DNA of 64,000 nucleotides from Rhizobiaceae bacterium. Lineage in GTDB: Bacteria > Pseudomonadota > Alphaproteobacteria > Rhizobiales > Rhizobiaceae. Of the stretch, positions 1 through 64,000 are shown in pieces. The DNA lies in assembly GCA_029212415.1 (NCBI GenBank), contig JARGOF010000001.1, forward strand, positions 62,001 through 126,000. The letters run 5' to 3'. Within the stretch, counting starts at the first letter, position 1; the number at the start of each line of letters is the position of its first letter. A program made the translations under genes and the position numbers. Below the pieces are notes generated by a model. The model did not search any database. It was given only the letters and a program-made list of their open reading frames with translations, and was not told where the DNA came from.

Positions 1-1
1 T

Positions 2-193
2 GATACGATCAATTGCCCGGTGCGCGTCGTCGACCATGGTGATTGCATCGGACAAACCCTTGCAAAGGACGAAGGCGACGCGGCGGATTCCTTCAATTGG
101 GAAGGTCGAGCGAAGATCAGGGTCTGTACCGGTGTTGAAAGCCAGGCTCTCCTGAACTTCTATCGCCAGACATTGGTTGGCCGCGCGACCTGA
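2..193 (+). CDS. 3' end of a truncated CDS, product unknown (DTINCPVRVVDHGDCIGQTLAKDEGDAADSFNWEGRAKIRVCTGVESQALLNFYRQTLVGRAT*)
   Basis: Open frame from the window edge to TGA at 191-193; too short and start-less for the ORF track. Confidence 0.5.
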   Translation, partial: DTINCPVRVVDHGDCIGQTLAKDEGDAADSFNWEGRAKIRVCTGVESQALLNFYRQTLVGRAT

Positions 194-302
194 AGACATA
201 TGGCCGCGACTGGTTTTCATTTTTATAGAGGGTTTGTAAACAACGGGCTGGATCATCGACCGAGATCGCCTCGGTCGATGATTCCGGTTTGCTTGAATAT
301 CT

Positions 303-2333
303 TTAAAATTTGACCTTGGCGGACAGCAGGAATGAACGCCCGGGTTCATAGAGTTCCCGTACCGACGTCACGCTGTCATAATCTGCGCCATAGGTCGCAC
401 GATCGGAATATTCCTCATCGAATATATTGTTGGCCTCCAGCCGGAGGGTCAGGTTGGGTAGCTGAGCCGGCTTGTATTCGGCAAAGGCATTGACGACTGT
501 GTATCCGGGAAGCGGCAATCCGCCGGCCTTTTGCGTGCCGTCATAGTCCAGTGCGGCGTCAAGACTGGTGCCCAGCGTCAATCCGTGCTGGTTGAATGTG
601 TGAACGACTTGCGCAGAGATCACCTGACCGACAGGCATTCCCATATCTCCGGCCGTATAGGAACTGACATGGCCGTCTTCGACCTTGAGTTCGCTGTTTG
701 AATAGGAAACCCGGACATAGCCGTCTTCCCAATTGTAGCCGAGACCCAGATTGAAGCCCTGCGTGGTGAAGTCCTTATTGCTGACGTTCTCACGGAAATT
801 CTTGAATTCCGTCTGGAAGATACCACCGGTCAGCTGCAGTCCCTCATAGTTGAATTCGACTCCGGCGGTGAGGTTTTGCGCGCGGACGGGTTCAAGTCCC
901 GAATAATCCCAACTGCCGTTGAAGACGAAGTTTTCTTCCAGGTCTATGCCACCGAAAACATTGGAGTAACCGGCATTGACGGTGATGAAGTCATTGATAT
1001 CGTAGGCTGCGTAAACATTGCCGCTGAGGCCAAAATTGTCGATTTTTGTGCCATCCAGCCCTTCGAACCACTGATTGTCACCACGCGCGCCAAAGGACAG
1101 CCGCAATTTGTCCAACGGCTCCAACCGCGCCTGCCCATAGAACCCGGCATTCGTCGCGCTCTCGGAAAGGCCATCAACCGTGTTGACGTCCGTATATTCG
1201 CTGTCCGTGGTGTAGAAATCCACACCGGCGGTTATGGTGTTTTTGTCATCCAGGTGAAAGGTATTTTCGGCCTTTCCCGACCAGGTTTTGGCGACGCCCT
1301 TGCTGTCACTGAAGACGTTCGTTGAGGTGCCCTTGTTGAAGTAGGTTGGAACGGAGGTCGTCGCATCGCTGTAACCGATCACGATATTGGGGTCGAAAAG
1401 ACCTTCGGCGCCTTCGATGCCATAGCTTGCGGAGAAATTGCGTTGGGTGAGATCGTAGCGGCGGGTTTCCGGCTCGGTCGATGAAAGGCCACCGAAATTG
1501 GCCCGATAGGGCCGCAGGGCATCGTCCTCGATCTGTTGCGCCTTCAACTCGATGCGGTGGCCGTCCAGCGATTGCCAGGCACCCTTGGCAAGATAGCTGA
1601 GGACATCCGGTGCCGTGCCGGGAATGGTCCAGCCATTGCCGGCCGTGAAGTCGTCACCAGCAGCATATTTGATATACCCCAGAAGTTCAAAACCGTTCTT
1701 GCGACCATAAAGCGATCCTGATTCGGTGAATGTGCTGCTGTTGGTATCGAAGCTCAACTGCGCAAATCCGCCGAAATCCTTGCCTTCTTCCAGCACATCG
1801 GCCACGTCAATCGTTTCGTAGATAATCGAGCCACCGAGCGCACCGGGACCAGCATCGGCAGGCGCCACGCCGGGGTCAACCCGGACAGATTTCAACAATG
1901 TGGGGTCGACATAGTTGGTCGTGTGGTGGTGGAAAACGCGGTTGTTCTGCTGAACACCATCTACGGATACTGCAAGGTTCAATTCGTCAATGCTGTTGAC
2001 ATAGACCTTTTGTGTTGTGGTCATGCCGCCGCCCACTGAGACGGCTGCGTCACCGGCAAAAACCTCTTTCAGGTTCTGGGGGTCAGTGATGGCGAGGTCA
2101 TCTCGCGAGATGTAGATGGATTGACTGCGGTCAGCAGCACCCGCATGGGAGTCCTCGGCATTTTCACTGGTGCTGACGACCAGTTTTTCCAGGGCAGTCG
2201 CATCGGAACCGCTGTCGGCGCCTTGACTTGCCGTTTGAGACCACACCTGGCTTCCGACCAAGGTGAAACAGAGAAAAGTGCCGGCAAACAACGATCGTTT
2301 GTGCATGCGGATCTGCATGGCTGTATCCTTCAA
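303..2333 (-). CDS. TonB-dependent outer-membrane receptor (siderophore/heme type)
   Basis: 676 aa, signal peptide, plug-like region (NLKEVFAGDAAVSVGGG...VYVNSIDELNLAVSVDGVQQ), beta-barrel repeats, C-terminal aromatic F. Confidence 0.9.
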   Translation of the reverse strand: MKDTAMQIRMHKRSLFAGTFLCFTLVGSQVWSQTASQGADSGSDATALEKLVVSTSENAEDSHAGAADRSQSIYISRDDLAITDPQNLKEVFAGDAAVSVGGGMTTTQKVYVNSIDELNLAVSVDGVQQNNRVFHHHTTNYVDPTLLKSVRVDPGVAPADAGPGALGGSIIYETIDVADVLEEGKDFGGFAQLSFDTNSSTFTESGSLYGRKNGFELLGYIKYAAGDDFTAGNGWTIPGTAPDVLSYLAKGAWQSLDGHRIELKAQQIEDDALRPYRANFGGLSSTEPETRRYDLTQRNFSASYGIEGAEGLFDPNIVIGYSDATTSVPTYFNKGTSTNVFSDSKGVAKTWSGKAENTFHLDDKNTITAGVDFYTTDSEYTDVNTVDGLSESATNAGFYGQARLEPLDKLRLSFGARGDNQWFEGLDGTKIDNFGLSGNVYAAYDINDFITVNAGYSNVFGGIDLEENFVFNGSWDYSGLEPVRAQNLTAGVEFNYEGLQLTGGIFQTEFKNFRENVSNKDFTTQGFNLGLGYNWEDGYVRVSYSNSELKVEDGHVSSYTAGDMGMPVGQVISAQVVHTFNQHGLTLGTSLDAALDYDGTQKAGGLPLPGYTVVNAFAEYKPAQLPNLTLRLEANNIFDEEYSDRATYGADYDSVTSVRELYEPGRSFLLSAKVKF

Positions 2334-2464
2334 TAAATGTGCATTTGGCTACGCCCCATGCCTGTAAAGGTTCGGTAGGCGATTGCTGAACGGAATGGCG
2401 AAACAGCGCATGGCTGCATGAGCGGTTTATATATGATTAAATTACTCATGTAAAACCATATTTT

Positions 2465-2475
2465 AAACACTGTTT
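2465..2475. promoter_or_regulatory. Candidate TetR operator half of a pair: AAACACTGTTT
   Basis: AAAC-N3-GTTTGAATTTT in the divergent TonB receptor/TetR promoter; second copy at 2557-2567. Confidence 0.4.
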
Positions 2476-2556
2476 GAATTTTCCGATTTACCAATCGCAT
2501 CGGACGATGCACGTCTTTCGTTTGACATTTGATTGTCCGGCGATGCATGAAGAATG

Positions 2557-2567
2557 AAACGTTGTTT
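2557..2567. promoter_or_regulatory. Candidate TetR operator: AAACGTTGTTT
   Basis: AAAC-N3-GTTTGAAATTTT, second copy of the motif at 2465. Confidence 0.4.
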
Positions 2568-2616
2568 GAAATTTTACTGGGTGCGTATCGAGCGCCTGAC
2601 CAGCTAGGAAAGCACA

Positions 2617-3279
2617 TTGGCAAAACCCGGGACCCGTGACCGCCTGATAAAAAGCGCCGAAAAACTGATGGCGCGCAACGGGATATCCGAAGTTTCTGTC
2701 CGCAGGATAACTGACGATGCCGGCGCGAATATCGCTTCGGTCAATTATCATTTCGGCGGCAAGGATGAGCTCGTCCAGGAAGTATTGACAACGCGGTTCG
2801 ACATTCTCGATGTGCAAATGATCGCCGGACTGGAGGAATTGGTTGCGCGTGCCGACCGGGAGAAACGCGAGTATACACTGGGCGAAGTGGTTTGTGTCTA
2901 TCTTTCAGTCCTTGTGAAACTGGGTGTCGACCGCAAGCGAAACAGCCTCGACCCTTTCATCCTGCTGATCCAGCGGGCATCATTCGAGCGGGAAGATGCG
3001 CTCAGGACCGCTCAGAATCTTCAGGGGCAGGGCGTGTCGCGTCTTGTTGGCATGGTTGCGCAGAGTGCCAGGCGCCGGGTGACGATGGACAGTAATTTCG
3101 ACCTGATGCTCAGTTTGATGTTTTCAGGTGCGGTGGCCATGATGCGCGTCATTGTGACCGCCGAAGATGCTGAACATGCCGAACGGTCCCGCCAGGCGAT
3201 CGAGATCTATGTGGTCAACGGTGTCACGGCCTTCATCGAAAATGTCTTCCCGCCCTCTCAATCTTCCGCACAGACCTGA
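2617..3279 (+). CDS. TetR family transcriptional regulator
   Basis: N-terminal HTH (RDRLIKSAEKLMARNGISEVSVRRITDDAGANIASVNYHFGGKDEL). Confidence 0.9.
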   Translation: MAKPGTRDRLIKSAEKLMARNGISEVSVRRITDDAGANIASVNYHFGGKDELVQEVLTTRFDILDVQMIAGLEELVARADREKREYTLGEVVCVYLSVLVKLGVDRKRNSLDPFILLIQRASFEREDALRTAQNLQGQGVSRLVGMVAQSARRRVTMDSNFDLMLSLMFSGAVAMMRVIVTAEDAEHAERSRQAIEIYVVNGVTAFIENVFPPSQSSAQT

Positions 3280-3316
3280 GACAGAGCTGTCGCTGGAAAA
3301 TGCTTCGATGAGCCCG

Positions 3317-4072
3317 TCAGTGATGCATGGCGAAGGGCTGGCCTTCGATCTGATGAATACGAATGGGCGTGTCGAAGAGTGCGCTTAGAAGGTCATCTTC
3401 GAATATGGCCTGTGTTGGACCATTGGCAAAAATGCCGCCCTGTTTCATGGCGAGGATATTGTCGGCATATTTGGCCGCGTAATTGATGTCGTGAATCACC
3501 AGAACAGGCGTCTTGCCCAGCCGGTGGGCCATGTCCTGCAGCACCTGCATGAGCTTGCGGGAGTGGAACAGATCCAGATTGTTAAGTGGCTCATCAAGCA
3601 GGATATAATCTGTGTCCTGACACAGAATCATGGCAATCAAAGCCCGCTGTCGCTGACCGCCTGAAAGCTGGTCTAGAAACCGGTCGGCAAAGGGGCTTAG
3701 TGCCATCAGGTCCAGAGCCCACTGGATTTTCTCGCCGTCTTGTGCGTCCGGCTGTCCCCTGGTGTGCGGGAAACGACCGAAACCGACCAGTTCACGCACG
3801 CGCAGACGGCTTGCGATGACATTTTCCTGACGCAGCACGGCCAGAATCCGGGCCAATGTGTCTGAAGCCGTCTGCTGCACATTATGTCCGTCGACACGAA
3901 TGGTGCCGCTCGCCGGTGAAATCAATCGGGCGATCAGCGAAAGAAGGGTCGACTTGCCAGCGCCGTTGGGCCCGATGATTGCCGTCATTTTTCCGCGCGG
4001 CAACTGGGCGGATACCTCGTTGAGTATTTCAGACTTGCCGATGGCAAAGCCGATCCTGTCGATCTCGATCAT
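3317..4072 (-). CDS. Iron-siderophore ABC transporter ATP-binding protein
   Basis: Walker A GPNGAGKST, signature LSGGQRQRA, Walker B DYILLDEP; FepC/YclP-like. Confidence 0.93.
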   Translation of the reverse strand: MIEIDRIGFAIGKSEILNEVSAQLPRGKMTAIIGPNGAGKSTLLSLIARLISPASGTIRVDGHNVQQTASDTLARILAVLRQENVIASRLRVRELVGFGRFPHTRGQPDAQDGEKIQWALDLMALSPFADRFLDQLSGGQRQRALIAMILCQDTDYILLDEPLNNLDLFHSRKLMQVLQDMAHRLGKTPVLVIHDINYAAKYADNILAMKQGGIFANGPTQAIFEDDLLSALFDTPIRIHQIEGQPFAMHH

Positions 4073-5013
4073 CGCGTATGTCCCCTTAATATCAGGATCA
4101 GAAAAGCCAGCCCGCCGAGCATTTCTATGATCACGCTGAGCGGCGTGTGCAAGTGGAAAACGCGCTCCATCAGAGTCTGACCGGCAACCAGAACGATACC
4201 GGCGAGCAGGCCATTGGCGATCAAATGGTCGCGATGGCGAAACCCCGGAATGATCTGGTAGGCAAGGCTGGTGATGAGCAGGCCGAAAAATACCACAGGC
4301 CCGACCAGCGCGGTTGCGACCGATACCAGCACGGCGATGATGCCGAGGACGACCAGGACGTGCCTGTCGTAGTCAATGCCCAGGTTGATGGCAATTTCGC
4401 GGCCAAGTTCCATGGCGTCAAGCGTGTCGCGCAGCCGCCAGGCGGCAAAAAGGGCGACAACAATCAGCACGGTGCTGATGCCGAGCAGGTCCAGTTCAAT
4501 CTGATTGAAACTGGCAAACAGATTGGCCTGCAGGACAGCGTATTCATTGGGATCAATCATCCGCGCCAGCAGGCTTGACAACGAGCGGAAAAGAACCCCG
4601 AAAATAATCCCGACAAGGATCATGCGATGCAGGTCGCGGCGGGTGCCATGCATCAAGGTCCCGAACAGAAGAATGGCGGCCAGGGTCATCAGAACCAATG
4701 TGACGGCAAAGCGGATGGCCGGATCCAGCATGGTGTAACCAAAGCCGCCAAGGGCAAAAAGCAGGGTTGTTTCAAGCAATACAAACAGGGCGTCGAAGCC
4801 CATGATGGATGGAGTCAGGATTCGGTTGCCGGAAATGGTCTGGAAGAGTTTGGTGGAAACGGCGATGGCCGTACCGGTGACAATCAAAGCCGCCAGTTTT
4901 GTTCCCCGAAAAGACAGAATGAATGCCCAGTCACCACGGGCGCCCCATGACAGATAGGCACCACAGGCGACCAGCAAGACAGCGGCCATGACCAGGAGCC
5001 TTCTAGCGGGCAT
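4069..5013 (-). CDS. Iron-siderophore ABC transporter permease (FecCD family)
   Basis: Multi-TM, FecCD-type; likely start at MPARRLLVM. Confidence 0.9.
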   Translation of the reverse strand: MPARRLLVMAAVLLVACGAYLSWGARGDWAFILSFRGTKLAALIVTGTAIAVSTKLFQTISGNRILTPSIMGFDALFVLLETTLLFALGGFGYTMLDPAIRFAVTLVLMTLAAILLFGTLMHGTRRDLHRMILVGIIFGVLFRSLSSLLARMIDPNEYAVLQANLFASFNQIELDLLGISTVLIVVALFAAWRLRDTLDAMELGREIAINLGIDYDRHVLVVLGIIAVLVSVATALVGPVVFFGLLITSLAYQIIPGFRHRDHLIANGLLAGIVLVAGQTLMERVFHLHTPLSVIIEMLGGLAFLILILRGHTR

Positions 5014-5953
5014 GGGCGGGCCTGGAAAAAAGCAGCCAAAGAAAAAATGCGGATCCGAAAATTCCGAAAACGACACTGACCGGCACTTCGTAGGGATAAC
5101 GCACCAGACGTGCGATTAGATCGGACGCCAGGACCATCATGGCGCCGAGGCCTGCGACCCAGGGCAGTGAGGCGCGCAGATTGTCACCCATCATCCGGCT
5201 GGCGATATTGGGCACGACCAGTCCGACAAATGGAATCATGCCGACCGTAACCACGCTCAGGGCCGTGACCACGCATATGATGGTCATGCCCAGCAGCATG
5301 ATCTGGCGGTAGCCAAGCCCAAGGTTGAGCGCCATATCCTTGCCCAGACCGATGATGGTGAATTGGTCGGCCACAAAATAGGCTGCTAAAGACAGCGCCG
5401 CTGCAAACCACAGCATTTCATATCGCCCCAGCATGACACCGGAAAACTCTCCATTCATCCAGACATCCTGATATTGCAGGAGGTCAAGCTGATAGGCTAT
5501 AAAGGTTGCAATCGCGCCGACAAAACCGCCGAAGACCAGCCCGACCAGCGGAACCAGAAAGGGCTGATCGGTGGGCAGTTTGCGAATGAGTGCGAGAAAG
5601 ATGGCAGTCGAACACAGCGCAGCAGCGATGGCAGCCAGCATTTTTATCGTCAAGGACGCCTGTGGCGCCATGATGGTGATGACAATGATGCCCAGCGCTG
5701 CGCCCTGGCCTGTGCCGGCAGTGGTGGGCTCAACGAATTTATTGCGGGCCAGCATTTGCATGATCAGACCGCAGATCGCCAGAGAGCCACCAGTCAGCAC
5801 GACCGCAAGCGTGCGCGGCAACCGGCTGACAGCCAGCAGCCAGAGCGCTTGCGGATCATTGAACAGAGCCGCAATATTGATATCCGCCACACCGGTGAAA
5901 ATGCTGAGGATGCAAAGAACAACGGCAAGCAGGATGGCGGCGATCAAGGGCAT
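5003..5953 (-). CDS. Iron-siderophore ABC transporter permease (FecCD family)
   Basis: FecCD-type; ORF track start overlaps the upstream gene, so MPLIAAILL (5953) preferred. Confidence 0.88.
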   Translation of the reverse strand: MPLIAAILLAVVLCILSIFTGVADINIAALFNDPQALWLLAVSRLPRTLAVVLTGGSLAICGLIMQMLARNKFVEPTTAGTGQGAALGIIVITIMAPQASLTIKMLAAIAAALCSTAIFLALIRKLPTDQPFLVPLVGLVFGGFVGAIATFIAYQLDLLQYQDVWMNGEFSGVMLGRYEMLWFAAALSLAAYFVADQFTIIGLGKDMALNLGLGYRQIMLLGMTIICVVTALSVVTVGMIPFVGLVVPNIASRMMGDNLRASLPWVAGLGAMMVLASDLIARLVRYPYEVPVSVVFGIFGSAFFLWLLFSRPAHAR

Positions 5954-5999
5954 GGCATTTGTCGTACGGCAGGCCACAACCGGCGGGAGCGTCTCAGCA

Positions 6000-6905
6000 T
6001 CATTTTGAAAATGCGTCTGTAATGGTGCGGATAATGTCGCCGGTCGCCTGGATGCCGCCACTGGCGATATAGGCTTTGGCTGAATCAAGATAGATGATCT
6101 GGTCCTGTTTCCAGGCGGTCGTATCTGCCACAAGCGCATTGTCGAGCGTTTGTGAGGCATTGTCGCCAACCTGATCGATGGCGGCAGCGCGGTCGATGAC
6201 GATCAACCAGTCGGGATTGACCTGTTGTATATATTCAAAGGAGATGGCCTCGCCATGGCGTGAAGAGGTAATGCCATCATTGGCGACCGCGATTCCGAGC
6301 TCCCGGTGCAGCCAACCAAAACGCGAATCCTCGCTGTAAGCGGAAATCTTCGGCCCATTGGTCATGACAATCAGCGCCTTGCCTTTGCCTTTGACAGCTT
6401 GCCTTGCCGCATCGATCAGGGCCTGAAATTCTGATTTCAGGCGATCAGCCGTTTCTGTGCGGTTGAAAATCTGTCCATAGGCGGCAAGCCTTCCCATGGT
6501 TTGCTGCAGGAAATCATCGCCCCAGATGGACATGTCTATGGTTGGCGCAAAACGTTGCAGCGCCTCGGCGCTGGCAGCCGTTCTGGGGCCAAGGATTATC
6601 AGGTCCGGTTGCATGGCATTGATGGCTTCGAAATCCGGTTCGAAGAGGGTGCCGACAATGGCGGCCCGGCCTTCGATCTTGCCAAGGTAATCAACGTAGA
6701 GACGGTTGACGATTCCGGCCGGCATCACACCGATCGCATCAAGCGTATCGATTGCGGCAATGTCGAAAGCAACGGTTTTGGCTGGCTCGAAAGGCACGGT
6801 CGCCGGTCCGGCTGCGGTATTGATGGTTACATCCGAGGCCTGTGTTGCCACGAGGGATAAAGCGAAAAAACAGGCAAACGCCAGCGGCGCCAGTGCTCTG
6901 ATCAT
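6000..6905 (-). CDS. Siderophore ABC transporter substrate-binding protein (YclQ/FatB/CeuE-like)
   Basis: Recalled similarity to YclQ (EPDFEAINAMQPDLIILGPR, HGEAISFEYIQQVNPDWLIVIDR); SD GGAGAG before ATG 6905. Confidence 0.9.
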   Translation of the reverse strand: MIRALAPLAFACFFALSLVATQASDVTINTAAGPATVPFEPAKTVAFDIAAIDTLDAIGVMPAGIVNRLYVDYLGKIEGRAAIVGTLFEPDFEAINAMQPDLIILGPRTAASAEALQRFAPTIDMSIWGDDFLQQTMGRLAAYGQIFNRTETADRLKSEFQALIDAARQAVKGKGKALIVMTNGPKISAYSEDSRFGWLHRELGIAVANDGITSSRHGEAISFEYIQQVNPDWLIVIDRAAAIDQVGDNASQTLDNALVADTTAWKQDQIIYLDSAKAYIASGGIQATGDIIRTITDAFSK

Positions 6906-6945
6906 GAATCTCTCCATTGAGCTGGCTGCGTGGCTTTGCGTACAT

Positions 6946-7114
6946 GCATGGCTGGCAGTGATTTGCCTTCAGGTAATTCAAACGCCGTGCCGAGTCCAGC
7001 CTCTACAGGATGCAGTGGGAGAGGTTTCGACCTGATTATTGGTGTAACCGCAGTGGCGTACAGGGAAAAACACAGAGCCCCGCTGTCAAACCACCCTGTT
7101 GATGAGAGGCAAAC
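6946..7114 (-). ncRNA. Possible cobalamin-riboswitch-like leader (low confidence)
   Basis: Minus strand, in order: TTGCCTCTCATCAACAGGG, ACGCCACTGCGG, CCCACTG, GAAGGC, GCCAGCCATGC; partial resemblance to conserved boxes of RF00174. Confidence 0.3.
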
Positions 7115-7209
7115 TGTTGGCCAGTGCTTGATATCTAGTTTGATGTGCGGCTAATTGGCAAATAACATCTGGTGCCGGGCAAACCGGCAGCGATCATTCT
7201 CGGGGCGCA

Positions 7210-8052
7210 ATGAAGTATAACATCGTCAATGTCGGCAACAGCGAATGGTTCAATTTCAAGTCGGACATTATCTATGGGCTTTACCATAGTTTGATCAGGC
7301 GGGGACATGATGTCACCATTTCCCACAACCGTTTCGCCCGCAGGACGAATATTGTTATCGGTGCAGATTTTCTGGCCAATGACCCCAAAAAAGTCGATGA
7401 TTTATGCCGCAATCATGTTGATTACATTATTTATGAAATTGAATATTTTGATGGCAAGACGATCAATCATCGCAAGCAATTCAATGTTTCGAATTACCTG
7501 AAGTTGATCTTCTCATCGCGCTACGTCGTAACACCCTATAAAGCCAATATAGCTTCTTATCGGGAAGTCGGATATTCCGGTTCCATACTCTATGCCCGAT
7601 GGGGGCATTTTCCGGAGCTCCGCAATCCCAATATAAGCCGAGGGACAGGTGAAGAATTTCATGGCGTTTTCTACGGTCTGGCAAAGGGTGACCGGCGGCA
7701 GAAACTGGCAAGCCTGCAGGCCAGCAATAGTACAAAAATCGCTGTACTTGGGCCGCGGGACCCGCATATGCTGCGTGAATATTCTCTATCGAGCGCGCGC
7801 TGGGGCTTGTCATTGAGCTATGGTAGGCACGAAGCTTTCGTCAATCCATTCAGGCTATACTATATGAGTGCAAACGGAATCGCTGTGCTTTGTGATTCCA
7901 CGCGCGATGAAGACGGCTACCTGTCGCTTGCCGAATATGTGAAATTTGATGCCTTAGAGGATCGGCTGCTCGACGCGCCGCCTTCGGCTGATCGGGTTAT
8001 TGAGCGGGCATCGGCTGAATCTCTCTTCGGAAACCTCAAGAACGTTTTTTGA
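7210..8052 (+). CDS. Conserved hypothetical, glycosyltransferase-like
   Basis: 280 aa; N-terminal GLYHSLIRRGHDV and C-terminal region resemble GT-B-like proteins, not conclusive. Confidence 0.5.
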   Translation: MKYNIVNVGNSEWFNFKSDIIYGLYHSLIRRGHDVTISHNRFARRTNIVIGADFLANDPKKVDDLCRNHVDYIIYEIEYFDGKTINHRKQFNVSNYLKLIFSSRYVVTPYKANIASYREVGYSGSILYARWGHFPELRNPNISRGTGEEFHGVFYGLAKGDRRQKLASLQASNSTKIAVLGPRDPHMLREYSLSSARWGLSLSYGRHEAFVNPFRLYYMSANGIAVLCDSTRDEDGYLSLAEYVKFDALEDRLLDAPPSADRVIERASAESLFGNLKNVF

Positions 8053-8070
8053 GCCTTCTTGACTTTGCCT

Positions 8071-8110
8071 GGCTGATTTTTTGGGGGCTGATTTTTGGGG
8101 GGCTGATTTT
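8071..8110. repeat. Short tandem repeat, 3 copies of GGCTGATTTT(TTGGGG)
   Basis: ggctgattttttggggGGCTGATTTTTGGGGGGCTGATTTT read directly. Confidence 0.8.
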
Positions 8111-8156
8111 ATTGCGCTGAATTCATCGGGCAATGAGGCCTTGCCTGGATGTGTTT

Positions 8157-9110
8157 TCAAACACTATGATTGTGAATGCGGAGGTCTTCAACAAGAGTGG
8201 CTTCCCATTGGCCGTTGCCGACGCTCGTCGCTATCAACTCCAGGATCAGGTTTCGAACGGCCTCAAGCGCATAGGTTGGCGGGCGGTTGGTCAGTGAACA
8301 CACGTGCAGCGTTCGATACAATTCCGGTTCGATGATCGGGCGGAAGTGCAACGTACCACGGGCCAATTGCTCGCGCATGAAGAGTTTTGTTCCGATCAGG
8401 CAGCCAAGGCCGGCTTCCAGCGAGCCGCCAATTGCCTGCACCGAATTCATCTGCAGATTTGTCCTTCCTTCGATTTTCTTCAAAAGGTTCACGTCGTCTA
8501 TGATGGCGCGCGCGGAAATGCCCTGGCGCAGCATGATCAGTGGCAATTCAAGCAATTCATTGAAGGTGATCGGATCGTTGCTGCTGCCGATGATCTCTTC
8601 CTTGCCGATCAGCACCATGCGCTCTTCCAACACGGGTATGGTGCGCAGAAGGGGATCGGAGGGAGGGTTATAGACCAGCGCCAGATCGACGTCGGTGGCC
8701 ATCAGGTTTACCAGGGTCGCGCCGGACAGGCTTTCGGTCAAGGCCAGATCCAGACGCGGATAGTCCTCAATGACGCGTCGCACAAGGTCTACCCCAATGG
8801 CCTTGACGGCGGAATAGGCCATGCCAAGTGACACCGCGCCTGCAACCTCGCCGCCAGCCTCGCGCAGGTCCGCCTCTGCCGCGCGCATGGCCTTGAGTAT
8901 GAGCTTGGCGTGTTCGTACAACCGGTGTCCCGCAGCAGTGGGCTCCATGCCGCGTGGTTTGCGCTCAAACAGCGTGACGCCAAGGTCTGCCTCAAGGTTC
9001 GTCAGATGATGGCTCAGGGCGGAGGCCGCGACACGCATGTTGACGGCAGCGCTCGACAGCGTTCCATATTCGACGATGGCTGCGAAATAGCGAAGTTGGC
9101 GGGTGTCCAT
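8157..9110 (-). CDS. LysR family transcriptional regulator
   Basis: MDTRQLRYFAAIVEYGTLSSAAVNMRVAASALSHHLTNLEADLGVTLFER; ATG at 9110. Confidence 0.93.
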   Translation of the reverse strand: MDTRQLRYFAAIVEYGTLSSAAVNMRVAASALSHHLTNLEADLGVTLFERKPRGMEPTAAGHRLYEHAKLILKAMRAAEADLREAGGEVAGAVSLGMAYSAVKAIGVDLVRRVIEDYPRLDLALTESLSGATLVNLMATDVDLALVYNPPSDPLLRTIPVLEERMVLIGKEEIIGSSNDPITFNELLELPLIMLRQGISARAIIDDVNLLKKIEGRTNLQMNSVQAIGGSLEAGLGCLIGTKLFMREQLARGTLHFRPIIEPELYRTLHVCSLTNRPPTYALEAVRNLILELIATSVGNGQWEATLVEDLRIHNHSV

Positions 9111-9200
9111 GGTTTCCAATATATAGAACGTAACTATAGAAACTTTATAATATCCAGATGTCATCGTTTTGGCTAGCCTTGGACCAGGAGAGGAGCATTG

Positions 9201-10391
9201 ATGGCCGACCAGTTCAAGCCGCTTGTAGGCATACGCGTTGTCGAGATGAGCCACATGATCATGGGGCCTTCGTGCGGCATGTTCCTGGGTTTTCTGGGCG
9301 CGGAAGTCATCAAGGTTGAGCCGCCGGAAGGCGACAAGACCCGCCATCTGACCGGCATGGGCAGCGGCTTTTTCCCGACGTTCAATCGCGGCAAACGCTC
9401 GATAACGCTTGATCTGAAGTCGCAGGCCGGGCGCGGGGCGTTGGACAAGTTGCTTTCAACTGCAGACGTTTTCGTCGAGAATTTCCGTGATGAGACCTTG
9501 GCCAAAATGGGCTTTGCGCCGGACAGTCTTCGGACAAAATATCCTTCGCTGATCGTCTCTTCCTGCAAGGGTTTCCTGCACGGACCCTATGAAAATCGTA
9601 CGGCCATGGATGAGGTTGTGCAGATGATGACGGGCATGGCCTATATGACCGGCCCGACCGGGCGACCGCTGCGCATCGGATCTTCGGCCAATGACATCAT
9701 GGGTGGGCTGTTCGGTGCCTTTGCGGTTCTGGGCGCGCTGCTGCAGCGTGGCAAGGATGGTAACGGGCACACCATTCGCGTCGGTCTGTTCGAGAATTGT
9801 CTGTTGCTCGTTGCCCAGCATATGGTTCAATTCGATATCGAAGGTCGGGAGGCGCCGCCCATGCCGGAGCGGGAATTCTCCTGGCCGGTCTATGATATAT
9901 TCGAGACTATAGAAGGGCGGCAAATCTTCATCGGAGCCGTGACGGAAGGGCAATGGGCCCTTCTGTGCAATATTCTTGATCTCAAGGCATTTTTGACGGA
10001 CTCGCGTCTTCAGACACGCATGGACCAGATCAATGCGCGCGACTGGACGATCCCGATTGTATCGGAAGCGGTCAGGAAAAGTGCCTTTGACGACCTCGTC
10101 GCTGCTTTCGAGCCGGCCGGCATTCCCTTCTCGCCGATCAACCGTCCGGCGGAAATGTACGAAGATCCCCATGTGATGCGGGCGGGCGGATTGTTCACGT
10201 CACATCTGCCACAGGGCGGCACCTGCCGTGCGCCAGGCTTTCCCTTCGAAGTGGACGGCGCGCCTGCCGAGGCTTTCGGTTTTGATATTCCGGGCATTGG
10301 AGATGACACCGGCGACGTGCTGGGCGCGCTTGGTCTTGACGAAGCCGCCATCACGGCCGCACGTGGCAGCGGCGGGGAGGAGCGTGAATGA
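9201..10391 (+). CDS. Class III CoA-transferase (CaiB/BaiF family)
   Basis: GIRVVEMSHMIMGPSCGMFLGFLGAEVIKVEPPEGD...NFRDETLAKMGF; SD AGGAG upstream. Confidence 0.92.
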   Translation: MADQFKPLVGIRVVEMSHMIMGPSCGMFLGFLGAEVIKVEPPEGDKTRHLTGMGSGFFPTFNRGKRSITLDLKSQAGRGALDKLLSTADVFVENFRDETLAKMGFAPDSLRTKYPSLIVSSCKGFLHGPYENRTAMDEVVQMMTGMAYMTGPTGRPLRIGSSANDIMGGLFGAFAVLGALLQRGKDGNGHTIRVGLFENCLLLVAQHMVQFDIEGREAPPMPEREFSWPVYDIFETIEGRQIFIGAVTEGQWALLCNILDLKAFLTDSRLQTRMDQINARDWTIPIVSEAVRKSAFDDLVAAFEPAGIPFSPINRPAEMYEDPHVMRAGGLFTSHLPQGGTCRAPGFPFEVDGAPAEAFGFDIPGIGDDTGDVLGALGLDEAAITAARGSGGEERE

Positions 10392-11332
10392 ACAGGATCG
10401 CATCAATCTACCCCAATGATGGCGTGACCTTGCGTGAGGTGGGGCTGCGTGACGGATTGCAGATGGTCAAGACCTGGCCGTCCACACAGGCCAAATGCGC
10501 CTGGCTTATTGAAGAATATGCGGCTGGTGTTCGCCATTTCGAAATCGGCTCATTTCTACCTGCTGCCCGTTTTCCGCAATTTGCTGATGTGGCGCAGATG
10601 GTGGAAGCGGTCGCAGCGCTCAATGGCGCCCATTCGGCGGCACTTGCTCTCAATGAACGGGGCGCTGAAGCCGCGCTGCAGAGTGTGGTCGGTGAGCTGG
10701 TTTGTGTCGTTTCGGCGACCGAAGAGCACAGCCAGGCCAATATGCGTCGTTCGCGCGATGAGGCTGTCGCTCTTGTTGCAAACGTGAATTCCATGCGCAA
10801 TGGGGCTGCGCCGGACAAGATCATCAATGCCGGTATTTCCATGGCCTTTGGCTGTTCCATTGCCGGGGCCGTCGCCCCCGCTGACGTTTTGCGCCTTGCA
10901 GAAGCCTGTTTGAATGCCGGGGCGGATATTGTCGGTCTTGCCGACACGGTGGGTTACGCGGGACCGAAACAGGTGGCTGATATGTGTCGATCGATGGCGC
11001 AATTGTGCGGTGATCGGGCCTTCTCGATCCATTTGCATGATACGCGCGGTACCGGCATTGCCAATGCGGCAGCAGCGCTCGACAACGGAGCGCGTATCAT
11101 TGACGCATCGCTGGGTGGCCTGGGTGGCTGCCCCTTCGCGCCAGGCGCAACGGGGAATGTGGTTTTTGAAGACCTCGTCTTCCTCTGCGAAACCATGGGA
11201 TTTGCAACGGCGATTGATCTGGATGGACTGGCCAAGGCCCGAAAAATTGCTGAAACTGCGATGCCCGGAGAGGAATTTCACGGGGCGATCAACACAGCCG
11301 GCGCACCGACAGGAATCGAATGGAGGGCATGA
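10388..11332 (+). CDS. Hydroxymethylglutaryl-CoA lyase-like DRE-TIM metallolyase
   Basis: LREVGLRDGLQ, HLHDTRGTG, GGLGGCPFAPGATGN. Confidence 0.88.
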   Translation: MNRIASIYPNDGVTLREVGLRDGLQMVKTWPSTQAKCAWLIEEYAAGVRHFEIGSFLPAARFPQFADVAQMVEAVAALNGAHSAALALNERGAEAALQSVVGELVCVVSATEEHSQANMRRSRDEAVALVANVNSMRNGAAPDKIINAGISMAFGCSIAGAVAPADVLRLAEACLNAGADIVGLADTVGYAGPKQVADMCRSMAQLCGDRAFSIHLHDTRGTGIANAAAALDNGARIIDASLGGLGGCPFAPGATGNVVFEDLVFLCETMGFATAIDLDGLAKARKIAETAMPGEEFHGAINTAGAPTGIEWRA

Positions 11333-11378
11333 GGTCCTTTTCGAAAATGCGAACTGAAACACAACCTGGGAGGAAAAC

Positions 11379-12362
11379 ATGAAATATTTGAAAACACTTG
11401 CGCTTTCGCTGGCGGTTGGAGGATCGTCAATGGTTACAGCACAGGCAGCAACTGAAATGCGTTGCAGCCACCAATTGCCGCCGGGACACCATATCGCCAA
11501 GGTCATTGACCAGTGGGCCGCTGAGGTGGAAAGCCAGTCCGAAGGTGAGATCGATGTTCAGATTTTCGGAGCGGACAGTCTTGTCGGCGCACGTGAAAAC
11601 ATTGTCTCGACGGCAAAGGGCGATATCGAATGCGCCTTCTCGGTGAATTTCCAGTGGGGCAAAACCCTGCCCATCATGAATGTTACTGTGTCGCCCTTTG
11701 CTTTTGGCGATATCGATGTCTGGCGCAAATGGCCTGACTCGGATGCGGCAGCCTTCCTTGGCGAAAAGCTGGAGGAAAAGGGGCTGAAAAATGTTGTCTG
11801 GCTTTTCACCACGAATTCATCGGTCTTTACCAGCAATGGCAAATTCCTCAAGGAACCTGGGGATTTTGAGGGGGTGAAAATTCGCGGCCTCGAGCCCTCC
11901 TTCAATGCATCGCTTGAGGCCATGGGGGCCGCGCCAAGCTCGATGTCCGGCTCAAAGGTCTATCAGGCGCTGGCAACCGGCGTGATTGATGCTGCCATCA
12001 CGGATGTTGCCGCGGCCGTTTCGCGCAAATACTTTGAGGTGCAGGACCACTTCGTCGTGCTGCCGGTGATTTCCGTTTACTTCCATGGCTATGTGAATCC
12101 TGCCTGGTATGACGGTCTTTCCGACAAGGCCAAGGCCGCTCTGGACGGTGCGGGTAAAAAGGCTGCCGGTTGGGCCATCGAAGCTTCGCTCGCAGCATCA
12201 GGCAGTGCGCCCGATCAGTTGAAGGAAAAGGGCGCCAATGTGCATATTGCAACAGATGCGGAAAATGCAGCACTGCAGGATGCCATGCGTCCGGCTTTTA
12301 ACGCCAAATTTGCAGGTGATCCCGACAGCCAGAAGCTGATCGAACTGATCGACCAGATGTAA
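11379..12362 (+). CDS. TRAP transporter substrate-binding protein DctP
   Basis: Signal peptide; DctP-type fold motifs (GVKIRGLEPSFNASLEAMGAAPSSMSGSKVYQALATGVID). Confidence 0.92.
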   Translation: MKYLKTLALSLAVGGSSMVTAQAATEMRCSHQLPPGHHIAKVIDQWAAEVESQSEGEIDVQIFGADSLVGARENIVSTAKGDIECAFSVNFQWGKTLPIMNVTVSPFAFGDIDVWRKWPDSDAAAFLGEKLEEKGLKNVVWLFTTNSSVFTSNGKFLKEPGDFEGVKIRGLEPSFNASLEAMGAAPSSMSGSKVYQALATGVIDAAITDVAAAVSRKYFEVQDHFVVLPVISVYFHGYVNPAWYDGLSDKAKAALDGAGKKAAGWAIEASLAASGSAPDQLKEKGANVHIATDAENAALQDAMRPAFNAKFAGDPDSQKLIELIDQM

Positions 12363-12394
12363 GCCCGCACCATGGCTTTGCAGCAGAAAAAAGG

Positions 12395-12416
12395 GGAGGG
12401 GGGGAATTTCCCCTCC
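12395..12416. promoter_or_regulatory. Hairpin between dctP and dctQ-like genes: GGAGGGG-loop-CCCCTCC
   Basis: Perfect 7-bp inverted repeat read directly, 8-nt loop. Confidence 0.6.
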
Positions 12417-12477
12417 TGACGCGGCAGCAGATCCTGTCGTCGCACGCGTTCTGGGCCTGCCGGCGCGGCTGGCGGGC

Positions 12478-12912
12478 ATGGTCAGCACATTGCTGATCAT
12501 TGTGATGCTGGCCCTTGTGACCTATTCCATTGTCCAGCGCTATTTTCTGGATACGCCTTTGAAATGGGGCGACGAATTGCTGGGCTATCTGTTGGTTGCA
12601 TTCGTATTCCTGGGCGCGGCTGAGGCGCTGCGGCGCGGCGATCATATATCGATTGATCTGGTTTCCGATCGTCTCAAGGGAAATACACGCAGGGCTTTCA
12701 GCGTGATCCATTGTCTGTGTGTCATCGCCTTTGCACTGGTTGTGGGCATCAGCACATGGCATGGCATCGGCTTTGCCTATGATTTTGGTTCCTATTCGCC
12801 AGGCTATCTGGAAATGCCCATGTGGATTCCGCAAATACCCATGCTGATCGGCAGTCTCCTGCTCGCCCTCGTTGGCTTTGGCAGGCTCTTCACCCTGTTT
12901 GCGGTAAAATGA
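12478..12912 (+). CDS. TRAP transporter small permease DctQ (N-terminus uncertain)
   Basis: DctQ-like TM segments; first in-frame ATG lies at the start of TM1; upstream frame codes plausible N-terminus (see finding). Confidence 0.85.
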   Translation: MVSTLLIIVMLALVTYSIVQRYFLDTPLKWGDELLGYLLVAFVFLGAAEALRRGDHISIDLVSDRLKGNTRRAFSVIHCLCVIAFALVVGISTWHGIGFAYDFGSYSPGYLEMPMWIPQIPMLIGSLLLALVGFGRLFTLFAVK

Positions 12913-12913
12913 C

Positions 12914-14200
12914 ATGACCATCCTGATCGTCTTTTCCGCACTGATCGCGATGCTGCTGCTGGGCATGCCGATCTTCGCTGCTCTCGGACTGGTGGCCGCC
13001 GCAATCCTGCTCATTTATGAGGGCGGTTTTTCCAGTGTTGCAGACACGATCTTTGCCCATCTCAACAAGGATCTGCTGACTGCCATCCCATTGTTTGTCT
13101 TCATGGCGCAGATCATGATACGCGCCCGGGTGATTGACGATCTGTATGATTTTGCCCATGCCGTCATCGGCCATATCAAGGGTGGTCTCGGCGTGGCAAC
13201 GGTGCTGTCCTGCACGATTTTTGCGGCCATTTCCGGCTCCTCTGTCGCAACGGCGCTGTCCATTGGTTCGAGCGCCATTCCCCAGATGAAGCGCTTCGGC
13301 TATCCCGCCCGCGATGCGCTGGGGGTGATTGCCGCCGGCGGAACCCTGGGCATCCTTATCCCGCCTTCGGGGCCGATGATCCTCTATGCGATCGTCTCCG
13401 AGGTCTCCATTGGCGCCTTGTTCCTTGCTGGCGTCATCCCGGGGCTTCTGATGGCCCTGATTTTCTCGGTTTTCTGCATGATCCAGGCCCGCTGCCGGAT
13501 CAATGTCCATTCGCCGCAATGGGTCGGCTGGAGGCGGGCGATGGCGGCCACCAGACGCTCGATCTGGGCCTTACTGGCGCCGCCGGTTGTCATGGGCGGT
13601 ATCTATTTCGGCATTTTCACCGCATCGGAAGCGGCTGCGGCCGGATCAATTTATGCATTGGTCGTTGCGGTGCTCGTCTATCGTAATTTCGGCTTGAGAG
13701 ACCTTTATGAGGCTGCCTATGCCACCATGCGCACGTCGGTGATGGTTTTCATGATCATCGCGGGCGCTTCCATGTTCGGCCATGCCATCACCATCATTCG
13801 CCTGCCCGTGGGTGTCACGGAGGCTGTTGCCGGTCTTGGTCTTGGGCCACTCGGTTTCATCATCGTGGTCATGGCGTTGATTTTCGTCATGGGCATGTTC
13901 CTGGAATCCATTGCCATCATTCTCATCACCACGCCGATCCTGCTGCCGACCATCATGGAACTTGGCATCAATCCGATCTGGTATGGCATATTGCTGATGG
14001 TCAATCTCGAACTGGCGATGATCACGCCGCCGGTGGGGATGAATCTTTTCGTCATCAAGGGGATAGCGGACGCGCCCCTGTCGGAGGTGGTCAAGGGGGC
14101 GGCACCCTTTGTGCTGCTGATGCTTGCAGGCCTCGCCCTGTTGATCGCCTTTCCGGCTCTTGCAACCTGGTTGCCCGGCGTGGCGGGCTTTGGTCGATGA
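12914..14200 (+). CDS. TRAP transporter large permease DctM
   Basis: 428 aa multi-TM; GTLGILIPPSGPMILYA. Confidence 0.94.
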   Translation: MTILIVFSALIAMLLLGMPIFAALGLVAAAILLIYEGGFSSVADTIFAHLNKDLLTAIPLFVFMAQIMIRARVIDDLYDFAHAVIGHIKGGLGVATVLSCTIFAAISGSSVATALSIGSSAIPQMKRFGYPARDALGVIAAGGTLGILIPPSGPMILYAIVSEVSIGALFLAGVIPGLLMALIFSVFCMIQARCRINVHSPQWVGWRRAMAATRRSIWALLAPPVVMGGIYFGIFTASEAAAAGSIYALVVAVLVYRNFGLRDLYEAAYATMRTSVMVFMIIAGASMFGHAITIIRLPVGVTEAVAGLGLGPLGFIIVVMALIFVMGMFLESIAIILITTPILLPTIMELGINPIWYGILLMVNLELAMITPPVGMNLFVIKGIADAPLSEVVKGAAPFVLLMLAGLALLIAFPALATWLPGVAGFGR

Positions 14201-14376
14201 ACGCGCCAGCAGCAAGTGAACGCCCGCCGTTGCGCCCCAAGCTGCATATCGGCATAATCATCGATCTTAGGTATAGTTGATCTTGCCTTTCATGGTCGAT
14301 TTCCCAAAAATACTTTACCTTGGGTCGTAAACAGATCATAAGTGGTATACTCATTTCATTGAGTGACATTTGACGG

Positions 14377-15687
14377 ATGGTGTTGACGTTGACCATGCCA
14401 ATCAGGACTTTTGTTGCCAGCCTGTTTCTGCTGCTGGCTTCCATATCGGCAAATGCCGAGGATGTTTCCTATGAGGAGATCCTGGCGAGCCCGGACGATA
14501 TAAAACTCAGTTATCTCTATGCGCAGCAACAGGTCATCAAGGGTGATCTCGAGCAGGCGACCTCGGCGCTCGAACGGGTGCTTTTGCTGCAACCCAACTG
14601 GGATACGGCCCGGCTTTTTTATGCGGCTGTGCTCTTTCGGCTCGACGATGCGGAAGGCGCAAAACGGGAACTCAAACTCCTGCAGGACCGGCCGCTGTCT
14701 GCCAACCAGCAGCGCGAAGTCAGCAAATATCTTGCACTGGCCACCGCGAAATCCAAAAAAACCAGGCTGACGGGGTCAATCGCGACCGGCTTTCGTGTCG
14801 ATAGCAATCCCGACATGACAACAAGTTCCTCGAATGATCTCAACGGCAATCCGCTCGATACGGATGAACGGGTCGATGGCGCATTCCTTGCGACGTCGAA
14901 TATCCGTTTGGAACATAATCTGCCCGGCGGATCGGGCAATTTCGCGTTCATTGAGGCGAACGGCAATTTCAACGAGCAATTCCAGGTTTCCGAGGCCGAT
15001 TATCTGACTGGCGGCGTGCGCGCCGGCGCCAGCTTTTTCCTGCAAGACCTGAAATTCACGCCCTATGTCTCAACGACGGCGCTTGCATTGCAGGAAGCGC
15101 TCTATCGCAGCGAATATGGTGGTGGTCTGACGGCGAAATACACGGTCGATCCAAAGCTTTCGCTGAGTTTGGGCGCACAGGGTACCTATCAGGATTACAG
15201 GGCCGTTTCCGACGATTCGGTTGGCAGTGCGCGTGACGGGTGGCTTTACGTTGTTGCGGGCGGCGTTGCCTATAGGACCAGTGAAACCAACCGGATATCA
15301 GCCCGGATCAATGGTTATCAAAAGCAAGCCGACAACGACAGCTACAGCTACGAGGCCCTTGAACTGATCGCCAGCGATGTATTTTTGCTTGGCCGGGGGC
15401 AGTACCTGCAGGCCAGCGCATCCTATCGTTGGCAGAATTATGATCAACCAGATCCCAAATATTCCGCGTCGATCGCCCGCAAGGACAGATTGTTCAAGGC
15501 ACGTGTTGCCTATGGTATTCCAGTCGATACGCTGCTTGACTTCGTCAATGTGGAGCACGGTTCGGCAACCAATGGGCTCAATGTCCAGATCGGTGCCAAT
15601 TACCTCAATCAGGACTCAAACATCCCGAATTTCGATGCCGACAGCCTGTCGGCAGATATATTGTTCACAAAGCGTTTTGCCTATTAG
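14377..15687 (+). CDS. TPR plus outer-membrane beta-barrel protein (Slam/DUF560-like)
   Basis: Signal peptide, TPR-like N-terminus (LSYLYAQQQVIKGDLEQATSALERVLLLQPNW), barrel-like C-terminus ending KRFAY. Confidence 0.65.
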   Translation: MVLTLTMPIRTFVASLFLLLASISANAEDVSYEEILASPDDIKLSYLYAQQQVIKGDLEQATSALERVLLLQPNWDTARLFYAAVLFRLDDAEGAKRELKLLQDRPLSANQQREVSKYLALATAKSKKTRLTGSIATGFRVDSNPDMTTSSSNDLNGNPLDTDERVDGAFLATSNIRLEHNLPGGSGNFAFIEANGNFNEQFQVSEADYLTGGVRAGASFFLQDLKFTPYVSTTALALQEALYRSEYGGGLTAKYTVDPKLSLSLGAQGTYQDYRAVSDDSVGSARDGWLYVVAGGVAYRTSETNRISARINGYQKQADNDSYSYEALELIASDVFLLGRGQYLQASASYRWQNYDQPDPKYSASIARKDRLFKARVAYGIPVDTLLDFVNVEHGSATNGLNVQIGANYLNQDSNIPNFDADSLSADILFTKRFAY

Positions 15688-15722
15688 CCGCAATGAGGCA
15701 AATTGCGCGACGGAGACATGAA

Positions 15723-16643
15723 ATGACCGTCCAACGAACTCTGGTTTTCACTCTAGCAGCTGCCTGTCTCGTGGTCACTCAGGTGGCGTGGAGTGTCGGC
15801 GCGCGGGCCGAGGCAAAAATTGGTGTCAGCGCTGCGATCAAAGGCAATGTCTTTGTCAAAAGCGGCGGCGCAAGCAACCAGCGCAAGGCCAAGGCAGACC
15901 AGAGTATTTTTCTGCAGGACGAGGTGCTTACCAAGCGGCAAAGCGCCCTGCAAATCCTGCTGATTGACCAGTCCGTCTTTACTGTCGGTGAAAATTGCGA
16001 AATGACCATTGATCGTTTTGTCTATGATCCGGACAGGAATTTGGGCGAGATGAGCGGCACCGTGGTCAAAGGGGCCTTCCGGTTCATCAGTGGACGCATC
16101 GGCAAGGCCAATCCGACCATGGCAAATATCACCACGCCTTCTGCCGGTATCGGTATTCGCGGTACCATGTTTGAAGGTGTCGTGGGGGAAGATGCTCTCA
16201 AGCTTGCCGCACTGCTGGGATTGCCCACCGCAGGTGCAGACAGTGAGAAGGCCTCATTTGTTTTGCTTCGCGGTCCGGGACGCGGCACAAATGCCCTGAC
16301 GGCAACCGGGATCATCGAAGTTTCGAATTCCGGCGGCAAGAAAACAATTTCCGCCGCCAATTACGCGGTATTTGTCCCCGGTCCGGGCCAGGCGCCGATA
16401 GGCCCCTTTGCGGTGACTGAAGACGTCCTGAGCTATTTTGACTTTTATTTGCGCTCCTTGCCCAATGGTCCGTCGTTCGGCAATGATGGCGATCAGTCCG
16501 GTGAGCAATTGTCAGGCCAGGATGCCTTCAACCTGCCCGACGGCGTTCCACCTTTGAACGAATTGTTCCAGGATGAGCTTTTCGACAGCCAGCCGGTTGG
16601 TGTTGAGCCATGTTACCCCTACCCATACTGCGAATCCTACTAG
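15723..16643 (+). CDS. FecR domain protein, secreted
   Basis: Signal peptide; FecR pattern (VFTVGENCEMTIDRFVYDP...GTVVKGAFRFISGRIGK...ITTPSAGIGIRGTMFEGVV). Confidence 0.8.
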   Translation: MTVQRTLVFTLAAACLVVTQVAWSVGARAEAKIGVSAAIKGNVFVKSGGASNQRKAKADQSIFLQDEVLTKRQSALQILLIDQSVFTVGENCEMTIDRFVYDPDRNLGEMSGTVVKGAFRFISGRIGKANPTMANITTPSAGIGIRGTMFEGVVGEDALKLAALLGLPTAGADSEKASFVLLRGPGRGTNALTATGIIEVSNSGGKKTISAANYAVFVPGPGQAPIGPFAVTEDVLSYFDFYLRSLPNGPSFGNDGDQSGEQLSGQDAFNLPDGVPPLNELFQDELFDSQPVGVEPCYPYPYCESY

Positions 16644-16732
16644 CAGGTTGCTGTCCTCGCTCAACAAGCAGTTCCAACTGACGCCTTGTGACCAGTTTGA
16701 AATTGGCTCGGGCGTCCCGGCATAAAATATTC

Positions 16733-17797
16733 CTAAGCCCTGACCGCTACGCGCAACTGCCCCTCAAGCAGCAGATGCGTCGCGACGGCGCCGACCCACA
16801 TGAAGAAGACGGCAGTCCAGGCGGTGAGGGCGAAGATGGCGCCGCCGGAGATGCCGGCGCCGACCGCGCAGCCGCCGGCCAGCATGGCGCCGAAACCCAT
16901 CAGGACGGCGCCCGCCAGATAGCGTTCCATCGGAACATCACTGCCAAAACGCTGGACCTGAAACTCGCGCGAGAACAGCGCCATGGCAGCCGCGCCCATG
17001 AACACCCCGGGAACCAGGCCGATGCCGAAATCCAGGGCCAGTTTCCGGCTGTTGACCAGGCCCATCAATGTATCTGTTGCCGGGCCGGTGAAGGTTACAC
17101 TGGAAACCGCGATGGGTTCGAACGAGATCTGCGCGATCTGATAGGTGGCGATCCAGCCAAGGGTGACGGCAAGCCCGACAAGCATTGCCGCTGCCGATCT
17201 GGATGCCGGATTGCCGCGTTTGACCGCGAGGGCAAGGGAGGCAATGAGCAGCGCCAGTGACAGGAAAAGCGCAAGGGTGGCGTCCAGATCTATCCAGTTG
17301 AGCAGATTGCGCATGGGGCCACCTTCTACCGTCCACAGGGCGCTGAGCATCTCGCGGGCAGGCGCCAGAATTCCGCGCAGGCTGGCCTGTGCGACGAGTG
17401 TCAGGATCAGTCCGGTGATCAACGCGCGCAAATTGCCGGTTGCCGAGAGCACCAGCAGGCGGCTGGCACAGCCGCGCGCCAGCATCATGCCGACGCCAAA
17501 CAACAGGCCGCCGATGATCGCGCCTGACAGGCTGCCCGTCGCTGCCAGTTGTCGTGCATTGGAAACGTCGAGCCATTCCAGGGCAATGGCGGCCTGCGTT
17601 GCGACGACTGCCGTCGAAAAGGTAATCAGCCAGACCGCAAAACGCGGACCTGCAATTCCATCGCCCACTTCGGCTGTTGCCGCGCGCAGGCAAAACCGGG
17701 AATGTTGCGCTGCTGCACCGAACAACAGGCCGACAAGCAATCCGGCCAGCAGCAGGACCGGTCCGTCGCCGATCGTGTCAATGAGCGTTTCCAGCAT
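16733..17797 (-). CDS. YeeE/YedE family (thiosulfate/sulfur-compound) membrane transporter
   Basis: Fused two-repeat protein; GMMLARGCASRLL and GAMLAGGCAVGAGISGG motifs. Confidence 0.88.
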   Translation of the reverse strand: MLETLIDTIGDGPVLLLAGLLVGLLFGAAAQHSRFCLRAATAEVGDGIAGPRFAVWLITFSTAVVATQAAIALEWLDVSNARQLAATGSLSGAIIGGLLFGVGMMLARGCASRLLVLSATGNLRALITGLILTLVAQASLRGILAPAREMLSALWTVEGGPMRNLLNWIDLDATLALFLSLALLIASLALAVKRGNPASRSAAAMLVGLAVTLGWIATYQIAQISFEPIAVSSVTFTGPATDTLMGLVNSRKLALDFGIGLVPGVFMGAAAMALFSREFQVQRFGSDVPMERYLAGAVLMGFGAMLAGGCAVGAGISGGAIFALTAWTAVFFMWVGAVATHLLLEGQLRVAVRA

Positions 17798-18093
17798 GGC
17801 TGTATCCAGGGTCTTTGCCCGTGCGCAGTTACGGGCTTTGCAGGGTTTGCGGATTTTCGCATAGATGCAGCCATGATTATATATAAATTTCCGAATATGT
17901 ATCTACTCTTTACAGCGTCCGGCATGCGGCAAGGCGACACAATCAAAGCAGCGTAAACAACACGATAAAGGCTTATGAAATCCTGTAAAACCCGTTATGG
18001 GAGCGGGGTCCTATCGATTTCAGGAAACTCGACATCCTCAAAATTGCCGCTGGATTTGCCTGAGAGGAATCGGAATTGTGACTGAAATTCTAT

Positions 18094-18128
18094 GGGTACA
18101 ATTATAAATACAAAACGCAAAGTGTACC
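18094..18128. promoter_or_regulatory. Candidate MocR operator upstream of ABC operon (GGGTACA...TGTACC)
   Basis: Shares the 9-mer ATGGGTACA and inverted TGTACC with 26346-26369. Confidence 0.45.
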
Positions 18129-18208
18129 TTGAGGAGCGACCCTGTTTTAAGCTTGGATAAAGGCGAGGGCATCCTGGGAGGGATGATTGTGGAGGAGGCA
18201 GCCAGATT

Positions 18209-19192
18209 TTGAATTGGTCATTGGGCAAGATGTTGAAAACGCAGGAAGGCGTTGTTCTGGCTCTTACTGCCGGGACGCTTGTGCTGTTTGCTATCTTTCT
18301 GCCATCCTTTCTGACAGCCGGAAACCTCATCTCCCTGGTACGCAGCATGTCCATTCTGGGCCTTTTGTCTCTGGCCATGGCCATGGTGGTGATTTCCAGA
18401 GGTGTTGATATCTCGGTCATTGCAACAATGGTGGTTTCTGTCAGCTGGGTGCTTGTGCTGCAACGAAACGGGGTGCCATTGGGAGCGACATTGGTGCTAG
18501 GCGGCCTGTTGGCGGCTCTTGTCGGAGCGCTGATCGGGGCGGTGATCGCCTATGGCGAAATTCCACCAATTTTTGCAACTCTGGCCGCCGGCTCGGTCGT
18601 CTATGGCGCCGGCAGAACCTGGCTGTTCAAGCTGGAAATGCAGAATGTGCCACCCGACAGCAGCTTTTTCACAGCGATCGGCAATGGTCAGATTTTCGGT
18701 ATCCCCGTCATCATTGTGGTTTTTGCCGGTTTTTGCGTTCTGGTGCATCTGTTCCTGACACGCACACGGCTTGGATGGGCGCTTTATGCCATGGGCAACA
18801 ATCCGGCGGCAGCGCGCAATTCCGGCTTTGCCATTCGGCCTCTGACCGTTGGCCTCTATACAGCCAGTTCGCTGATCGCATTTGTCGCCGGGCTGTTGAT
18901 TGCCGCTTCGACCAACTCGATCAATGCACGCTTGTACAATTCAACGATGATCTACGACATTTTGTTGATCGTCGTGCTGGGTGGCATCGGTCTTAATGGT
19001 GGCCATGGACGGGTGCGCAATGTGCTGCTCGGCGCTGCGCTTGTCGGCATTCTGCTCAATGGCATGACAATTTTGAACGTTAACTTCACCACGCAAAATC
19101 TGGTGAAGGGCGTCGTTCTTCTCTCGGCAATTGTGATCGACGCAATTTTGAACCCGAGGGATGAACAGACTTCGCAGCAAGGCGATTTATAA
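18209..19192 (+). CDS. Sugar-type (CUT2/RbsC) ABC transporter permease
   Basis: LAMAMVVISRGVDISV motif; SD GGAGGAGG, TTG start. Confidence 0.9.
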   Translation: MNWSLGKMLKTQEGVVLALTAGTLVLFAIFLPSFLTAGNLISLVRSMSILGLLSLAMAMVVISRGVDISVIATMVVSVSWVLVLQRNGVPLGATLVLGGLLAALVGALIGAVIAYGEIPPIFATLAAGSVVYGAGRTWLFKLEMQNVPPDSSFFTAIGNGQIFGIPVIIVVFAGFCVLVHLFLTRTRLGWALYAMGNNPAAARNSGFAIRPLTVGLYTASSLIAFVAGLLIAASTNSINARLYNSTMIYDILLIVVLGGIGLNGGHGRVRNVLLGAALVGILLNGMTILNVNFTTQNLVKGVVLLSAIVIDAILNPRDEQTSQQGDL

Positions 19193-19216
19193 ACGATAAC
19201 CAAGGGAGTGAAATCG

Positions 19217-20233
19217 ATGAAATCGACACTGAAATACGTATTGGCAATGGGTTTGGCCCTCCAGGTCTGCGTGCCGATGGCCATGGCGCAGGGCACCAAG
19301 GGGCTGGAAAATCCCCGCAGCACCAAGTTTCACAGCGATCTGTCCGGCAAAACTGTCGCTTTCCTGCCGCTGTCGATGGGCTTCGACCTGACCGAGGGAT
19401 GGGCAGCCCAGATGCGCAAACAGGCAGACCGTCTGGGATACAGTTTTGAAATTCGCGATCCTGCCTGGAGCACCGATGCCGGCACCAGAGCCCTGCAATC
19501 GCTCATCGGAGAAGCGCCGGATCTCATCGTCGTCCACAATCCTGATATTCAATCCTATGCGCGTCTGCTGAAACAGGCTCAGTCCAAGGGTGTGAAGATC
19601 CTGCAGATCAATCTGGAATCCAACACGACAACAGACAGCTATGTCGGTGCGGACTGGACGGAGATCGGCGAGCAGGCCGCCAATGCGGTTGTTGCACAAT
19701 GCAGTGAAGGCAAGGGACCCTCCAACAAGGTTGCCATCGACACCGGCGTGCCGACAGCCGCATCGGATGTGTTCCAGCTCGACGGCATCTATCGTGTGCT
19801 GGACAAGCACCCGGAAATCGAGGTCGTTTCCCAGCAGGCGACAGAATACAATGCCGAAAAGGCGCGTTCCATCATGGACACCGTTTTGCAGCAGCATCCG
19901 GACCTTTGCGGATCCATCGGTATCTGGGACAACCAGGATACGGGAACGGCTTCGGCCATCAAGCAGGCCGGCAAACAGGATCAGGTGTTTCTGGTGACCA
20001 GCGGCGGCGGCAATGCGGTTGGTTGTGAGAATGTCTCCAATGGCATGTTCGATCTGTATATCAGCTACAATGTGCCGCTGCAGGGTGATATCCTGAATGC
20101 GGAAATCGCACGGCTGCTGCAGTCCGACGCCAAGGCCGGCGACAACAAGGCGGTCTATTTCAATCCGCTCACCCTGATCGACAAATCCAATGTGAACCCG
20201 CGTAATTGCTGGACATTGGACGCGCTCAAGTAG
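19217..20233 (+). CDS. Sugar-type (RbsB-like) ABC substrate-binding protein
   Basis: Signal peptide; periplasmic binding protein-like (SLIGEAPDLIVVHNPDIQSYARLLKQAQSKGVKILQINLES). Confidence 0.88.
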   Translation: MKSTLKYVLAMGLALQVCVPMAMAQGTKGLENPRSTKFHSDLSGKTVAFLPLSMGFDLTEGWAAQMRKQADRLGYSFEIRDPAWSTDAGTRALQSLIGEAPDLIVVHNPDIQSYARLLKQAQSKGVKILQINLESNTTTDSYVGADWTEIGEQAANAVVAQCSEGKGPSNKVAIDTGVPTAASDVFQLDGIYRVLDKHPEIEVVSQQATEYNAEKARSIMDTVLQQHPDLCGSIGIWDNQDTGTASAIKQAGKQDQVFLVTSGGGNAVGCENVSNGMFDLYISYNVPLQGDILNAEIARLLQSDAKAGDNKAVYFNPLTLIDKSNVNPRNCWTLDALK

Positions 20234-20248
20234 AGGCGACCCGGAACA

Positions 20249-22343
20249 TTGACCATGACCAGCATCCCCGTGGTGACGCCGCGTCGTTACCGGATCTTTT
20301 CGGCACGTTTTTTGGGCGAACTGTTGACAAAGAGCTGGATTGACAGCGTCATCCCTGCGGCCGTTCTGCTGGTCATGGTCATCATTATCTCGATCCTCAT
20401 TCCGGGTTTCTTTTTCCCTCGGAAGCCTGTCCGATCAAAGTCGACAATTGTCTGAATTCGGGCTCCTGGCCATTGCCCTGACAATCGTCCTTTTGTCCGG
20501 GGGCATAGACCTTTCCATCGGCTCGATGTTTGCCCTGTGTGTTCTGGTCGCGCTGACCATGATGAATGTGCTTGGCGTTTCCATCTATCTGGCCTTCGGT
20601 GCAACATTGCTGGCCGGCTTTCTGTGCGGTGCCCTCAATGGAATCCTGATTGGCTATATCGGGCTGCGGGCCTTTATCACCACATTGGTGACACTGGTCA
20701 TTTTCAGGTCCATCTATGACATCGCCTTTCCCAGACTGGCCAGCGGCATTGTCGGCGGATTTGCCGAAAGCGCGCTTTGGGATTTCATCGGCTTCGGCGA
20801 ATACATGAACCTGCCGGTATCCTTCCTGATCTTTGCCGTCATCGCCCTTTTCGTGCATGTCATGCTGACGCGGTTGCGTATCGGCTGGCACATAAGGGCG
20901 GTTGGCGGATCGCGGAAATCGGCGCATAATTCCGGTATCCATGTCAAACGCACGGTTGCAATTGCCTACATCTGTTCGGGGCTATTGACCGCGACGGCGG
21001 CCTTCCTGTTTTCTGCCAGACTGGGCAGTACGGGATCGGACACCGGCATCGGGCTGGAGGTGCAGGTTCTGACGGCCGTCGTGCTGGCCGGTGTCTCCCT
21101 TGGCGGCGGCCGCGGATCGGTCGGCAACGCCTTGATTGGAGCGGCCCTTGTTCTCATTTTGACCAATGCGCTCATCCGATTTTCAGTCCCTGGAAATGTC
21201 AATCAGATGGTGCTGGGACTGGTTCTCATCGTAGCGGTTGTTTTTGACGCAAAATGGGTGAAGAACCGCCAGAAAATTCTGGGCAAGGTCTATGTTTCTC
21301 CCACTTATATGGCGCTTGACAAGGCGCCGGCCATTACGGATGGCTCGGTCTTTGCCGTCAACGACCTTTTGGGCAATGCCGAGATCATTGGTCAGGGTAC
21401 GGTTGAAGGGCCTGAAGACGTGATTCTGGATCGTCAGGGCAATCTTTATACCGGCACGCGGCACGGCGAGATTGTGCGGTTTTTCGCGCAAATTGGTGGC
21501 CATCCGCTCGGTCTGGCCTTTGATGGCTCCGGAAATCTGCTGACCTGCGTGGGCGGCATGGGCGTCTACCGGGTTTCACCCGATGGTGTGGTCAGCAAGG
21601 TGACCGATGAAACAGACAGAAGCCTGACCTCGATCATTGACGATTCCCGGCTCCGCCTGCCGGATGATCTGGATATTGCGCCCGATGGCCGCATCTTTTT
21701 CACCGAGGCCACCAAACGCTATGAAATGACGGAATGGGCCGTTGATGCGCTCGAAGGCCGTGGCAATGGCCGCCTGCTGGAATATGACCCGAAAAGCGGC
21801 AAAACCGGCACCGTGCTGAAGAACCTGATCTTCCCCAATGGCGTCACCATCTGTCCCGATGGAAATTCCCTGCTGTTTGCTGAAACCTGGGCCTGTCGCA
21901 TAAACCGATACTGGTTTGCCGGTCCGCGCAAAGGCCGCCGCGAGATTTTTCTCGATAATCTTCCCGGCTATCCGGACAATATCAATCGCGCATCAGACGG
22001 TGGCTACTGGATAGCGCTTTTGGGCATGCGCACACCGGCGTTCGATCTGACGATGCAACATCCATCCTTTCGTCGGCGCATGGCCGTTCGTATTCCAGCG
22101 GATCAATGGCTGTTTCCGAATATCAACAAGGGCTGCGTGATCAAGGTCAATGGGGATGGCAAGGTCACCCAAAGCCTGTGGGAAGCCGCCGGAGAACAAT
22201 TGCCCTCAGTGACATCAATGCGGGAACACAGAGGATGGCTTTACCTTGGCGGTGTGACCAACAATCGCATTGGTCGGATCCGCCTGGCGCAGGCCGATGA
22301 AAATTGGGATGCCAATACCGCCTATTGGGGGCCGTCATCATGA
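20249..22343 (+). CDS. CUT2 permease fused to SMP-30/strictosidine-synthase-like beta-propeller; apparent +1 frameshift at 20411-20415
   Basis: ORFs 20249..20455 and 20340..22343; deleting one T from T5 gives ...ILIPGFFSLGSLSDQSRQLSEFGLLAIALTIVLLSGGIDLSIGS... Confidence 0.8.
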
Positions 22344-23428
22344 TGCGACTGTTTGGGCGCAGGCAGGCCAACCCATCCGATCATGGCCTCTATGTTCCGA
22401 CCATGGACGGGCCTTTGCGGCCCAATGATCATCTGGATCGAGCGTCCATCATCTGGACTGGTGCGCATATTGACGATCTGGCCGTGTTGAAGGGCGAACT
22501 GGTTTTCACATCAGAAAACAGGCTGTTGTCCCTGCGCGCCGAAGACGGCGAAGTCACGCTGGTCAAGGCATTTGACCGCCAGATAACCGCCCTGGCCGTT
22601 GCAGCCTCAGGATTGCTTGCCGTTGCGCTTTTCGGAGAAGGTCTGTGGCTGCGGGCGGCTGACAACCAATGGCAACAGATTGCCCTGCCGGAAAAATCCA
22701 ATGCCTGTGTGACAGCTTTGCATTTTGATGCCGATGATGGGCTCTATTGTGCAATCGGTTCCAACACAAACCCCATATCCGCCTGGCGTCGGGATTTGTT
22801 CGAGCGCAATGCACATGGTGAAATCCTGCACGTGCAGCCTGCGCAGGCCAGGGTTCGCAGTGTGGCTGGCGACCTGCACTATCCAGCCGGGCTTGTGTTA
22901 GACGGCAATGGCGACATCATTGTTGCGGAGGCCTGGGCGCATCGGGTGGTGGCATTGTCACCCCAGGGCGCGTTGAAACGCACGCTTCTGGCAGATCTGC
23001 CGGCCTATCCCGGGCGATTGAGCGTTGACGGTGCCGGGCACTATCTGGTGTCGCTTTTTGCGCCTCGACGGCAAATCTATGAATTCATTCTGCGTGAACC
23101 GGGTTTCCTGCAGGACATGCTTGCAAAACTGGAAGAAGATGAATGGGTTGGCCCGACCTATGGGCGGCCGCGGTCGGCCAATTATCCGCTGTTGCAAGGG
23201 GAAGTGCGCCAGATGGGGGTGATGAAACCCTGGGCGCCGTCGTCCTCCTACGGTCTGGTGATCTCCTGTGGTGGCGATTTCGCACCGATTGAAAGCTGGC
23301 ACAGCCGGGCTGATGGACAGATGCATGGCATCAGTGCCGCATTGCGTTTCGGCGAGCATATGTTTGCGGCCTCAAAGGGTCATGGCTGCCTGTTGATGAT
23401 GAGGGCGGGGTCTGGCGATGCGCATTGA
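22340..23428 (+). CDS. SMP-30/strictosidine-synthase-like beta-propeller protein
   Basis: GDLHYPAGLVLDGNGDIIVAEAWAHRVVALS..., paralogous in layout to the propeller in the upstream fusion; ATGA overlap. Confidence 0.75.
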   Translation: MMRLFGRRQANPSDHGLYVPTMDGPLRPNDHLDRASIIWTGAHIDDLAVLKGELVFTSENRLLSLRAEDGEVTLVKAFDRQITALAVAASGLLAVALFGEGLWLRAADNQWQQIALPEKSNACVTALHFDADDGLYCAIGSNTNPISAWRRDLFERNAHGEILHVQPAQARVRSVAGDLHYPAGLVLDGNGDIIVAEAWAHRVVALSPQGALKRTLLADLPAYPGRLSVDGAGHYLVSLFAPRRQIYEFILREPGFLQDMLAKLEEDEWVGPTYGRPRSANYPLLQGEVRQMGVMKPWAPSSSYGLVISCGGDFAPIESWHSRADGQMHGISAALRFGEHMFAASKGHGCLLMMRAGSGDAH

Positions 23429-24920
23429 GAAGGTTGTTGAATTTCGCAAGGCGACAAAAAGCTTCGGTGGCAATATTGCCATTGATCAGGTGGATTTTGA
23501 TCTGCTGCCCGGCGAAGTGCATGCTCTGCTTGGCGAAAATGGCGCCGGCAAATCGACCTTGATGAAAATTCTTGCCGGTCTGTTTCCACTGACATCCGGC
23601 GAGCTCCTCCTGAAGGGGCAGGTCACGCAGCTTGCTTCGCCGGCAGATGCGCTAGGCAAGGGCATTGCCATGGTTTTTCAGGAGACCAATCTTGTGCCCT
23701 CCATGAGTGTTGCGCAGAATATTTTTCTGGGGGAAGAGAATTTCTTCAATCGCTTGCGCGGGGTCAATATCAGGGCCCAGCAGCATTTGCAGCGGCTGAG
23801 TTTTCCTGTGGAGCCGACAGCGCTTGTTTCAACGCTTGGAGCAGCAAAAAAACAGATGGTGGAGATCGCCAGAGCCGTCCATCACAATGCCCATATCCTG
23901 ATATTCGACGAGCCGACGGCAACGCTGACTCCGGAGGAAAAATACCACTTTTTTACCCTCGTCAGGAATTTGAAAGCGCAGGGCCACGCCATCGTGTTCA
24001 TCACCCATGCATTGGAGGAAGCCCTTTCCATAGCTGACAGGATCACCGTGCTGCGCGATGGAAAATTGGTGCGCAATGGCCATGTCTCGGAGTTCTCGCG
24101 CAGCAGCATCGTGCGCGATATGGTGGGCCGGGACCTGCAAGATGAAATTCACCCCGGCCGTGTTCAACGCAAGGCGCGCAAGCTGGGCAACCCTACGTTG
24201 AGCCTGCAGAATCTGTCCATGGACAAGATTGTGCGCGGAGCAACCATGACGGCCTATTCAGGCCAGATAACCGGCCTGTTCGGTCTGGTGGGCGCCGGTC
24301 GAAGCGAAATGATGAAGATTGCAGCAGGCATATTGAAGCGCGATTTTCGCAATGGCGGCCGGGTGTTGATCAACGGCAAGCCGGTTCGCTTCAAAGTGCC
24401 GGCAGCCGGATTGCAATACGGCATTGCCTACGTCACGGAAGACCGCAAGCTGGATGGTATGTTTGACACGATGGGCATCGGGCAGAATATCTTCAATGGT
24501 TATCTGGCCAAATATGGTGGTCCGCTGACGGTCATCCATCGCGCCCAGGTCAAGCAACTGGCAGATGAGTGGATAAAGGCGCTTCAGGTCAAGGCAATCG
24601 GCACCGAGGCGCGCATGGTGGAACTCTCGGGCGGCAACCAGCAAAAGGTCGTAATTGCCAAATCGCTGGTGCAAAGTCCTGATATCATCATCTTTGACGA
24701 ACCAACGCGCGGTGTGGATGTCGGTGCCATTTCAGAAATACATGCAACCATTGAAAAGCTTGCTGACGCAGGCGCCACGGTTATTGTCATTTCTTCCTAT
24801 CTTCCGGAAATCATGGCGCTCAGTGACCGCATACTGGTGGCAAGACAGGGGCGTATTGTCGAAGAACTGCCCATTGAGACCGCCGATGAAGAAAGCATCA
24901 TGTATGCTGCTGTTCATTAG
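23418..24920 (+). CDS. Sugar-type ABC transporter ATP-binding protein (tandem ABC domains, RbsA/MglA-like)
   Basis: Walker A GENGAGKST; second-domain signature LSGGNQQKVVIAK. Confidence 0.94.
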   Translation: MRIEKVVEFRKATKSFGGNIAIDQVDFDLLPGEVHALLGENGAGKSTLMKILAGLFPLTSGELLLKGQVTQLASPADALGKGIAMVFQETNLVPSMSVAQNIFLGEENFFNRLRGVNIRAQQHLQRLSFPVEPTALVSTLGAAKKQMVEIARAVHHNAHILIFDEPTATLTPEEKYHFFTLVRNLKAQGHAIVFITHALEEALSIADRITVLRDGKLVRNGHVSEFSRSSIVRDMVGRDLQDEIHPGRVQRKARKLGNPTLSLQNLSMDKIVRGATMTAYSGQITGLFGLVGAGRSEMMKIAAGILKRDFRNGGRVLINGKPVRFKVPAAGLQYGIAYVTEDRKLDGMFDTMGIGQNIFNGYLAKYGGPLTVIHRAQVKQLADEWIKALQVKAIGTEARMVELSGGNQQKVVIAKSLVQSPDIIIFDEPTRGVDVGAISEIHATIEKLADAGATVIVISSYLPEIMALSDRILVARQGRIVEELPIETADEESIMYAAVH

Positions 24921-26323
24921 AGCGTGGAATTTCCCTTTGATCGAATGTTCTTGAAATAATTGCGCATGAAATTGAAGAACCGTGTATCGTCAGCACGGGT
25001 GATATTGATCCTGATGGCTGCGACATGCGGATCCTTTTGCACTGCAAAGGGCGTGCTGGGTGCAATGAAAATGCCCGCACGGGCCGCGTCCCTGGCAAAT
25101 TCCAGATCGCAGACCCCCGGTGGCAATATGATATAGGAATAGTAGCCGTGGGTGTCACGGGTGAAGAGTTCCAGCCCCAACTGGTCGATCCGGCTCATGT
25201 AGGCTCCCTGTGCTTCGCCCAGGCGTCGGTCGAGTTTCTGCAGGTGTTTGTGGTAGCGTCGGCTTTTGATCATCTCGGCAATCATCATTTCCGAAAACCG
25301 TGAACTGTTGATCGAAGTGATCAATTTCGATTCGGCAATTTCAGCGGCGATATTGGCCGGTGCAATGATATAGCCGGAGCGAAAACTGGCGGATATCACC
25401 TTGGAAAAGGAACCGACGAAGATCATCGACTGGAACTGGTCAAGTGAAGCAAGGCGTATTCCGGCTCCATTCGGCAGGTCGACAAATGGATCATCGTCCA
25501 CAACGATCATGCCGGTCTTGTTGGCGATCTGCAGCACGCCGTGCGCGGTTGGCAAGTCGATGGACGAGCCTGTTGGGTTCTGGCCGGTGGACTGGGTAAA
25601 AAAGAATGCAGGGTTTTCCTGCTCGGCCTTTTTCTGCAGATCATCAAGATCCGGCCCGACGGCTGTGCGGCGCACGCCCACAAAGCGGACCTGTGCCAGT
25701 TCCAGTTTGGCAAACAGCGGATAATAGCCCGGATCGTCAACCAGAACAGTGTCTCCGGGAACCAGATAGCGACGGATGATCAGATCAAGGCCGTGATTGG
25801 CGCCGAAGGTTGTGACAATCTGATTGGCGCTGGCATTGATGTTGTGCAACCTGTTGCGCGCGGCAATCAGTTCGCGCAACTCGGTGTGACCCTGAAAGCT
25901 GCCATATCCGCTGCGATCGCTGCCATCGGGTTGAAAAAACTGCTTGATCAGCCGGCTGGGGATTGCGCCTTCCATCCATGATGCCGGTGGGCGACCGTCG
26001 CCGACGCGGACGGCAAAATCCTGGTTCAACTGCGATTGCAGCAGTGAAATCCTGTCCACGGCTTCCAATACATGCCGGGGCGGCGGCATGCTGGTCTCCC
26101 GGATCGAAAGCCGACGTTCGCAAACATAATATCCGGATCCGCGTTTGGCCGAAATCAGACCCTTGGCAGCAAGGCGTTCATAGGCCTCGATGATGGTGTT
26201 CTTTGACACGTCATAGACCTCGGATGCCTGACGGACAGAGGCGATGCGCTGGCCAGGCATGAGGATGCCTTCACCAATATCCGCTGCAATCGCCTGGACG
26301 ATTTTTTCAGTCTTGTTCATCAT
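24917..26323 (-). CDS. MocR/GntR family regulator with PLP-dependent aminotransferase-like domain
   Basis: N-terminal wHTH (IASVRQASEVYDVSKNTIIEAYERLAAKGLISAKRGSGYYV) and aminotransferase domain (SFSKVISASFRSGYI). Confidence 0.92.
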   Translation of the reverse strand: MMNKTEKIVQAIAADIGEGILMPGQRIASVRQASEVYDVSKNTIIEAYERLAAKGLISAKRGSGYYVCERRLSIRETSMPPPRHVLEAVDRISLLQSQLNQDFAVRVGDGRPPASWMEGAIPSRLIKQFFQPDGSDRSGYGSFQGHTELRELIAARNRLHNINASANQIVTTFGANHGLDLIIRRYLVPGDTVLVDDPGYYPLFAKLELAQVRFVGVRRTAVGPDLDDLQKKAEQENPAFFFTQSTGQNPTGSSIDLPTAHGVLQIANKTGMIVVDDDPFVDLPNGAGIRLASLDQFQSMIFVGSFSKVISASFRSGYIIAPANIAAEIAESKLITSINSSRFSEMMIAEMIKSRRYHKHLQKLDRRLGEAQGAYMSRIDQLGLELFTRDTHGYYSYIILPPGVCDLEFARDAARAGIFIAPSTPFAVQKDPHVAAIRINITRADDTRFFNFMRNYFKNIRSKGNSTL

Positions 26324-26345
26324 CGATCAGGCCAGCCTGTTAAAA

Positions 26346-26369
26346 TGTACCCCTATTTTGATGGGTACA
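26346..26369. promoter_or_regulatory. Candidate MocR operator, perfect inverted repeat TGTACCC-N10-GGGTACA
   Basis: Located in the divergent MocR/HMG-CoA reductase promoter. Confidence 0.6.
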
Positions 26370-26452
26370 GTAACAGTAATAATCTCGCAACTGTTCCTTT
26401 ATCGCGGTCGTGAATTTTGCAAAACTTCGGCAGCAGGATCGGGAGGTCGCAA

Positions 26453-27751
26453 ATGGTCGGAAACGGGTCATCCGTCAAGAAAATCAATTCACGCATAGCC
26501 AATCTTCGCGGACTCGAACCCGCCGATAGGCGCGCCGTTGTGTGCAAGGCAGCGGGGCTGGATGCGCAAGATGAGCGGGCTCTTGCCGGTGAGGACGCAC
26601 TGTCGGTCTCACTTGCCAATGGCATGATCGAGAATGTCATTGGCAAATTCGAATTGCCGCTGGGCGTTGCCGGAAATTTTTTGATCAACGGGACCGACTA
26701 CCTCATTCCCATGGCGGTGGAAGAGCCCTCGGTGGTTGCTGCCGCTTCCTATATGGCGAAGATTGCCCGCGACTGTGGTGGTTTCACCACATCGTCGACC
26801 TTGCCGATCATGCGGGCCCAGATCCAGATCCTGAATATCACGGATCCTTATGGTGCAAGACAGCGTCTGCTTTCGGCGCGTGACGAATTGATGGAACGCG
26901 CCAATTCCCGCGACAAGATGCTCATCGGACTGGGTGGCGGTTGCAAGGATATCGAGGTGCATATCTTTGAAGATACCCCTATTGGGCCCCTCGTCGTCCT
27001 GCATCTGCTCGTCGATGTGCGCGATGCCATGGGGGCCAATGTGGTCAACTCCATGGCTGAAATGCTGGCGCCGCGTGTCGAGGAAATCAGCGGCGGCCAG
27101 GTACGCCTTCGCATTCTGTCGAATCTGGCCGATCATCGGCTGGCGCGGGCGCGGGTCGAAATTACTGCGGATGCGCTGAGCACGAAGGATCTGGATGGTG
27201 CGCGCGTGGCGGAAGGCATCGTGCAGGCCTGCGCGCTGGCCATTGTCGACCCCTATCGGGCAGCGACACACAACAAGGGAATCATGAATGGCATTGACCC
27301 GGTGGTGGTTGCCACCGGTAATGACTGGCGCGCGATCGAGGCTGGCGCACACGCCTATGCGGCGCGCGATGGGCGATACACCTCCCTGTCCCGCTGGGAA
27401 ATCAATGGGGCGGGCTCGCTGGTCGGAACCATAGAGATGCCCATGGCTCTGGGCCTTGTGGGCGGCGCCACAAAAACCCATCCGGCAGCACGGGCCGCAC
27501 TGCGCTTGATGAATGTGACCTCTGCCAGCGAGTTGGCGGAAGTGACCATTGCGGTTGGTCTGGCGCAGAATATGGCCGCGTTGCGGGCGCTTTCCACCGA
27601 AGGCATTCAAAAGGGACATATGGCGCTGCACGCGCGCAATATAGCCATTCTGGCCGGAGCAACCGGTGCCGATGTGGACCGTATTGCCAAGCAGATTGCG
27701 GAGGCAGGCGACGTGACCGTCGACAGGGCTGCCGAATTGCTGAGCAAGTAG
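26453..27751 (+). CDS. mvaA: Degradative (class II, mevalonate-oxidising) hydroxymethylglutaryl-CoA reductase
   Basis: Very close to the recalled Pseudomonas mevalonii enzyme: [92 protein letters not shown]. Confidence 0.95.
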
Positions 27752-27801
27752 TCCTGGTCGGATCCCCGTTCTGACGATCGGCTGCAAGGTGAAGAACTGC
27801 C

Positions 27802-28674
27802 ATGAACCGACAGACAGATGACGGCGCAATGATTTTTGAAGTGGGACCCCGCGACGGTTTGCAGAGCCTGTCGCTCGAGGTTCCGACGCAGGAGAAAATC
27901 CGGCTGGTCGATGCTTTGGCTCAGTCGGGCTTCACAAAAATAGAGACGACCAGTTTTGTCAGCCCCAAATGGGTGCCGCAGCTCAAGGATGCCGCGCAGG
28001 TCATGCAGGGCATCCTTCGCAAACCCGATGTACGTTATACGGTTTTGACGCCCAATCTGAGAGGGTTTGAGCATGCGCTGAAAGCCGGGGCGGACGAAAT
28101 TGCCATTTTTGCCTCTGCCTCCGAGGCTTTCAGCCGCGCCAATCTCAATTGTTCCATTGACGAGAGCCTGGAAAGGTTTGAGCCGGTGCTGGAACAGGCC
28201 CGTGTCGCGGGTCTGCCGGTGCGGGGTTATCTGTCTGCCGTCATCGCCTGTCCCTTTGAGGGGGCTGTTGCTCCGGGTCAGGTTCGCGAGGTCGCTGAAA
28301 GGCTGCTTCACATGGGCTGTTACGAGGTTTCACTCGGCGATACGATTGGTGCGGGAAACCGCGAGACAATGGCGGCATTGCTGGATGTGCTGCTGGATAC
28401 AATGTCAGCCGATCTGCTGGCCGGGCATTTTCACGATACCCACGGCACGGCACTGGAGATGATACGGCATTGCGTTGAGCGGGGAATGCGCACCTTTGAT
28501 TCCTCCGTTGGCGGCCTGGGTGGCTGTCCCTATGCACCGGGCTCCAGTGGCAATGTGGCAACGGGCGCGGTGGTTACCTTGCTGGAGGCGATGGGGCTTC
28601 GCACAGGCATTGACCTGGCCGCTCTGAAAGCAGCCGAGACCATTGCCGCAAGCATTTTGAGAGATGCTGCCTGA
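27802..28674 (+). CDS. mvaB: Hydroxymethylglutaryl-CoA lyase
   Basis: FEVGPRDGLQ, SLGDTIGAG, GHFHDTHGTA, GGLGGCPYAPGSSGN. Confidence 0.93.
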   Translation: MNRQTDDGAMIFEVGPRDGLQSLSLEVPTQEKIRLVDALAQSGFTKIETTSFVSPKWVPQLKDAAQVMQGILRKPDVRYTVLTPNLRGFEHALKAGADEIAIFASASEAFSRANLNCSIDESLERFEPVLEQARVAGLPVRGYLSAVIACPFEGAVAPGQVREVAERLLHMGCYEVSLGDTIGAGNRETMAALLDVLLDTMSADLLAGHFHDTHGTALEMIRHCVERGMRTFDSSVGGLGGCPYAPGSSGNVATGAVVTLLEAMGLRTGIDLAALKAAETIAASILRDAA

Positions 28675-28708
28675 CGCATCGTCCGACCGTCCGTGTCATT
28701 GCAGATAC

Positions 28709-28749
28709 GCACTTGGGCAGACAGGCGCTTGGGCAGACAGGCACTTGGT
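28709..28749. repeat. 16-bp tandem repeat GC(A/G)CTTGGGCAGACAG, ~2.5 copies
   Basis: Read directly: gcacttgggcagacag gcgcttgggcagacag gcacttggt. Confidence 0.8.
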
Positions 28750-28813
28750 CTGTCGGCTGAAAAGTCCTGCACTGGTAACGCACATGGGCAAAACGCGTTT
28801 GTCCCAGCGCTTC

Positions 28814-29377
28814 TCAAGCAGCTTCCCGAGCGTTTCTGACTGAATAGCCAACCACCTTCTCCACGGCCGTGTCGTCGGAGGTTGATTTCGGCGTTTTGGG
28901 AATGATGCTGAGTTTCGCATCTGTCTCCAGTATGACCCATTTGATCTGGGATAGGGAGGCGTATCCTGCCGTGCGTATGGCGGCGATGATCTCTGATTTG
29001 TGAACCCGTTCGTCTGACAAGGCCCGGTCCAGAAATTCGCCCTCGCTAAACAGCATGCGGGGTTCGGATTTGACAATATCGGCGATGGTCTGTGAATGAC
29101 GTGTTCCCTTCGTCAGGGACCATTGCATCAGCAGGAGAACAGAGGAGGCCGTCAGCGCATCGACGATCGGTACATTTTTGAGCAGGATCGCCGATCCTGT
29201 GATCGAGCCCAGGGCCACGGTTACAATCCAGTCGAAACCATTCATCTGTGAGGTGGATCGTTTGCCCGAGAGCCTGATGGACAAAATGATGATGGGGTAC
29301 ATGACCAGCGCTGAAACAACAATGCGCAGAACGCTTTCCCAGTTTCCAAACAGTGCAGTGCTTAATATTTCCAACAT
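28814..29377 (-). CDS. DUF421 (YetF-like) membrane protein
   Basis: N-terminal TMs, LSGKRSTSQMNGFDWIVTVALGSI motif. Confidence 0.88.
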   Translation of the reverse strand: MLEILSTALFGNWESVLRIVVSALVMYPIIILSIRLSGKRSTSQMNGFDWIVTVALGSITGSAILLKNVPIVDALTASSVLLLMQWSLTKGTRHSQTIADIVKSEPRMLFSEGEFLDRALSDERVHKSEIIAAIRTAGYASLSQIKWVILETDAKLSIIPKTPKSTSDDTAVEKVVGYSVRNAREAA

Positions 29378-29670
29378 CAGTCCATTCCCCTGCAGATCAT
29401 GCCATTGCTGTGTCGTTGCACCACAACAACGGCCAATCGCCCCGATCGGTTCCATAGCGCGTTCAGGGAGAAATGCCCTTTGACAGGACGCAAAGGGCCT
29501 ATTCGGACATCAGATGTGACTACCGGAAGGGCGGGAAGCGCCAGCCACATATTCATGCTATAGGAAACTGTTGCCGCTACCGCTGCGATGGGGACAAGGG
29601 ATTTATGGAGAAGTCGTAGTAATTCCAATTGTGAGTGACCAGAGACAGCTAATGCCTAGGAAAACATTAG

Positions 29671-30225
29671 ATGGATGACGAATTTAACGAGGGCGTGCGT
29701 AAACGAATGATACGGCAGGCGCCACAGGTAGCTGCACGTGCTAAACTAGTAAAATTTCAAAATTTTATTCCAAGTCATTGGTTTTCATCCGCTGCCTCAG
29801 AATGTATGCAAATGTTTATTCATGGGCATTTTTATGGATGCATTTCGGTGGCTCAGGCATATGTTGAAGCACTTGGAAAATATCTCTCCGGTGTTCATGA
29901 AATCCGAACATCCAGCAAACCTACGATTGTCTGGGAAAGATTATCTAAGGCGGAAATTGTCTCTGCTGATGTGGCTTCAGGAGCCAAGTCGCTTTTCTTG
30001 GACCGAAATGACTTCCATCATCTAAATAAAAACATAGAGCAGGACGTAGGGAAATTAGAGCAAAGGGCATTATATTGCCTTAATGTAATCAATGAGATTG
30101 AGGGAGAAGTATTTTCCTTCTCGTTATCCGAAGGCAGAGTCTCAGTAAATAATCCTCAGTATTGGCCTCCAGATGAAAATGACTCTGAATTTATTCAGAT
30201 TTTTGTTAGAAATATACAGATTTAG
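29671..30225 (+). CDS. Hypothetical protein, AT-rich
   Basis: 184 aa ORF with composition distinct from neighbours; no family recognised. Confidence 0.6.
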   Translation: MDDEFNEGVRKRMIRQAPQVAARAKLVKFQNFIPSHWFSSAASECMQMFIHGHFYGCISVAQAYVEALGKYLSGVHEIRTSSKPTIVWERLSKAEIVSADVASGAKSLFLDRNDFHHLNKNIEQDVGKLEQRALYCLNVINEIEGEVFSFSLSEGRVSVNNPQYWPPDENDSEFIQIFVRNIQI

Positions 30226-30353
30226 TAAATGCAAAATGCCGCCACCACTCGGTGGAAAATGCTGCTTCTTTTGATAAAATATCCGCAATGGCCTCGCCGT
30301 TCGCTTTTTTGCGAGAATAATCAATGGATAAGGCTTTTTAGTCGATCGACCGA

Positions 30354-31802
30354 TCATGCCGGTCCGGCAAGTCTTGTTGCGCCGAAGCTCTGAACCGCAG
30401 AACGTGCAACTTCAAATATCTGCCTGAAATACGCGCTGTGCTCATCGGGAACAATGCGCTTGCCCTTGCGCTGCAGCGCGAAAGGCCGGCCTGCAGCTTC
30501 CGCCGCCAGGGCTGCCGTGCCGATGGCGGTGAGTTCCGGTTGTTCCGAGATGATCAGTTCGCGGTTGAGGGTATTGGCCAGAAACTGACAGAAGTAGCCG
30601 TTGGCGCTCATGCCGCCGTCAATGGGAATCGGACCATTGAGGGGCTGTCTGGCTTCCATGGCCTCGACGACTTCGGCCATGCGAAAGGCAATGCCTTCCA
30701 GAATGGCCTGCATCATGTCGCTGGGTGCCGTGTCCAGTGACAGACCCATCCATGCGCCGCGCGCTGTGCGATCCCAATGGGGGCAGGCGAGCCCCGCCAG
30801 GGCAGGGACAAAGGCAAGGCCACGTGAAATTGCCGGAGGGTTTTCAAAGGCGCTGATGTGCGAGAGATCGCTGCACAGGCCGAGATTCTGTGCCCAGTTG
30901 ATGGCGGAAGAGGCGGCATAAATGCCGCCGTCCAAAGCATAGATCGTCGGATGTCCGGCCTTTTGCCATGCGACAGTCGGGAGTGCGCCGCCGCCGCCCT
31001 GATCCAGATGCGGTCCGGTCAGCGTCAGAGCAAAGGCACCGGTGCCGAAGGTCATTTTGGCATCGCCTGCTTGTCGGCAGCCGTTGCCGTAGAGCGAGGC
31101 CTGCTGGTCAACGATGCTGGCGGTCAAAGGAACAGCGTGCGTGCCGCATCGCAGGGTGCCGAGTTCACCGGTATTGGGCGTGATGGGCGGCAAAGCATCA
31201 AGCGGAACACCGAACAGGCGACACAGATCCGCATCCCATTGGCCGGTCGCAAGGTTCATCAGCGATGTGCGCGAAGCGGTGGCGACATCGGTTTCAAAGC
31301 GTCCCGTCAGGCGGTCACGAAAAAAAGCATCGGTGGTGCCAAGCCGCAATTGGCCCCTTGCTGCAAGCGCGCCAGCTTCGGGGACCTCACGCAGGATCCA
31401 GCCAAGCTTGCTGGCGGAGAAATAGGCGTCGAGCGGCAGGCCGGCGCGTTCCTGCACCAATGGGGCGGTGCCATCGTGGCGCAGGGCCTCGATCCATTCA
31501 TTGGTTCGATCGTCCTGCCAGACGATCACCGGCCCCAGCGGTTCGCCGGTCGCTGCATTCCAGGCAAGGCAGCTTTCGCCCTGATTGGCAATGCCGACTG
31601 CGCCCAGGTCTTTCACCTCGCTCGCTGCATCCAGACAAGCGCGCAGATTGCGGATCAATTCTTCCCCGTCATGCTCGACCCAGCCGCTTTTGGGGTAGAT
31701 CTGCCGGTGTCCCGCGCTGAACAGCAGTTCGGCCTGCCCGTTCTCATCGACCAGAATGCCGCGGGTGCTTGTGGTGCCCTGATCGATGGCCAGCGTTTTC
31801 AT
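30354..31802 (-). CDS. FGGY-family kinase, glycerol-kinase-like
   Basis: AIDQGTTSTRGILVD, VIVWQDDRTNEW, MTFGTGAFAL. Confidence 0.9.
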   Translation of the reverse strand: MKTLAIDQGTTSTRGILVDENGQAELLFSAGHRQIYPKSGWVEHDGEELIRNLRACLDAASEVKDLGAVGIANQGESCLAWNAATGEPLGPVIVWQDDRTNEWIEALRHDGTAPLVQERAGLPLDAYFSASKLGWILREVPEAGALAARGQLRLGTTDAFFRDRLTGRFETDVATASRTSLMNLATGQWDADLCRLFGVPLDALPPITPNTGELGTLRCGTHAVPLTASIVDQQASLYGNGCRQAGDAKMTFGTGAFALTLTGPHLDQGGGGALPTVAWQKAGHPTIYALDGGIYAASSAINWAQNLGLCSDLSHISAFENPPAISRGLAFVPALAGLACPHWDRTARGAWMGLSLDTAPSDMMQAILEGIAFRMAEVVEAMEARQPLNGPIPIDGGMSANGYFCQFLANTLNRELIISEQPELTAIGTAALAAEAAGRPFALQRKGKRIVPDEHSAYFRQIFEVARSAVQSFGATRLAGPA

Positions 31803-33043
31803 GCCGGGTCTTCCTTCACGTTGATGTCTATGGGACCGCTGGCGCCTGCCGGGATGATGGTCAGGGGCACGGTGATGCGCCGTTCCGGCAGGGCATTGAT
31901 CGCTGTGGAGAACAGAACGGCTCCTTTGGCGCTGACAAGCAATCGGCCCTTCACGGCGCGGTTTACCCGCAGTTGGAACCGGGGCAGAGCGGGTTCAGTG
32001 TCGGAGGGTACGATCCGTTGCGGAACGATGAGTTTCAGTGCGTCGCCGCTTGGCTTTACAACCGCGGCAGGTTCAGGTGGCGGCAGCTGGCCGGCAAGGC
32101 TCTGGGCCATGGCGCGGCCAACGGCGCGACCCTCCTTCCAGCTCCACCCGGCGGTTTCGACCGGGCGCAACAGATTTCCGGCTGCAAAATAGCCCGGATC
32201 CGAACAGCGGCCGAACTGATCAATTTCGGCGCCGCCGGAGCCTTGGTCGACATCAAGATGGCTGGTGCGCAACAGGCTGGATTCCGGCCGGAAATGGCCA
32301 CTGACGATAACCCCATCGGTCTCGATGCGCTGGGTTTGCCCATCCGCGCCGCGTACCATGATGCCCGTGACCTGGTCGCGGCCTTCGATGGCCAGAAGCT
32401 CGGTATTGAGCATCAGGGGAATGCCTTGAACGCGGGGGAAGAGGCCCGTCGGCCAGCGCGCCGTGGTGCGGCCTGCCGGTTCGATCATCGCGACCGGACG
32501 AATGCCCAGATGCCGGCAGGTCATCAGCGCCGAGAAGGACACCAGTTCCGTGCCCAGCACAACGGGACGCCGGAAGGGACGCAGCCCGTCCAGATAGACC
32601 ATGCCTTGCAAGGCACCCGTCGAGACGACCCCGCCGGGCTTGACGCCTCCGATCAGCCGCGCGGCGCGAGAGGTTTCCCGCACGCCGGTGCACAGCAGCA
32701 CATGCCGGGCGCTGATTTCGCGGAGGCCACCGGGTGTCGTGAGTTGCAGCGCCGGACCTTCCAGCAGCCTGGTCACCGTGACTTCTGTGTGAATTTGAAC
32801 GCCAGCCGCCTTGGCCGTCTCCACCAGATGGGCCGCATAGGCCGGGCCGCGCAAAAGCCGTCGGAATTCGCGCAGACCATAGGGGAAATGATTGCAATGG
32901 CGCGGTATGCCGCCAGCCTGCGGTTCACGGTCGAGGACCACGACCGAGGCAACGCCGCGGGTACGCAGTTCCGTTGCTGCCGCCAGACCGGCGGGGCCTG
33001 CGCCCACAATGACGACATCGGCATGAAGAGGTAAGTCAGTCAT
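31799..33043 (-). CDS. FAD/NAD(P)-dependent oxidoreductase (GlpB/HcnB-like subunit)
   Basis: DVVIVGAGPAGLAAATELRTRG. Confidence 0.85.
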   Translation of the reverse strand: MTDLPLHADVVIVGAGPAGLAAATELRTRGVASVVVLDREPQAGGIPRHCNHFPYGLREFRRLLRGPAYAAHLVETAKAAGVQIHTEVTVTRLLEGPALQLTTPGGLREISARHVLLCTGVRETSRAARLIGGVKPGGVVSTGALQGMVYLDGLRPFRRPVVLGTELVSFSALMTCRHLGIRPVAMIEPAGRTTARWPTGLFPRVQGIPLMLNTELLAIEGRDQVTGIMVRGADGQTQRIETDGVIVSGHFRPESSLLRTSHLDVDQGSGGAEIDQFGRCSDPGYFAAGNLLRPVETAGWSWKEGRAVGRAMAQSLAGQLPPPEPAAVVKPSGDALKLIVPQRIVPSDTEPALPRFQLRVNRAVKGRLLVSAKGAVLFSTAINALPERRITVPLTIIPAGASGPIDINVKEDPA

Positions 33044-34496
33044 TTCCCACCTTGTCCGCGCCCACCCGATCTGCGCTATCTCCTTCCACCATGGGATGTT
33101 TCAGTCGCCCATGTGTCAGCTTGGCCAGTGCTGCGGAACAATAGAAGCCCTGACAGCGTCCCATCGTCACTCTGGTGCGGCGCTTCAGGCCTGCCAGGCT
33201 TTGCGGTGCAAGCGGGTCCGACAGGACGGATTCGATTTCGCGCCTCGTGACCAGTTCGCAATGGCATACAATGCCGTCATTGCCGGGGCATTGCCAGTCA
33301 CGCGGACGTTTATCGTCGCGATCATCGACCAGATTGCCGACCTGTGGCCATATGGGATCGGCCAGGGGATTTCTGTCCTGATCAAAACCCTCGCACAGGG
33401 CCTGAACATGACGGGCGACGCCCAGCGCGGAGCTCAAACCGGTCGAGCGAATGCCGCCGACCGTTACATAGTTCTGACCGGCGCGGGCATGGATCTGATA
33501 GTCCTTGAATTCACTGGCGGGACGCAGGCCGGCATAGATGGCGGTGACATCTTCATGGGCCAGCCCGGGCAGGATTTCTTCGCCCCGCTGGCGAAGGGCG
33601 GCCAGCGTTTCAGGCACGAGACCGGCATTTTGTCGATCATCCTGTTCTTCGGCTGTCGGGCCGACAAGCAGGTTGCCGAAAGCCGTGCGGCAGACGACGA
33701 TACCCTTGGTGGTGGCGCTGGGAACCGGCAGCAGAATGTGGGAGGCAAGGCTTGCGGCCGGCTTGTCATAGACGATGAACTGACCCTTGCGCGGGTGAAT
33801 GGTGAAATCGTGTTTCCCCAGCAAGCGATCATCGACAATATCTGCGTAAAGACCGGCCGCATTGATGACGATCTTGCCGCGAACGACACCCTGGCTGGTG
33901 TCGAGCCGCCATTGCCCATTGTCAAAATGACCGCCTGTCACTTTACAGTCGCGTAGCAGGACAGCCTGATTGGCAATGGCCTGCAGGAGATAGGCATGCG
34001 GCGCCGACCAGGGATCGATCAGATATTCTCCGGGCACCTGGAAGCTGGCCTTTATTGCCGAAGACAGGCCGGGCTCCAGCTTCCTGGTTTCGGCAGCCGA
34101 GAGCAATGACACATTGTCCACCGCGTTTTCACGGGCCTGGTCCATGAGAGCGGGCAGACGCGCCTCTTCCTCATCGCTCCATGCCAGAACGAGTGCTCCG
34201 GAGCGAATCAAAGGCAATCCTAGTTTTTTGTGAATCTCCAGATATTCGGCATATCCGGCGGCCATGCAGCGCGCTTCGAGCGAACCGGGGGGAGCATCGA
34301 AACCGGTATGCAGGATGGCGCTGTTGCCTTTTGACGCGCCGTCCAGAATGTCATGAGCTTTTTCCAAAAGGATGATGCGCCAGCCGTCCAGTGTCAGCCG
34401 ACGGGCAATGGCGCAGCCGATAACGCCGCCGCCAATGATGACGGCGTCGAACAATGTCCGGTCGTTGATCCTGTCAGGCGGCATGAATGGTTTCAT
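33036..34496 (-). CDS. FAD-dependent glycerol-3-phosphate dehydrogenase-like (GlpA/LhgO-like) with C-terminal BFD-type [2Fe-2S] domain
   Basis: DAVIIGGGVIGCAIARRL; C-terminal VCHCELVTRREIESV...RVTMGRCQGFYC. Confidence 0.88.
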   Translation of the reverse strand: MKPFMPPDRINDRTLFDAVIIGGGVIGCAIARRLTLDGWRIILLEKAHDILDGASKGNSAILHTGFDAPPGSLEARCMAAGYAEYLEIHKKLGLPLIRSGALVLAWSDEEEARLPALMDQARENAVDNVSLLSAAETRKLEPGLSSAIKASFQVPGEYLIDPWSAPHAYLLQAIANQAVLLRDCKVTGGHFDNGQWRLDTSQGVVRGKIVINAAGLYADIVDDRLLGKHDFTIHPRKGQFIVYDKPAASLASHILLPVPSATTKGIVVCRTAFGNLLVGPTAEEQDDRQNAGLVPETLAALRQRGEEILPGLAHEDVTAIYAGLRPASEFKDYQIHARAGQNYVTVGGIRSTGLSSALGVARHVQALCEGFDQDRNPLADPIWPQVGNLVDDRDDKRPRDWQCPGNDGIVCHCELVTRREIESVLSDPLAPQSLAGLKRRTRVTMGRCQGFYCSAALAKLTHGRLKHPMVEGDSADRVGADKVGND

Positions 34497-34683
34497 CCTT
34501 TGCCAATGGCGTGTGGCAATATTCAGCCAATATCCGGCAAGCTGTGTTTTTTCAAATTATGCCCGTTCCGTCAAACAAGTTTGCAGATAATGCCCGAATG
34601 AACAAGTTATTTCCCATTTTTTTGTTGACACAGTCATGGTGACGCACGCTAGGATGTGATCAGAAAAAGAGGTACGGGGCACA

Positions 34684-35439
34684 TTGAAGCCAAAACAACG
34701 CCGCTCACAGATATTGGAAGCCGTTGGCCAGCAGGGAGAAGTTTCTGTCGAGGTCCTGGCGCAGCGATTTGATGTCTCGGTCGAGACCATCCGCCGGGAT
34801 CTGGGGCAATTGGCCGAATCCGGGGTGTTGCAGAAGATCCACGGCGGCGCCAGGCGGTTGCGGTTGCATGCGGAGGGCAGTTTTGATGAGCGCATGGCTG
34901 AAAATGCCGAAGCCAAGCAGATCATCGCCAAAAAGCTTGCGGCAATCGTCGAGCCGGGCGACACGATTTTCATCGACACCGGATCGACGACGCTGATCTG
35001 TGCACAGGCTTTGGCCGCCATCGATCGCCTGACCGTCATCACCAATTCCGTTCGCGTGGCCCAGGTGCTGGGGAAATCTGAAAAAAATGTCACGGTCTAC
35101 CTGCTCGGTGGGACCTTCAGTCATGACAATGCCGAAACCGTGGGACCGCTGGTGATTGACCAGATTGCCCGGTTTCAGGTGGATCACGCCGTGCTGACCG
35201 TGGCCGCGATCAATGCTGATGTGGGCGCCATGGACTCCGATTTTGATGAAGCACAGGTGGCGCGGGCGATGATTGATCATGCCAATCACACCATCGTGCT
35301 TGCAAACGTAGAAAAATTAGGCCGAAATGCGGCCTATCGGGTATGTCGACTCGATGAAATCAATAGCATCGTCTGTGATCAGTCGCCGGGCGCTGAATTT
35401 ACTGCGGCCCTTGATAGGGCGAAAGTGGAATTACGTTAG
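34684..35439 (+). CDS. DeoR family transcriptional regulator (GlpR-like)
   Basis: KPKQRRSQILEAVGQQGEVSVEVLAQRFDVSVETIRRDLGQLAESGVLQKIHGGA. Confidence 0.92.
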   Translation: MKPKQRRSQILEAVGQQGEVSVEVLAQRFDVSVETIRRDLGQLAESGVLQKIHGGARRLRLHAEGSFDERMAENAEAKQIIAKKLAAIVEPGDTIFIDTGSTTLICAQALAAIDRLTVITNSVRVAQVLGKSEKNVTVYLLGGTFSHDNAETVGPLVIDQIARFQVDHAVLTVAAINADVGAMDSDFDEAQVARAMIDHANHTIVLANVEKLGRNAAYRVCRLDEINSIVCDQSPGAEFTAALDRAKVELR

Positions 35440-35496
35440 AACTCCGGCTGCCATAGAGTGCTCTTTGAGCCGCCAGGGGGCAAGGAAATTGAAAGA

Positions 35497-36009
35497 ATGC
35501 CAAATATCATAAAAACCTATGTTCGGGTGGTCGACCGATTGTCGAACTATGTCGGATGGGTTGCCATGTATCTGATCTTTGCCATGGTGGGGATCCTGCT
35601 GCTGGACGCCATTACCCGCAACGTGGTGCAGATTCCCATGCACTGGGGGATCGAGGCCGCGCAGTTCACGCTGGCTGCCTATTACTTCATGGGCGGTGCG
35701 ATGACGCTCAAGAACAATGACCATGTGCGCATGGATCTGTTTTATGATCGCTTGTCCGTGCGCGGCAAGGCCCGGATGGACATTGTCACCATGGGCTGTT
35801 TGTTGTTTTACCTCATCGTCATGTTGATCGGTTCAATTTCCAGTCTCGAATATGCCATCCAGACGGGCGAACGGCGGTTCTCGATGTGGAATCCCTCGAT
35901 GATCCCGATCAAGGTTCTGATGGTTGGATGCCTTGCGCTGATGGTTCTGCAGACCGTGTCGCTGATTTTCAAATATGTTGCGACGCTGCGCGGGGTCACC
36001 CTGAAATGA
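35497..36009 (+). CDS. TRAP transporter small permease
   Basis: DctQ-like 4-TM protein directly before DctM. Confidence 0.88.
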   Translation: MPNIIKTYVRVVDRLSNYVGWVAMYLIFAMVGILLLDAITRNVVQIPMHWGIEAAQFTLAAYYFMGGAMTLKNNDHVRMDLFYDRLSVRGKARMDIVTMGCLLFYLIVMLIGSISSLEYAIQTGERRFSMWNPSMIPIKVLMVGCLALMVLQTVSLIFKYVATLRGVTLK

Positions 36010-37328
36010 GTTATGAACTTATCGCTCTGTTGATGTTTGCCTCGATGATGGTCCTGTTGATGACGGGCCAGCGGGTCTTTGCAGCCATCGGATTTGTTGC
36101 GTCGGGAGCGGCCCTGTTGCTTTACGGGCAGGGCGGCATCGAGATGCCGTTCAGCCAGACGTTCAAACTGTTCAACTGGTTCCCGATGCTGACGCTGCCG
36201 CTGTTCATCTATATGGGCTATATCCTGTCGGAATCGGGCATTGCCGAAGACCTTTACCGCATGCTGCACGTTTGGTGCGGACGCCTGCGCGGCGGGTTGG
36301 CGATCGGCACGATCATCCTGATGGTGATCATTTCGGCGATGAATGGATTGTCGGTCGCAGGCATGGCCATTGGCGCCACCATTGCCCTGCCGGAAATGTT
36401 GCGGCGCGGCTATGACAAGGTGCTGATTACCGGCGTGGTACAAGGCGGATCGTCGCTGGGCATTCTCGTGCCACCCAGTGTCGTCATGGTACTCTACGGC
36501 ATGATTGCCCGCCAGCCGGTCAGCCAGCTGTGGCTCGCCGGGGTCGTCCCCGGATTGATGATGGCCACGATGTTCGTCATCTATGTGATGATGCGGGTTC
36601 GCATCAATCCGAAGCTGGCGCCGGTGGCGTCGGAAGAGGACCTGAACATGCCGATGGCGGAGAAGATGCAGTTGCTGCGCGCCGGCATCATTCCCTTCCT
36701 GATCTTCTTTTCCATGACCGGTCTGTTCCTGATGGGCATCACCAGCCTGGTTGAAAGCTCGGCTGTTGGTGCGACATCGGCAACCCTGGCCGCCGCCTAC
36801 AAGCGGCGCCTCAACTGGACGATGATCCATGAGACGTCACGCAAGACGCTGGCGATCTCCTGCATGTTCCTGTGGCTGATTCTTGCCGCACTGGCCTTCG
36901 GTGCTGTCTTTGACGGGCTGGGTGCGGTGCGCGCCATTGAATCGCTGTTCATCAGCCGCTGGGAACTGACGCCCTGGCAGGTGATCATCATGATGCAGGT
37001 CAGCTTTATCGTGATGGGCATGTTTCTGGATGACACGGCCATGCTGGTCATTGTCGCGCCGCTCTATGTGCCGCTGGTCAAGATCCTGGGCTTTGATCTG
37101 GTCTGGTTCGGCGTGCTCTACACGATGACCTGCCAGATCGCCTATATCACGCCGCCCTTCGGGTACAATCTGTTCCTGATGCGGGCCATGGCACCCAAGG
37201 AGATAGGGCTGGGCGATATCTATCGATCCATATGGCCCTTTGTCCTGATGATGGCGCTGACCATTGCACTGGTCATGATTTTTCCGCAGCTTGCACTTTG
37301 GCTGCCTGAAGCTGTTCGCGGGTATTGA
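36006..37328 (+). CDS. TRAP transporter large permease DctM
   Basis: GSSLGILVPPSVVMVLYG; ATGA overlap at 36006. Confidence 0.93.
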   Translation: MSYELIALLMFASMMVLLMTGQRVFAAIGFVASGAALLLYGQGGIEMPFSQTFKLFNWFPMLTLPLFIYMGYILSESGIAEDLYRMLHVWCGRLRGGLAIGTIILMVIISAMNGLSVAGMAIGATIALPEMLRRGYDKVLITGVVQGGSSLGILVPPSVVMVLYGMIARQPVSQLWLAGVVPGLMMATMFVIYVMMRVRINPKLAPVASEEDLNMPMAEKMQLLRAGIIPFLIFFSMTGLFLMGITSLVESSAVGATSATLAAAYKRRLNWTMIHETSRKTLAISCMFLWLILAALAFGAVFDGLGAVRAIESLFISRWELTPWQVIIMMQVSFIVMGMFLDDTAMLVIVAPLYVPLVKILGFDLVWFGVLYTMTCQIAYITPPFGYNLFLMRAMAPKEIGLGDIYRSIWPFVLMMALTIALVMIFPQLALWLPEAVRGY

Positions 37329-37394
37329 TTGCCGCGCGGACCAAAAACGGCCGGAACCGGTCACAACACGTTCCAACAGTGGAGAGAACGAACA

Positions 37395-38486
37395 ATGACA
37401 ATTGACAAAAAACCATTATCGCCTTCAGAGAAGATCCTGCAAAGCCGCCGGAAATTCATGCAAAGGGCCGGCCTGGGCGGTGGTGCTGCCGTGGCTGCTT
37501 CTGTTCTGGCGGCACCCCCGGCAATTGCCCAGAGCGCGCCCATCAAATGGCGTCTGCAGACCTATTCCGGTGCACCATTGGGCGCGCATGTCATCAAGCC
37601 ACAGATCGAAGCGTTTAACGCTGCGGCCAATGGCGAGATGGAAATCGAACTCTATTATGCCGACCAGCTGGTTCCGACATCGGAGCTTTTCCGGGCGCTG
37701 CAGAACGGCACGATTGATGCCGTTCAGTCCGATGATGCGACAATGGCATCACCGGTCGATATCTCGGTCTTTGGCGGCTACTTCCCGTTCAATACGCGCT
37801 TCAGTCTCGATATGCCGACCCTGTTTGCCTATTACGGTCTGAACGAAATCTGGGAAGAGGCCTATGGCGAAGTCGAAAACGTCAAATGGCTGTCAGCCGG
37901 TGCATGGGATCCATTGCACATCTTCACCAAGGAGCCGATCCGCTCATTGGCAGACATGAAAGGCAAGCGCGTCTTCGGTGTTCCGACAGCCGGCAAATTC
38001 CTGTCGCAATACGGACTGATTCCGGTCACCGTGCCGTGGGATGATGTTGAAGTTGCCCTGCAGACCGGCGAACTGGACGGCGTGGCCTGGTGTGGCTTTA
38101 CCGAAGCCTATGAAGTGGGCTGGGCTGATATCTGCAACTATGCGCTGACAAACTCCGTCACTGGCGCCTGGTGTGGTTCCTACTTCGCCAATCAGGCCAG
38201 CTGGGACAAGGTGCCACCGCATCTGCAGCAGCTCTTCCGCTCGACAATCGATCAGTCCCATTACTACCGCAACGTCTGGTACTGGGGTGGCGAAGCCGCC
38301 CTGCGTGTCTCGGGCGAAAAAATGGAACTGACATCCCTGCCGCCGGAAGAATGGGCGCAGGTTGTTGGCGACGCAGAAGCCTTCTGGGACAGCGTCGCTG
38401 CCTCAAGCCCGCGTTCCGGACGTGTCGTCCAGGCGTTCAAGGACTACGCAGGCGTCATGGAAAAAGCCGGCTATCCTTACCGCTAG
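37395..38486 (+). CDS. TRAP transporter substrate-binding protein (Tat signal)
   Basis: SRRKFMQRAGLGGGAAVAASVLAAPPAIAQ; DctP-like. Confidence 0.92.
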   Translation: MTIDKKPLSPSEKILQSRRKFMQRAGLGGGAAVAASVLAAPPAIAQSAPIKWRLQTYSGAPLGAHVIKPQIEAFNAAANGEMEIELYYADQLVPTSELFRALQNGTIDAVQSDDATMASPVDISVFGGYFPFNTRFSLDMPTLFAYYGLNEIWEEAYGEVENVKWLSAGAWDPLHIFTKEPIRSLADMKGKRVFGVPTAGKFLSQYGLIPVTVPWDDVEVALQTGELDGVAWCGFTEAYEVGWADICNYALTNSVTGAWCGSYFANQASWDKVPPHLQQLFRSTIDQSHYYRNVWYWGGEAALRVSGEKMELTSLPPEEWAQVVGDAEAFWDSVAASSPRSGRVVQAFKDYAGVMEKAGYPYR

Positions 38487-38503
38487 GATCAGCACCGAAA
38501 TAT

Positions 38504-38537
38504 CAATGGGCGTGCGCGAGTGCGCCCATTTTTTTGT
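38504..38537 (+). terminator. Rho-independent terminator AATGGGCG...CGCCCATTTTTTTG
   Basis: 8-bp inverted repeat followed by a T run, directly after the TRAP operon. Confidence 0.8.
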
Positions 38538-38683
38538 CTTTTGGTCAGATTGGCATGACTGCCAGTGGTCACTGACAATCAAGCAGGGGACATGTGCCGA
38601 CGGTCTATAATGGCAGATTCACGGTTGAATCACGCTTGCTCCTTCAGGTTGCAATTAGATGCAGCCACGTGAAGGGGAATATT

Positions 38684-38983
38684 ATGGCTACGCAGGACCA
38701 ACTTTCAATTTTATACGCGCTTTACAAGGAATTGGCGCGGTTGCGGTATGGAGACGAGAAAAAGTGGTCGAAAATTTCGCTTGGCCACAAAGTGACATCA
38801 TATTTTTCCGGCGGGTCAGGCTCTGTCGCGGGATTCGCCAACAAGCTTAACCAAATCGATCCCATGAATGCTGATGGTATTCTGATACACCCGGCAGATT
38901 TGCACAACGCAAAAACGATCGGTAATATTTTTGCGGCGATCATCAAGGCTTACGAAGACGCAGGTTGGGAGGTGACGCCATGA
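38684..38983 (+). CDS. Small hypothetical protein (100 aa)
   Basis: MATQDQLSILYALYKELARL...; translationally overlaps the next ORF. Confidence 0.6.
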   Translation: MATQDQLSILYALYKELARLRYGDEKKWSKISLGHKVTSYFSGGSGSVAGFANKLNQIDPMNADGILIHPADLHNAKTIGNIFAAIIKAYEDAGWEVTP

Positions 38984-40158
38984 GGAAGCTATCTCTGTCT
39001 TGTATGCTGCTGTCCATTTCTGTCTGTTTTTTTTCTAGCCAAATTGTGCAAGCGCAGGGGTTGACGAAAAAACAGGCTGCCCGATTTGATGCAAATGGTG
39101 ACAAATTTGTTGATGCCGGAAAGGAGGTTGCCTTTCCCAGGCACTTGGCTCTCGGGTTTTTGGCTACCTATGATGCCAATCTCAATGGTCAAATTGATCC
39201 CGATGAAGTTCAAAAAATGAATGAGGATGCCCGTAAGGTGGATTTTTCACCAGAAAGCGCCGATACGCGGCTACGGGTGAAGCAAGGTGTGCCCGTACCG
39301 GTTACAACAACCTACGAGAAGGTCGTGGTCATACCCCGGACTGATATCAGACAGCAATTTTATCTGCGTGAAAAGCGGTCGGATATTGGTGTTGGTGGCG
39401 ATTCATTGAAAGCGCTTGGCGGCGCTTCCTTCTCATACGCAGACGACATTGCCAACAACAATTCTTCGGTCACTGTGAAGGGAGCCGCAGGGGTTCTGTT
39501 CCGCAATTCGCGGGTTGGTTTCAAAGAAGGCTACAAGCCCGGTGATCTAGCGGTTACAGGCTATGCTTTCGGTCCATTCGTCGAGGGCAACGGAACCATC
39601 AATACGAAACAGACCCGCCTGACGGCCGGCATAATCGGACAGGTCGAGGTCTTCAGCGGTCCATTTTTTGATCTGCAAATGCTTGGCGCTTCGCCTTATT
39701 ATCAGACCGATTTTGACGGAGATGCGAGTATCTACGGTGGAGTTGTGTCCTGGCAACCATTCAATTCAGATCTGGCCCTGGGCACCTATCGACAATTGCC
39801 CGGCGGATCCGATTTTACCTGGTTGCTGGAGGGGGAGGCCGATTACAAGTTTATCGATAAATCCGGCTCCACCAAATACAGTGTCAATAGTGACAATTTG
39901 TGGGTTGGCCTCAATGGTACAGCGCGTTTGCTGCCATTTGTTGAACAATCTGAAGGCAGGTTTTATCTCGAAGGCAATTATGCCCTCTATTACGATCTTG
40001 TGTCCGGTGAAGATGCAGCATTGGGACGCGCAAAAATTGGATACTATTTCGGTGCTGACAAAAATGCTGCCATTGAGTTTGTCTATAGCAACGGGAAGGA
40101 CCACGATACGCTGTTATTCGATGAATCGATCAAAGCTGCTTTGACGCTAAGACACTAA
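38980..40158 (+). CDS. EF-hand domain, outer-membrane-like secreted protein
   Basis: Signal peptide, EF-hands FDANGDKFVDAGKE and YDANLNGQIDPDEV, then barrel-like repeats. Confidence 0.7.
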   Translation: MRKLSLSCMLLSISVCFFSSQIVQAQGLTKKQAARFDANGDKFVDAGKEVAFPRHLALGFLATYDANLNGQIDPDEVQKMNEDARKVDFSPESADTRLRVKQGVPVPVTTTYEKVVVIPRTDIRQQFYLREKRSDIGVGGDSLKALGGASFSYADDIANNNSSVTVKGAAGVLFRNSRVGFKEGYKPGDLAVTGYAFGPFVEGNGTINTKQTRLTAGIIGQVEVFSGPFFDLQMLGASPYYQTDFDGDASIYGGVVSWQPFNSDLALGTYRQLPGGSDFTWLLEGEADYKFIDKSGSTKYSVNSDNLWVGLNGTARLLPFVEQSEGRFYLEGNYALYYDLVSGEDAALGRAKIGYYFGADKNAAIEFVYSNGKDHDTLLFDESIKAALTLRH

Positions 40159-40354
40159 CATGCAGCTAAGGTGTCTTCGTTCGGTCGTGTTGACATCGAA
40201 GGCCCATGTGCCGAAGGATGATCGGCTACGGCGGATAGCAGTGATCTTGATCAATGGTTCTGTGTTCTGATCGAAAACAGCCTTCTTCATAAGCTCACTG
40301 TCCATGGTGTAGATGATGTGAATTGAAGAGGTTCTATCGTAGCGGTATGTTCAT

Positions 40355-40380
40355 AATGGGCGTGCGCGAGCATGCCCATT
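40355..40380. repeat. Second copy of the AATGGGCGTGCGCGAG...GCCCATT hairpin
   Basis: AATGGGCGTGCGCGAGCATGCCCATT, nearly identical to 38505-38530. Confidence 0.75.
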
Positions 40381-40431
40381 TGGATCCTTTTTACAAAAGG
40401 GTCATCACAACTCTCTCCATCTTGACAGTAC

Positions 40432-40443
40432 ATGTATATACAT
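40432..40443. promoter_or_regulatory. Candidate GntR/HutC operator ATGTATATACAT
   Basis: Perfect 12-bp palindrome with GTNTANAC core, just after TTGACA (40422-40427). Confidence 0.55.
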
Positions 40444-40502
40444 TAGACTTTGTCCGACCTGCATTGCAGCCGCATGCTGCCTGACGCGGGAAGGATAATT
40501 GA

Positions 40503-41825
40503 TTGACGCAGAACGTGACGGCAGACATTCGTGCCGCAATTCGTGAGGGTCGCATTGCGCAGGCCCAGGCTGATATTGCTGCTTTGCTGTTGGATGTCAC
40601 CGGCAGCCCGGTTGCGGATGTGCGGATCAATTTCGATAAATACAGCCTCAATTCAGTCAACGGCTTTGCCCAATCAACGGCGGGCGAGGCGTTTTTCTTC
40701 AAATTCCATCAGGAAGACGGGGAGGAGGACGGCGTTGCGGAATATTATAATGCTGCCGTGCTGAAGGAGGCCGGTTACCCGGTCGAGCAACCGCTTTTTC
40801 AGGAAAACAGGCCGGGCCGGCAGGTGCTGGTCTACAGGCAAATGGCCGATCCGCGCTTTTCCGATGTGTGTTCGGATATCGAAAAGGGTGAGCGGCAAGA
40901 AGATTTCGAAAAGGCCATATCGGCGCAGGTCGAAGCGGACAAATTGTTTTCCGGGGTGGCGCTGAAGACTTTGCAACACTCAGAGAGCGATGCCGCCCGG
41001 CAGCAATCGATCTTTCAGCTCTTTTACAACCGTCTGGTGGATGACCCGAGAAAATTGTCCGGCCAGACCCTGGCTGGCCGGGTGGAGAAATTCTACCTCC
41101 ACGAACAGGTGAACTGGCCGGGCATCTCGGCGCCGTTTCAGGATATCTGGATGCTGCCCTGGACCATCAACGGGATCGATTACCCGCTGACCATAAAGGA
41201 TGCCTTTGACGGCTGCCTCGAGAAACTGTCTCCGCTCAACCATATACCGGGCGCTGTCCTCACGGCGCATGGCGATGCACATAATGCCAATGTATGGTTT
41301 CACAACAATGGCGATTCAGGTCATGCCACCCTGAGCCTGTTTGACCCGGCTTTTGCGGGGCGCGAAATCCCCGCGTTGCTGGCCGAGGTCAAGGCAAGTT
41401 TTCACAATATTTTTGCCCATCCTTTCTGGCTGTATGAGCCCGAGTGCGCCAGCGATGTGTTTGCCGCAGAGGCGACCATTGCAAATGGCCGGATCCGCGT
41501 CGAAACCGATTATGCTCTGACGCCTTTGCGCGAGGCTTTTCTTGTTTCCAAGGCGGACAACTTCTGGCGGCCGCTGGTGGACGAACTCGACAGGCTTGGC
41601 TGGCTGGCGCCCGATTGGGAGGCCACGGTCAGAATGGCGTTTTTTGCCTGCCCGACCCTGGTGATGAAGTTGCTGTGTGGTCCGGGCTCAACGCATAATC
41701 CGAGCAGTTCGCTGATCGGTTTTTGTCAGGCGATGCGTGCAGCGGGAGCCCCGACCAACGGCGAAGAAGACATGTTTGTCAGGTTTTTTGACAGGGTAGG
41801 CAAGGGTTCGGACACCCAATCGTGA
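40503..41825 (+). CDS. Aminoglycoside-phosphotransferase-like (APH fold) small-molecule kinase
   Basis: Brenner-like loop TAHGDAHNANVWF and downstream LFDPAF. Confidence 0.65.
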   Translation: MTQNVTADIRAAIREGRIAQAQADIAALLLDVTGSPVADVRINFDKYSLNSVNGFAQSTAGEAFFFKFHQEDGEEDGVAEYYNAAVLKEAGYPVEQPLFQENRPGRQVLVYRQMADPRFSDVCSDIEKGERQEDFEKAISAQVEADKLFSGVALKTLQHSESDAARQQSIFQLFYNRLVDDPRKLSGQTLAGRVEKFYLHEQVNWPGISAPFQDIWMLPWTINGIDYPLTIKDAFDGCLEKLSPLNHIPGAVLTAHGDAHNANVWFHNNGDSGHATLSLFDPAFAGREIPALLAEVKASFHNIFAHPFWLYEPECASDVFAAEATIANGRIRVETDYALTPLREAFLVSKADNFWRPLVDELDRLGWLAPDWEATVRMAFFACPTLVMKLLCGPGSTHNPSSSLIGFCQAMRAAGAPTNGEEDMFVRFFDRVGKGSDTQS

Positions 41826-41857
41826 TGGCGTTGAGACACCCTATGGAGGATTGCTGA

Positions 41858-42606
41858 GTGAATTTTGAAGAGCGTTTCAGTCTTGCTGGCCGGTTGGCTT
41901 TGGTGACAGGCGCCAGCCGGGGCATCGGCCGGGCCGTGGCCAAGGGACTGGCCGAGGCAGGCGCCGATATTGTTGCAGTCTCGCGGTCAGCTGATTCCCT
42001 GAAGGATGTGTGCGATGTCAGATCATCGCATGTGACGTCTCGGATGTGGCCGCGGTCCATAGGCTGTTCGAACAGATCAGCGAGCAGGGGTTGCTGGCCG
42101 ATATTCTTGTCAATAATGCCGGAATCGAAGATGTCGCGCCGTCAACGCAGGTCGACGAGGCATTGTGGGACAGGATCGTTGATACCAACCTGAAGGGCGC
42201 TTTTTTTGTCGCCCAGAATTTTGCCAAACCGCTGATGGCTGCCGGGCGCGCAGGAAGCCTGATCAATCTCGGCTCGCTGACATCGGCGGTGGGTGTGCCA
42301 ACCGCCACGCCCTATACGTCTTCCAAGAGCGGACTATTGGGTATGACAAGGGCGCTTTCTGCAGAATGGGCGCGGGACAATATTCGTGTGAACGCCATGG
42401 GTCCGGGTTATTTTCGCACCGAACTGACCGAGGCTTTCTATGAGGACGAGGATTGGCAGGCGCGCATGCTCGACAAGATTCCGATGGGCCGTTTTGGTCA
42501 GCTCGATGATTTGATCGGCATGGCGGTTTTCCTGGCAAGCAACGCTTCGGCCTATGTCACCGGGCAGATTCTCTATGTGGATGGGGGATACCTGGCATCC
42601 ATATGA
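41858..42606 (+). pseudogene. Short-chain dehydrogenase/reductase split by a frameshift near 42004-42022
   Basis: Frame 1 LALVTGASRGIGRAVAKGLAEAGADIVAVSRSADSLKDV; frame 2 IIACDVSDVAAV...LVNNAGIED...YTSSKSG...VDGGY. Confidence 0.8.
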
Positions 42607-42690
42607 TGGGTGACGATGGGCAGGCAACGCGTGCAGGCTGATTGGCCTGATTGACTTGTCCAGTACCAAAAACTCAATGGGAAATGGTTG

Positions 42691-43413
42691 ATGAACGAAG
42701 CAGCGCCACTTTACGAAATCGTCAAACGACATATTACCGATGGTATCGTGTCGGGCGCATTTCTTCCGGGTGCGAAATTGCCGTCGGAAAACGAACTGGT
42801 CAGGGCGCTGGGTGTTTCGCGCATGACCGTCAATCGGGCGCTGCGGGAACTTACCCGTGACGGGGTCATATACAGACTGCAGGGTGTCGGCTCCTTTGTC
42901 AGCAAGGCAGGGCCCAATACATCCCTTTCGGAAGTGCGTGACATTCGCGATATTATTGCGGATCGGGGCGGGGCCTATTCGTGCAGGGTCTTGAGCAAAC
43001 AGACGATCCCACTGGACCAGACACATACGGATCTCTTCGTCATGGAGCCGGGCCAGCCGATTGCCAATCTGGTGCTGGTGCATTTTGAAAACGATGTGCC
43101 GCTGCAACTGGAGCAAAGGTTTGTCCGGGAGGATTTTGCGCCAGATCTGCTGAATCAGGATTTTGAGGCAGAATCGCTGTTTGATTACCTGCAGGCGATC
43201 GCCCCGATCTCTGAACTCGAGCATGTGGTTGAAGCAACCCTGCCGGATGAACTTGAATGCGAACAATTGCAATTGGGCGGTGATCAACCGGTCCTGCGCA
43301 TCCGGCGGCGGACCTGGGTGGGCGGAAAAGTGGTGACCGTCGGTTATTTTTCGCATCCCGGTGACCGCTACCGCGTCGCAGTCAGGCTGCGGCCTTCGGA
43401 TGTGAGGAATTGA
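42691..43413 (+). CDS. GntR family regulator, HutC/UTRA subfamily
   Basis: LYEIVKRHITDGIVSGAFLPGAKLPSENELVRALGVSRMTVNRALRELTRDGVIYRLQGVGSFV. Confidence 0.93.
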   Translation: MNEAAPLYEIVKRHITDGIVSGAFLPGAKLPSENELVRALGVSRMTVNRALRELTRDGVIYRLQGVGSFVSKAGPNTSLSEVRDIRDIIADRGGAYSCRVLSKQTIPLDQTHTDLFVMEPGQPIANLVLVHFENDVPLQLEQRFVREDFAPDLLNQDFEAESLFDYLQAIAPISELEHVVEATLPDELECEQLQLGGDQPVLRIRRRTWVGGKVVTVGYFSHPGDRYRVAVRLRPSDVRN

Positions 43414-43550
43414 GCGGCATGGTCTTCTTTACACGTTTGAAGCCAGTGCCTCTGCCAGGCGCAGAACAGGCAATGCGCACAAGGATGCAAGGGTGCTTTT
43501 CAGCCAATTGGATGGCACCTGACACAACGACCCTTTGCACCGGCGCAAAC

Positions 43551-43562
43551 CTGTATATACAG
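43551..43562. promoter_or_regulatory. Candidate GntR/HutC operator CTGTATATACAG
   Basis: Perfect palindrome sharing TGTATATACA with 40432-40443, next to TTGACA 43566-43571. Confidence 0.6.
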
Positions 43563-43636
43563 AGCTTGACAAGCAAAATAGCGACTGCCAGTTTGATCGG
43601 GGCATCGCGCTTTGTGCAGGAAGGACGGTCAGCTCG

Positions 43637-44731
43637 ATGAGCCGGATGGTTGAGGTAAAAGACGTTTCAAAGAGCTTTGACGGCACGCTTGCGGTCAATG
43701 CTGTGAACCTAGTTTTGAACCGCGGAGAATTCCTGACGATTGTTGGTCCAAGCGGCTGCGGCAAGACAACGCTGTTGCGCATGATCGCCGGTTTTGAAGT
43801 GCCCAGCGCCGGGGAAATCCGCATCAACAATGAGCGGGTTGAAAACATTCCTCCCTATCGGCGTTCCATCGGTATGGTGTTTCAGAAACTGGCGCTGTTT
43901 CCGCATATGACGGCGGCCCAGAATGTTGCCTATCCGTTAAAGATGCGCCGCTTTGAGCCGGCTCAGATCCCTTCGCTTGTCGATAAATATCTTCAACTGG
44001 TGCAACTGGGCGATTATGCAGGCCGCTATCCGCATGAACTTTCGGGTGGGCAACAGCAGCGTGTGGCCATCGCACGCGCCCTGTCCTTCAGTCCCGATCT
44101 GCTTTTGCTGGATGAGCCACTTTCAGCGCTGGACAAGAAATTGCGCGAAGAGATGCAACTGGAATTTCGGCGTATTCAGCAGGAACTGGGCGTGACCACC
44201 ATCAATGTCACCCATGACCAGCGCGAGGCGCTTGTGATGAGCGACAGGATCGCCGTGATGAATGAGGGTGTTGTGCAACAGGACGGAACACCCGTCGACA
44301 TGTACCGCAATCCTGAAAACCGCTTTGTCGCCAATTTCATCGGCATGACATCGCTGTTTGAGGGCACTGTTTGCGCAACCGGCGATGGCGTGGTCTCCGT
44401 CAAATCCGGCAATGTCCTGCTGCAGGCCCGTTCAAACGACAAGGTTCTGCCAGTCAATACGAAGGTGGATTGCGCCATTCGCGCCGAGCAGATCAGGATT
44501 GTTGAAGACGCCAGTGTGTACGACAATTCGGTTTTTGGCACCATCGAACATCGGATTTTTGAAGGAGATCGGATCGTTTATACCGTTCATGTCGAAGATC
44601 TGGGCGGCGCCCGTCTTCACCTGTTCGACCACGACCCCGTTTCACACAAGGAATACCCGGCCAATGAGCGGGTTAGACTGGGTTGGAATGCGCGGGATCT
44701 GTTTGCGTTTCAAGCCCCACAAAGCAACTGA
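43637..44731 (+). CDS. Spermidine/putrescine-type ABC transporter ATP-binding protein (PotA-like)
   Basis: GPSGCGKTTLLRMIAGFE, LSGGQQQRVAIARAL, C-terminal TOBE-like region. Confidence 0.93.
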   Translation: MSRMVEVKDVSKSFDGTLAVNAVNLVLNRGEFLTIVGPSGCGKTTLLRMIAGFEVPSAGEIRINNERVENIPPYRRSIGMVFQKLALFPHMTAAQNVAYPLKMRRFEPAQIPSLVDKYLQLVQLGDYAGRYPHELSGGQQQRVAIARALSFSPDLLLLDEPLSALDKKLREEMQLEFRRIQQELGVTTINVTHDQREALVMSDRIAVMNEGVVQQDGTPVDMYRNPENRFVANFIGMTSLFEGTVCATGDGVVSVKSGNVLLQARSNDKVLPVNTKVDCAIRAEQIRIVEDASVYDNSVFGTIEHRIFEGDRIVYTVHVEDLGGARLHLFDHDPVSHKEYPANERVRLGWNARDLFAFQAPQSN

Positions 44732-44756
44732 AGACCTCATCAACGGAGAACCAACC

Positions 44757-45848
44757 ATGTCAATGATTCTGGATACCAAAACCAATCGACGCACGGTGCT
44801 GAAAACCGGTGCAGCGGCCGTCGGGATGCTGGCCATGCCATCCGTCCTGCGGGCGCAGGAAAAGCCCAAGGAAATTATTGTTCGTGCCTGGGGTGGCGCC
44901 TGGGGTGACGCCCTGAAGGCCGGCGTGGCAGACCCGTTCACGGAAGCCACCGGCATCAAGGTCCGGCTGGATTTCACGGAAGACAATGAGATCAAGCCAA
45001 AGATCTGGGCTGCGGTTGATCAGGGCCGTGTTCCACCAATCCACGTCAACTGGGACACGACCACCAATGCCACCATTTCAGCCTTGCGCGGTGCAACGGT
45101 TGACCTGAGTGATCTGTCAAATCTGAAAGGCTTGCTGCCGCTGGCCAAGCCAAGCGGCCTGGAAGGCTATCCGCTCGTCAACACCTATGCCTATGTCTAT
45201 GTCTGCGCCTATCGACCGGAAGCCTTTCCGGACGGACCGCCGACATCCTGGAATGTTCTGATTGATCCGAAGTTCAAGGGCCGTATCGCCCTTTATGACG
45301 ATGGCATCGGTTTCAACCCGATCTCCGTCATCGTCGGTGGTGGAACCTTTGCCGATATTCCGGACAATATGGAGCCGGGCTACGAATTCTACCGCAAGCT
45401 GAAACAGAATGAGCCGCTGCTGGGTGAAGATGCTGATTTCACCACCTGGTTCCAGAAGGGTGAAATTGACGTTGCCTGCACGATTTCGGTGAATGCCCGC
45501 GCCGCCAAGGAAAGCGGCATTGATGTCGCATGGACTGTTCCCAAAGAGGGCTGCAAGGTCGATACGGACGGACTTTGGGTGCCAAAGGGTCTGCCGGCCA
45601 ATGAAGAGCACTGGGCAAAGGAATTTGTCAATTTTGCACTGACAAAGGATGCGCAGCAAAAATGGTGTTCGATGCTGGGCCTGCCGCCTGTCTATCCGGG
45701 TATCGAGCCACCGGCTGACCTCGTTGGTGATCCGTCCTATCCGACCACGCCGGAGGATTTCGCGAAACTGGTTTCGGTGCCTTCACCGGTTCTGGTTGAA
45801 AACCAGCCAATCTGGTTCGCCAAGTTCAACGAAATATTCCAGGGCTAA
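44757..45848 (+). CDS. PotD-like ABC substrate-binding protein (Tat signal)
   Basis: NRRTVLKTGAAAVGMLAMPSVLRAQ; extracellular binding protein fold motifs. Confidence 0.9.
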   Translation: MSMILDTKTNRRTVLKTGAAAVGMLAMPSVLRAQEKPKEIIVRAWGGAWGDALKAGVADPFTEATGIKVRLDFTEDNEIKPKIWAAVDQGRVPPIHVNWDTTTNATISALRGATVDLSDLSNLKGLLPLAKPSGLEGYPLVNTYAYVYVCAYRPEAFPDGPPTSWNVLIDPKFKGRIALYDDGIGFNPISVIVGGGTFADIPDNMEPGYEFYRKLKQNEPLLGEDADFTTWFQKGEIDVACTISVNARAAKESGIDVAWTVPKEGCKVDTDGLWVPKGLPANEEHWAKEFVNFALTKDAQQKWCSMLGLPPVYPGIEPPADLVGDPSYPTTPEDFAKLVSVPSPVLVENQPIWFAKFNEIFQG

Positions 45849-46020
45849 TCCCTCCTTGCACCAATGCCCTTCGGGTCTTTTCCCGGAGGGCAGAGCTTTG
45901 TGCCTGTGACCTGCCCAGGATGCAATTGCAGGCATCAGGGCAAGAATACCAGGTCCTGCCATGGGTTTCATGACCTGATGGCGTCAGACATTGTGATCGA
46001 CACGGAAACCACCGAGGCTC

Positions 46021-46968
46021 ATGCAGCGCAATCAAATCATCAGGACACGGCTGGGCTGGAAGCTGCTCGACGGCATTGAACGGCTCGTATCCGCACTGTG
46101 GCCGGCCCGCTTCAAGGGTTCGGTCGGCAGGGTGCTGTTGCTGCCGGCAGTGCTGCTCATCGGCATTCTGGTCATCGGCCTTGGCTATATGATCGAATAC
46201 AGTTTTCATGAGTTGGACCTTTCCACCTACCGCCTGAAAGATGAATACAGTCTCGTCAATTATGCCGTTATCGCAGACAGGCCGGTCTATATGCGCGTTC
46301 TCAACCGAACGCTGCTGGCCGCCCTCATTGTCAGCGTGACGACGGTTTTTCTGGCTTTCCCCTATGCCTACATGCTGGTGCGCACCCGTTCGGCGCTGAC
46401 GCGCAAATTTCTGCTGATTGCACTGTTTTTGCCATTCTTCATCGGCCAGGTGGTGCGGGCCTACGGCTGGCTGATCATCCTGGGCAAGCAGGGTCTGATC
46501 AATTCCCTGCTGGAAGGTCTTGGTCTTCCAGCGCTCAACCTGATCTACAATTATCCGTCGGTGATCTTCGGGCTGATCCAATATATGTTGCCTTTCGCAA
46601 TCCTGCTGATTGTCCCTGCCGTTGCGGCAATCAGTGAGGATGTCGAACTGGCGTCGGAAGGACTTGGTGCGAACTGGATATCCACATTCCGCCATATCGT
46701 GCTGCCGCTGGCGCGGCCTGGTCTGATCGGGGCATTTGTGGTGGTCTTCACACTGACACTGACAGATTTTGCCATGCCCGAAATCCTGGGTGGCGGCACC
46801 ACCGATTTCATTGCCAGCGCGATTTATGACAGCTTTTTCCAATTGTCCAATGCCGGGCTTGGCGCGGCACTATCGATGATCCTGGTGATGATCGGCAGCG
46901 TTATCGTTGCCGCCATTTTCTATCTGGCCGGCACCGGGACTTTGGGCGTGCGGGAGCAATCGCGATGA
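46021..46968 (+). CDS. ABC transporter permease (PotB-like)
   Basis: Multi-TM; EDVELASEGLGANWISTFRHIVLPLARPGL (EAA loop). Confidence 0.9.
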   Translation: MQRNQIIRTRLGWKLLDGIERLVSALWPARFKGSVGRVLLLPAVLLIGILVIGLGYMIEYSFHELDLSTYRLKDEYSLVNYAVIADRPVYMRVLNRTLLAALIVSVTTVFLAFPYAYMLVRTRSALTRKFLLIALFLPFFIGQVVRAYGWLIILGKQGLINSLLEGLGLPALNLIYNYPSVIFGLIQYMLPFAILLIVPAVAAISEDVELASEGLGANWISTFRHIVLPLARPGLIGAFVVVFTLTLTDFAMPEILGGGTTDFIASAIYDSFFQLSNAGLGAALSMILVMIGSVIVAAIFYLAGTGTLGVREQSR

Positions 46969-47765
46969 GAGGTGCGCGCTCCAAAAAAATCGTCCTGTGG
47001 TCCATCATCTGGTTCAACATCATCACGCTCAGCCTGCCAACCGTGATCGTCATCGGTGCATCCTTTACCGCCGGGGAAATCATCCAGTTTCCACCGGAGG
47101 GGTTTTCCCTGCGCTGGTATCAGAAACTGTGGCAGCTTGATGATTTTCAGCCGGCCCTGATGCGCACCTTCTATGTCTCGATCATCTGCACCTTGATCAG
47201 CATACCGGTCGGCACTCTGGCGGCCATTGCAACTGTGCGCTACCGGTTCCGATTCCAGAAATCCATACAGGTCTACCTGCTTTTGCCCTTTACCATTCCG
47301 TTGGTCGTGTCGGGCATATCGATGATGATTTTCTTTGGTGAAATTCGCATATTGGGAAGTCTCTGGCCGGTGGGCATGGCCCTTTGCATCATCAATCTGC
47401 CCTTCATGATCTGGTCGGTCAGCGCCTCGGTCAACGCGCTGGACCCGGAATTGGAGAATGCGGCCTATAATTGCGGCGCACCGCCGGTTCAGGCCTTTTT
47501 GACGGTGACACTGCCCGCCGTGATGCCGGGGGTGATTACCGGGTCAATGCTGATGTTCATTCTGGCGTTCAACGAGTTCCTTGTCAGCCTGTTCCTGACG
47601 GATTCAAGAACAGTGACGCTGCCGGTGCAAATCTACAATTCGATACGCAGCATCATCACACCCGATCTGGCTGCCGTTTCGGTGATTTACATCGTCATCG
47701 CGCTGATCGCGGTCTGGTTGCTCGACCGGCTTGTCGGCCTGGAAATATTCCTGCGTTCCAAATAA
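46965..47765 (+). CDS. ABC transporter permease (PotC-like)
   Basis: ELENAAYNCGAPPVQAFLTVTLPAVMPG (EAA loop). Confidence 0.9.
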   Translation: MRGARSKKIVLWSIIWFNIITLSLPTVIVIGASFTAGEIIQFPPEGFSLRWYQKLWQLDDFQPALMRTFYVSIICTLISIPVGTLAAIATVRYRFRFQKSIQVYLLLPFTIPLVVSGISMMIFFGEIRILGSLWPVGMALCIINLPFMIWSVSASVNALDPELENAAYNCGAPPVQAFLTVTLPAVMPGVITGSMLMFILAFNEFLVSLFLTDSRTVTLPVQIYNSIRSIITPDLAAVSVIYIVIALIAVWLLDRLVGLEIFLRSK

Positions 47766-47779
47766 TTCGGAGTTCACAC

Positions 47780-49120
47780 GTGACAAAAACCATATCCTAC
47801 CACGAGCTGTCGCAGATCAAGGCTGAAACGCGGGCTTCGCTTTTGCGGCGGGCAGAAAGCGACATCGAGCCCTTTATCGAGAAGGTCAAACCCATCATTC
47901 AGGCGGTCAGGGATGAGGGCGACGTGGCGCTTGCCCGTTTTGCCAATGCTTTTGACAATTCACCGGTGAGCGCCGATGCCATTGCAGCGACGCCGGCCGA
48001 TTTTGATGCGGCTTTTCAGGAGGTCGATCGCGAGATGATCGAGGTTCTTGAGTTTTGCAGTGACAATGTACGGCGGTTTCATCAGGCGCAGATGCCTGAA
48101 AGCATGTGGATGAAGGAAATGCATCCGGGTGTCTTTGCAGGTGAAAAGGTCGAGCCCATCGAATCCGTTGCCTGTTATGTGCCGCGCGGAAAAGGCTCGT
48201 TTCCCAGTGTGGTCATGATGACGGCGATCCCGGCTGTGGTCGCTGGCGTGCCGAAGCCGGTGATCATCACGCCGCCGGGGCCAAACGGAAAGATCGATGC
48301 GGCCACATTGGTCGCGGCGCGTCTGGCAGGGGTGGAGAATGTCTATAAATGCGGCGGTGCGCAGGGCGTTGCGGCTGTTGCCTATGGCACTGAGACAGTG
48401 CCTGTTTGCCGCAAGATCGTCGGGCCCGGCAGCCCCTGGGTTGTGGCCGCCAAACGGCTGCTTGCCGACCGGCTGGATCCGGGCACTCCGGCGGGGCCCA
48501 GCGAAGCGATCATTCTGGCCGATGAGACGGCCAATGGCCGCGTGGCAGCGCTTGACCTATTGATTGAATCTGAGCACGGGCCGGACAGTTCGGCCTATCT
48601 GGTAACCAATTCGAGGCAGGTCGCACAGGACGCCATTGCGGCGATACCGGGCTATTGGAAGGAAATGAGCGAACAGCGCGTGGACTTTTCGTCCACGGTT
48701 CTTTGCGGTCCGCGGGGTGGGGTCATTCTTGCCGAGGACATGGAGCAGGCGATTGCATTCGTCAATGATTATGCGCCTGAACACCTGCAGGTTCATGCCA
48801 GCAGCCCTCATGATTATCTGGGCATGCTGCGCAATGCGGGTGAAATACTGCTGGGTGAGCACACGCCCGTGTGCATTGGCAATTTTGCTTTGGGTCCCAA
48901 TGCGGTCCTGCCGACAAATGCGGCGGCAATGACGCGCTCGCCGCTTGGTGTGCACGATTATATCAAGCTTGTGTCCATCGGCTATGTCACCAGGAAGGGC
49001 TATGATCTGTTGGCGCCTTACGCCAACAAATTCGCCCGATATGAGGGATTTGACGCCCATGCCAATGCGGTCTCCGATATGCGCACCCGTGCATTTGAAG
49101 CCGGTGGGGACCGGTCCTGA
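47780..49120 (+). CDS. Histidinol dehydrogenase family protein (probably not His biosynthesis; HpsN-like possibility)
   Basis: YVPRGKGSFPSVVMMTAIPAVVAGVP, GPGSPWVVAAKRLL; GTG start. Confidence 0.88.
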   Translation: MTKTISYHELSQIKAETRASLLRRAESDIEPFIEKVKPIIQAVRDEGDVALARFANAFDNSPVSADAIAATPADFDAAFQEVDREMIEVLEFCSDNVRRFHQAQMPESMWMKEMHPGVFAGEKVEPIESVACYVPRGKGSFPSVVMMTAIPAVVAGVPKPVIITPPGPNGKIDAATLVAARLAGVENVYKCGGAQGVAAVAYGTETVPVCRKIVGPGSPWVVAAKRLLADRLDPGTPAGPSEAIILADETANGRVAALDLLIESEHGPDSSAYLVTNSRQVAQDAIAAIPGYWKEMSEQRVDFSSTVLCGPRGGVILAEDMEQAIAFVNDYAPEHLQVHASSPHDYLGMLRNAGEILLGEHTPVCIGNFALGPNAVLPTNAAAMTRSPLGVHDYIKLVSIGYVTRKGYDLLAPYANKFARYEGFDAHANAVSDMRTRAFEAGGDRS

Positions 49121-49172
49121 CACCAGCAGTAAAGCCTTTGGGTCTTGCGTGTTTTAAAGCAAAGGAAAGTAC

Positions 49173-50174
49173 ATGAGGGCTGCCTGTCTTTATGCCGCCG
49201 ATGATCTGAGGATCGAAGATGTGGCCGAGCCGGTGATCGTCAACGAGCGGGACGTTCTGTTGCGCGTTGAAATGGCGGGTATATGCGGGTCCGATCTGCA
49301 CAATTTTCACACCGGGCAATGGATATCACGCAGCCCATCCGTCCCGGGACATGAATTTGTCGCCACGGTGCTGAAGACTGGTGCAGGCGTTTCTGCTTTG
49401 AAAGTGGGAGACCGGGTCGTCGCCGACAGCCGCATGCCCTGTCTGACCTGCGAGAAATGCCGGTCGGGTCAGGGGTATTTGTGTAGCCAGATGGGCTTTG
49501 TCGGTGAGGTCAATGATGGCGGTTTCGCGCCTCTGACGGTCCAGGCCGAGCAGCAACTCATCCGTCTGCCGGATCAATCTGTCCCGTCCCACATTGCGGT
49601 CCTGGCAGAGCCTCTGGCCGTGGCGCTTCATGCGGTCAACCGGCTTGGCACTGCAGTGCCAAACGATGTGCTTGTCATGGGTGCCGGCACGATTGGTGCA
49701 CTGACGGCGATCCTGTTGCAGCATCGTGGTGTGCGCAACATTGCGCTGTTTGACACCAATCAGGAACGGCGGAAAATCTTTTGCAAGGCACTGGGGCTGG
49801 ATATGCCCGGTGCAGGCGAATTGCAGAACAATGCCTTCGATGCCTGTATCGATACGACCGGATCTGTCGGCGCTTTCGAAACGTCACTGTCCAGTGTCAA
49901 ACGGGGTGGCGATCTGGTTGTCGTTGGCCTTTACGGCAAGAACATCACCTTTGACATGAACAGGATTGTTGAAGGGGGCTTGCGCCTGTCTGGATGTGCC
50001 GCCTTTGACAATGAGCTTGAGGAAGCGGTCCTGCTGCTGGCCGAACTTGCACCGAAACTCGCGTGCCTGACCTGCCGGCAGATCAGTCTGGACGATGTTC
50101 CAGCCATGTATGGCGAATTGTCATCGGGCGCATCTGCAGTGCAAAAGGCACTGATCAGGCATGATGTGATCTGA
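49173..50174 (+). CDS. Zinc-dependent alcohol dehydrogenase family
   Basis: GICGSDLHNFHTG, PGHEFVATV, CLTCEKCRSGQGYLC. Confidence 0.92.
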   Translation: MRAACLYAADDLRIEDVAEPVIVNERDVLLRVEMAGICGSDLHNFHTGQWISRSPSVPGHEFVATVLKTGAGVSALKVGDRVVADSRMPCLTCEKCRSGQGYLCSQMGFVGEVNDGGFAPLTVQAEQQLIRLPDQSVPSHIAVLAEPLAVALHAVNRLGTAVPNDVLVMGAGTIGALTAILLQHRGVRNIALFDTNQERRKIFCKALGLDMPGAGELQNNAFDACIDTTGSVGAFETSLSSVKRGGDLVVVGLYGKNITFDMNRIVEGGLRLSGCAAFDNELEEAVLLLAELAPKLACLTCRQISLDDVPAMYGELSSGASAVQKALIRHDVI

Positions 50175-50279
50175 TAGCCAGGCCTGCTTCGACCGTTTCG
50201 CAGATCGCCGCGTTGCCCGGGTTGAATCCATGCGGCTGCAGGTTCATCCCCGAAGCATGTCTTGCCAGTACGCCTCATG

Positions 50280-50297
50280 TATTATATTAGTATAATA
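50280..50297. promoter_or_regulatory. Candidate operator TATTATA-TTAG-TATAATA
   Basis: Perfect 7-bp inverted repeat upstream of the SDR operon; shares AGTATAATA with 56962-56970. Confidence 0.5.
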
Positions 50298-50322
50298 ATA
50301 TTCAGGCGAGAGGAAACAGATC

Positions 50323-51102
50323 ATGCAGTGCGATTTGGAAGGCAAGGTCGCATTGGTTACCGGCGCGGCAGGTGCGATTGGCAGCGCGATTGCCGAGCGT
50401 CTGACGGACAATGGCGCTCGCGTCATCATCGCCGATATCAATCTTCAGGGGGCAATTCAGGTCGCCGATGGCCTTGCCGATGCGATTGCCCTGGCGGTGG
50501 ACATCAGTCAGCCGGATTCCGTCGAAAACTTGGTTTTACAGATCATGCGGGAGGCCGGAAGGCTGGATATTCTCGTCAATAATGCCGGCATCAACACCCA
50601 GGCGCATCGCGTCAATATAGACGCATTCCCACTGGATGAATGGAACCGGATTGTCCGTATCGACCTTGACGGCCTCTATCTGATGAGCCGGGCGGCGCTT
50701 GCGCCGATGCTGGCCAGCGGCAATGGTGGCAGGGTGATCAATATTGCATCCGTGGTTGGACTTGCTGCCATGCGTTTGCAAAGTCCCTTCGTTGCCGCCA
50801 AGGCGGGCATCATCCATCTGACGCGATCCATGGCACTGGAATTGGGATCGCAGGGCGTGCTGACCAATGCCATTGCGCCTGGTTCCGTCATGACGGATTT
50901 GACCCGAAAGCTATTTTACAGCGAGGACGGTAGTTTTTCCTCCCGCACAGAAGAATTCATGCAGCACATTCCGTTGAACCGGCCTGGAACTGCGCAAGAG
51001 ATTGCCGAAGCCGCGCTGTTTCTGGCGTCTCCGGGTGCGGGTTATGTGAACGGCCAGATTCTGGCCGTCGACGGCGGCTGGACCGCCGGATATATGATGT
51101 AG
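50323..51102 (+). CDS. Short-chain dehydrogenase/reductase with catalytic Tyr replaced by Phe (FVAAK)
   Basis: VTGAAGAIGSAIAERL, LVNNAGIN, NIAS...SPFVAAKAG, VDGGW. Confidence 0.9.
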   Translation: MQCDLEGKVALVTGAAGAIGSAIAERLTDNGARVIIADINLQGAIQVADGLADAIALAVDISQPDSVENLVLQIMREAGRLDILVNNAGINTQAHRVNIDAFPLDEWNRIVRIDLDGLYLMSRAALAPMLASGNGGRVINIASVVGLAAMRLQSPFVAAKAGIIHLTRSMALELGSQGVLTNAIAPGSVMTDLTRKLFYSEDGSFSSRTEEFMQHIPLNRPGTAQEIAEAALFLASPGAGYVNGQILAVDGGWTAGYMM

Positions 51103-51675
51103 GTGGCCATGAAGATTGATCTCAATGACAGGGCAGTGCTGTTTACCGGTGCGGACAACAGGGTCACGGCCAGCGCTAAACAAGCACTTGTTGCAAATGG
51201 TGCATCGGTGATTGATGACGCCGCGGTACCTGATCTGCTGATCGTTTCATTTCCGCTCGTTCCCTGTGCCGATATTCAGCTTGAACCATCGGTTGCAAAG
51301 GCGCGCTCTGTCGCACAGGCGATGGGCGCGGGCAGCAGGATGGTCTTTATCCTGTCGGCCATTGCCGCCATGCCGATGCGCCGCTACCCGGAATATTCAA
51401 CGCAAATGGCTGCAGCATTGGCAGCTATGCGGGTGCTTGCCATGGAGCATGGGCCAAAGGTGCTGGTGAACGCCCTGGGTGTCGGCCTGTTGGGCGAACC
51501 CGAAGAGGCGGGAGATGCGGCCATGTTGTCCCACGTTCCGCAGGGCCGGGCAGCGACCCAAGATGAGGTGATTGCGCCTTTGCTTTTCCTTTGCGATCCG
51601 CTCAATAGCTATACCACCGGGCAGATATTGTCGGTCGATGGTGGCTGGAGCGCCGGTTATGGGCGCAATTTCTAG
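51103..51675 (+). CDS. Truncated/degenerate SDR paralogue with catalytic Lys replaced by Met (YSTQM)
   Basis: 190 aa; degenerate Rossmann start TGADNRVTASAKQ, ILSAIAAMPMRRYPEYSTQMAAA, VDGGWSAGY. Confidence 0.85.
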   Translation: MAMKIDLNDRAVLFTGADNRVTASAKQALVANGASVIDDAAVPDLLIVSFPLVPCADIQLEPSVAKARSVAQAMGAGSRMVFILSAIAAMPMRRYPEYSTQMAAALAAMRVLAMEHGPKVLVNALGVGLLGEPEEAGDAAMLSHVPQGRAATQDEVIAPLLFLCDPLNSYTTGQILSVDGGWSAGYGRNF

Positions 51676-51729
51676 AACGGTTCGATTGAAGTGCGGTTTC
51701 AGGCTTCCGCGCAAAAGCCCTAGACATTA

Positions 51730-51742
51730 TGCTATTATAATA
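51730..51742. promoter_or_regulatory. Candidate operator TGCTATTATAATA
   Basis: Reverse complement of TATAATAGCA at 56964-56973; upstream of the E1 fusion gene. Confidence 0.45.
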
Positions 51743-51809
51743 ATAATGTAAGCCATGGCTCTATGAGATGGCGCGGGAACGCACGTATGGGCCATTGAGG
51801 GGGAGGAAT

Positions 51810-54239
51810 ATGGCTGTTTCCGCAAAGTCAGGCACATGGATGGAACGAGAGCGAAAAAACCTTCCTGATCGGGAGGTGCTGATCGGTCTGTTCGAACAGA
51901 TGGTGCTGCTGCGCCGGTTCGAGAGTGTCGCACAGGTTGCGACCCGCAAGGGTGAAACACCCGGATTTCTTCATCTTTATATTGGTCAGGAGGCAACCGG
52001 CGTCGGCGTCTGTGCACATTTGCGCACCACCGACTGGGTGACCTCCACGCATCGCGGCCATGGACATGCGCTGGCCAAGGGTTCCGAGCCGCGCCGCGTC
52101 ATGGCGGAGCTCTTCGGCAAGGCCGATGGTATCTGCGGCGGTCGGGGTGGCACCATGCACCTCTATGACAGGTCCGTGGGTCTCTTCGGCACCAATGGTA
52201 TTGTCGGGGCCGGCATCGGTCATGCCGTCGGCATTGGTCTGAGTGCGCGGTGCAGGGGGCGTGATGATATTGGTGTTGCCTTTTTTGGCGATGGAGCCAC
52301 GAACCATGGAGCGTTCCATGAAGGGCTCAATCTTGCCGCGGTGCTGAATGCGCCCACCGTGTTCGTTTGCGAGAACAACCTCTATGCAACGGCGACGCCG
52401 CTGAACACCGTGACACGGAACACGGATATTGCAAGCAAGGCGGCCTCTTATGGCATGCCGGGCATTGCCGTCGACGGCAATGACGTATTTGCCGTCTGGC
52501 TGGCCATGAAAGAGGCGAGCGAGAGGGCACGCACCGGCAAGGGGCCGACACTTCTGGAGTGCAAGACCTATCGTACGGTTGGGCACCATGAGGGCGACCC
52601 GGTTGTCGGCACTTACAGGACGCAGGAAGAGGTTGACGCCTGGGTGAAACGCGATCCGGTCGACCTGTTTCGCAAACGGCTGATTGAAGATTTCGGCGTT
52701 GCCGAGGCTGACGATCTTGCAAGGATCGAGGCGCGGATCGACGAAATTGTGCAGGACGCGCTGGAATTTGCCCGCAAAGCGCCAAAACCTGATCCGGCAA
52801 CCGTGCGGCGGCATGTTTTTGCGGATCCGATCAACCCTGTTGAAGCCACCAGGCCCCAGGCGTCCGGTGGGACCCGGGTTCAGGGCTGGCTTGAGGCTGT
52901 CCGGGACGGTATTGCCGAAGAGATGCGTGCCAATCCTCATATCATTTACCTGGGAGAAGGAACCGGCGAGCGCGGCGGCAGTTTTGCCCATACAAAAAAT
53001 CTCTGGGATGAATTTGGCGCGGAGCGGATGATCGATACGCCGATTTCCGAACAGGGATTCACAGCCGCTTCCGTGGGTGCGTCAGCAACCGGCACACGGG
53101 CTGTGGCGGATTTGATGTTTGCCGATTTTGCGTTTGAGACAGCCGGGCAGATATTCCTGCAGGCCGCCAAGCTGCGTTATATGAGCAATGGTGCAATGAA
53201 TGCCCCTATGGTGGTGCGTGCAGGGGCCGGTGCGCTGCGCAGTTCAGGACCGCACCACAGTGGCATCTACCACCCGATTTTCGCACAGATGCCGGGTCTT
53301 GTTGTCTGTGTGCCGGCGACGCCGGCAGACGCCAAAGGTCTGATGAAGACGGCGTTGCGCGCCAGCGATCCGGTGATCATGCTCGAACCCAAGGCGCTCT
53401 TTGCGTCAAAGGGCGAGGTGCCGAGCGATGAGCACTATGTTCCCTTCGGGTCTGCGCGCCTTGCCCGGGTGGGTGCGGACATTACCATCGTGGCCGCCGG
53501 GCAGATGGTCGGCGTGGCGTTGCAGGCGAGTGAAGCTCTGCTTGAGCGCGGCGTGGATGCCGAGGTGATTGATCTGCGGACGATCATGCCGCTGGATGTC
53601 GGAACCATTGTGGATAGCGTCAAAAAGACCCATCGGTTGCTGGTGGTGGATGAAGCCTGGGCGATGTGCGGCATCGGCGGGGAAATTGCCCAGACGATCA
53701 ATGAACTGGCCTTTGACGATCTGGATGCGCCGGTCGGGCGTTTGCACAGTGCGCCGACCTCGCATCCCTTTGCACCGGTTCTCGAGGAAGCGATGCTTGT
53801 GAGTGTACAGCAGGTTGTCGATGGCGCTGAGTCCGTCGTGGCCGGTATTGCGCCGGTTCCCGATCATTGGCATGCGCCGGGGATCACGGCGACACCCGCT
53901 GCCGCGAGGCCCATTGCCGAGGCGTCCCAAGCAGCTGCTGCCAAGCCGGGCCCTGCGTCTTCTGATGCGCCGAATGAACCCTCTGCACTTGACGAAAATG
54001 AGGAGGCGATCACCATGCCGCACGGTGACCTGACGGTCTCGGAGGGCACGTTGGTCAAATGGCTGCACGCTGTGGGCGACGCGGTCAGCGAAGGTGACCT
54101 GATCGCCGAGATCGAAACGGACAAGGCCATTGTGGAAATCGATGCGCCGGCCACCGGGACTCTGATCAGCATTGACCAGCCTGTTGGTGCCACCGTGCCG
54201 ATGGGTGGGCGGATCGGTGTCGTCCGAAAATCCAATTGA
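51810..54239 (+). CDS. Fused 2-oxoacid/acetoin-type dehydrogenase: E1 alpha + E1 beta + C-terminal lipoyl domain
   Basis: TPP motif GDGATNHGAFHEGLNLAAVLNAPTVFVCENN; E1 beta region (DTPISEQGFTAASVGASATG); Ala/Pro linker; lipoyl IAEIETDKAIVEIDAPATGTL; SD GGGAGGA. Confidence 0.92.
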   Translation: MAVSAKSGTWMERERKNLPDREVLIGLFEQMVLLRRFESVAQVATRKGETPGFLHLYIGQEATGVGVCAHLRTTDWVTSTHRGHGHALAKGSEPRRVMAELFGKADGICGGRGGTMHLYDRSVGLFGTNGIVGAGIGHAVGIGLSARCRGRDDIGVAFFGDGATNHGAFHEGLNLAAVLNAPTVFVCENNLYATATPLNTVTRNTDIASKAASYGMPGIAVDGNDVFAVWLAMKEASERARTGKGPTLLECKTYRTVGHHEGDPVVGTYRTQEEVDAWVKRDPVDLFRKRLIEDFGVAEADDLARIEARIDEIVQDALEFARKAPKPDPATVRRHVFADPINPVEATRPQASGGTRVQGWLEAVRDGIAEEMRANPHIIYLGEGTGERGGSFAHTKNLWDEFGAERMIDTPISEQGFTAASVGASATGTRAVADLMFADFAFETAGQIFLQAAKLRYMSNGAMNAPMVVRAGAGALRSSGPHHSGIYHPIFAQMPGLVVCVPATPADAKGLMKTALRASDPVIMLEPKALFASKGEVPSDEHYVPFGSARLARVGADITIVAAGQMVGVALQASEALLERGVDAEVIDLRTIMPLDVGTIVDSVKKTHRLLVVDEAWAMCGIGGEIAQTINELAFDDLDAPVGRLHSAPTSHPFAPVLEEAMLVSVQQVVDGAESVVAGIAPVPDHWHAPGITATPAAARPIAEASQAAAAKPGPASSDAPNEPSALDENEEAITMPHGDLTVSEGTLVKWLHAVGDAVSEGDLIAEIETDKAIVEIDAPATGTLISIDQPVGATVPMGGRIGVVRKSN

Positions 54240-54263
54240 ACCTCATCGGGGGAGGGACGAGCC

Positions 54264-55277
54264 ATGAAGATACTTTGCGCCAACTGGCAGGCCGATGATG
54301 AGGCCGCGCTCGAACGCGAAGCCTTTCCGGATGTGGAATTTATCCTTGCGCGCCCCGGTTCGCACAGTGCTGCACCACTGGATAGGGATATGTGCCGCAC
54401 GGTCGATGCCGTGATCAACTATTCACCGGCGTTCGATGTGGCGGCAGATCCATCCGAGTTCCCGAATGCAAAGATTGCTGTTCGTTCCGGTGTGGGCTTT
54501 GACAATATCAACGCACCGGGCTGGGCGGCGCGCAATATACCCGCCTGCAATGTCCCTGATTATGGCACGACAGAGGTTGCGGATCACGCCATCGCCCTGA
54601 TGCTTTCGTTAACCCGCGGCACCACATCCTATGCCAATGAACTGGCAGGCCAGGGGCAGGCGGGATGGCATTTTTCCAAAGCGCCGTTGATGCGCCGTCA
54701 CAAGGGGGCAACATTTGGTATCATCGGATTCGGACGTATCGGGCTTGCCGCTGCACGGCGCGCGGCAGCATTCGATATGCGTGTCGTGTTTTACGACCCC
54801 TATCTGTTGTCGGGTGTTGATCTTTCAACCGGCTTTGATCGGGTGCATTCACTGGCCGAACTGATGGCCATCAGCGATGTTGTCTCTGTGCATGCACCGC
54901 TGACCGATGAAACCCGTCACATGCTGGGGGCAGCGGAATTTGCAGCTGCCAAACCCGGCCTTATCCTCATCAATACGGCACGGGGGCCGATCATCGATCT
55001 GACTGCGCTCGAAGAGGCCATGCGCAAAGGTTCGGTGGCGGGGGCCGGGCTTGATGTGCTGCCGGTTGAGCCGAGCGATATGGACCATCCATTGATGGCG
55101 GCCTGGCGGCGCGAGGAAGCCTGGATCTGGGGTCGGCTGATCGTCACACCGCATGCGGCCTTCTACAGCCCGGCGGCGATGCGCGATCTCAGGCTGAAGT
55201 CTGTCGAAGTGGTGGTGGCCTATCTCAAAGAGGGCCGTCTGACCAATTGTATCAATGCCGATGGGTTGAAGCTGTGA
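54264..55277 (+). CDS. D-2-hydroxyacid dehydrogenase (CtBP-like)
   Basis: FGIIGFGRIGLAAARRAAAFDMRVVFYDPY; INTARGPIID; TPHAAFYS. Confidence 0.92.
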   Translation: MKILCANWQADDEAALEREAFPDVEFILARPGSHSAAPLDRDMCRTVDAVINYSPAFDVAADPSEFPNAKIAVRSGVGFDNINAPGWAARNIPACNVPDYGTTEVADHAIALMLSLTRGTTSYANELAGQGQAGWHFSKAPLMRRHKGATFGIIGFGRIGLAAARRAAAFDMRVVFYDPYLLSGVDLSTGFDRVHSLAELMAISDVVSVHAPLTDETRHMLGAAEFAAAKPGLILINTARGPIIDLTALEEAMRKGSVAGAGLDVLPVEPSDMDHPLMAAWRREEAWIWGRLIVTPHAAFYSPAAMRDLRLKSVEVVVAYLKEGRLTNCINADGLKL

Positions 55278-55975
55278 TGGATATGTCGGTGGCAAAGGCC
55301 GGGCGTGTGATTGCATCTCCCTATGCACGGCGCCTGGCCGGTGAACGCAGCATTGCGCTGGAGGCCTTGTCTGGCAGCGGACCGGCAGGGCGCATTGTCG
55401 CCGCTGATATCCTGTCATTTGTGGCGCAGCCGACCGGGAGCCCGATTGCAGCGCAAAATGTTGCACCCTGCGCCATCGCAGCCACCATCGGGCTGGAAAA
55501 CGTGTACGCACTGCTTTCGCACCTGTGCAAAGCGGGTGGGCCGTTCGAGTTGGTTGATCTGGCGTTGCGGGCGGCAGAATGTGCGCGGGCAGAGGTTTTT
55601 GCGGGCCGCGCGAATCTGCATGAAGGCGTGGCGCTTGAAGTGGGTCTTTCCAAGGCAAGGCGGCAGCGTGTATTTGCCAATGCGACAGGCATGTCGTTGA
55701 CGCAGCTTCATCAGAATCGTGTCGAAAATGGCGCGGGCGATGAGGCCGAGGAGCCGGCATTGCTCAGCCTGAGAATTGCCGAAGCGCAAAAGCTCCGGAT
55801 GGTCGCCATGCCCCTGCTGCAGGGGCGGGCAATGCGGCTTGCCATTGATTATGGCCGGGTGAATGCGGAGTGCACATTGTTCTTTGACGCAGTGCAGATC
55901 GAAGAGGAGGATGCCGTGGCATTCCTGGTGCATTTCACAGCCGGTATCGAAGCGCCCTTGCGTCTGCTCGTGTGA
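55277..55975 (+). CDS. E2-like protein: peripheral subunit-binding domain plus degenerate acyltransferase core, no lipoyl domain
   Basis: PSBD ASPYARRLAGERSIALEALSGSGPAGRIVAADI; C-terminal FDAVQIEEEDAVAFL in place of FDHRVIDGADAARFL. Confidence 0.8.
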   Translation: MDMSVAKAGRVIASPYARRLAGERSIALEALSGSGPAGRIVAADILSFVAQPTGSPIAAQNVAPCAIAATIGLENVYALLSHLCKAGGPFELVDLALRAAECARAEVFAGRANLHEGVALEVGLSKARRQRVFANATGMSLTQLHQNRVENGAGDEAEEPALLSLRIAEAQKLRMVAMPLLQGRAMRLAIDYGRVNAECTLFFDAVQIEEEDAVAFLVHFTAGIEAPLRLLV

Positions 55976-56133
55976 AGCGGCTGCCGATTGGGCAGGATTG
56001 CAAATCGGGGCTGGCGGCCTTGATTGGGGATATCACAAGAGGCACAGGTTGGTTGTAAAACCATTATCCTTGATTCACCGGGTCGTAATTCTGTGTTAGA
56101 AAAGCCTTCTCAGCAACAAAGCCAGAAATTCTC

Positions 56134-56904
56134 ATGATTGAAAAGACTTCCGATGTATATCTTCTGCCGCAGCGTCCGCTGCTGCGTGCCAATGGCCCTT
56201 TGTATCGACAACTTGCCGATGTCCTGCGCGATCCCATTGCATCCGGCAGCTATCCCGTCGGCAGTGAACTGCCAAAGGAAGCCGATATAGCCAACCGATT
56301 CAGCGTCAGTCTGATGACCGTGCGTCAGGCGTTGCGCGAACTGGAAGCCGATGGGCTGATCAAGAAACGCTCTGCAAAGCCCGCCCTTGTTGCTGCGCGC
56401 AATCCCTCGCTGAATCTGAGCTGGGACTTCAAGAATTTTGCCGATATTGCAGAATATACCCGCGATGCGGTTCTGGACATCAAATCCTATGAGAAGGAAA
56501 GCTCGCTGCTCATGGCACGCCATTTTGGCATGGGCAAGGATGAAAAGGGCTATTGCCTGCGCAGTGTGTTGACGGTTGGTGACCAGAAAAAGGCTCAGGT
56601 GACCACCTATTTTCCTCCGGACATCGGCGCGCAACTCAAGCGCAAGGATTTCACCGATGTGCTGATCTTTCGTTCCGTTCAGCAGCGTTTGAATGTACGC
56701 CTTGAAGTGGCGCATATGACGGTGCGCGCCGAGATTGCTGATGAAACGCTTGCCGCGGATCTGGAGATTGCGGAGGGCGCACCCATCCTGACGGTGGAAA
56801 TGCTCTATCAGTCCGCTGATCAGCGTCACATCGAATTGTCGATTGCCCGCCACCCGGCTGATCTGTTCAGTATTTCTTACGATGCACCCAACAATCTGGC
56901 CTGA
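56134..56904 (+). CDS. GntR family regulator (UTRA-type)
   Basis: LYRQLADVLRDPIASGSYPVGSELPKEADIANRFSVSLMTVRQALRELEADGLIKKR. Confidence 0.93.
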   Translation: MIEKTSDVYLLPQRPLLRANGPLYRQLADVLRDPIASGSYPVGSELPKEADIANRFSVSLMTVRQALRELEADGLIKKRSAKPALVAARNPSLNLSWDFKNFADIAEYTRDAVLDIKSYEKESSLLMARHFGMGKDEKGYCLRSVLTVGDQKKAQVTTYFPPDIGAQLKRKDFTDVLIFRSVQQRLNVRLEVAHMTVRAEIADETLAADLEIAEGAPILTVEMLYQSADQRHIELSIARHPADLFSISYDAPNNLA

Positions 56905-56954
56905 TTGGGACGTCTTCAATCCGCCGAGAAACCCGCTGTTGTTGCTGGACAAGC

Positions 56955-56970
56955 GTATAAAAGTATAATA
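56955..56970. promoter_or_regulatory. Candidate operator GTATAAAAGTATAATA
   Basis: Matches 50280 and 51730 sites; upstream of the SBP gene. Confidence 0.45.
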
Positions 56971-57138
56971 GCATCATAGCTACCCTGCTGGAGAGGAGAT
57001 CAACCGCGTTGGTGTCGGCAGTGGCCCTGTGGAAAATCACGTATCAAGACAGTGCCGCACGGTGACGACAACAAATATTTCGGCCGGCACTTCCATCAGG
57101 GAAAATGGGTGCACGGTCGGATGGAGGAGGAAAAGGTT

Positions 57139-58197
57139 ATGAAACTCAAAGCTCTTGTGCTCGCGGCTCTGGCCGCTACGACGCTGGCAGGCGTGGGTGG
57201 TCCTGCGCTTGCGAAAAGCGAGCCCTATGTCATCTATCTTTCGAATAATTTTGTCGGTAATGACTGGCGCCAGCAGATGGAACGTGTCGCCGAGATTTCG
57301 GTTGCAAAGGGTCCCTTGAAAGGCCGTGTCGATCTTCGGATCGAGAATGTTGAAAATGCGGTCCAGGCGCAAATCAATTCGCTGAACAATATCATGCGCC
57401 AGAAGCCTGACGCCATTTTGATCGATGCCGCCTCTGACACGGCTTTGAACCCGACCATCAAGAAAGCCTGTGACGCAGGTATTGTGGTAATCAGTTTTGA
57501 CCAGGTGGTGACGGCACCCTGTGCCTACGCGCTTGGATCCGACTGGGACATGATCCCGGCCGTCATGGCCGAATGGCTTGCCAAGGAAATCGACGGCAAG
57601 GGCAAGGTCATTGTTGATCGGGGCCTTGCCGGCGCACCCATCTCTGCGCAATTGCAGGGCGGCTATGAAAAGGTGCTGGCCAATTATCCGGATATTGAAG
57701 TTGTCGGCTATTATAACGGCGAATATGCGCTAGGGCCCGAGCAGTCGGGGGTAGCAGCCCTGTTGGCGGCCAATCCTCAGGTCGATGGCATTTTGACTCA
57801 GGGTTACGGGTCGGGTGCCATTCAGGCGCTGAAAGATGCCGGCCGTCCGATTGTTCCGGTCGTGGGGTTTTCCTATAATGTCGCAGCGCTGACCTGCGCG
57901 CAGACAGAAGGCGCGCGTTGCATATTGGGTTCCAATCCGGCCTATCTTTCATCCGAAGCGATCAAGCTTGCTGTTGAAATTCTCGACACCGGAAAGCGGC
58001 CGGAAGAGCGCTCGGTGGTGGTCAAAGGCGATTTCGTGACCACCCACCCGTTCAAATCCGAGCTCTATCCATCGGCAACGATGTTGAAAATAGCAGTGGG
58101 TGAAAATGCCTTCCCGGATCAGCCTCCTGGCCTGACCCTGCCGATCACGCCTGATTGGGTCGATATCACGGCAGCGGAAGCCGCCGGCTCGAACTGA
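57139..58197 (+). CDS. Sugar-type (CUT2) ABC substrate-binding protein
   Basis: SD GGAGGAGGAAAA; signal peptide; RbsB-like. Confidence 0.9.
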   Translation: MKLKALVLAALAATTLAGVGGPALAKSEPYVIYLSNNFVGNDWRQQMERVAEISVAKGPLKGRVDLRIENVENAVQAQINSLNNIMRQKPDAILIDAASDTALNPTIKKACDAGIVVISFDQVVTAPCAYALGSDWDMIPAVMAEWLAKEIDGKGKVIVDRGLAGAPISAQLQGGYEKVLANYPDIEVVGYYNGEYALGPEQSGVAALLAANPQVDGILTQGYGSGAIQALKDAGRPIVPVVGFSYNVAALTCAQTEGARCILGSNPAYLSSEAIKLAVEILDTGKRPEERSVVVKGDFVTTHPFKSELYPSATMLKIAVGENAFPDQPPGLTLPITPDWVDITAAEAAGSN

Positions 58198-58256
58198 TCC
58201 CCATCCAGTCAACTACCTCCCGGTGGAAAGCACCGGGAGGCCATTCGGGGCCTTTC

Positions 58257-59759
58257 ATGGATATTGTCCAGGTCAAGGGACTGACCAAGCGGTTTGGTGG
58301 CATTGTTGCCCTGGACGGCGCTGATTTCAGCGCGCGGCTTGGAGAGGTTCACGCACTGCTTGGCGAGAACGGTGCCGGCAAAAGCACATTCATTCAAATC
58401 CTGTCGGGGGCGCTCACGCATGATGGCGGTGACATTCTTGTCGACGGCCAGGACTATCGCCCTGTCAATCCTGATGAAGCCCTTGGGCGCGGCATTGCAG
58501 CGGTATTTCAGGAGCTCTCGCTTGTTCCCGATCTGAGCGTTGAGCAGAACATCTGGTTTCGAAGAGAACCGCGCACCTGGTTGCGCACTGTCGATGTCGC
58601 GCAAATGCGGCAGCAAACACTGGAGCTGTTTGAGCGGTATCATTTCCCTTCCATTGCGACGACCAGAGAGGTTCGCAATCTGACGCTTGCCGAACGGCAG
58701 ATCGTTGAAGTGGCAAAAGGCCTGGCAAAAGATCCGCGCATCCTTATTCTTGATGAGGCTACATCCGCATTGCCGGCGAGCGAGGCGACGTGGCTTTTGT
58801 CTCTTGCGCGGCAGCTTGCCGATGAGGGCAGGCTGGTCATTTTCATTTCGCACCGCATGGGTGAGGTCCGAGCGATTGCTGACCGGGTCAGCGTGTTTCG
58901 CAATGGTTCGACGGTTGCCACCCATGATGCCGCTGCAGTTTCCGACGACCAAATCGTCACCGAGATGATCGGACGACAGCTTGCACGTCTTTATCCGGAG
59001 CGTGTGGACACGGCAACGGATCGGGTGGCTTTGCAGGTGCGCGATTTTTCCAGCCCGCCAATGCTCAATGGTGTGAATTTTGATCTCCGTGAGGGCGAAG
59101 TGCTGGGTGTTGGCGGGCTGCAGGGACACGGCCAGCGTGAAATGTTTCAGTCGCTGTTTGGTGCAGACAAGGCTTTGGGCAGCATAACGCTGTGGGGCAA
59201 GCCGGTTCGCTTTGACACGCCGCGTCAGGCATTGAGCGGGTCCGAGGGGATTGCCCTGGTGCCGGAGGATCGGCGCGGTCAGGGATTGTTGCTGAGCAAG
59301 AGCGTTCGCGAAAATCTGGCCTTGCCTGTCATCCGGCGTTTCAGTCATTTTGGGCTTCTTGACCAGCGCAAGGAAACAGAGCTTGTCCGGGAGACCATGA
59401 AGTCCCTGAGTATCAAGGCGGATACGCCGGAACAGATCGCCGGAACCCTGTCCGGTGGCAACCAGCAAAAGGTCATCTTCGGCAAGATGCTGATGACCCA
59501 GGCGCGTGTGCTGCTGCTTTATGATCCGACCCGTGGCGTCGATGTCGGCACCAAGGGAGAGATTTTCCAATTGATGCGCCAGCTGGCGTCGGAGGGCTAT
59601 GCGATCCTATTTTATTCCAGCGACCTGCCCGAACTGGTCAATGTCGCGGACCGTGTGATGGTTTTGCGCAGTGGACGCGTTGCGCGGATGCTCGAAGGCG
59701 ATGACATCACCGAAGAGGAAATCCTGCGCGCGGCCGTATTCGACAGCGAGGCCGCCTAG
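58257..59759 (+). CDS. Sugar-type ABC transporter ATP-binding protein (tandem domains)
   Basis: GENGAGKSTFIQILSG; LSGGNQQKVIFGKML. Confidence 0.94.
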   Translation: MDIVQVKGLTKRFGGIVALDGADFSARLGEVHALLGENGAGKSTFIQILSGALTHDGGDILVDGQDYRPVNPDEALGRGIAAVFQELSLVPDLSVEQNIWFRREPRTWLRTVDVAQMRQQTLELFERYHFPSIATTREVRNLTLAERQIVEVAKGLAKDPRILILDEATSALPASEATWLLSLARQLADEGRLVIFISHRMGEVRAIADRVSVFRNGSTVATHDAAAVSDDQIVTEMIGRQLARLYPERVDTATDRVALQVRDFSSPPMLNGVNFDLREGEVLGVGGLQGHGQREMFQSLFGADKALGSITLWGKPVRFDTPRQALSGSEGIALVPEDRRGQGLLLSKSVRENLALPVIRRFSHFGLLDQRKETELVRETMKSLSIKADTPEQIAGTLSGGNQQKVIFGKMLMTQARVLLLYDPTRGVDVGTKGEIFQLMRQLASEGYAILFYSSDLPELVNVADRVMVLRSGRVARMLEGDDITEEEILRAAVFDSEAA

Positions 59760-59762
59760 ATC

Positions 59763-60758
59763 ATGGATTCGTCTTCCAAACAATTGCAGAGCCCACAGTC
59801 GATGAACATGCAATCGCGGTTGTTGGCGCATGCACCATTCCTGGTTGCCTGTTCCATGCTCGTTGTCATCGTGGCCATTTACGGCTCGCTGCAGACGGGC
59901 GTTTTCACCATTGACGAGATCAATCTGAACACGGCTGCGGCCATGACCCTGATGCTTGCGGCAACCGGTCAGACAATCGTGCTTTTGCGCGGTGGCATTG
60001 ACCTGTCCATCGGCGGGATGATCTCCCTGGGGACAGTCATTGCCGCAACCCGGTTTGGCGAAGAACCGGCAAATATCCTGCTCTGGTCGGCCATCATTCT
60101 GGCCATAGGTTTCGGAATTGGCGCTCTTACCGGCTTGCTGATTTCGGTTCTGCGGCTGCAGCCATTCCTGGTGACGCTGGCCGGCTGGTCCATTCTGAAC
60201 GGCATCGCGCTCATGATCCTGCCGACCGATGGCGGCAAAGTGCCCGAATGGTGGATCGGGTCGGGCTATCTGGAGTTTTTGGGCCTGGGCACACCGGTGT
60301 GGATCCTGTTGGCGCTGATCGTCTTCTGGTGCTGGTTTCGCGCCACGCGCCTGTGCACGATCATCAAGGCAACGGGTTCAAGCGAGAAGTCGGCGTTTCT
60401 CTCCGGCGTTTCCATCACCCGGATCAATATCATCACCTACGGATTGTCGGGATTCTTCGCAGCGCTCGCCTCGCTCTATCTGACCACGCAGATCGGCGGT
60501 GGTTCACCCAATATTGGCACCGACTACATATTGCCCTCGGTTGCTGCGGCGATTATCGGTGGTGTCAGCCTGTTCGGGGGACGTGGCCATCTGTTCGGCA
60601 CGATTGTCGGCGCCTACATCCTGACGTTGATCGGCAATCTGGTATTTGTTCTCAGGGTATCGAGTTACTGGCAGCCGGTCATGTCGGGCGTCATCTTGCT
60701 GCTGGCTGTTCTTGCCAGTTCCTATGCTGAACAAAAAGCACGGAAGCGAGGCTCATGA
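59763..60758 (+). CDS. Sugar-type ABC transporter permease
   Basis: RbsC-like; GQTIVLLRGGIDLSIGG. Confidence 0.92.
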   Translation: MDSSSKQLQSPQSMNMQSRLLAHAPFLVACSMLVVIVAIYGSLQTGVFTIDEINLNTAAAMTLMLAATGQTIVLLRGGIDLSIGGMISLGTVIAATRFGEEPANILLWSAIILAIGFGIGALTGLLISVLRLQPFLVTLAGWSILNGIALMILPTDGGKVPEWWIGSGYLEFLGLGTPVWILLALIVFWCWFRATRLCTIIKATGSSEKSAFLSGVSITRINIITYGLSGFFAALASLYLTTQIGGGSPNIGTDYILPSVAAAIIGGVSLFGGRGHLFGTIVGAYILTLIGNLVFVLRVSSYWQPVMSGVILLLAVLASSYAEQKARKRGS

Positions 60759-61750
60759 ACACCTTCCTGTCCCGCAACCGGCTTATCATTCTTGCCTATA
60801 TCGGCATGCTGTTGCTTGTTCTGATCACGGCTTTCTTCTCGCCCGGTTTCCTGTCTGCATCGAACTTGCGGTCCACATTCATCCTCGCCTCTTTTGTCGG
60901 CATTGTCGCGCTGGGGCAGACCTTTGTCATCATCGGCGGTGGCATTGATCTGTCCATACCCTGGGTGCTCAATTCGGCGGCGGTTCTGATGACTTTGCTG
61001 TGCGCCGGTCAGGACCTGCCTTTGATATGGGTGGTGCCTCTGCTTTTGGCCGGTGGTGGGCTGATCGGATTGCTGAACGGTGCCGGTGTGGCCTTGCTCG
61101 GTGTTCCGCCGATCATCATGACGCTGGCTGCCAACGTCATCTTGCAGGGCTTGATCCTGGTGTTTACCGGCGGCACGCCAACGCCGGCAGCACCCGACAT
61201 GATCAAGTTTCTCTCGGTCGGGCGCATCAGCGGTATCCCGGTGATTGCACTGATCTGGACAGCCTTGACCGTTCTTGCCTGGCTTTTGCTGTCGAAATCT
61301 GCCTTTGGCCGACACCTCTATGCGGTGGGCACCAATGTGACGGTTGCGCGTTATTCCGGCGTGCCTGCGACGCGCACCACAATCCTGACCTATGTCATTT
61401 CGGGCATGACGGCGGCGCTTGGTGGTATCCTGCTGACCGGCTATTCCGGTGTGGCCTATCTCGGCATGGGCGATTCCTATCTGTTCACAACGGTGGCCGC
61501 CGTGGCCATTGGTGGCGCGCCGATACTGGGAGGCAGCGGCCATTATATCGGAACCGTTGCAGGTGCCCTGGTCCTGACCATACTCACAGGGCTCCTGCCG
61601 GCGCTGAACCTTTCAAGTGGTGCGCTTCTGGTGGTCTATGGGGCGGTCATATTGCTGACGGTCTCGATTGGCAGCGAGACGTTTTCCGAAATGTGGGCCT
61701 CGGCTTCAAACCGCAGGAAACGGATAAAAGAGGGAACGGAAAATGGTTGA
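60755..61750 (+). CDS. Sugar-type ABC transporter permease
   Basis: RbsC-like; GQTFVIIGGGIDLSIPW. Confidence 0.92.
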   Translation: MNTFLSRNRLIILAYIGMLLLVLITAFFSPGFLSASNLRSTFILASFVGIVALGQTFVIIGGGIDLSIPWVLNSAAVLMTLLCAGQDLPLIWVVPLLLAGGGLIGLLNGAGVALLGVPPIIMTLAANVILQGLILVFTGGTPTPAAPDMIKFLSVGRISGIPVIALIWTALTVLAWLLLSKSAFGRHLYAVGTNVTVARYSGVPATRTTILTYVISGMTAALGGILLTGYSGVAYLGMGDSYLFTTVAAVAIGGAPILGGSGHYIGTVAGALVLTILTGLLPALNLSSGALLVVYGAVILLTVSIGSETFSEMWASASNRRKRIKEGTENG

Positions 61751-62624
61751 TATCAAATGTGTGGTTGATGCCGGTGCGCAACTGGGCGAAGGAACCGTAT
61801 GGGATCCGGCAAATGGCGTTCTTTGGTGGATTGATATCTGGGGCCAGCTCATTCATCGCTACAATCCGCAAACCGGTGTTGATGAGACATGGCAGGCCCC
61901 GAAATATTTGGGGTGCCTTGGGCTTCGCAAAAGCGGTGGGCTGGTGGTCACCATGGCCGATGGTTTCCATTTTTTTGATCCGGAAACCGGGCGGTTCGAG
62001 CCTATCTGTGATCCTGAATCCCATCTGCCAGATACCCGCTTCAACGATGGCAAATGTGATCGCCAGGGGCGCTTCTGGTCTGGCACCATGTTTGAAGTGC
62101 CGGGTCAGCCCATCGAGTTCACCGGCGCTCTGTACCGGATGGATGCTGACCTCAGCGTGCACCGGGTGATCGAGGGTATTGGCTGCTCCAACGGGCTTGC
62201 CTGGAGTCCTGACAGCCGCATCATGTATTTCTCCGACAGCCATGCGGGGGCCGTATGGGCCTATGATTTTGACGCGGCCACGGGGGCGATTGAAAACCGT
62301 CGAACCTTCATCGACATGTCTGTGACCGGAGGGGTTGCCGATGGTGCCACTGTTGATGCGGAAGGGTGCTATTGGGTGACCATCCCGGTGACCGGCAAGG
62401 TATGTCGCTACGATCCGGACGGCCGGTTGATGCAAACGATCGAGATGCCCACCGATCTGCCGACCTGTTGCGAATTCGGCGGCAAGGATCTCGATATACT
62501 CTATGTCACAACGGCGGTCCTGCGTCGGCCCCCCGAACATTTTGTCGGGCAAAAACATCCCGGTGGATTGTTCGCGGTCGATGTCGGGGTCAAAGGATTG
62601 ATATTGCCGCCATTTGCTGGTTAG
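61743..62624 (+). CDS. SMP-30/gluconolactonase family protein
   Basis: AQLGEGTVWDPANGVLWWIDI, RFNDGKCDRQGRFWSGTM, GCSNGLAWSPDSRIMYFSDS. Confidence 0.93.
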   Translation: MVDIKCVVDAGAQLGEGTVWDPANGVLWWIDIWGQLIHRYNPQTGVDETWQAPKYLGCLGLRKSGGLVVTMADGFHFFDPETGRFEPICDPESHLPDTRFNDGKCDRQGRFWSGTMFEVPGQPIEFTGALYRMDADLSVHRVIEGIGCSNGLAWSPDSRIMYFSDSHAGAVWAYDFDAATGAIENRRTFIDMSVTGGVADGATVDAEGCYWVTIPVTGKVCRYDPDGRLMQTIEMPTDLPTCCEFGGKDLDILYVTTAVLRRPPEHFVGQKHPGGLFAVDVGVKGLILPPFAG

Positions 62625-62640
62625 GGCAGGCGTGAAAGTT

Positions 62641-63333
62641 CTATGAGGCAGGCATCAGCCTGGGCAGCTTGACCTTCGCCTGGATTTTGCCATTGCCACG
62701 CTTTTCCAGTCTGGTCGCATAGAGGGACAGAGGCCAGCAGAGGGCAAAATAAATGATTGCCACGGTGCCGAACACCATGAAGGGTTCGAATGTCACCGTA
62801 TTGACCTTGATGGCCGCCCGCGTCAGTTCATTCAGACCGATCAATGAGGCAACCGACGTTGTCTTGACGATCTGCACCATCAGTCCCACTGTCGGCGGCA
62901 CCATGAGTTGCAAGGCCTGCGGAAGGATGACAAGGCGCAGGGTTTTTAAAAAACCCAGGCCGAGGGATTTTGCTGATTCCCACTGACCGCGCGGAACCGC
63001 TTCTATGGCGCCCCGGAAAATTTCGCCGAAGAAGGCCCCTGCATTGATGCAGAAGGTTACCGCTGCAGCCGTCCATGGGTCCGGTCGAAATCCGAGCAGA
63101 GACGAACCGTAATAGGCCATGAAGAGCTGGATCAGGATGGGCGTGCCCATGAAAAACTGGATATAGGCAATTGCCAGCCAGCGCAGCGGCCGCGAGGGTG
63201 CAATGCGCAGTGCCGCAATGAATATGCCGATTGCGCCACCGCCGGCAAAGGTCACCAGCGCCAAGAGGATGGTCCAGCGGGCGGCGGCGATCAGGAACAT
63301 GAACTCGTTAGGACCAAAGTCTCGAAGGCTCAT
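62641..63333 (-). CDS. Polar amino-acid ABC transporter permease
   Basis: HisM/GlnP-like EAA region (GQWESAKSLGLGFLKTLRLVILPQALQLMVP). Confidence 0.9.
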   Translation of the reverse strand: MSLRDFGPNEFMFLIAAARWTILLALVTFAGGGAIGIFIAALRIAPSRPLRWLAIAYIQFFMGTPILIQLFMAYYGSSLLGFRPDPWTAAAVTFCINAGAFFGEIFRGAIEAVPRGQWESAKSLGLGFLKTLRLVILPQALQLMVPPTVGLMVQIVKTTSVASLIGLNELTRAAIKVNTVTFEPFMVFGTVAIIYFALCWPLSLYATRLEKRGNGKIQAKVKLPRLMPAS

Positions 63334-63337
63334 CGGC

Positions 63338-64000
63338 TCACGCCTTCCATTGGAACAAGAGACGCCCGATTCCGGCGAACAGCAGACTGGCAGATTGCAC
63401 GATCACAAAATAGATCACGGCGATGACGATGTAGATTTCAAAACTGCGGAAGGTCTGCATGACGAGATTGTTGGCAATCGCTGTCAGTTCCTCGGCGGCA
63501 ATGGCGCCGACAATCGACGTGCCCATGATCTGCAGGATGAATTGCGCTGTCAGCGAAGGGTAGACGGCCTTGAGGGCCGGAACGACGATGACGTGGCGCA
63601 CAATGCGATAGGGGCGCAGCCCCAGTGATTTTGCAGCCTCGATCTGTCCCTGGGGTATGGAATCAATTCCGGCTCTGATGATCTCGATCGCATAGGCGCC
63701 CAGATGGATTGAAAGCGCCACGATCGCTGCCCAGTTGCTGGACAGCTTTATGCCCACCAGGGGAAGGGTGAAGAACACAAAATACAGCTGAATGAGCAAA
63801 GGCGTGTTGCGGATGATCTCGACATAGGCGCCGATGGGCGCGGATAGGATGCGCGGGCCGTAGCTGCGGCCTATGGCGCCAAGCAAGCCGATCATTGTGC
63901 CAAAAAATATGGAAAGGGCGGCGAGCACAAGTGTGCTGATAACGCCGTCTATGAATGCGTCACTATGGGCAAAAACCGGACCGAACTGGAGGTTTTGCAT
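63338..64000 (-). CDS. Polar amino-acid ABC transporter permease (start at window edge)
   Basis: GQIEAAKSLGLRPYRIVRHVIVVPALKAVYP; ATG at 63998-64000, may extend beyond. Confidence 0.88.
   Translation of the reverse strand: MQNLQFGPVFAHSDAFIDGVISTLVLAALSIFFGTMIGLLGAIGRSYGPRILSAPIGAYVEIIRNTPLLIQLYFVFFTLPLVGIKLSSNWAAIVALSIHLGAYAIEIIRAGIDSIPQGQIEAAKSLGLRPYRIVRHVIVVPALKAVYPSLTAQFILQIMGTSIVGAIAAEELTAIANNLVMQTFRSFEIYIVIAVIYFVIVQSASLLFAGIGRLLFQWKA

Follow-up and report, generated by a model that had tools for sequence, protein, structure and literature searches.

The tyrosine of the YxxxK motif is the textbook hallmark of classical short-chain dehydrogenases (SDRs). In a stretch of 64,000 nucleotides from a Rhizobiaceae bacterium (contig JARGOF010000001.1, hereafter the window), two adjacent SDR genes depart from this hallmark in different ways, the first (SDR A) having Phe in place of the Tyr and the second (SDR B) having no Lys. 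The question is what such a pair can do, and whether the two losses belong together. The original prediction, made from the letters of the DNA, was that the pair arose by tandem duplication and had divided the active-site residues between its members.

SDR A belongs to the classical SDR superfamily. It matches the Pfam profile adh_short_C2 with 196 bits (E 9.6e-58, cut-off 27) and adh_short with 166 bits (cut-off 26.6), and its AlphaFold2 model shows a complete SDR fold (pLDDT 85) with a TM-score of about 0.87 to solved classical SDRs. The predicted position (50323-51102), the intact TGxxxGxG, the change of Tyr to Phe and the retained Lys were all borne out. The cofactor motifs read TGAAGAIG and NNAG, and the tetrad is D114-S143-F156-K160, with twelve residues between Ser143 and Phe156. 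This D-S-F-K combination replaces N-S-Y-K in all 27 distinct tailless orthologues of A (the tail is described below); the conservation of Phe156 in orthologous pairs, which had been proposed as a check, is thereby complete. The exchange of Tyr for Phe is accompanied by one of Asn114 for Asp, which had gone unnoticed. A sequencing slip at the TTC codon could be ruled out, because another species of the genus has an identical A protein whose gene differs by 17 synonymous substitutions. The Phe is not a matter of chance either: in a set of about 145 unrelated SDRs taken from the loci retrieved, it has no genuine counterpart at this position. N-S-Y-K accounts for 128 of the set, and the few rows without Tyr comprise a pair of misaligned sequences, a single V/Q and two fragments. 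A profile search against solved structures returned FabG proteins as the best matches (225 bits, against 191 bits for BbsD) and no member of the family itself, and the literature searched held nothing specific on SDRs in which Phe replaces the Tyr or in which a tail is shared.

Table 1. Positions of the SDR pair and the associated features in the window.
Feature	Position	Strand	Basis and remarks
AT-rich palindrome TATTATATTAGTATAATA upstream of SDR A	50280..50297	.	5 matches vs 0.01 expected
SDR A, NAD-site-bearing subunit	50323..51102	+	259 aa, ATG start; Pfam, tetrad and tail table, AlphaFold2
Phe156 codon TTC, position of the catalytic Tyr	50788..50790	+	Same residue in 27/27 tailless orthologues
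SDR B, shortened pseudo-SDR without beta2-beta3	51109..51675	+	Pfam, orthologue starts, AlphaFold2, residue counts
beta7 and tail of SDR B, NSYTTGQILSVDGGWSAGYGRNF	51604..51672	+	Mean column identity; R-x-F in 26/26
Fused PDH-type E1 alpha, E1 beta and lipoyl domain	51768..54239	+	Pfam; constant neighbour by synteny
D-2-hydroxyacid dehydrogenase	54264..55277	+	Pfam; Ldh_2 family enzyme instead in some loci
Degenerate E2-like protein, E3-binding domain, no HRxVDG acyltransferase motif	55277..55975	+	Pfam, motif check
GntR/HutC-type regulator	56134..56904	+	Pfam; conserved next to SDR A by synteny
Sugar ABC transporter of the CUT2 type, with periplasmic binding protein (57139-58197), RbsA-like ATPase and a pair of permeases	57139..61747	+	Pfam (binding protein); synteny

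For SDR B the predicted open frame holds up to its end at 51675, whereas the start, which had been placed at GTG 51103, is more likely the ATG at 51109 (188 aa), as the orthologues share the N-terminus M-[KER]-[IV]-[DE]. Six bases then separate it from the stop of SDR A. The two genes lie in one reading frame with a single TAG (51100-51102) between them, and read-through would give an A-B fusion. SDR B matches adh_short_C2 in its C-terminal part only (60 bits, cut-off 27) and has neither TGxxxGxG nor a complete YxxxK. It aligns with SDR A at 33% identity over 127 aa (E 4e-16), with the Ser and the Ser-Tyr spacing in register, as had been seen before. Its AlphaFold2 model is a compact SDR (pLDDT 85; TM-score to the query up to 0.76 in the structure search) with equivalents of strands beta1, beta4, beta5, beta6 and beta7. 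Missing from the model are strands beta2 and beta3 and the helices that go with them, which together make up the adenosine half of the NAD site, in agreement with the degenerate and shortened N-terminal half that had been described. The model retains the alphaE/alphaF and alphaG/beta7 elements, which are the helices and the beta7 strand that form the two interfaces of SDR tetramers.

Among 26 homologues of SDR B the Lys of YxxxK is absent throughout, so its loss was correctly called, and the catalytic Ser is retained in 21. The Tyr position is occupied by F in nine, W in six, A in four, Y in three, Q in two, and H and E in one each. As Tyr occurs in just 3/26, the Tyr in the window's SDR B is to be regarded, on this alignment, as incidental and cannot be what SDR B contributes. 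The complementary split of Tyr and Lys does not hold, then, and the YSTQM motif, which was to be checked for conservation, is without its Tyr in most of these homologues.

What SDR B does conserve is its end. Column identity is 0.86 in beta7 and 0.84 in the tail, compared with 0.45-0.72 elsewhere, making this the most conserved stretch of the protein; the Arg (Arg186 in the window) and Phe of the tail are invariant (R-x-F in 26/26), with endings such as GYGRNF. SDR A has lost this tail. It stops at VDGGWTAGYMM, and in the pairs A ends in GYMM, GFMM, GYMI or GYML. The absence of an R-x-F tail from SDR A had been overlooked; it becomes visible by comparison with the single-gene relatives of A, which come from Planctomycetes, Chthonomonas, Opitutae, Rhodospirillales and other alphaproteobacteria. 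All 22 of these bear the tail (...VDGGWTAGYxR[DE]F), their final residues being G-[YF]-x-R-[DE]-F or deviating from it by one residue, and no separate B was seen in those of their genomes that were searched. Their tetrads are D-S-F-K in eleven cases (L075, for example) and D-S-Y-K in the other eleven (L160, for example). Orthologues of A with a normal Tyr, which had been named as what would refute the unusual active site, are thus lacking among the 27 true orthologues and present among these distant relatives. Within the tailless A proteins, 26 are accompanied by a B and one by a full-length tail-bearing paralogue. The R-[DEN]-F ending is absent from the sampled unrelated SDRs, and the two matches outside the scored family are B genes. 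Judged from these sequences, the complementary feature of the pair is the C-terminus, not Tyr and Lys. The position of the tail is not seen in the monomer models, where the last block of SDR B is disordered (pLDDT 31) and the tail ends of both proteins have low confidence, as would be expected of tails that become ordered only in a complex. It is worth mentioning a Rhodospirillales locus (L074) in which E1 is flanked by an SDR A of the tailless D-S-F-K kind and by a D-S-Y-K relative of full length that bears the tail (L074:1956-2840 and L074:6276-7079); it is possibly an intermediate stage of the pair.

The two genes also travel together. Across 398 genomes of the order, a search for B and a profile search for A picked out an identical set of 16, from three families; in one family, represented by 28 genomes and including Kaistia, B accompanies A in each of the 17 genomes that have A. 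Named relatives belong to Mesorhizobium, Devosia, Kaistia and Rhizobiaceae. A adjoins B, with 6-11 bases between them, in Rhizobiaceae, Mesorhizobium and Devosia; in the Kaistia-type loci divergent E1 and E2-like genes on the opposite strand separate A from B, and both are retained. At first sight the rule is broken twice, at L178/L198 and at L190/L197, but both genomes turned out to have a B, one copy being cut by a contig end. In the tree, B groups with the A family to the exclusion of other SDRs (support 87, or 93 without the tail columns), and A and B are thus paralogues of one SDR subfamily. The tailless A proteins form one clade and the B proteins another (support 100 each), so that the tail pattern may reflect one or two evolutionary events that are seen many times, and not 26 separate ones. 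With the tail columns removed, the AU test rejects by a narrow margin a topology that joins B to tailless A as its sister (p = 0.0499), and for that reason the pair probably does not stem from a recent duplication of A; grouping B with the D-S-Y-K alphaproteobacterial single genes is allowed (p 0.32), and the root of B is not resolved within the clade. Of the tandem duplication, the paralogy therefore stands and the recent origin from A does not. The dN/dS ratio is 0.15-0.28 for B in six species pairs and 0.00-0.13 for A. This purifying selection indicates that B is a working protein, and a B that is not real or not expressed, which would have undone the original prediction, looks unlikely.

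The genes that follow the pair (Table 1) give an idea of its metabolic setting. Degenerate copies of the palindrome upstream of SDR A precede E1 (at about 51725-51745) and the gene of the sugar-binding protein (at about 56955-56972). Similar palindromes lie 40-70 bp upstream of SDR A in most related loci. These AT-rich palindromes are probable operators of the GntR regulator. The HRxVDG motif is absent from all nine pair-type E2-like proteins examined and present in three Planctomycete E2 proteins (L072, L075 and L192); degenerate forms include that of the window (55277-55975) and those of L051, L052, L055, L057, L060, L062 and L063. By its motifs, the E2-like protein would be the second degenerate enzyme in the operon of the SDR pair. 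The 2-hydroxyacid step beside E1 is represented either by a D-2-hydroxyacid dehydrogenase (the window, L160-L164 and L197) or by an unrelated Ldh_2 enzyme (L061, L062, L063 and L191), an apparent non-orthologous replacement. An aldose epimerase or an HpcH aldolase is found near the pair in some loci. The recurrence of E1, 2-hydroxyacid dehydrogenase, E2-like protein, GntR regulator and CUT2 transporter points to a predicted sugar-acid route, in which a 2-hydroxyacid would be oxidised to a 2-oxoacid and then decarboxylated. Upstream, positions 43535-50174 hold genes for a spermidine/putrescine-type ABC transporter, a histidinol-dehydrogenase family enzyme and a Zn-dependent alcohol dehydrogenase. 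This set occurs with the SDR pair in the same genus only (L064 and L201), and on that ground it is probably a separate pathway; relatives of histidinol dehydrogenase such as HpsN act on sulfonates. Still further upstream lies another SDR frame (41995-42603, about 200 residues), which may be truncated in the window, since its counterpart in a sister species (G005) has 273 aa.

The exact co-occurrence of A and B, the reciprocal tails, the purifying selection on B, its lost strands and the company of the operon all support a heteromer. From them we infer a physical A-B complex, the insertion of the tail, a redox activity and a class of substrate. The reading to which we incline, with slightly more belief than doubt, is that A binds NAD and the substrate while the tail of B completes the pocket of A, within a sugar-acid operon. 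SDR A and SDR B would each be a subunit of the same heteromeric short-chain dehydrogenase, which would probably take the form of an A2B2 tetramer. In it, A would give the NAD site and the chemical centre with its altered Asp-Ser-Phe-Lys tetrad; B, with its own adenosine half and catalytic residues gone, would have retained the packing elements and the Gly-Tyr-x-Arg-x-Phe tail, which would cross into A, complete the substrate pocket and substitute for the tail that A has lost. In the ancestral homo-oligomer both parts, core and tail, would have been present in every subunit. Catalysis without the Tyr hydroxyl could rely on Lys160 and a water molecule, on Asp114, which is invariant in both the Y and the F versions, or on a group of the substrate or the tail. 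The heteromer would act in the sugar-acid pathway together with the 2-hydroxyacid dehydrogenase and the PDH-type E1. As half of the tail-bearing single-gene proteins also carry Phe, B is neither the source of a replacement Tyr nor what makes the Phe tolerable. The wider proposal is that an SDR subfamily present in several phyla catalyses without the Tyr, and that one lineage split a homomeric site into an NAD-binding subunit and a pseudo-subunit that kept the tail and had its NAD half deleted; this is put forward tentatively, as something that falls a little short of probable.

It is conceivable, though unlikely, that A and B do form a complex with the tail in the pocket and that it performs no ordinary alcohol/ketone redox chemistry, the NAD being structural, or cycled in a lyase, dehydratase or epimerase reaction, or the complex serving to bind a ligand. 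FabG mutants of the Tyr to Phe type are reportedly nearly inactive, and the fixation of Phe in A would fit such a role. The engineered FabG Y151F has a solved structure (1q7c), and the Mx3K 4,6-dehydratases run NAD-cycling reactions as Tyr-less SDRs. However, Ser and Lys are invariant, and the Y and F members share their operon type (E1, 2-hydroxyacid dehydrogenase, GntR), which suggests one reaction for both. We find it quite unlikely that B is an independent scaffold, regulator or ligand-binding protein, for example on the E1/E2-like complex, that merely coevolves with A in the pathway. E1 is as constant a neighbour of B as A is in Kaistiaceae-type loci, and the degeneracy of the E2-like protein means that an unusual complex exists there; but the presence of A and B matches exactly, while several B loci have no E1 in the stretch seen or have it some 7 kb away (L049 and L067-L069), an independent B would leave the reciprocal loss of the tail unexplained, and B retains the SDR packing elements. 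That an active site is rebuilt from the Tyr of B and the Lys of A, as the residues of the window's two proteins would allow, is very improbable, given how few B proteins have the Tyr and that the pocket of B is without its NAD half; the Tyr of B would lie within B's own fold, far from the nicotinamide of A. Barely credible is the view of B as a decaying pseudogene of the duplication beside an ordinary dehydrogenase with a tolerated substitution, for although no catalytic motif is left in B and some 70 residues are gone, the dN/dS values of B speak against decay, and full-length frames of similar size occur in 26 distinct homologues from several families with an invariant tail.

The pair is more interesting than the original prediction had it, through the division between NAD/catalytic core and tail and through the fixed loss of the Tyr. 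With Phe fixed, with Ser, Lys and the NAD site invariant, and with Y as well as F versions occurring naturally in one type of operon, SDR function without the Tyr becomes directly testable. If A and B form the proposed heteromer, they would be a clear case of a homomer turned into an obligate heteromer, with both end states, the single gene and the divided pair, surviving in living genomes. In practice, annotation will probably list the two genes of such a pair as independent oxidoreductases, and an assay with A by itself would not succeed.

The closest known system is the heterotetrameric SDR BbsCD, whose active subunit BbsD reportedly retains a normal Tyr. The likeness to BbsCD (PDB 7pcs) lies in two paralogous SDR genes, one of them for a pseudoenzyme subunit, within a catabolic operon. 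As a precedent it had been well chosen, being of the right kind, with paired paralogous SDRs of which one has no NAD site; the intact catalytic Tyr in the partner is not shared, A having Phe156. In the window the presumed active A has this Phe, its partner B is considerably shorter, and of the two subunits B alone has the C-terminal tail; by the profile scores given above, A shows no special closeness in sequence to BbsD. Pseudoenzyme subunits have been described for the SDR BbsCD (doi 10.1111/febs.16216, cited in PMC10818641). For the proposed completion by a tail, the human cis-prenyltransferase DHDDS/NgBR offers a parallel in an unrelated fold and chemistry: the inactive paralogue NgBR extends a conserved C-terminal R-x-G tail across the interface, where it completes the catalytic site of DHDDS, and the homodimeric relatives carry both parts (PMC7573591). 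In the 2,3-butanediol dehydrogenase SmBdh of Serratia marcescens (6xew/6vsp), an SDR tetramer, the C-terminal Gln247 of the opposite subunit lines the pocket, and the Q247A mutant loses about 90% of the activity (PMC7656694). Structure 6vsp comes close to A in fold (TM 0.88), but SmBdh is a homotetramer with its Tyr intact. Natural SDR enzymes that work without the catalytic Tyr are known in the Mx3K UDP-GlcNAc 4,6-dehydratases WbpM and PglF, which are active with Met in its place (PMC8987622), although these are extended SDRs that act on nucleotide sugars, have Met rather than Phe and have no pseudo-subunit. In both sequence and fold, the closest solved relatives of A are classical SDRs of the FabG and gluconate 5-dehydrogenase type, which differ from it in being N-S-Y-K homotetramers with no R-x-F tail.
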